From: a virus
Length of the DNA: 25,934 bases
Virus record (IMG/VR): IMGVR_UViG_3300025617_001077
Location: 1-25,934 of that record
Strand: one strand, 5' to 3'
In this document: positions 1 through 25,934 of the stretch, one piece after another
How the letters are laid out: every line of letters begins with the position of its first letter
Numbering within the stretch: position 1 is the first letter of the stretch
Made by a program: the position numbers and the translations under genes
Notes under the pieces: generated by a model
The model's database searches: none
What the model was told of the DNA's origin: nothing
The model's input: the letters and a program-made list of their open reading frames with translations, nothing else

Positions 1-120
1 GACGGAGCAGTCCTTATTGGTGCTGGCGTAGCATTTTTAATTTTTAAACCTATCGCAAGTTTAGTAGCATACGGTGCTATTGCGTACGGTGCTTGGACTA
101 TCTACAAAAAAGAAGACTAA
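1..120 (+). CDS. C-terminal end of a small membrane protein (partial)
   Basis: The frame is open from the first base and ends at TAA 118-120, giving 39 residues of a protein whose start lies outside the window. The visible part is hydrophobic and rich in Gly and Ala (AVLIGAGVAFLIF, then a second apolar stretch around SLVAYGAIAYGAW), ending in a charged tail YKKED. This suggests one or two membrane segments with a short charged end. No family is recognisable. Its stop overlaps the stop of the convergent gene on the other strand by 3 bases. Function unknown. Confidence 0.55.
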   Translation, partial: DGAVLIGAGVAFLIFKPIASLVAYGAIAYGAWTIYKKED

Positions 121-404
121 AGTTTGTCGATTGTAGTGTCAGCATCAACAGATAAATCAAGCCTTTTACGTTGTTCAACACCTTTACGTTGTGCAAATCG
201 CTTAGGATCACAATCAGGGCAAACGTGGAGATAGAAGTCGTCTAATCGCTTCGGATCCACTTTGCCCTTTTCTCTTCTAAAGTCTTGATGGCACTCGTCA
301 CATTCAAAGACAGCATAACTACGTAGTCGCTTATAAGGATGAGGTGTACCCTTTTTGCTTTTGCGAACATAATATTTGATTTCTTTTTCTATTCTTTTGA
401 ACAT
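117..404 (-). CDS. Small zinc-ribbon protein, function unknown
   Basis: This 95-residue basic protein is the only convincing minus-strand gene in the window. It carries two CxxC pairs, C35-x2-C38 and C62-x2-C65, 23 residues apart, the arrangement of a small treble-clef or zinc-ribbon fold. The rest is rich in Lys and Arg, so nucleic-acid binding is possible but not shown. I treat it as real because it fills a region with no + strand gene, has a balanced composition and has paired cysteines. No Shine-Dalgarno is visible: the ATG is preceded by AATAAATACA. No ATG or GTG extends it upstream. It is convergent with the membrane-protein fragment and divergent from the Fe-S carrier gene. Confidence 0.75.
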   Translation of the reverse strand: MFKRIEKEIKYYVRKSKKGTPHPYKRLRSYAVFECDECHQDFRREKGKVDPKRLDDFYLHVCPDCDPKRFAQRKGVEQRKRLDLSVDADTTIDKL

Positions 405-408
405 ATTG

Positions 409-416
409 TATTTATT
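409..416 (-). promoter_or_regulatory. Possible late promoter AATAAATA for the minus-strand gene
   Basis: On the minus strand the octamer AATAAATA matches the T4-type late consensus TATAAATA at 7 of 8 positions. It lies only 4 bases upstream of the ATG, so a transcript starting the usual few bases downstream would have almost no leader. It could equally be chance in AT-rich DNA. Confidence 0.3.
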
Positions 417-439
417 TACGTTCGGATTATAGAATATAA

Positions 440-447
440 TATAAATA
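440..447 (+). promoter_or_regulatory. T4-type late promoter TATAAATA
   Basis: This is an exact match to TATAAATA, the T4 late-promoter element read by the gp55 sigma factor. It lies 16 bases before the ATG at 464, and AGGAG (451-455) sits between them as the ribosome site. It heads the Fe-S carrier gene and the structural cassette behind it. The overlapping TATAAT at 435-440 lacks a good -35 box, so the late-promoter reading is preferred. Confidence 0.7.
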
Positions 448-463
448 CATAGGAGTAAGTTAA

Positions 464-787
464 ATGAGCATTATAAAATTAACGGATAACGCTATAAACC
501 AAATGAGCACCATGCTTAAAGAGCATAATAAAGGTGCTATTAGACTAAGCATGCAAGGCGGCGGATGTGCAGGTTTTAAGTATAACTGGGAATTAGAAGA
601 TGTTTTTGAAGATAACGATGAAGTAATTGACTTACCAAACGGGAAATTTGTAATTGACAAGGCGAGTATAATGTTTTTATTAGGCTCAACAATAGATTAT
701 AAAAAAGAAGTATTTGGTTCTTACTTCGACATAAAGAACCCTGCAAGCACTAGTAGTTGTGGTTGCGGTGAAAGCGTAGGATTTTAA
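464..787 (+). CDS. A-type iron-sulfur cluster carrier (IscA/HesB-like)
   Basis: This 107-residue protein is a full-length HesB/IscA-type carrier. The three cysteines that define the family are present with canonical spacing: C35 in GGGCAGFKY, then C99-G-C101 in the C-terminal SSCGCGE, 63 residues apart. Such proteins hold an Fe-S cluster between subunits and pass it to client enzymes. The start is fixed by AGGAG 8 bases before the ATG. The gene sits directly ahead of the giant fibre gene (3-base gap) and shares its late promoter, so it is probably made late. Possible clients are a virion component or the phage ferredoxin encoded further on, but neither is shown. The family call is firm; the role in infection is inference. 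Confidence 0.9.
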   Translation: MSIIKLTDNAINQMSTMLKEHNKGAIRLSMQGGGCAGFKYNWELEDVFEDNDEVIDLPNGKFVIDKASIMFLLGSTIDYKKEVFGSYFDIKNPASTSSCGCGESVGF

Positions 788-790
788 TCA

Positions 791-3700
791 ATGGCAAAAC
801 AAGATATTTACTTAGGTGTTGAGGGTAACGACGGTACTGGTGATAGTATTCGCGAATCGTTTCGTAAAGCAAATGAAAACTTTACAGAACTTTATGCTGT
901 CTTTGGACAGGGCGGAACTATTAGTTTTACTGCACTAAATGATACTCCAACAGCAATTACACCTAGCGGATTACTAATTGGTAACACTGCTGGTACAGAA
1001 CTAGTACAAAAGACTCTTACAGCAGGCGATGGTATTAGTATTGACAATTCAAGTGCAAGTAATATTACTATTACTAACACAGGTGCAAATATTAATGCTG
1101 ATACTAGTCCAATTTTAGGTGGACCGCTTAGTGGCAACAGAGTTTATTCCATTGGACTTGTTGCAACATCACCAGAAGCTATTGCAGAATTTAATACTAC
1201 ACACGGTAGTTCAATTACGGTTGACGATCTTGTTACTGATAAAAAATTCCAAGATCAATACTACGCACCAAACGTAACATTTGAACCAAATAAATCTGTG
1301 CTTGCCCGCCAAGAACCTAGTAATGCTAGTGAATACCAAAAAACAATTAGTGAGTATAGAGGCGGAAATCTTGTAATCAACGACCACGGTTTAGACTGGA
1401 GTGCAAACGGAACTAAATGGCGCTATTCAACAACTGGAACGCCTCCATCAGGATTAACAAATAATACAGATTATTTTATCCGTTTTGTAAATGAAGACCA
1501 AGTTAGTATCCATGCAACAAAAGAAGAAGCACAGAATAATAACGATACTTCGAGACAAGCAATTAGTATTGCACTTGGTGTAACTACATCGCCAAATGGT
1601 CAGGACTTTATCAAAGATACTACATACGATGATTCGTTATACGGATTCTATAAGGATGATGAAACACTTCCACGTAAAAATGTAGTTAGACGTCAAGGTG
1701 ATAAAATGGAAGGTGCTCTATACCTTCATGATCATCCAGGTGACTTGTCAGGAACTGATACAGGAAATATCGAAGACTTACAAGCGGCAAGTAAATTATA
1801 TGTAGACAATACATCATATGCCTCAACTGAAGATTTGTTTGTTACTAAGCAAGGTGACGACACACAATCACGTACACCAGTAGGACTTGAAGGACGCGGA
1901 CTAAGTTATGCATACGGCAGTTTGAAAGCCGCATGTTTAAAAGCACAGGAAATTGTAGAAACTGCTCCGATCGAGCCAGGTGCATACAGACAAACAATTA
2001 CGTATGATGACGGTAAAGGAGTAGCCCTAGTAGTTGCAGAAGGAACCACTAATCCAAATTCGTCTGCGCAAAATGCAATTACATACCTAAGAAAAAATAA
2101 ACTATTCATACAAAAAGCAATTCTTGATTATGTTAATGATACATTCCCTAATCTTGCATATCAAGCAACTAATGTTATCAATCCAAGTACTGAAGCAATT
2201 CTTTTCCGTAACAAAGAATTTATTATGGAAGAAGTTAAAGCATGGATTAACCACAACATTGGTTTAGCTACTCCGGGATCATTATGGTATGACTTTAAGT
2301 ACAATAGTGCAAAGTGTAAAAGAGACGTAGGCTATATTGTTGATGCCTGGATTAATGATTTATCTAAAGGCGGCAATATTGAAACACGCAGAGTTGCATC
2401 AAGTTACCTAGCAGGATTAAGAAATGCTGTTGGCAGATCTGACAACGCAGGTAACACACAAGATCAGATTCTTCAAACAAATGCGGCAATTGAATTTGCT
2501 AGAGATCTTGTTAAACAATATGTTCTTACTAATACAGCATATACTCCTAAGCAAGGAACATTTGTTGTTGACGCAAATAACTTATCAGCAACTAGTTTTG
2601 AATTTTATATTGGCTCATCATCAAAAGTACACACATATGTAAACGGTGGATTAGTAAATGGTAACCTAAATGTAAGCAACTTTACATACGACAACGTTAC
2701 TGGTATTGCTACACTAGTAACTACAACTAACCACGGATTTAGTGCAGGCGATGTTGTTTCAATAAGCGGAATTAATATTAGTTGTACAGATGGCAATTTA
2801 GTTTATCCAGAGAGCTTCTTACAAGATACTAATAACGGATATACTGTAGAATCAGGATCTGCAAACAAAGATGTTATTGGAAGAGCTGATGTACTTACAA
2901 AAACAATTACTGACGTAATTTCAAATGGATTAACTGCATTAGCAAATCCAATAGGAACAGAACTACCAGGCACTACATGCGAACGTGACGTTGGATTAAT
3001 GATTGAAGGGATGATTCTTGATATTGGAAATGGAACCAATGCCAATATTAATGCACTACAATCAGCACTAAGATACTTTAATAGTCCATCTGGTGCAAAG
3101 GCAAGAATTACCCAGGGCATTGAAACAAGAGCCGCTATTACAAAATTAAAATCTATTGTAAATCAGGTTATTAGTAATGTTGACTTGCTAACACAATCTA
3201 AGAGATTTGCTGTTACTGCAAACAACTTAGCAACTAACACATTTGAAGTGAACGTTGGTGTGTCAACTGTCGTTCATACATATGTTAGTGGTGGTACTAT
3301 TACATTTGGCGGCCAAACATTTAATGTAAGCAACTTTGCATATAACAATATAACAGGTCGTGCTATTGTTACTACAACTACCGCACACGGATTTAGTTCA
3401 GGCGATGTTGTTGTAATTGAAAACGTTGTATTTGAATGTGCAGGATACGAAGGTACTAAAATTTATCCAACTGATTATACAACATCGGTGCCGCAATGGT
3501 TAAACAGTAATATTAATGATGTTAGTAGTACTGTTAAAGATGCTATTAATACAAAGTTTGATATTATTCTAGATATCTTAACTAATGGATTTATTGCAAA
3601 GGACAATTACACTCCAGTTGAAGGAAGTACATATACTATTGACTTTAGTAATGGTGTAGGCAACGATAGCACTGACCAAGGTATCAATACAAACGTCGAT

Positions 3701-6700
3701 ATCCTTCCAGGAAAAATTATCATTGGTAAGACAACAGGTGCTAGAGGACGTATTGTAAAATATATAAGCGGACTAGATCTAGGCGGCACAGCATATGACA
3801 GAGTTGAAGTTGTACTAATTGAACCAACACTATTTAGAATTGGTGAAGAACTTGAGTACGGCAATCCGACTGCTGAAAAGCAAATTACTATTCATGTTGA
3901 GTCAGGGATTTACTACGAAGACTATCCTATCAAAGTACCTGCTAACGTTTCTATCAAAGGTTCGGACTTTAGACGTTGCCAGATTAGACCTGCGCCTAGG
4001 ATTTCACAATCACCATGGGTGCGTACATATTTCTTTAGAGACAAATTACTAGACAATCTAAAAATTACAGACTGGTACGGTTCTGATATTGCAACTGCAC
4101 AAGAAGTTACAATTACAGGAACAAACGAAGTTGGGGGTATAATTACTGTAACCCCAGCAGATAATATTGCGCCTGTTGCATGGGATGGTGCATGGTTCTA
4201 TACTGATAATGGTGCAGTAGGTTTAATTACTAACGCAGATGGCGGAAGTAGTTTCGATGTTACACTAACAGTTGATATTCTTCCAAACCTAAACAACATT
4301 GCTAGTGGCGCATGGCACATTAAACAAACACCTAATTATGGTTATCACTATCTAACAGATCCAACAGATCCATTAAGTGTTCCAAAAACAAACAACCAAA
4401 TGGATGTGTTCTTGATGAACGATGCTACAAGATTAGCAAACATGTCATTCCAAGGACACGGTGGATTTGCGCAGGTACTTGATCCAGCAGGACAGATTCT
4501 TATTAAATCACCTTATACACAGGTCTGCGGATCTTTCTCAGGAAGTATTAATAAGCAAGCGTTTAGAGGTGGTATGTACATTGACGGATTTGCTGGTAAC
4601 TTGGAAACAGTTATTACTAGTAAAGACGACAACTATACACTTAATGTACAATCAGCACCAGGAACAGGTTTAAGAATTAGAAAACCTCAAACACCTGCTC
4701 CGTTCTTTATTGACGGGGTACGTTATCAAGTTGATGCTGTTTCAGAATATGATGGCGGAACAGGTACAGCAAAACTATTAATTAATAAACTTTCAAATGA
4801 GGGTGCTGGATATTCTAATAGTGTATTCCCTAAAGAGATTTATATTCAAACTGCTGGTAACAGAAGTATGTTGGCAAACGACTATACTCAGGTTAACGAC
4901 CTTGGATATGGATTGTTTGTAAACAACGCCGCACTTTCAGAGCAAGTTTCAACATTTACTTACTACAACCATACAGCGTTCTTTAGTAACAACGGTTCAG
5001 AGATTAGAGCTCTTAACTGTTCTAACGCAAATGGTAACTACGGTCTAGTTGCCGCGGGATCAGATCCAAACGAAACCGTTGACATTGTTACTTCATTACG
5101 TAACATGCAACAGCCTGCTAAGGTATATAATGATCCGACTAACGTATACGGGTTTGGCGAGTTCAACCACAATCAAGGTAACTTTAGTATTTTTGTTTAT
5201 GACTGTGATTATCATCCATATGCAAATAGTGTTGTTGATGTATACACAACAGCAGGTGTTGTTTCATATGAAGTAACTGCGGTTAGTGCAGTTGATGTTC
5301 CAATTAGTAATACTGGCGGATATTCAGGTGCTACAGGTCCAACAGGGCGTAAAGGAGCTAATCAAAAGATCTACAGATTAAGTGTATCAGGAGACACTGG
5401 TTTAGAAGCTGCCATTTTAGGCACACATAATCCAACTCCAGTTAATGATCAATCTGCATACGTTACAATTAGAATGAACAAAAACCATTTGTTCGACGAT
5501 GTTGCAGGCGTAACAAGTATTAGACCTTCAACCGCAGTTATCTTTGAAGAAAATACAGACAGAGTATACAGAAGTATTAGCTTTAACAATCAAGATAGTG
5601 ATAACTCAGCATTACCTGCAGATAGATTCCAAATTGTATTTGATGGTGGCTTCAGTCATGTTAATTTAACAATGCGTGATGCAGAAGCGGCATTGAACAC
5701 GTATGCCGGTGTTGGTACAACAATGGGTGCAACAGCAGGTGACGTTGTACTTGCTATTGAAAAAGTAACAGCCAGCCTACAAGCAAGACTTGCTAACAAC
5801 GATATGATATTTTCCTTCCATGGTAAAACACATATTGTTGCAAACTACACAGATAGAGGCGACTATGCTACTGTAGAATTAAATGATCTGCCTGCAAGTA
5901 ATATTAATAGTTCGAGTAGCTTGTTTAGTTCAGGTGGACTTGCTGACGCTATTGTATTCAGCGGAAACGCAACAAGAACTATTCCTCTTTCATTACAAGA
6001 CGGCGAAAGTGCTAGTATCACAGTTGGTATTTCAACCCTAAGAGCTAACGGACACGACTTTGATAAAATTGGTACAGGTGGATTTAATACTACTAACTAT
6101 CCAAGTATTATCTATGGTGATCCAGTTAAGCCAGCGGCACAAGCAAACGAAGTTAACGAACGTGGCAAGGGGCGTGTGTTCTTTGCAAGTACAGACCAAG
6201 ACGGCTTCTTTAGAATTGGTAAGTTCTTTAGTGTAGACCAAGGTACTGGTACAGTTACATTTGCGGCAAGTATTGCAATTAGTAACTTAGACGGACTAGG
6301 ATTTAAACAAGGTGTTAGAATTACAGAGTTTAGTAATGATGATACAATGTCAGATGCTGATCCAGCGGCTGTTCCAACAGAGTTTGCCGCTGAAGGATTT
6401 ATAACACGTAGATTACACTTTGACAGAACAGGTACTAAACTTGTAACAGGTACAATTGGTGCAGGTGTGTTGGCACGTGACGGTACAACTGAAATGACCG
6501 GCGATATTAACGCTGGCAGCTACAAGTTCTATAATCATGCTGATCCAACAAATTTACAAGATGTTACAACTAAAAGTTATGTCGATGCAAGAACACCATT
6601 TGGTGCAGAAGCAATCGGTGCTAACATTGCTAATAGACAAACTAATGATATACTAGTTTGGAATGGTACAAGTTACGACAACCATACACTTGCTGGAGAC

Positions 6701-7975
6701 ATTAGTATTGGTGTAAGTGGAAATGTTGCAACCGTAGCAATCACTTCAAACAGTATTGTAAACGGTGACATAAACTCTGCCGCAGGTATACTACAAAGTA
6801 AACTTGCAATGAATGCCGCATCAACTAGAGTAGATGCAACTGGCATTACACAGGCTGACTTAGGTCTAGCAAGTTTTGATGCAGGTGACTTCACTGTAAC
6901 AGACGGTTGGGTAACACTAAAAGATAGCTCAGTTGACTTTGCTGATTTGCCAGACGTTGCACAAAATACAGTGTTTGGTAGAACAAATGCAAATGCAGGT
7001 GATGCATCAGCTATTACATTTGCTGATGTTGTGGAAATTGGTGGATCATTTACTACAACAGGTGTTGCAGATAGAATTGTTAAAACAGGAACTGATGGCA
7101 GAATTGATGCGCAATCATACTGGTTAGACAACTACAAGATTCTAGACCAAACATCAAACACGATGACAATGACTACTCCAGGCGGCGCCAAAGTATTTGA
7201 TACTGTTGGTACTGTCCCGAGTAACACTACTACAACTTTCCCTGGAACAATTAAGATTGGTTCTACAAATAGTGTTGCATCGTTCTTCCAGAAAAACAGT
7301 AGTTACGGCGATCCAAGTGATGCTACACAAAACTCACCTGTATTAGCAAGTGACTGGATGTACACATCATTTATTGAAGCACCGGGTGAAAAAGGTGCAT
7401 CGAGTACAGGTATTGCAATTGGAGCTGGTACAGGATTTAGTAGTGCTGGAGAAGTTAGCATTGTTGCAAACAACAACGTTGCTAGTGTAATATTTAAACA
7501 GTCAGCAGTAACACCTAGTTCAAATGGTGGATACGACTTAGGTACTAGCTTATTAAAGTTTGGTACAATCTATGGTACAGCAACAGCGGCACAATATGCT
7601 GACTTGGCTGAAAATTATTTAGGAGATAATAGTTATGAACCTGGTACAGTGCTTGTATTTGGTGGACAGAATGAAGTAACTATAACAGACAAAAAAGGCG
7701 ATAGAAGAGTAGCAGGTGTTGTTAGTACAAATCCTGCACACTTAATGAATGTTGATTTGTTCGGTGACTTTGTAAATGCTGTTGCACTAACAGGCAGAGT
7801 ACCTTGTAAAGTATTAGGACGGGTAGAAAAAGGAGACTTACTAGTCACGAGTGCTATCCCGGGCTACGCTATTGTAGATAACGATCCTAAGATAGGAACT
7901 GTAATAGGAAAGGCGGTGGCCAGTAAAGACACCGATGACCGCGGAACAGTTGAAGTGGTTGTAGGGAGAGTATAA
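791..7975 (+). CDS. Giant tail-fibre/adhesin-type structural protein (2394 aa)
   Basis: Very long, rich in Thr, Asn, Ser and Gly, as phage fibre proteins are. Visible parts in order: an N-terminal module (1-40, NDGTGDSIRESF then NENFTELYA) shared with two later cassette proteins; a fibre motif near 300-340 (GDKMEGALYLHDH, LQAASKLYVDN); a tandem duplication at about 509-937, each copy with CxRDVG and HGFSxGDVV; a segment from about 1031 (HVESGIYYEDYPIKVPANV) resembling the start of a pectate-lyase-like beta-helix; a short GATGPTGRKGA stretch; another EMTGDI...TTKSYVDA motif; and a C-terminal domain from about 2267 (QYADLAENY, RVAGVVSTNPAHLMN, ALTGRVP). That domain resembles C-terminal chaperone or autoprotease domains of phage fibres. 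The start follows the Fe-S carrier gene by 3 bases; the stop overlaps the next ATG (TAATG). Structural role likely; exact position in the virion unknown. Confidence 0.85.
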   Translation: MAKQDIYLGVEGNDGTGDSIRESFRKANENFTELYAVFGQGGTISFTALNDTPTAITPSGLLIGNTAGTELVQKTLTAGDGISIDNSSASNITITNTGANINADTSPILGGPLSGNRVYSIGLVATSPEAIAEFNTTHGSSITVDDLVTDKKFQDQYYAPNVTFEPNKSVLARQEPSNASEYQKTISEYRGGNLVINDHGLDWSANGTKWRYSTTGTPPSGLTNNTDYFIRFVNEDQVSIHATKEEAQNNNDTSRQAISIALGVTTSPNGQDFIKDTTYDDSLYGFYKDDETLPRKNVVRRQGDKMEGALYLHDHPGDLSGTDTGNIEDLQAASKLYVDNTSYASTEDLFVTKQGDDTQSRTPVGLEGRGLSYAYGSLKAACLKAQEIVETAPIEPGAYRQTITYDDGKGVALVVAEGTTNPNSSAQNAITYLRKNKLFIQKAILDYVNDTFPNLAYQATNVINPSTEAILFRNKEFIMEEVKAWINHNIGLATPGSLWYDFKYNSAKCKRDVGYIVDAWINDLSKGGNIETRRVASSYLAGLRNAVGRSDNAGNTQDQILQTNAAIEFARDLVKQYVLTNTAYTPKQGTFVVDANNLSATSFEFYIGSSSKVHTYVNGGLVNGNLNVSNFTYDNVTGIATLVTTTNHGFSAGDVVSISGINISCTDGNLVYPESFLQDTNNGYTVESGSANKDVIGRADVLTKTITDVISNGLTALANPIGTELPGTTCERDVGLMIEGMILDIGNGTNANINALQSALRYFNSPSGAKARITQGIETRAAITKLKSIVNQVISNVDLLTQSKRFAVTANNLATNTFEVNVGVSTVVHTYVSGGTITFGGQTFNVSNFAYNNITGRAIVTTTTAHGFSSGDVVVIENVVFECAGYEGTKIYPTDYTTSVPQWLNSNINDVSSTVKDAINTKFDIILDILTNGFIAKDNYTPVEGSTYTIDFSNGVGNDSTDQGINTNVDILPGKIIIGKTTGARGRIVKYISGLDLGGTAYDRVEVVLIEPTLFRIGEELEYGNPTAEKQITIHVESGIYYEDYPIKVPANVSIKGSDFRRCQIRPAPRISQSPWVRTYFFRDKLLDNLKITDWYGSDIATAQEVTITGTNEVGGIITVTPADNIAPVAWDGAWFYTDNGAVGLITNADGGSSFDVTLTVDILPNLNNIASGAWHIKQTPNYGYHYLTDPTDPLSVPKTNNQMDVFLMNDATRLANMSFQGHGGFAQVLDPAGQILIKSPYTQVCGSFSGSINKQAFRGGMYIDGFAGNLETVITSKDDNYTLNVQSAPGTGLRIRKPQTPAPFFIDGVRYQVDAVSEYDGGTGTAKLLINKLSNEGAGYSNSVFPKEIYIQTAGNRSMLANDYTQVNDLGYGLFVNNAALSEQVSTFTYYNHTAFFSNNGSEIRALNCSNANGNYGLVAAGSDPNETVDIVTSLRNMQQPAKVYNDPTNVYGFGEFNHNQGNFSIFVYDCDYHPYANSVVDVYTTAGVVSYEVTAVSAVDVPISNTGGYSGATGPTGRKGANQKIYRLSVSGDTGLEAAILGTHNPTPVNDQSAYVTIRMNKNHLFDDVAGVTSIRPSTAVIFEENTDRVYRSISFNNQDSDNSALPADRFQIVFDGGFSHVNLTMRDAEAALNTYAGVGTTMGATAGDVVLAIEKVTASLQARLANNDMIFSFHGKTHIVANYTDRGDYATVELNDLPASNINSSSSLFSSGGLADAIVFSGNATRTIPLSLQDGESASITVGISTLRANGHDFDKIGTGGFNTTNYPSIIYGDPVKPAAQANEVNERGKGRVFFASTDQDGFFRIGKFFSVDQGTGTVTFAASIAISNLDGLGFKQGVRITEFSNDDTMSDADPAAVPTEFAAEGFITRRLHFDRTGTKLVTGTIGAGVLARDGTTEMTGDINAGSYKFYNHADPTNLQDVTTKSYVDARTPFGAEAIGANIANRQTNDILVWNGTSYDNHTLAGDISIGVSGNVATVAITSNSIVNGDINSAAGILQSKLAMNAASTRVDATGITQADLGLASFDAGDFTVTDGWVTLKDSSVDFADLPDVAQNTVFGRTNANAGDASAITFADVVEIGGSFTTTGVADRIVKTGTDGRIDAQSYWLDNYKILDQTSNTMTMTTPGGAKVFDTVGTVPSNTTTTFPGTIKIGSTNSVASFFQKNSSYGDPSDATQNSPVLASDWMYTSFIEAPGEKGASSTGIAIGAGTGFSSAGEVSIVANNNVASVIFKQSAVTPSSNGGYDLGTSLLKFGTIYGTATAAQYADLAENYLGDNSYEPGTVLVFGGQNEVTITDKKGDRRVAGVVSTNPAHLMNVDLFGDFVNAVALTGRVPCKVLGRVEKGDLLVTSAIPGYAIVDNDPKIGTVIGKAVASKDTDDRGTVEVVVGRV
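2315..2977 (+). repeat. Intragenic repeat unit 1 in the giant fibre gene
   Basis: First of two tandem units of about 215 residues (residues 509-729). It opens with CKRDVGYIVDAW and contains FVVDANNLSATSF, VSNFTYDNVTGIA and NHGFSAGDVV. It ends with a helical stretch around DVLTKTITDVISNGLTAL. The similarity to unit 2 is clear at protein level and much weaker at DNA level, so the duplication is old. Confidence 0.75.
2978..3601 (+). repeat. Intragenic repeat unit 2 in the giant fibre gene
   Basis: Second copy (residues 730 to about 937), with the same order of landmarks: CERDVGLMIEGM, FAVTANNLATNTF, VSNFAYNNITGRA, AHGFSSGDVV and a closing helical stretch around AINTKFDIILDILTNGF. Landmarks in the two copies lie 215-221 residues apart. 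The right boundary is approximate. Confidence 0.75.
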
Positions 7976-8496
7976 TGGCACAGCAAATTGTAAACATCGG
8001 AACCAGTGCTAACAAGGGCAATGGTGATCCAATCAGAACAGCTTTCACAAAAGTTAACGAAAACTTTACAGAAGTATACGCAAAAATTGTTGCTATCGAA
8101 AATGGAACATTAAACGTAGTAGTTAGTGATGTACGAGGTAGTGTACACGCTGATGATTCAACATTAATGATCGACGGTATTGCCGCACAAATAGTAGGAC
8201 CTGTTAATAATAATAGTGTTACAACTACTACACTTACAGCAACATCTATAATTGGTGATACAACAGGTACACATACTGGATCAGTAGTTGGTAATGTAAC
8301 AGGTAATTTAATAGGTAACAGTACTGGATATCATACTGGTGATGTAACAGGAAGCGTTTTTGCTGATAATAGTACATTACTAGTTGATGCTGTTAATGGA
8401 ACGATCCCAGGGTATATTAGTGTAGTAACACTAAAAGCAGAAGTAGCGGCAAGCATTGATTTTGCTGACTTCCAAACAAGAATAGCGGCATTATAA
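7975..8496 (+). CDS. Small fibre-associated structural protein with GSVxADxSTL repeats
   Basis: This 173-residue protein starts with the shared cassette module (INIG-like opening, GNGDPIRTAF, VNENFTEVYA). It then carries two copies of a motif reading GSVxADxSTLxxDxxxxxIxG, at about residues 55-76 (GSVHADDSTLMIDG) and 127-148 (GSVFADNSTLLVDA). Between them is a Gly/Thr-rich stretch with regularly spaced glycines (THTGSVVGNVTGNLIGNSTG), which suggests a repetitive beta structure. The ATG overlaps the stop of the giant gene by one base (TAATG), so translation is probably coupled and stoichiometry linked. It is likely an accessory or adaptor protein of the tail-fibre complex. No enzymatic motif is visible. 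Confidence 0.75.
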   Translation: MAQQIVNIGTSANKGNGDPIRTAFTKVNENFTEVYAKIVAIENGTLNVVVSDVRGSVHADDSTLMIDGIAAQIVGPVNNNSVTTTTLTATSIIGDTTGTHTGSVVGNVTGNLIGNSTGYHTGDVTGSVFADNSTLLVDAVNGTIPGYISVVTLKAEVAASIDFADFQTRIAAL

Positions 8497-8506
8497 GGAT
8501 AAAGAT

Positions 8507-10363
8507 ATGGCAAACAGAATACCATTAATTGTTGACAGAGACGATCAAAACAAACTTAAAGAACTACCGGTAGGTGATAATTTAAATCTTACAGGAAGTG
8601 GAATAGTTGGTGCGGCAAATATCGAAGCAACTGGACTTACTATTGCTGGTGTTAGTTATAATCCTTTTAGTGGAAGTTATAATGATCTAACAGATAAACC
8701 TAATGTAGCCGCTACTACAACAGACTTACCAGAAGGCACCAATCAATATTTTACTAATGAAAGAGTGGATGACAGAGTTGCCGCTATCCTTGTTGAAGGT
8801 GCTGGCATTGATATTGTTTATAATGATTTAACTGGTAAAATTACAATTACAAATACCGGAGGCGGTGAAGGCGGTGGAAGTAGTATTCCTACAAACTTTA
8901 CTGGATTAGCATCAAACCAAGTAATGAAATACAGCACAGCTGACGAGGCTTGGGTCAATGGAAGTGTAGTTTGGAGTGAAATTGCAAGTAAACCAACATT
9001 TTCATCAGTAGCAACAACAGGTAGTTATAATGATTTGATTAATAAACCAGACCTAGTTAATGATATTAGTGATTTAGCAGATGTTGACACAGTTTCAAGT
9101 GCTCCAACAGCAGGACAAGTATTAAAATGGGATGGTAGCAAATGGGCACCTGCAGATGATATTACATCGGGAGGTGCTGGATTAGATGCTACAACACTAA
9201 ATGGATTTGCAGGATCTTATTACTTAGATTGGAACAACTTTACTAACAAGCCTACGTTATTTAATGGAGAATGGTCCAATCTAGTCGGAACACCTACTAC
9301 ACTATCTGGATACGGTATTACTGATGCAGTTAGTACAACCGGAGACTATACACAAAATGGCAGTGTTACTTTTAATAGTGATACTGGTATTACTGTAGGC
9401 ACAAGCAACAATGTAAAATTGTATGTTAATAATGACGTAATCCTTGCAACAACTGTAAACGAACAAGATTTTGCTATTAAAGTTAAACCACTTTCAGGCG
9501 AAGTTACTGCAATTAAGATTGACACTGGCACACAAAGAATTGGTATTTTTAATACATCACCTACACGTAAGTTAGACGTAACTGGAGATATTGGTGCTAC
9601 AGAATATTATGGTAGTGGTGCTAACTTAACAGGAATTACATTAGGACAAGTTTTAATCGCCGGCTCTGAAACTAGTAATAGTGTTAGCTTTGGTAATGTT
9701 ACACCTTTCACAGCAAACACATACAACTTAGGTGCATCGAATAATCGTTATCAAAATACATATTCAAACTTTTATTATGGCGACGGATCTAATCTAACAG
9801 GACTTAGTGCAGGTATTGTTTCAGGATTGTCAACTGTTGCAACGAGTGGAGCATATGCAGATATATCAGGAACTCCTGTATTAGCAAATATTGCTACATC
9901 AGGATCATACGGAGATTTAGTAGGAACCCCTACACTTCCAACAGCAATTACAGATTTAGGTATTACCGACGGCAGTGTAGGACAAGTGTTAACTACTAAC
10001 GGAGCAGGTGTATTTACATTCCAAGACGCAGGTGATTCAATTGGTAATTTAACTGTAACTAACAGTACAATAACTACAACAGATGCGGCAATTACATTTA
10101 GTGATGATGTAGTGTTTAGTGGAGCAGTGAGTGCAGATAGCTTTACTGGTACGGGTACAGGAACTCCTATCATTGCTAGTTCAGCAAGTATTGAACTACA
10201 GGCTGTTGATGCAGTTAAAGTTACTACTAGCCCATTACGTTTAGCAAGTTTTACAACTACTGCAAGAGATGCACTAACACCAAGTAATGGCGATACAATC
10301 TATAATACTACTACGAATAAATTCCAAGGCTATGCAAATGGCGTTTGGGTAGATCTACATTAA
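8507..10363 (+). CDS. Tail fibre protein with YNDLxxKP repeats
   Basis: This 618-residue protein has several copies of a phage fibre repeat: SYNDLTDKP near 60, EIASKPTF and SYNDLINKP near 160-185, NNFTNKPTLF and SNLVGTPTTLSGYGITDA near 245-275, then AYADISGTP and SYGDLVGTP near 450-475. A second fibre signature, YYGSGANLTGITLG and YYGDGSNLTGLSAG, occurs twice between about 365 and 435. The C-terminus (ARDALTPSNGDTIYNTTTN, then FQGYANGVWVDLH) is a widespread ending of fibre and surface proteins. The N-terminus (KLKELPVGDNLNLTGSGI) differs from the module of its neighbours. AAGGA 7 bases before the ATG supports the start. Host recognition is the probable role. Confidence 0.85.
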   Translation: MANRIPLIVDRDDQNKLKELPVGDNLNLTGSGIVGAANIEATGLTIAGVSYNPFSGSYNDLTDKPNVAATTTDLPEGTNQYFTNERVDDRVAAILVEGAGIDIVYNDLTGKITITNTGGGEGGGSSIPTNFTGLASNQVMKYSTADEAWVNGSVVWSEIASKPTFSSVATTGSYNDLINKPDLVNDISDLADVDTVSSAPTAGQVLKWDGSKWAPADDITSGGAGLDATTLNGFAGSYYLDWNNFTNKPTLFNGEWSNLVGTPTTLSGYGITDAVSTTGDYTQNGSVTFNSDTGITVGTSNNVKLYVNNDVILATTVNEQDFAIKVKPLSGEVTAIKIDTGTQRIGIFNTSPTRKLDVTGDIGATEYYGSGANLTGITLGQVLIAGSETSNSVSFGNVTPFTANTYNLGASNNRYQNTYSNFYYGDGSNLTGLSAGIVSGLSTVATSGAYADISGTPVLANIATSGSYGDLVGTPTLPTAITDLGITDGSVGQVLTTNGAGVFTFQDAGDSIGNLTVTNSTITTTDAAITFSDDVVFSGAVSADSFTGTGTGTPIIASSASIELQAVDAVKVTTSPLRLASFTTTARDALTPSNGDTIYNTTTNKFQGYANGVWVDLH

Positions 10364-10372
10364 GGAGTCGCA

Positions 10373-11947
10373 ATGAGCGAACGCGAATATATTGTTAGCT
10401 TGAACCGAGGTGTTGATTATGATGCATTCTGGGATCAAATAGAAAACGTAAGTGCAGATGATGGATTTGTTCCGACTAGACGAGTAAACATTGAAAATGA
10501 AAGACCTGGAAGTTTGCGTAGTTGTCACTACTTACTTACAGACGATGAAGCAAAAACCCTAAGAGAAGATGCAAGAGTTTATAGTGTAGAAATTCCTCCC
10601 GAACAACGTGACGATATTGAGATCGGATTTACATCGCAAGAAATAGCCAACTTCAATAAAACTGCAATTGATACAGGTAATTATAGAGACTGGGGTAAAA
10701 TACGACATAGTTTTTCAGTACAACCTTATATTGGAGATACTACTAGTAGTAATTTTCCGTATATTTTTGATGGAACAGGCGTAGATGTTGTTATACAAGA
10801 TAGCGGCCTACAAGTTGACCATCCAGAGTTTCTAGATGCTAACGGTGTAAGCAGAGTACAACAGATTGATTGGCCTACTGAAAGTGGGTTGCCTTTTACA
10901 CAAAGCGCAAATCATTATAGAGATTGGGACGGACACGGTACACATGTTGCAGGTACAGCTGGTGGGAAGAATTTTGGGTGGGCCAAAAATGCACGTATAT
11001 ATTCTGTTAAACTAGCTGGACTAGAAGGTCCGGGCGATAGTGGTACCGGTATTAGTACAACATATGCTTTTGATTGTATTAAGTTATGGCATCGCAATAA
11101 ACCAGTTGATCCTGTTACAGGTTATAAGCGACCGACTATTGTAAATATGAGTTGGGGTTATAGTGCAGGATACGGAGACCGTCCAGATGGTGTGAGTGAT
11201 CTTGTTTATCGTGGAACAACTTATAATCTAGGCAACGATACAAACTTTAATAATACTGCACACCGTACTAGTACATATGGATTTTATCCTTATTTTACAA
11301 GTAGTGGTTATCGTTATCCTGTTAGAATTGGTTCTATCGATGCAGATGTACAAGAATTGATCGATGAAGGTATACATGTATGTATTGCCGCAGGAAATAA
11401 TAGTTTTAAAATAGATGTGCCAGGTGGCGACGATTACGATAATATTGTGTTTAGCTCAGGCGGCACAGGATACTATCACAGAGGAAGTTCGCCGTACGAT
11501 GATCAAGCATTTATGGTAGGATGTCTAAGTGCAACTACTGCTTCACCTGAACAAAAAGTTTCTTTTAGTTCAAATGGTCCGGGGGTTGACATTTATGCTG
11601 CCGGACATAATATTATTAGTGCAAGTAGTAATATTAATCGAATCGGCGGCGTAACTTATTTTGATAATCCTAGTTTTAAACAAATTAATATAAGCGGAAC
11701 TAGTATGGCAAGTCCGCAAGTATGCGGTCTAGGAGCAATTTACTTACAAGCAAATCCGGATTGGAGTCCGGCACAGTTGCGTGATCGCTTACATAAAGAC
11801 AGTGTGTCAACACTAGAAGATGGAGGTCTAACAGATTATGCTGATACTTCACAAATTAGTGGAGGCCCTAATAGATTAATGGTAAGTCGTTATGGTGTTG
11901 TGTCACCATTTAATAGTAACTTATATGCTTTGGGCAAAAAGCGGTAA
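10373..11947 (+). CDS. Subtilisin-like serine protease (S8 family) with N-terminal pro-region
   Basis: This 524-residue protein has a complete S8 catalytic set: Asp143 in VVIQDSGLQVDHPEF, His188 in DGHGTHVAG, oxyanion Asn342 in IAAGNNSF and Ser444 in ISGTSMASPQV. Residues 1-85 look like an inhibitor-I9-type pro-region (start REYIVSLNRGVDYDAFW, then YLLTDDEAKTLREDARVYSVE), so the enzyme is probably made as a zymogen. There is no signal peptide, which fits a cytoplasmic or virion-bound phage protein rather than a secreted one. It has AAGGAG 5 bases before the ATG and sits between two structural genes 9 and 20 bases away, so it is made with the fibres. It may process a fibre or adhesin, or act in the virion on host surface proteins. 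Which of these is unknown. Confidence 0.93.
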   Translation: MSEREYIVSLNRGVDYDAFWDQIENVSADDGFVPTRRVNIENERPGSLRSCHYLLTDDEAKTLREDARVYSVEIPPEQRDDIEIGFTSQEIANFNKTAIDTGNYRDWGKIRHSFSVQPYIGDTTSSNFPYIFDGTGVDVVIQDSGLQVDHPEFLDANGVSRVQQIDWPTESGLPFTQSANHYRDWDGHGTHVAGTAGGKNFGWAKNARIYSVKLAGLEGPGDSGTGISTTYAFDCIKLWHRNKPVDPVTGYKRPTIVNMSWGYSAGYGDRPDGVSDLVYRGTTYNLGNDTNFNNTAHRTSTYGFYPYFTSSGYRYPVRIGSIDADVQELIDEGIHVCIAAGNNSFKIDVPGGDDYDNIVFSSGGTGYYHRGSSPYDDQAFMVGCLSATTASPEQKVSFSSNGPGVDIYAAGHNIISASSNINRIGGVTYFDNPSFKQINISGTSMASPQVCGLGAIYLQANPDWSPAQLRDRLHKDSVSTLEDGGLTDYADTSQISGGPNRLMVSRYGVVSPFNSNLYALGKKR

Positions 11948-11950
11948 ATA
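11943..11950 (+). promoter_or_regulatory. Weak late-promoter candidate GGTAAATA
   Basis: This shares the TAAATA core of the late consensus (6 of 8) and overlaps the protease stop codon. It lies 17 bases before the next ATG at 11968, the same geometry as the stronger candidates at 440, 12665 and 15698. Confidence 0.4.
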
Positions 11951-11967
11951 CTGTATAGGAGCAGAAT

Positions 11968-12669
11968 ATGGCAATACAGACAATTAATATTGGAACAATC
12001 GCAAACGACGGAACGGGTGATGATCTTCGTGAAGCGTTTGTAAAAGTTAACAACAACTTTGCAGATCTTAATGCAAGAGATCCAGAGAGAACAACAGCCG
12101 CAAATTTGGGCGCGGCAGGGCAAGGTATTTTTGCACAGTTAAACGGTGCCGAATTACAATTTAAAAAAATTGTTGCAGGATCAGCTATTACACTTGCTTC
12201 TGATGCAAACACTATTACTATTAATTCAACTGCTACTGGATTGCCTAGTATACAAGTTTTTGCAGATAATAACAATACTACTGTTGATGCAAGTGATAAT
12301 ACATTAACTATTGCCGGAGGCAATCTTGTTACTACTAATCTAGTAGGAAATACAATTACTATTGCTTCCGAAACATCTTTAATTACAGATACTAATCCAA
12401 GACTTAGTACTAATTTAGACGGCGCCGGAAATAAAATTTACGGTACAAGTGATATCGAAAGTAACATTTGGGGTATTGACATTCGACAAATGGACGGTAT
12501 ACAACCTTACGTTAATCAACTTGATTTAGGCGAAGCTGTTCCTACATCATTTAGTAATGCTTTAGAATATCTTTCAAGAAACTTAATTATCGAGTTCGAC
12601 GACGGTACTGAAACCTTTACAGGATCAAACGAAATAACAGCAGATATGGGAACACTACCTGTAGCATAA
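11968..12669 (+). CDS. Structural protein with shared N-terminal cassette module
   Basis: This 233-residue protein opens with the clearest copy of the cassette module (TINIGTIANDGTGDDLREAF then KVNNNFADL). Its body is rich in Thr and Asn, with short beta-type repeats such as GSAITLASDANTITINST, DNTLTIAGGNLVTTNLVGNT and ITIASETS. It ends with a more ordinary globular stretch (QLDLGEAVPTSFSNALEYLS). AGGAG lies 6 bases before the ATG. Its place between the protease and the 1000-residue protein indicates a virion part, probably an adaptor or minor tail/fibre component. No catalytic motif is visible and no precise T4 counterpart can be named. Confidence 0.75.
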   Translation: MAIQTINIGTIANDGTGDDLREAFVKVNNNFADLNARDPERTTAANLGAAGQGIFAQLNGAELQFKKIVAGSAITLASDANTITINSTATGLPSIQVFADNNNTTVDASDNTLTIAGGNLVTTNLVGNTITIASETSLITDTNPRLSTNLDGAGNKIYGTSDIESNIWGIDIRQMDGIQPYVNQLDLGEAVPTSFSNALEYLSRNLIIEFDDGTETFTGSNEITADMGTLPVA

Positions 12670-12672
12670 ATA
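12665..12672 (+). promoter_or_regulatory. Late promoter CATAAATA overlapping a stop codon
   Basis: This matches TATAAATA at 7 of 8 positions. The TAA inside it is the stop of the preceding gene. It lies 18 bases before the ATG at 12691 with a GGAG ribosome site in between. Confidence 0.6.
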
Positions 12673-12690
12673 TGTATATAGGAGTAATAC

Positions 12691-15600
12691 ATGGCAAATA
12701 TCCTTTGGACAGTTAGCACTGGACATAATTTAGGAACAATTAATGAGAGTATAGTACAGACAATAAATTTGCCTGTAGACGATACCGTTGACACTATTAA
12801 ATTAATTAGTGGTGACTTGCCGGGTGGTTTAAGAATAGAAAACTTAGCACTATCAGGAACGCCGTTCGAAGTAAAAGAATTAAAAGAATACTCATTTGTC
12901 CTTAGAGCAAAAAAAGGAAATAGAGTAGAAGACATTACTCTAAAAATTACAGTTGACGGTGCTGATGCTCCAATTTGGATTACACCTGAGGGACCATTAC
13001 CTTTAGGACCTAACAGTAAGTTTTATATTTTAGATAGTAGTCCGGTAGACTTTCAATTGCAAGTTATTGATGCTGATTTGCCAGCAGGTGATAACATTGA
13101 ATATATTCTAGAAGATGATGGCGGCGAACTACCGCCCGGAATATCATTAGGTAGAACAACTGGTAAACTTACAGGAATTGTTGAGCCGCTATTGGCTTTA
13201 GAACAAAGAGCTAGTGCAGGATTTTTTGACACTAACTTGTTTGGTTCTTTCCCATACGATTTTGGTATTAAAAGTTTTAATGGATTTGAAAGTTATTATT
13301 ACGATACAACATTTTACGACTATGCTGTTCCTACCCAAAGCCCTAAAAAACTAAACAGAAATTATCAATTTACTGTTTCAGCAAGTGACGGTGTAACTAT
13401 TATTAAACGTAAGTTTCAAATCTACTTAGTCGGCGATGATTTCTTAAGAACAGATAATACAATTATGCAGGTAGCTACTGGATTGTTCACTGCTGATAAT
13501 ACATACTTGAGAGCACCAATTTGGTTAACTCCTAGTGATTTAGGATTTCGTCGTGCTAATAACTATGTAACATTATTTTTAGATGTGTATGATCCAACTA
13601 GTAATCAAGGTATTATTAGTTTTACAGTTAAACCTTCAAACGCAGATGGATCAGCAAGTATATTGCCTCCTGGAATGAACCTTGATAGTATAACCGGTGA
13701 GATCGCAGGGCGTGTTCCATATCAGCCAGCAGTTACAAAAGAATATAAATTTACAATTGAAGCACTAAGGCAACTTGGATCGTCTTCGTCAACATCTACA
13801 CAATTTTTTGCAAACAACTTAGGTAAGAGTCCGTGGACTGCTATTAATCCTCAATTTGAGCCTACTGATTTATTTTATCCTGATGACGAGAAAAACTTTT
13901 CATTCTCAGATTTTGCTGATAGTTATTTTAACACAGGCAACACTGAAACAGGATGGCTAGTGTTTAGTGAAGTTGCACTAACTGAAGAAGATGCAAGTGA
14001 TAACAAAAACTACGTTGCATTAGATATTGTAGATACTAAAGTTTGGGTTATTGAACAAGGTAAAGTCGTTGCTTCTAATAAAGACAGTTCATTAACCAAA
14101 ATTGAAAAAGGTACAACAGATTATAACAGAGGACAGTTTATTGGTACTATTGCTAACGTAGGATATAAAACTTATGACAATAGTGGTGCTGTTACGGCTA
14201 ACAAAGTAGTTACTATTAGTTTTTATAATTATGAAAAGCAAGTAACTTCAGAAGTTAATCCTACTGTTGCTAAAGATAAAGAATTTAGATTAAGATTATT
14301 AGGTGAAGTTGAAAGTGCTATTACATGGAATACCGAAAGTAATTTAGGAAATCTAAGAGCAAACTTTACCTCTACACTAAGAGTAAGTGCAACAAGTAAT
14401 GTTCCTAATGCTGTTGTATTGTATAGTTTAAAGTCGGGTAGATTGCCTCCTGGAGTTACTTTAGCAATCGACGGTCAATTGCAGGGAAAGGTTAGACAGT
14501 TTGGTACTGTAGATCTACCTGGACTAACAACTATTGATAAATCTACACAAACAACTACATTCGATGGTGCAACAACTACATTTGATAGAAGTTATACATT
14601 TACAGTTGAAGCAAGAGATCAATTTAACTTTAGTGCTAGAACACAAGAATTTACTATTACTACAACAGACCCAGACGATATTCTGTACAGTAGTATTACT
14701 ATGATACCGTTGTTACCAAAAGATCAACGAAATACATATCGAAATTTTATATCTGATCCAACAATCTTTACTCCAGGCAGCATTTATAGACCAAACGATC
14801 CAACGTTCGGACTACAGCCAGAAATTAAAGTACTAGCATATGCAGGTATTGAAACTAAAAATATTAGAGAATACGTTGCCGCTATTTCCAAAAACCATAA
14901 AAGAAAAAGTTTTAAACTTGGAAATGTTAATAAAGCAATAGCAAAAAATGTTGGTAGTAATGACACAGTTTATGAAGTGATTTATGTTGACTTAATTGAT
15001 CCATCAGAACCTGTGACAGGAAAAACTGCTACTAGTTTTACAGCGCAATCTAAAAATAAAGTAACAGTAGATAGTATTCAATACGAAGTTACAGATGATA
15101 ATACAGGTGTAGGAACAGGTGAAGGATTCTTTGATATTGAATTACGAGAAGGTACAAGTACATCTCCTGCATCGTCTGGTGTTATTACATTTTATACTAG
15201 ATCTGGACCTGTGTTGTTTACGCCAGGTGGCGGATTTACATGTGTATTGCAAAGCGGGCAAGAAGTTCTTGTAGCTGATATTAATAGCAGTATTAGTTCT
15301 GATCCTTACAGATTTAGACCAATTACTAACACTATTAAAATTGACAGTGATGCTATCAAAGTTAGTGACAGTAATGATCAAACTAGGTATATAAGTAATA
15401 TAACTAATATGAGAGATCGAATTAGAGCCATTGGTAATAATCTAAGAGAGTTTTATCCTTTATGGATGCGTACTCCGCAAAATGTAGGTGAGCCAGAACT
15501 GGGATATAAATTAGCAATTCCGCTATGTTATTGCTTACCTGGAGAAGCAGATAATATTCTTTTAAATATTAAAAACAGTGGGTTTGATTTTAAGAATTTA

Positions 15601-15693
15601 GGTATAGAAATTGAACGTTATAATATTGATAGTACACTGGGCAACAGTAACGAACAATATATTCCGTTCGCAAACTATCAATTCAATGTATAG
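12691..15693 (+). CDS. Large structural protein with Ig/cadherin-like (He_PIG-type) repeats
   Basis: This 1000-residue protein has repeated LPPGhxL...GxhxG motifs typical of putative-Ig/cadherin-like domains: GDLPGGLRIENLALSGTP (about 40-60), GELPPGISLGRTTGKLTG (about 145-165), ILPPGMNLDSITGEIAG (about 323-340) and RLPPGVTLAIDGQLQGK (about 582-600). They are followed by strands such as EYKFTIEA and SYTFTVEARD. Such domains form elongated stalks that bind sugars or proteins on cell surfaces. The last 330 residues (from about SSITMIPLLPKDQR) form a different domain ending in MRTPQNVGEPELGYKLAIP. A GGAG site precedes the ATG. It has its own late promoter candidate at 12665. Probably a tail or fibre-associated adhesin; exact location in the virion is not known. 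Confidence 0.8.
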   Translation: MANILWTVSTGHNLGTINESIVQTINLPVDDTVDTIKLISGDLPGGLRIENLALSGTPFEVKELKEYSFVLRAKKGNRVEDITLKITVDGADAPIWITPEGPLPLGPNSKFYILDSSPVDFQLQVIDADLPAGDNIEYILEDDGGELPPGISLGRTTGKLTGIVEPLLALEQRASAGFFDTNLFGSFPYDFGIKSFNGFESYYYDTTFYDYAVPTQSPKKLNRNYQFTVSASDGVTIIKRKFQIYLVGDDFLRTDNTIMQVATGLFTADNTYLRAPIWLTPSDLGFRRANNYVTLFLDVYDPTSNQGIISFTVKPSNADGSASILPPGMNLDSITGEIAGRVPYQPAVTKEYKFTIEALRQLGSSSSTSTQFFANNLGKSPWTAINPQFEPTDLFYPDDEKNFSFSDFADSYFNTGNTETGWLVFSEVALTEEDASDNKNYVALDIVDTKVWVIEQGKVVASNKDSSLTKIEKGTTDYNRGQFIGTIANVGYKTYDNSGAVTANKVVTISFYNYEKQVTSEVNPTVAKDKEFRLRLLGEVESAITWNTESNLGNLRANFTSTLRVSATSNVPNAVVLYSLKSGRLPPGVTLAIDGQLQGKVRQFGTVDLPGLTTIDKSTQTTTFDGATTTFDRSYTFTVEARDQFNFSARTQEFTITTTDPDDILYSSITMIPLLPKDQRNTYRNFISDPTIFTPGSIYRPNDPTFGLQPEIKVLAYAGIETKNIREYVAAISKNHKRKSFKLGNVNKAIAKNVGSNDTVYEVIYVDLIDPSEPVTGKTATSFTAQSKNKVTVDSIQYEVTDDNTGVGTGEGFFDIELREGTSTSPASSGVITFYTRSGPVLFTPGGGFTCVLQSGQEVLVADINSSISSDPYRFRPITNTIKIDSDAIKVSDSNDQTRYISNITNMRDRIRAIGNNLREFYPLWMRTPQNVGEPELGYKLAIPLCYCLPGEADNILLNIKNSGFDFKNLGIEIERYNIDSTLGNSNEQYIPFANYQFNV

Positions 15694-15712
15694 TACTGAT
15701 AAATAACAGTAC
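15693..15712 (+). promoter_or_regulatory. Late promoter GATAAATA inside a perfect inverted repeat
   Basis: GATAAATA (15698-15705) matches the late consensus at 7 of 8 and lies 22 bases before the ATG at 15728. The AT core ATAAATAA is flanked by GTACTG on the left and CAGTAC on the right, a perfect 6-base inverted repeat. It fills the short space after the 1000-residue gene. Confidence 0.55.
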
Positions 15713-15727
15713 ACGAGAGGATTAAAA

Positions 15728-16324
15728 ATGGCAAGTAATATTAATGACACCGGTGTAAATCAGAACTACCCAGTAGCAGGTGTAGACAATGATTCGCAGG
15801 GATTTAGAGATAATTTTTCAGTTATCAGAAGCAACTTTGTAGCGGCGAAAGCTGAAATTCAAGCACTGCAAAATACAACTGCACAAGGAGTTACATATAA
15901 CTCTGAAACAGGAACTAACGATTTTTTAAATAGTACAGTAACAGGTGTAAATCTTATTAATAGTACTGAGCAGTCTTATTCAGCGCCAGGTACAGTTACT
16001 TCTAGTCAAAACGTTAACCTAAGTAGCGGATTTTATCAGTCTTTCACAGTTGGTGCAGATATTACATTTAACTTAACTGAATGGAATACAGACGCTGGCA
16101 AAACAGGTAGAGTAAGAATATACATAAAAAATGATTCAGTGCAAAGAACTATTACATTCCAATCAAATGAAAACGCTGGTACAATTAAAAGAGGTCCAAG
16201 TTGGCCTACAGCAGATAATACTGCCGTAATTGATGTACCTAATACTAAAACATTCGTCTTTGAATTTGTTAGTTTCGATTCAGGCGCAACTGTATATGCT
16301 GAGTACCTTGGTGTATTCCAATAA
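15728..16324 (+). CDS. Small structural protein at the end of the fibre cassette
   Basis: This 198-residue protein has an N-terminus (NINDTGVNQNYPVAGVDNDS, then GFRDNFSVIRSNFVAAKAEI) that resembles a diverged form of the cassette module: Asn/Gly-rich start, a GFRDNF segment and an NF-containing helix. The rest is predicted beta-rich, with a jelly-roll-like alternation (GFYQSFTVGADITFNLTEW, GRVRIYIKNDS, TFVFEFVSFDSGATVYAEY). It carries its own late promoter candidate upstream. GAGAGG 7-8 bases before the ATG is a reasonable ribosome site. A virion role is likely from position and composition. No T4 counterpart can be named from sequence alone. Confidence 0.7.
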   Translation: MASNINDTGVNQNYPVAGVDNDSQGFRDNFSVIRSNFVAAKAEIQALQNTTAQGVTYNSETGTNDFLNSTVTGVNLINSTEQSYSAPGTVTSSQNVNLSSGFYQSFTVGADITFNLTEWNTDAGKTGRVRIYIKNDSVQRTITFQSNENAGTIKRGPSWPTADNTAVIDVPNTKTFVFEFVSFDSGATVYAEYLGVFQ

Positions 16325-16327
16325 AAA

Positions 16328-16567
16328 ATGTTACATCCGTTTAGCGAAGACACAAAAAATTTAACAGTTCAGCAGTGTTATGATAAAATTGCTGAACTAA
16401 CAAACAAATATTTTTCTACACAGAATCCTCAACTACGTGAACAAATTTCTACATTTATAGAATATTACAAGCAAGAAGCTATTACCAAAGAAGCACAATT
16501 ACGAATTGAGCAACAAAATCAAGATAATGGCAATTTAGATCTTGACAGTTTGATTAATATCAGTTAA
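16328..16567 (+). CDS. Small coiled-coil-type protein, function unknown
   Basis: This 79-residue hydrophilic protein is predicted mostly helical (TVQQCYDKIAELTNKYF, then QLREQISTFIEYYKQEA, then a Gln/Glu-rich stretch) and ends in a short acidic-hydrophobic tail, LDLDSLINIS. It starts 3 bases after the fibre cassette with no obvious Shine-Dalgarno, which suggests coupled translation. Small helical proteins with an acidic-hydrophobic C-terminal tail include sliding-clamp-binding factors such as gp33 and gp55 of T4-like phages, but the similarity here is too slight to assign that role. Recorded as a real gene of unknown function because it fits the tiling of the operon. Confidence 0.65.
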   Translation: MLHPFSEDTKNLTVQQCYDKIAELTNKYFSTQNPQLREQISTFIEYYKQEAITKEAQLRIEQQNQDNGNLDLDSLINIS

Positions 16568-16576
16568 ACTGTATAT

Positions 16577-17098
16577 ATGATTATGAAAACAGACTCTCTA
16601 GGAATACCACGATTTACTAATCGCGATCTTGTCGATATGATTTATTCAGGTCATGCGGATAAGGTACACGTTGTACTATGTGATCCAAGTGATGACGTAG
16701 ACCGTTTTAATGCGGCTATGGAAGAACAAGGATTTGACAAGCTACAAAAGTATATTCCATTAGATGTAGATCAAAAGACTTTTGACGGTGTATGTCAAGG
16801 TGAATGGTTTATGCCTGATGAGTATAAGACACTAAACGTACACAACTATATTCTAACAAAATGCAACACACAAGAAGAAACAGCAAGATGTGCTGAAGAA
16901 CTTGCTGAGTTTGAAGGCAGAGGTATGATGCCTTTACTACAGTATATGGTTTATCTTGTAGACTTTATGCGAGAGAATGATATTGTATGGGGTGTAGGAC
17001 GTGGATCTAGTGTTGCTAGTTATGTGCTGTATTTGATAGGCGTACATCGTATAGACTCAATCCAATATGACCTAGACTGGCGAGAGTTCCTTAGATAA
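16577..17098 (+). CDS. Stand-alone fragment related to bacterial DNA polymerase III alpha subunit, without catalytic centre
   Basis: This 173-residue protein ends in a segment strongly resembling the start of the palm of DnaE-type polymerases: EFEGRGMMPLLQYMVYLVDF, then GVGRGSSVASYVLYLIGVHR and YDLDWREFLR. It aligns with the DnaE pattern of a YFLIV-type helix, GPGRGSxAGSLVAYxLGIT and DPLxYDLLFERFLNPER. The protein stops exactly where DnaE would continue into its catalytic Asp motif (PDxDxD), so it cannot polymerise DNA alone. The first 80 residues (RFTNRDLVDMIYSGH, EWFMPDEYKTL) are not recognised. The start is uncertain: ATG 16577 or in-frame ATG 16583, neither with a good ribosome site. It may be a structural or regulatory relic, or bind nucleotides or a partner. 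The homology is visible; the function is unknown. Confidence 0.75.
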   Translation: MIMKTDSLGIPRFTNRDLVDMIYSGHADKVHVVLCDPSDDVDRFNAAMEEQGFDKLQKYIPLDVDQKTFDGVCQGEWFMPDEYKTLNVHNYILTKCNTQEETARCAEELAEFEGRGMMPLLQYMVYLVDFMRENDIVWGVGRGSSVASYVLYLIGVHRIDSIQYDLDWREFLR

Positions 17099-17134
17099 GT
17101 ACAATATAACGAAACCTTTAACAGGAGAAATAAA

Positions 17135-17530
17135 ATGGCAGTACAACAAAAAGGTCGTAAGCAATACAGAACAATGACAGGTAAAGTTATTGATATGGAT
17201 CTGCTTAGACAAAGAAATGAACTTACACCGGCAGTAGGAAATGCTCGTGTAAATGCACGTGGAGACGAATTAGGTCCAGGTGGAAAAATTATTAAAAAGC
17301 GTGAAGAACTACTTCGAGATTATTATGCAGAGAATATTGAACCTACCGAGTTCGAACAGCCAGCACCAAAAGCAAAAGTTGAAGAACCAGTAGAGGCACA
17401 AGATTCTGTAGAAGTAGAGCAACCCGTAAGTAGAAGTACACGAGCTCAACCAGGAAAAACCAAAGCCGAATCAAAAACTCAAGACGATTGGGTTGAAGAT
17501 GATGATGGCAACTTTGTACCAAAAGGATAA
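17135..17530 (+). CDS. Conserved-looking acidic-tailed protein, function unknown
   Basis: This 131-residue protein has an ordered, basic N-terminal half (GRKQYRTMTGKVIDMDLLRQ, NELTPAVGNARVNARGDELG, GGKIIKKREELLRDYY). The C-terminal half is low-complexity and disordered, rich in Pro, Glu, Val and Lys (PAPKAKVEEPVEAQDSVEV), ending DDWVEDDDGNFVPKG. AGGAG lies 7 bases before the ATG. It sits 8 bases ahead of the GroES-like gene, which suggests a shared late role in virion assembly; a small structural or scaffold-type protein would fit. No known domain is recognised, so function is left open. Confidence 0.7.
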   Translation: MAVQQKGRKQYRTMTGKVIDMDLLRQRNELTPAVGNARVNARGDELGPGGKIIKKREELLRDYYAENIEPTEFEQPAPKAKVEEPVEAQDSVEVEQPVSRSTRAQPGKTKAESKTQDDWVEDDDGNFVPKG

Positions 17531-17538
17531 AAAGCACA

Positions 17539-17991
17539 ATGGATTTTGATTACGAAGCAATGGCCAAAGGCAAAAAAGGTATTCAAACAGCAGTAAAAGC
17601 AAATGCTATTAGACCTATTCACAATCGAGTGATTGTAAAAAATATGCACTTCGGTGATACTACTACTAACGGAGGTATTATTGTACTAAACGATGATGGT
17701 AAAGATCGAGGTATCAAACCTCGTTGGGCGCAGGTAGTTTCAAAAGGTCCCGAAAACGATGATCCTTATAATGAAGGAGATTGGATTCTAGTAGAACACG
17801 GTCGTTGGACTAGAAGTTTTAATGTTGACTTCGGTGATGGAGAACCTATCACTATGAGAACAGTTGAAGCAGAGAGCATTCTTATGTGGGATACTGAAAA
17901 ACCCGAAGACATGTTATTTGGTAGCAAGACAGGTGCAACTAGCACTACTACCCATCGTCCAGAAGACTTTACAGGTATGCCTCCGGTATAA
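17539..17991 (+). CDS. gp31: GroES-like co-chaperonin (gp31 type)
   Basis: This 150-residue protein has a GroES core beginning at about residue 24: IRPIHNRVIVK matches the GroES opening IRPLHDRVIVK almost exactly. It is followed by a mobile loop (about 39-58) containing GGIIVL, the hydrophobic patch that contacts GroEL, and later strands WAQVVSKGPEN, GDWILVEHGRW and ESILMWDTE. Phage co-chaperonins such as T4 gp31 replace host GroES to enlarge the GroEL cage for capsid-protein folding. This one is longer than GroES (about 97) and T4 gp31 (111), with an extra 23-residue N-terminus and a 30-residue Thr/Pro-rich tail. AAGGA lies 11 bases before the ATG. That it serves capsid or fibre folding here is inference from the family and neighbours. 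Confidence 0.85.
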   Translation: MDFDYEAMAKGKKGIQTAVKANAIRPIHNRVIVKNMHFGDTTTNGGIIVLNDDGKDRGIKPRWAQVVSKGPENDDPYNEGDWILVEHGRWTRSFNVDFGDGEPITMRTVEAESILMWDTEKPEDMLFGSKTGATSTTTHRPEDFTGMPPV

Positions 17992-17993
17992 AA

Positions 17994-18152
17994 ATGAATC
18001 TGTCTAATGTTTCAACAGAAGCACTAAAGGCTAAACTAAAAAAATTAGACGCAGTATATCACATAACAGATGATGTCCAAATGCGTTATAAAATAATGCA
18101 GGCGGAAGACCAAATTAAACAACAACTCAAAGAAAGAGGCGAAATTGAATAA
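17994..18152 (+). CDS. Small helical protein (52 aa), function unknown
   Basis: A 52-residue open frame fills the gap between the co-chaperonin and MazG genes. It starts 2 bases after the co-chaperonin stop and runs over the MazG start, so both junctions suggest coupled translation. The protein is Lys/Gln/Glu-rich and reads as two helices (STEALKAKLKKLDAVYHI, then QMRYKIMQAEDQIKQQLKER). No Shine-Dalgarno is obvious beyond the upstream gene. No family is recognised. It is supported by tiling, helical periodicity and codon use like its neighbours. Confidence 0.6.
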   Translation: MNLSNVSTEALKAKLKKLDAVYHITDDVQMRYKIMQAEDQIKQQLKERGEIE

Positions 18153-18552
18153 CGTAGTAGATGTAAACAAATATCGTGACTTTGTAAGCGAAGTTACAAG
18201 TGATGCAAGTAATGATCTAGAAGCAATGATTGTTAGATTGCGTGAATTAAACAAAACAGTAAACATCAGTTTACTAATGACAGGAGCAATTGGTATTGCA
18301 TCAGAAGGAGGCGAGTTTGCAGAAATTGTTAAAAAATGTGTATTCCAGGGTAAGCCTTTGGATGATGACACTAAGTTTCACATTAAGCGAGAACTTGGCG
18401 ATATTGCTTGGTATTTTGCTAATGCTTGTAGGAGCATCGGTGAAGACCCTAGTGCAGTAATTGAAGAGAATGTTCGTAAACTAGAAGCACGTTATCCAGG
18501 TGGATCATTTGATGTCCACTATTCCGAAAACCGTAAAGACGGGGATCTATAA
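18145..18552 (+). CDS. mazG: MazG-type nucleoside triphosphate pyrophosphohydrolase
   Basis: This 135-residue protein carries the all-alpha NTP-pyrophosphatase metal motif: ExxE at E57-E60 in SEGGEFAEIVKK and ExxD at E83-D86 in KRELGDIAWYFAN. The family cleaves (d)NTPs to the monophosphate and pyrophosphate; phage copies have been proposed to adjust nucleotide or ppGpp pools during infection, which is debated. It is a single-domain form, as is typical in phages. The start is TTG at 18145, with GAGG at 18136-18139 giving 5-base spacing and overlapping the end of the upstream gene by 8 bases. The neighbouring HAD nucleotidase and the later thymidylate genes fit a nucleotide-recycling role. Confidence 0.9.
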   Translation: MNNVVDVNKYRDFVSEVTSDASNDLEAMIVRLRELNKTVNISLLMTGAIGIASEGGEFAEIVKKCVFQGKPLDDDTKFHIKRELGDIAWYFANACRSIGEDPSAVIEENVRKLEARYPGGSFDVHYSENRKDGDL

Positions 18553-18557
18553 ATTTA

Positions 18558-19142
18558 ATGGATTATGAAAAAGAACGAAAGATTCTCACGGATGTCGATG
18601 GTGTTCTTCTAGATTGGGAATCTGCATTTACAGCATGGATGGGAGAACGTGGTTACACACCAGTAAATCCCAAAGTATATAAACAATCAGTACGATATAA
18701 TATTGAACAAGAATTTGCAGATTCATTGGTACAAACATTTAACGAATCAGCATGGATGGGATATTTAAAACCGCTACGTGATAGTGTAAATGTATTAGAT
18801 AAGTTTTCAGCTAGTCACTGGCACTTTGAATGTATTACAAGTCTTAGCACAGATCACTGGGCAGGAGAACTGCGCCGTACAAATCTAAACCGTTGGTTTG
18901 GATCTACTGTTCGAAGAGTACGATGTATTGCTACTGGTGCAGATAAAGATGATATTCTAAAAGAATACGAACCCGGGCATTGGTGGATTGAAGACAAGCC
19001 CGAAAATTGTGAAGCTGGCCTAAGAGCTGGACATAAACCTATCTTAATTGATCATCCATTTAATCAGGAATACAATAATCCCGATGTCATTCGAGTAAAA
19101 GACTGGGAAGAAATTTACAATATCATAACCAAAAGTGCTTGA
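18558..19142 (+). CDS. HAD-superfamily phosphatase, 5'(3')-deoxyribonucleotidase-like
   Basis: This 194-residue protein has the HAD motif I, D12-V-D14-GVLLDW, in which Asp12 would be the phosphorylated nucleophile. Later conserved positions are motif II (ITSLSTDHW, about 93-101), a candidate motif III Lys at K130 (TGADKDDILKEY) and the acidic motif IV around WWIEDKPEN (142-150). The pattern DVDGVL..W with IEDK/PEN resembles the small deoxyribonucleotidases that dephosphorylate dNMPs, but substrate cannot be read from sequence. There is no clear Shine-Dalgarno; the start is 5 bases after the MazG stop. The stop codon TGA lies inside the -35 box of the promoter at 19139. Likely works with MazG in adjusting nucleotide pools. 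Confidence 0.8.
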   Translation: MDYEKERKILTDVDGVLLDWESAFTAWMGERGYTPVNPKVYKQSVRYNIEQEFADSLVQTFNESAWMGYLKPLRDSVNVLDKFSASHWHFECITSLSTDHWAGELRRTNLNRWFGSTVRRVRCIATGADKDDILKEYEPGHWWIEDKPENCEAGLRAGHKPILIDHPFNQEYNNPDVIRVKDWEEIYNIITKSA

Positions 19143-19167
19143 CATCTTCTCAATAATTTGTTATAAT
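19139..19167 (+). promoter_or_regulatory. Consensus sigma-70 promoter TTGACA-N17-TATAAT
   Basis: TTGACA at 19139-19144 and TATAAT at 19162-19167 are both perfect, with the optimal 17-base spacing. The start of transcription would fall near 19174, just before AGGAG (19179-19183) and the ATG at 19191. It should allow the host polymerase to read the small membrane protein, DexA, gp44 and following genes early in infection. Confidence 0.88.
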
Positions 19168-19190
19168 TTATAAAAATTAGGAGTATGATA

Positions 19191-19355
19191 ATGAAGTTTC
19201 CCAAACCACAATCTAGCGGAATTGGTACAACTGGTGTAACTGGTGTTGCACTGTTAGTATTGCACGTTACAGGACACTTAACAGGGTGGGCATGGCCTAT
19301 CCTGTATGTACTATTGATTATGTCCGCAATGGGCCAGGAAAACAGAAAAGGTTAA
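19191..19355 (+). CDS. Small membrane protein (54 aa), first gene behind the sigma-70 promoter
   Basis: A 54-residue frame with AGGAG 7 bases before the ATG at 19191; an in-frame ATG at 19185 is too close to the ribosome site. The N-terminus is basic and Gly/Thr-rich (MKFPKPQSSG). Two hydrophobic stretches follow, VTGVALLVLHVTGHL and WAWPILYVLLIMSAM, separated by TGW, then a charged end QENRKG. This reads as a short membrane hairpin. Being first in an early transcript, it may act on the host membrane, but it is not recognisable as a holin or any named family. Confidence 0.65.
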   Translation: MKFPKPQSSGIGTTGVTGVALLVLHVTGHLTGWAWPILYVLLIMSAMGQENRKG

Positions 19356-19356
19356 C

Positions 19357-19902
19357 ATGGCAACTCACGGCATGATTGATTTAGAAACACTAGGCGTAGA
19401 GCCAGATAGTGTTATAATGACACTCGGAGCAATTAAATTTGATCCGTTTACTGATGATGAACCTTACAGCCCGTTGTATCTAAGATGCGATATTGAAGAA
19501 CAATCAGAAGTACTAGGTAGATCAATCGACGATAATACCATTGCTTGGTGGAGTAAACAAAAACAAGAAATCCAAGACGAAGCATTTGGTGATCACGAAG
19601 GCCGTGTTAATATGGATCAACTTACAAAAGCAATTAATAAATTTTGCGTAGGTGTAGATTACTTGTGGTGTCAAGGACCTTTGTTTGATTATGCTATTCT
19701 ACAAAACTTATACAAGCAAGTAGGAAAACCTTGTCCTTGGAACTTCTGGCAGATTAGAGATAGTCGTACATTGTTTGCTATGATGCCTCAGGATCCGCGT
19801 AAAGCAATTCAAGAAGAACTACATAATGCATTAGCTGATTGTTATTATCAAGCAAAATGTGTACAACAAACATATAAACACTTTGGAGTAGAAAAGCGAT
19901 GA
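19357..19902 (+). CDS. dexA: DEDDh 3'-5' exonuclease, DexA-like
   Basis: This 181-residue protein has all acidic positions of a DEDDh exonuclease: D8 and E10 in MIDLETLG, D111 in QGPLFDYAIL, and H156 and D161 in HNALADCYYQA. Side features match T4 DexA: TIAWWSKQ (T4 has TIEWWKNQ), FWQIRDSRTLF (T4 FWNQRDIRT) and the H-x4-D ending. It is shorter than T4 DexA (227). The family degrades DNA or RNA 3' ends; T4 DexA acts on DNA. It starts 1 base after the membrane gene and overlaps gp44 by 4 bases (ATGA), so it is co-expressed with the clamp loader. Exonuclease fold is near certain; the DexA name is by best resemblance. Confidence 0.85.
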   Translation: MATHGMIDLETLGVEPDSVIMTLGAIKFDPFTDDEPYSPLYLRCDIEEQSEVLGRSIDDNTIAWWSKQKQEIQDEAFGDHEGRVNMDQLTKAINKFCVGVDYLWCQGPLFDYAILQNLYKQVGKPCPWNFWQIRDSRTLFAMMPQDPRKAIQEELHNALADCYYQAKCVQQTYKHFGVEKR

Positions 19903-20816
19903 AAGAACTATGGGTAGAAAAATACCGTCCTAAAACTGTAGATGGATATGTATTTCGAGACGACCATCAAAAGTCACAAGTAAAGCAATGGATTAAAGAC
20001 GGTACTATTCCTCATCTACTGTTTAGTGGTAATGCAGGTATTGGTAAGACAACACTTGCTAAAATTTTATTGAATCAATTAGAAATTAATGATCTAGATG
20101 TATTAGAGATTAACGCATCGCGAACAAACTCAGTAGAAGATGTTCGTGATAAGATTGTTAATTTTGTACAAATGATTCCGTTTGGTGACTTTAAAGTAGT
20201 GCTACTTGACGAGGCTGATTATCTGAGTCCGAACGCACAGGCGGCATTGCGTGGTGTAATGGAAGAGTATCATACTACTGCACGTTTTATTCTTACTTGC
20301 AATTATCCAAACAGAATTATTCCTGCACTACACAGCAGGTGTCAAGGCTTCCATATTGAACGTATTGACCAGACAGAATTTACTGCTCGAGTTGCAGAAA
20401 TTCTTATCACAGAAAACGTAGTTCCGGATTTAGATACGCTTGACACATATGTAAAAGCAACATATCCTGACTTGCGTAAGTGTATTAACATGGTACAAAT
20501 GAATAGCGTAGATGGTGTTCTAGTACAACCTGAAAAAAGTGATTCTGGCGATGCTGACTATAAACTTGCAATGGTTGAATTATTCAAAGCAGGTAAAATT
20601 AGTGAAGCACGTAAACTTGTATGTAGTCAAGTTCGTCCAGAAGAAATGGAAGATATATACAAATGGTTGTATGACAATATTGCATTGTTTGGAGACGAAG
20701 AGAGGCAAGAAAGTGCAATTCTTATTATCAAACAAGGATTAGTAGATCATACACTTGTAAGTGATCCAGAAATTAATCTTGCGGCAACTATGATTAGATT
20801 AGCGAGGATGAAGTGA
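19899..20816 (+). CDS. gp44: Sliding clamp loader ATPase, gp44-like
   Basis: This 305-residue AAA+ protein has the RFC-small-subunit layout: opening WVEKYRPKTVDGYV, Walker A GNAGIGKTT (44-52), Walker B VVLLDEAD (100-107), sensor 1 TCNYPN (133-138) and the arginine-finger SRC motif HSRCQGF (145-151). Length is close to T4 gp44 (319). It would load the gp45 clamp onto DNA with gp62, and clamp loading also supports late transcription in T4. The ATG overlaps the DexA stop (ATGA). In T4-type genomes the small subunit gp62 normally follows; here a P-loop kinase-like gene follows instead and no gp62 is seen in the window. Confidence 0.93.
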   Translation: MKELWVEKYRPKTVDGYVFRDDHQKSQVKQWIKDGTIPHLLFSGNAGIGKTTLAKILLNQLEINDLDVLEINASRTNSVEDVRDKIVNFVQMIPFGDFKVVLLDEADYLSPNAQAALRGVMEEYHTTARFILTCNYPNRIIPALHSRCQGFHIERIDQTEFTARVAEILITENVVPDLDTLDTYVKATYPDLRKCINMVQMNSVDGVLVQPEKSDSGDADYKLAMVELFKAGKISEARKLVCSQVRPEEMEDIYKWLYDNIALFGDEERQESAILIIKQGLVDHTLVSDPEINLAATMIRLARMK

Positions 20817-21163
20817 AAATCTTAATTTGCGGTCCAGAAGGTAGTGGCAAAACTACATTAGCAAAACCATTCGCTAAACTTCTAGATGCTACATATGTAA
20901 CTAAAGAAAGTTATGCTAACGAACTAAGAGGTTATTGTGATGGGTTGGTTGCCGCAGGCAAAACTGTAGTAATTGATAAACGCTGTAACACAAATGCATC
21001 AGTAGAATACTTAGATCCAGATTATATTGTTTGGATGGATATGCGTACTGCAAAAACAGAACGTCCACATAGAGTTGACTATCATGTTGCCGAATGGTTC
21101 GACGATACTGATAAACAACTAATAGCTGTTGTTAAAAGATATATAGAGAAAAAAAATGCTTAG
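20813..21163 (+). CDS. Small P-loop kinase-like NTPase
   Basis: This 116-residue protein begins with a strand and a Walker A motif, ILICGPEGSGKTTLAKPFA (GPEGSGKT at 7-14), then KTVVIDKRCN and YIVWMDMRT, the latter two resembling the lid and Walker-B-like segments of small nucleotide or adenylylsulfate kinases. It is short for a complete kinase (usually 160 or more). Start is GTG at 20813 overlapping the gp44 stop (GTGA), so translation is likely coupled. Substrate unknown; the neighbourhood of nucleotide enzymes suggests a nucleotide or nucleoside substrate, but this is inference. It occupies the place where gp62 would be expected and does not resemble it. Confidence 0.75.
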   Translation: MKILICGPEGSGKTTLAKPFAKLLDATYVTKESYANELRGYCDGLVAAGKTVVIDKRCNTNASVEYLDPDYIVWMDMRTAKTERPHRVDYHVAEWFDDTDKQLIAVVKRYIEKKNA

Positions 21164-21344
21164 GACATTGCAAGACGGCACAGAAGTAAAAGAGCTATCG
21201 GCACCTGTACAACTGGTAGTATATACTCGGTGTCCTGAAAAATATAAATTAATAGATATGGAGACCGGTGAAATGTATGTAGGTACTAGGCCAAGCCATG
21301 ATAACCTACACTGGAGGAAAATAGATGACGTACCTAGTAAATGA
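21156..21344 (+). CDS. Small protein of unknown function (62 aa)
   Basis: A 62-residue frame overlapping the kinase-like gene by 8 bases and the ferredoxin gene by 20 bases. It contains [20 protein letters not shown] and [20 protein letters not shown], an SH3-like or small beta-barrel alternation, and ends [10 protein letters not shown]. There are two cysteines at most and no catalytic motif. No family is recognised. Overlaps on both sides and codon use like its neighbours support it as real. Confidence 0.6.
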
Positions 21345-21663
21345 TAATTGTATTAAATGTAAACACACAGATTGTGTTGAAGTATGCCCAGTAGATTGTT
21401 TTTATGAAGGCGAAAATATGCTGGTTATTAATCCAGATGAATGTATCGATTGTGGTGTGTGCGAACCAGAATGCCCAGTAGATGCTATTATTACGGATTA
21501 CAATGATGTCGATAACAAATGGTATGACATTAATTTTAAATATTCAAATACGTGGCCTAACATATCTCAAAAGAAGGACGCACCTGCCGATGCTGAAGAG
21601 TGGAATGGTGTAGAAAATAAATTTGAAAACCATTTTAGCGAAGCACCTGGAGAAGGAGATTAA
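21325..21663 (+). CDS. fdxA: Seven-iron (3Fe-4S + 4Fe-4S) ferredoxin, FdxA type
   Basis: This 112-residue protein has two cluster motifs: C9-x2-C12-x4-C17-x3-C21-P and C40-x2-C43-x2-C46-x3-C50-P, plus C25. The sequence [20 protein letters not shown] and the tail [17 protein letters not shown] closely follow the Azotobacter-type FdI/FdxA ferredoxins common in proteobacteria. In that family some of the cysteines hold a 3Fe-4S and the rest a 4Fe-4S cluster. GGAGG 7 bases before the ATG supports the start. It is unlike the plant-type 2Fe-2S ferredoxin of cyanophages. It would carry low-potential electrons; the partner is unknown, but an Fe(II) oxygenase-like gene lies two genes downstream. Probably acquired from a bacterial host. 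Confidence 0.93.
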
Positions 21664-21984
21664 ATGAAATTAAAATGTAAACATATTTTGCTAAGTTACG
21701 ATAAGGCTGAAAATAGCTCACACGAAAGACCATTAGGTGTAGCTATGAAAGATGCTGAACAATTAATTATTGAACTAAACAAGGGTACTATTTCATTTGC
21801 AGATGCCGCAGGAAAGCATAGTGCATGTGCAAGTGGGCCAAGGCACGGCGGCGACCTTGGATGGTTTGAAGAAGAAAAAATGCATCCAGACTTTAGCAAT
21901 GCTGTAAAGGTACTTGGCATTGACACTATTGGGCCTCCTATTCTTACACCTTGGGGTGTGCATATTGTACTAAGGACAGGTTAA
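21664..21984 (+). CDS. Parvulin-type peptidyl-prolyl cis-trans isomerase
   Basis: This 106-residue protein is a single PpiC/rotamase domain: CKHILLS at the start, a helix with GVAMKDAEQLIIEL, GTISFADAAGKHSACASGPR, GGDLGWFEEEKMHPDF and a final TPWGVHIVLRTG. These are the family landmarks (KHIL, FAxxAxxxSxCxSGxxGGDLGWF, TPxGxHII). It isomerises Xaa-Pro bonds and could help fold phage or host proteins. No signal peptide, so it is cytoplasmic. AAGGAG 5 bases before the ATG; the stop shares one base with the next ATG (TAATG). Confidence 0.9.
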   Translation: MKLKCKHILLSYDKAENSSHERPLGVAMKDAEQLIIELNKGTISFADAAGKHSACASGPRHGGDLGWFEEEKMHPDFSNAVKVLGIDTIGPPILTPWGVHIVLRTG

Positions 21985-22517
21985 TGGTTGAGTATGAATT
22001 CTATGATTGGAATAATTTAATTACACAAATCAATCGAGAAGATATGTGTCGAGAGATTTCGGCAGGTATTGATGCAGGCAACTTTTGGACTAACAGTCCA
22101 AAATTTCAAACTAACTGGAATGTGTTTCAAAATTTTACAGATTTAAAAATGAGCTTTCTTTGGTCATGCTTCAGATACTTAGGTAGAGAAGTACAAATTA
22201 AGAATGTTCAAAGTTGGAGTTTTCGTACTAGTCTAAAACACGCTGAAGATAGAGATAAACTTTGGCACCATCATAATCATAATCTCGAAACAAAAACTGT
22301 AAGTGGTGTATATTATATGCACTTACCAGATGACGTTAAAGATCTTGAAAAAGCAGGAACAGAACTAGCACCTGTAAGTCCAGAAGGAGAAGGTAACTTT
22401 TTTGTACCTTGGAAAACCGGACACTGGATGATTTACCCAGGAGCAGTATGGCATCGACCAGGTATAGTGCAATCGCAACAAGACCGTTTTATTATAGCGG
22501 CAGATATGGAGTTTTAG
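21984..22517 (+). CDS. Putative 2-oxoglutarate/Fe(II)-dependent oxygenase
   Basis: This 177-residue protein resembles the small 2OG-Fe(II) oxygenases frequent in marine T4-like phages. It has a WHHHNHN stretch at 94-100 supplying metal-ligand candidates (H97, H99), SGVYYMHLPDD (107-117), GTELAPVSPE, then GHWMIYPGAVWHRPGIVQ with His157 as the distal ligand, and Arg168 in QDRFIIAADMEF as a likely 2OG-binding arginine. The usual HxD reads HHN here, so the exact triad is uncertain. Family members hydroxylate proteins, nucleotides or small molecules; the substrate is not readable. The ATG at 21984 overlaps the previous stop; a TTG further upstream would run inside the isomerase and is not used. 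Confidence 0.75.
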   Translation: MVEYEFYDWNNLITQINREDMCREISAGIDAGNFWTNSPKFQTNWNVFQNFTDLKMSFLWSCFRYLGREVQIKNVQSWSFRTSLKHAEDRDKLWHHHNHNLETKTVSGVYYMHLPDDVKDLEKAGTELAPVSPEGEGNFFVPWKTGHWMIYPGAVWHRPGIVQSQQDRFIIAADMEF

Positions 22518-22518
22518 T

Positions 22519-23004
22519 TTGATTAAAGCAATTTTAGCATGTGATGACTACGGTGGTGTAAGTAAAAAAGGTACACTGCCTTGGCCGCATAATAGCACCG
22601 ACCTTAAATGGTTTAAAGAAAACACAGCAGGACATGTTGTTGTAATGGGGTCTACTACTTGGGAAGATCCTCATATGCCTCGGCCGTTACCCAAGCGTAT
22701 AAACGTACTAGCAACTAGTCGTCCTAGTGACTATAACGGTGCTGACAAATATATCAGTGGCGATCTTAATCTAAGTGTGCAACGTCTTGCAGAAGAATAT
22801 CCTAGTTTAATCACTTGGGTCATCGGTGGACCTAATATTATCGAACAATGTTTAGATGTCATTGATGAGTTCTATATTAGTAGAATTCCGGGCGCATATC
22901 AATGCGATACATTTTTGCCGTTAGATAAGATCGAAGACATGTTTACTTTACATTGGCAGGAAGCAAATGACAACGTATTATTTCAGATTTGGAAAAAACA
23001 ATGA
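22519..23004 (+). CDS. folA: Dihydrofolate reductase
   Basis: This 161-residue protein reduces dihydrofolate to tetrahydrofolate with NADPH. Landmarks: KAILACDDYGGVSKKGTLPW, Asp28 in STDLKWFKE (equivalent of the E. coli active-site Asp27), VVMGSTTWED, PLPKRINVLATSRP and the cofactor-loop VIGGPNIIEQ. The usual GR-xTW element that contacts the NADPH 2'-phosphate reads GSTTW, so Arg is replaced by Ser; cofactor preference could differ. Start is TTG at 22519, one base after the previous stop. No good Shine-Dalgarno is visible. It overlaps thyA by 4 bases (ATGA) and belongs to the thymidylate cycle. Confidence 0.95.
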   Translation: MIKAILACDDYGGVSKKGTLPWPHNSTDLKWFKENTAGHVVVMGSTTWEDPHMPRPLPKRINVLATSRPSDYNGADKYISGDLNLSVQRLAEEYPSLITWVIGGPNIIEQCLDVIDEFYISRIPGAYQCDTFLPLDKIEDMFTLHWQEANDNVLFQIWKKQ

Positions 23005-23864
23005 AACAGTATTTAGAAGCATTAGAAAATATTTTAAACAACGGTGAAGATGTAAGTGATCGTACAGGTGTTGGTACACGTACAGTGTTTGGTCATCAGA
23101 TGCGTTTTAATTTGCAAAAAGGATTTCCTGCTGTTACTACAAAAAAACTTGCATGGAAATCAGTAGTAAGTGAATTGCTATGGTTTTTAGAAGGCAGCTC
23201 AAACGAACGTAGGCTTGCTGAAATACTATACGAAAAGCCTAGAGAAGAACTAGAAGATAAAACAACTATTTGGACTGCTAACGCAAATGCACAAGGCAAA
23301 GCCTTGGGTTACACTGATGGTGAACTAGGTCCTGTATATGGAGTACAATGGCGTAACTTTGATTACTACAACGGTTCTACATCAGGCGTAGATCAAATCG
23401 CTAATATTATACAACAAATTAATCGTGATCCGGATAGCAGACGTATTATTCTAAGTGCCTGGAACCCTATGCTAATTGACGAGATGGCACTGCCACCTTG
23501 TCATACACTAGCTCAGTTTAGGGTAACAAATGGCAAACTAAGTTGTCAACTATATCAGCGTAGTGCTGATATGTTTTTAGGTGTGCCGTTCAACATTGCA
23601 AGTTACAGTTTGCTTACACACATGTTGGCACAAATCTGCGAACTAAAGGTTGGTGAGTTTGTATGGACCGGCGGTGACTGTCACATCTATCAAAATCATT
23701 TTGAACAAGTAAACCAACAGCTAGAACGAAAAGAACGAGAGTTGCCAACACTGGAAATGCCTGCGTTTGAAAATTTAGCAGAGTTATTAAAAACTAAAAC
23801 AAGTGATTATAAGTTAATTAACTATGATCCAATGGATAGTATCAAAGCACCAATGGCAGTATAA
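23001..23864 (+). CDS. thyA: Thymidylate synthase (ThyA)
   Basis: This 287-residue enzyme converts dUMP and methylene-tetrahydrofolate to dTMP and dihydrofolate. It has the phosphate-binding Arg21 (DRTGVGT), the SRR pair at 146-148 (DPDSRRIILSAWNP), catalytic Cys167 in LPPCHTLAQF, QRSADMFLGVPFNIASY (186-202) and GGDCHIYQNH (224-233). ATG at 23001 overlaps the DHFR stop; the in-frame TTG at 22989 is an unnecessary extension. Length is that of a complete ThyA. With DHFR upstream and SHMT downstream it forms a thymidylate cassette. ThyA oxidises folate, so DHFR next to it is functionally required. Confidence 0.97.
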   Translation: MKQYLEALENILNNGEDVSDRTGVGTRTVFGHQMRFNLQKGFPAVTTKKLAWKSVVSELLWFLEGSSNERRLAEILYEKPREELEDKTTIWTANANAQGKALGYTDGELGPVYGVQWRNFDYYNGSTSGVDQIANIIQQINRDPDSRRIILSAWNPMLIDEMALPPCHTLAQFRVTNGKLSCQLYQRSADMFLGVPFNIASYSLLTHMLAQICELKVGEFVWTGGDCHIYQNHFEQVNQQLERKERELPTLEMPAFENLAELLKTKTSDYKLINYDPMDSIKAPMAV

Positions 23865-23873
23865 GGAAAAACA

Positions 23874-25013
23874 ATGGACAAAAGAATTAGCGATATTTTA
23901 TTAAGAGAAGCCCATAGACAACAAAGCACCGTGGAACTTATTGCAAGTGAAAACTTTGCAAGTGATGCTGTTATGGATCTAGCTGGCAGCATCTTTACAA
24001 ACAAATATGCAGAAGGTTATCCAGGCAAGCGTTACTACAACGGTTGCGAACACATGGACGAGATTGAGCAACTTGCTATTGACGAGCTAAAGGCAATCTA
24101 CGGCTGTGAGTTTGCTAACGTGCAACCACACTGCGGAGCCAATGCCAACACTGCTATCTATCTAGCGTTCCTACAACCAGGTGACAAAATCCTTGGTATG
24201 GATCTAGCAAGTGGCGGTCATTTATCGCATGGTGCACCTGTAAACATCTCAGGTAAGATCTATGAAGCACATCACTACGGTGTTGACGAAGCAGGTTGGC
24301 TTGACTATGATGCTATTGAAGAACAGGCCATTGCTGTACAACCGGATATGATTGTAGCAGGTGCAAGTGCATATCCACGTAAGATTGACTTTGAACGTTT
24401 CCGTAAGATTGCAGACGAAGTAGGTGCTTACCTGTTGGTTGATATGGCACACTACAGCGGTCTTATAGCAGGACATGCGTATCCTAGCCCTGTACAGTAT
24501 GCAGACTTTGTTACCAGCACTACACACAAGACACTACGTGGTCCTAGAGGCGGTATTATCCTGTGGAATAATCCAGACTACACTCGCAAGATCAATAGTG
24601 CTATCTTTCCTGGCACACAAGGTGGACCATTGATGAACATCGTTGCTGCCAAAGCACAAGCGTTTGTAGAAGCAAATGATCCAGAATTCCGTCACTATGC
24701 GTGTCGTGTAATTGAGAACGCACAGGAAATGTGTGCAGTGTTTAACCAAAACGGCATTAAGGTATTGACAGGCGGAACAGATTCGCATATAATACTAATT
24801 GACTTGAGCGAATCAAAGTACAGTGGACGTGAAGCCGCAGATTTGTTAGAAGCAAATGGCATCACAGTAAACAAGAACGGTGTACCTAATGATCCACGCT
24901 CGTTTGTAGAAACAAGTGGCATTCGTATTGGTACAGCCGCGGAGACAACAAGAGGACACGATCGTGTTTGGTTCAACGAACTTGCACATCGTATTGTAGA
25001 GATATTAAAATAA
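23874..25013 (+). CDS. glyA: Serine hydroxymethyltransferase
   Basis: This 379-residue PLP enzyme interconverts serine plus tetrahydrofolate with glycine plus methylene-tetrahydrofolate. Landmarks: ELIASENFAS, NKYAEGYPGKRYYNGCEH, VDMAHYSGLIAG with Asp190, STTHKTLRGPRGG with the PLP lysine K219, FPGTQGGPLMN and SGIRIGTAAETTRG. It is shorter than typical bacterial GlyA (about 415): both the N-terminal lead and the C-terminal part are trimmed, but no active-site block is missing. AAGGA lies 6 bases before the ATG. GC content is visibly higher than in the neighbours (lines sampled at 42-52 %, neighbours near 37 %), suggesting later acquisition. Placed after thyA it recharges the folate used there. 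Confidence 0.96.
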   Translation: MDKRISDILLREAHRQQSTVELIASENFASDAVMDLAGSIFTNKYAEGYPGKRYYNGCEHMDEIEQLAIDELKAIYGCEFANVQPHCGANANTAIYLAFLQPGDKILGMDLASGGHLSHGAPVNISGKIYEAHHYGVDEAGWLDYDAIEEQAIAVQPDMIVAGASAYPRKIDFERFRKIADEVGAYLLVDMAHYSGLIAGHAYPSPVQYADFVTSTTHKTLRGPRGGIILWNNPDYTRKINSAIFPGTQGGPLMNIVAAKAQAFVEANDPEFRHYACRVIENAQEMCAVFNQNGIKVLTGGTDSHIILIDLSESKYSGREAADLLEANGITVNKNGVPNDPRSFVETSGIRIGTAAETTRGHDRVWFNELAHRIVEILK

Positions 25014-25017
25014 AATT

Positions 25018-25113
25018 GTGGTAGATGATATTGTTTTAATTATAGCAGGCTTATTGGCAGTTGGCGCCGTAATAGGTGCATTAGTAGAAATTTACGGAGA
25101 CGATGATGATTGA
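25018..25113 (+). CDS. Tiny membrane peptide (31 aa)
   Basis: A short frame starting at GTG 25018 encodes one clear membrane segment, IVLIIAGLLAVGAVIGALV, followed by an acidic end EIYGDDDD. It starts 4 bases after the glyA stop and overlaps the next small frame. There is no Shine-Dalgarno, so expression would rest on coupling to glyA. Supported by the clean hydrophobic helix and tight tiling only. Confidence 0.4.
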   Translation: MVDDIVLIIAGLLAVGAVIGALVEIYGDDDD

Positions 25114-25168
25114 AATTCTTGTATTGGTTTGGTTAAGCGGCATTGTATTGGCGATCGCAACAGAATGA
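25106..25168 (+). CDS. Tiny hydrophobic peptide (20 aa)
   Basis: A 20-codon frame from ATG 25106 (an ATG at 25103 is in frame) with GGAG 6 bases upstream. It encodes MIEILVLVWLSGIVLAIATE, a single hydrophobic helix. Its stop overlaps the next start (ATGA). Too short for family assignment; support comes from the ribosome site and the overlaps at both ends. Confidence 0.4.
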   Translation: MIEILVLVWLSGIVLAIATE

Positions 25169-25389
25169 TGGGACATGGCTACTACGGTAGCAAACTTTCA
25201 GATCAACATAGATATGTAAGAAAATTTGCATGGTGGCCTATAGTAACCAATAGCAAAAAACGTGTATGGTTGACGTACTATTACATCAGATATACCTACT
25301 ACGACAACAATGGTAAGCCGCCAATACACGGACTTACTTGGCAGTATATCTACACTAAAAATGAATTCTTAATAGAGATGTTAAAATGA
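25165..25389 (+). CDS. Small aromatic basic protein, tandem paralogue A
   Basis: This 74-residue protein is rich in Tyr, Trp, Lys and Arg. Key segments are RKFAWWPIVTNSKKRVWLTYY (20 or so residues from about 19) and the ending TKNEFLIEMLK. The next gene has the same landmarks in the same order, so the two are tandem paralogues. The start is ATG 25165, overlapping the previous stop (ATGA); an earlier in-frame TTG is not needed. The fold may be a compact beta sheet. No known family is recognised. Confidence 0.65.
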   Translation: MMGHGYYGSKLSDQHRYVRKFAWWPIVTNSKKRVWLTYYYIRYTYYDNNGKPPIHGLTWQYIYTKNEFLIEMLK

Positions 25390-25571
25390 GAGAAAGCAGA
25401 CCAAAAGAAAAGTTTGCTTGGCGACCTGTACGTACAGTTAGTGGCAAATGGTTATGGTTAAAGAAGTGTGTTAGAGTAGACAAGTATCTTTGGGGACTAG
25501 CAGGCGAACTACCTCTAGTAGATAAAGAGTACTACACTTTTAACGAATATTTAATAGAGCAATTAAAATGA
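25386..25571 (+). CDS. Small aromatic basic protein, tandem paralogue B
   Basis: This 61-residue protein mirrors the preceding gene: KFAWRPVRTVSGKWLWLKK (about 9-27) and the ending TFNEYLIEQLK. The middle differs and is shorter. Start and stop both overlap neighbours by ATGA, so it is translated with paralogue A and the dCMP deaminase gene. Function is unknown; position among nucleotide-metabolism genes is the only hint. Confidence 0.65.
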   Translation: MRESRPKEKFAWRPVRTVSGKWLWLKKCVRVDKYLWGLAGELPLVDKEYYTFNEYLIEQLK

Positions 25572-25934
25572 AACAAAAATTTATCGAAGCATACATGGAC
25601 GTTGCAGAACGTTTTGCACAACTAAGCTCTGCAACTCGTTTGCAAGTAGGTGCAATTGTTGTTAAAGATGATCGTATTATCTCTATTGGCTACAATGGTA
25701 TGCCCAGTGGCTGGGATAATGATTGTGAAGAAGTAGTAGAGTCTATGACCGATAATCCTTGGCACGACTATAAGATGCTAAAGGAAAATGGCTGGGATTA
25801 TGTAAATGGTGCTTATGTAAAACTAAAAACTAAGGCAGAAGTTTTACATGCCGAGTCTAACGCAATCGCTAAACTAGCAAAGTCTCCTGAAAGCGGAGAA
25901 GGCGCAACTATCTTTGTTACACATTCACCTTGTA
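25568..25934 (+). CDS. cd: dCMP deaminase, N-terminal part (runs off the window)
   Basis: The first 122 residues of a zinc-dependent deoxycytidylate deaminase are present. They include KFIEAYMDVAERFAQLSSAT, VGAIVVKDDRIISIGYNGMP, the zinc-ligand and catalytic motif H94-A95-E96 in EVLHAESNAI, and the start of the PCxxC motif at P121-C122, where the window ends. The layout, with an insert between the GYNGMP motif and HAE, matches phage T4 dCMP deaminase (193 residues). It converts dCMP to dUMP, the ThyA substrate, and so completes the pathway with the genes upstream. The ATG overlaps the previous stop. Confidence 0.93.
   Translation, partial: MKQKFIEAYMDVAERFAQLSSATRLQVGAIVVKDDRIISIGYNGMPSGWDNDCEEVVESMTDNPWHDYKMLKENGWDYVNGAYVKLKTKAEVLHAESNAIAKLAKSPESGEGATIFVTHSPC

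Follow-up and report, generated by a model that had tools for sequence, protein, structure and literature searches.

Proteolytic maturation is in use in T4-type phages, where it is carried out by a protease family other than the subtilases, and Ig-like domains are promiscuous in the structural proteins of phages. Subtilisin-like (S8) peptidases have been recorded in marine cyanophages. For example, the P-SSM2 protein PSSM2_297 (T4-GC 292), for which the depositors noted PF00082, is encoded beside tail-fibre genes, and the available passages of PMC3037559 mention that P-HM1 and P-HM2 have an S8 peptidase (T4-GC518), without a tested function. A literature search covering titles, the beginnings of abstracts and passages found no paper about this phage protease or about the inserted domain described below. 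Here, we describe a protease gene in a 25,934-nucleotide stretch of viral DNA (IMG/VR record IMGVR_UViG_3300025617_001077; hereafter the window). By its sequence, the product is an intact subtilase of the proteinase K type that is probably active and belongs to the cassette of tail-fibre and baseplate genes in a large marine phage related to T4. As a whole, the evidence moderately favours a probably active fibre or baseplate subtilase that cuts the host surface and is a recurrent acceptor of a promiscuous domain, itself predicted to be zincin-like.

The protease is read from a single unbroken frame with an ATG start (Table 1). Peptidase_S8 is the sole Pfam match (residues 134-476) in the 524-aa product, and PHROG 9158, a family of unknown function, gives a whole-length profile match (residues 2-484), followed by PHROG 3677 (protease; E 2.9e-36). 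Together with the S8 profile, an Asp/His/Ser triad set in subtilase motifs places the protein in family S8, and the conservation of these residues was assessed in a 101-row alignment of the window protease (P0001) with 100 IMG/VR relatives, near-duplicates counted in. The AlphaFold2 model (mean pLDDT 91.2) has a subtilisin/proteinase K fold, in which the residues from ~84-93 to 507-514 superpose on proteinase K/aqualysin type enzymes (VIA Z up to 38.1; 265-276 residues). Compared with the relative in the IMG/VR record L001, dN/dS (NG86) was ~0.14 for residues 1-153 and ~0.07 for residues 161-524, values low enough that the frame is not a chance ORF; judged from its sequence, the product is an intact enzyme under strong purifying selection and is very likely to be an active subtilase.

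The original prediction, an intact subtilisin-like protease with all catalytic residues, no signal peptide and an I9-like pro-region, stands in its first two parts, given the Pfam S8 match, the residue conservation among relatives and an N-terminus (MSEREYIVSLNRGVDYDAFWDQ) that, read directly, has no hydrophobic signal segment. For the third part, the predicted order of the fold fits. Subtilase pro-domains follow a beta-alpha-beta-beta-alpha-beta order, and the same order is predicted for residues 4-73 in the AlphaFold2 model, but none of 75 aligned relatives matched the Pfam Inhibitor_I9 profile at E 0.05, with the region searched within whole proteins; as used here, 'I9-like' describes only the predicted order of the fold. 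The protease would fold with the aid of this N-terminal pro-domain. Also as predicted, the gene lies between fibre genes with spacings of 9 and 20 bases, the upstream ORF ending at 10363 and the downstream ORF starting at 11968, and AAGGAG occurs just before the protease start (10362-10367). An IscA/HesB-type Fe-S biosynthesis protein (464-787) is encoded immediately 5' of the tail fibre gene.

Table 1 Features of the protease and its cassette, in window positions.
Feature	Positions	Strand	Basis
Tail fibre protein, 2394 aa, gp9/gp10-like N-terminal motif	791..7975	+	PHROG 9851 tail fiber E 5.5e-48; motif
Baseplate/fibre-connector-like protein, 173 aa	7975..8496	+	PHROG 677 E 3.6e-9; motif
618-aa protein directly upstream of protease, probably fibre	8507..10363	+	PHROG 9627 and 17509 (unknown function), E ~1e-10; cassette position
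Subtilase (S8, proteinase-K type), 524 aa	10373..11947	+	Pfam S8 E 1.4e-32; PHROG 9158 E 1.3e-85; AF2 pLDDT 91.2; VIA Z 36-38 vs proteinase K/aqualysin type enzymes
Pro-domain-like N-terminal region, residues 1-85	10373..10627	+	beta-alpha-beta-beta-alpha-beta in model; alignment to mature enzymes begins at model residue 84-93 (top rows)
Catalytic Asp143	10799..10801	+	Kept in 101/101 aligned rows
Empty landing site, residues 154-160 (LDANGVS), swapped for 318-aa domain in L001 and L002	10832..10852	+	blastn flanks; junctions
Catalytic His188	10934..10936	+	Kept in 101/101 aligned rows
Oxyanion Asn342	11396..11398	+	100/101 aligned rows; remaining row a gap
Second landing region (residues 374-390), occupied in L021 by same domain	11492..11542	+	tblastn pieces 3-374 and 390-501, in-frame insert between
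Catalytic Ser444	11702..11704	+	100/101 aligned rows; remaining row a gap
gp9/gp10-like protein, 233 aa	11968..12669	+	PF07880 E 9.6e-6; PHROG 677 E 4.6e-12
1000-aa protein with Ig-like (He_PIG) domains	12691..15693	+	PF05345 E 7.1e-15

Relatives of the protease were found by tblastn in 40 of 50,697 phage records, every one below 60% identity; these comprise 37 named Synechococcus/Prochlorococcus phages and three marine single-cell virus records. A profile scan of IMG/VR confirmed at least 497 protease stretches among the 600 candidates listed. The genomic setting of these relatives resembles that of P-SSM2: the gene in S-H38 and S-CREM1 is flanked by an annotated baseplate wedge/tail pin and by a wedge initiator or hypothetical gene, while in S-WAM2, S-RSM4, S-SCSM1, Sf-FR1, S-T4 and ACG-2014h it adjoins fibre, tail, structural or large unannotated genes. 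Likewise, an ORF with the gp9/gp10-like N-terminal motif lies no more than 6 kb away in 54 of 103 IMG/VR protease loci, the motif occurring in 77 of the 778 ORFs with 100 or more aa in the whole set and in none of 778 shuffled N-termini. The expectation that such a protease would be unusual for T4-type phages therefore fails for marine phages, since relatives recur in these 40 records, nearly all from cyanophages, are annotated there, and lie in fibre/baseplate cassettes in the cultured phages examined. The window protease adds one more member to a phage S8 family that is already known but functionally unstudied.

The location of the enzyme can be judged from these relatives. The S-SCSM1 homologue gp144 (1411 aa; ~31% identical to the window protease) consists of an S8 domain followed by lectin-like Laminin_G_3 domains and carries the record note 'baseplate wedge subunit (virion protein)'. 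The same record holds 33 '(virion protein)' notes and 14 'virion protein' products, so that the tag, with 47 proteins against the 45 detected by mass spectrometry in the S-SCSM1 virion according to the available passages of PMC9602691, tracks the proteome closely, not exactly; as gp144 is a fusion, its peptides could stem from the non-S8 domains. Extensions of more than ~100 aa beyond the C-terminal end of the S8 domain were present in 19 of the 97 complete ORFs from the 103 loci and in a few cases consist of the inserted domain family; five extended proteases that were scanned had, besides S8, lectin-like, Gly-rich, Reeler or merely weak matches. Because the S-SCSM1 relative is tagged as a virion protein, the window protease is, by analogy, likely to be virion-borne. 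The earlier suggestion of a late, possibly virion-borne enzyme gains from the cassettes of cultured phages and from the S-SCSM1 tag. S-CREM1 counts against it, as the available passages on its virion, a set of 14 proteins, do not name the peptidase among them. Such an enzyme would be made late, together with the fibres, would be mounted on the baseplate or the fibre periphery, and may cut a host surface protein on contact, although for action on the host surface itself the chances appear evenly balanced.

The main rival to a mounted, surface-acting enzyme is an assembly protease that trims adjacent fibre or baseplate proteins as they mature and is dispensable at host contact. A location among fibre genes, seen both here and in cultured relatives, would suit this role, as would the maturation of T4-type phages by proteolysis, though via another family; however, in-frame fusion of relatives to large lectin-like or structural proteins, one of them virion-tagged, fits a mounted enzyme better while being compatible with processing, and we consider an assembly role possible but a distinctly minority prospect. 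A second alternative, an enzyme that works inside the infected cell on proteins of the host and has a neighbourhood that signifies late expression only, would account for the absent signal peptide, but phage structural proteins are not known to carry signal peptides either, and the lectin-like fusions and virion tag of the relatives point to the particle, making this reading improbable. Still less credible is a dead S8 scaffold that serves as a fibre building block: an insertion of 300 aa is tolerated close to the catalytic Asp, but Asp and His are retained in 101/101 rows and Ser in 100/101, and purifying selection is strong.

In related phages, this protease also accepts an extra domain. L001 and L002, the closest relatives in IMG/VR, keep the same gene order as the window, and by blastn window positions 3788-10831 correspond to L001 3-7046 at 86% identity and 10853-19363 to L001 8001-16512 at 90%. 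Between these blocks, the window has 21 bases and L001 has 954 (7047-8000), which encode an in-frame domain of 318 aa; the window is the empty allele of one landing site. The same junction occurs in the metagenome records L001, L002, L017 and L018, and its far end also in L003. In another record, L021, the protease is ~40-45% identical to that of the window and the domain (9252-10184) sits at a different position (Table 1), with 90% aa identity to the L001 copy and 88.6% DNA identity over 921 ungapped bases; a further copy lies at 5001-5939 of L036. In S8 profile coordinates (P0001 numbering), the S8 hosts carry the domain at about six positions, roughly 113-128, 154-160, 166-186, 358-372 and 374-390 and at the C-terminus. 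The linkers of L001 are shared by L038 and L059, but there the domain is far more alike than the protease around it. A second filled and empty pair is provided by S-RIM2, in which the host protein of the domain sits between gp9 and gp8, and S-SM1, in whose homologue both flanks are retained (64% and 72%) with the domain absent. Sharp junctions within conserved genes might suggest an intein, intron or chimaeric assembly instead of a mobile domain, but this is barely worth entertaining: a group I intron is ruled out by the reading frame, continuous across the insert, and by 0 Rfam matches in the six sources searched, an intein by copies that terminate their protein (L036, L066, L101) and so have no C-extein to join, and a chimaera by the recurrence of one junction in several IMG/VR metagenome records and by 85 records of cultured phages that contain the domain.

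These 85 records, among the 50,697 searched, carry the domain at 80-95% identity and in one place each, with no further copies even at E 10, while in IMG/VR 150 domain stretches were confirmed, and 218 with a profile. Sequence searches of Pfam (best E 0.16), PHROGs and PDB gave no match to it. An S8 domain was detectable in the host protein for 30 of the best 80 of the 150 domain loci, the remainder being mainly long fibre-like proteins; as the 80 are those nearest the L001 copy, with near-duplicate contigs in, this is not a random sample. Among the non-S8 hosts, 46 N-terminal flanks of at least 40 aa form 12 similarity groups, one of which, L077, resembles a cut S8 host. In L108, the domain occurs almost by itself. 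The domain was present in 16 of 19 records searched, in 15 as a single match and in one with a second, partial match at the contig end. In related phages, the protease has thus repeatedly taken up, in frame, a discrete and promiscuous domain of ~310 aa, usually with one copy per record, and this domain fills several protease loops and ends as well as several unrelated fibre proteins.

Sequence divergence of the domain is uncoupled from that of its hosts. For example, the L001 and L036 copies share 96% of amino acids and 96% of fourfold sites, against 37% and 49% in the S8 core; the corresponding values are 90% and 80% against 45% and 39% for L001 and L021, and 89% and 68% against 46% and 41% in the host for L001 and L066. 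There are exceptions: plain vertical descent fits L164 and L170 (domain 84%, S8 84%), and in the same-site pair L001 and L164 the domain is more divergent than the host (48% versus 58%). By these comparisons, the domain is usually far more alike than the S8 proteins that carry it. The clamp loader, held by 12 of the 24 records compared, gives the same contrast between lineages: that of the window shares 83-98% identity with those in the L001, L164, L021, L059, L038 and L036 records but only 34-35% with those of S-RIM12, S-RIM2, P-SSM2 and S-H38, whereas the L001 domain is 88-91% identical to the S-RIM12 and S-RIM2 copies, indicating that the domain has crossed phage lineages. In a 63-row domain tree with 18 host-context labels, 28 context changes were counted, between the minimum of 17 and the shuffled mean of 46.4; contexts persist by inheritance for some time and often change. 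The L001 copy, with flanks that align collinearly to those of the window, had no mobility gene beside it. In L039, the N-terminal flank groups with L048 and L062 and the C-terminal flank with L037 and L050, as if crossing-over had occurred inside the conserved domain and fibres were recombined there into mosaics. Separately, the domain's own start motif (DPEYNNG) follows the domain end in L096 and L110, as in a tandem or permuted copy, which is possibly a trace of the mode of insertion.

Outside phages, the domain occurs in 12 marine bacterial contigs (Verrucomicrobiota, Actinomycetota and Flavobacteriaceae; 43-68% identity), where it is mostly preceded by an N-terminal segment that, read by eye, resembles a signal or lipoprotein sequence. 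In one bacterial protein (L204), the N-terminal half (residues 20-300) resembles a remote paralogue of the domain in which EExxH replaces EHxxH; its hhalign match to the domain is weak (probability 3.4%, E 0.013) and collinear, and this half was found in one of seven bacterial genomes, its own, and in no phage record. The AlphaFold2 model of the domain (49 rows) has a pLDDT of 79.1 and a pTM of 0.82. Foldseek searches of PDB and BFVD with this model gave no match at E 0.001, the best being M30 lugdulysin at E 0.3, and in a structural second look (VIA) most top rows were zinc metallopeptidases (M34, M9, M30 and M1 type folds), at Z values up to 6.8 that lie within the range of unrelated or chance matches. 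Six residues, E158, H159, H162, T163, E227 and Y228, are invariant in 65/65 copies, phage and 10 bacterial, all of which read E158-H159-x-x-H162 and not the HExxH motif. Gluzincins carry their metal ligands on two helices, and in the model the invariant residues map to two helices that match these. We offer as a hypothesis, without assigning the domain to the zincins, that it may be a zincin-like module of noncanonical type that binds metal and possibly acts as a peptidase, in which case the cassette would exchange surface-acting modules. A further proposal is that a single domain here behaves as a mobile element that is not autonomous, a metal-dependent EHxxH...E peptidase of noncanonical kind swapped as a discrete in-frame unit, usually one per genome, between fibre sites and, most conspicuously, into a virion-borne subtilase, protease nested in protease, to digest host surface proteins and shift host range; in this full form, the proposal is tentative and rather unlikely.

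Among other genes of the window, the clamp loader (19899-20816) has its best match in Pseudomonas PA5oct-type jumbo phages (55.6%) against 34-35% to four cyanophages, which leaves a cyanophage origin for the window unsupported and suggests that the host may be a heterotroph. The photosystem family PF00124 was found in 0 of 12 large related records, a weak absence given that these records are fragments. A 173-aa ORF (16577-17098) matches a piece of the DNA polymerase III alpha profile (positions 16-94 of 260) and PHROG 11127 DNA polymerase and may represent a split polymerase. The window also encodes a GroES-like co-chaperonin (17539-17991; Cpn10, E 2.9e-5), a parvulin-type prolyl isomerase (21664-21984; Rotamase, E 1.7e-14) and a serine hydroxymethyltransferase (23874-25013; E 2.5e-148) with 44% G+C against 38% for the window, preceded by an ORF (22989-23864) whose product resembles a thymidylate synthase.

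The relatives are more informative than the protease itself, as they reveal one conserved domain, without a database family, moving in frame between enzymes and fibres across distant phage lineages. The exchange of an extra domain into surface loops of the protease fits a surface-acting module under changing selection, and the natural filled and empty pairs (the window and L001; S-RIM2 and S-SM1) make the gain or swap of such modules directly testable. If the nested-protease proposal is true, the window captures one landing site of a mobile peptidase domain while still or again unoccupied.

Compared with known systems, the window protease is closest in kind to the cyanophage fibre-cassette S8 peptidase (P-SSM2 PSSM2_297; PHROG 9158), a whole-length relative with the same catalytic layout and type of neighbourhood, but is only ~29-36% identical to it, in a genome whose clamp loader, at 34-35%, is similarly far from the cyanophages. 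It shares its fold and catalytic layout with the proteinase K/aqualysin subfamily of S8, although it has no signal peptide and belongs to a phage structural cassette rather than being secreted. S-SCSM1 gp144 likewise places an S8 domain within a fibre cassette, fused there to lectin-like domains, whereas the window protease stands alone. For the inserted domain, the zincin metallopeptidases (M9, M30, M34 and M1 folds) gave the best second-look rows and similarly have a downstream Glu on a second helix, but the domain reads EHxxH and the structural similarity is not significant. In its movements, the domain recalls the promiscuous Ig-like domains, which likewise place one family in many structural proteins and have apparently moved between them; it differs in its ~310-aa size, mixed alpha/beta structure, usually single copy, position inside an enzyme and invariant E/H residues. 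The relocated domain is thus new, but of the same general kind as the known promiscuous domains of phage structural proteins.
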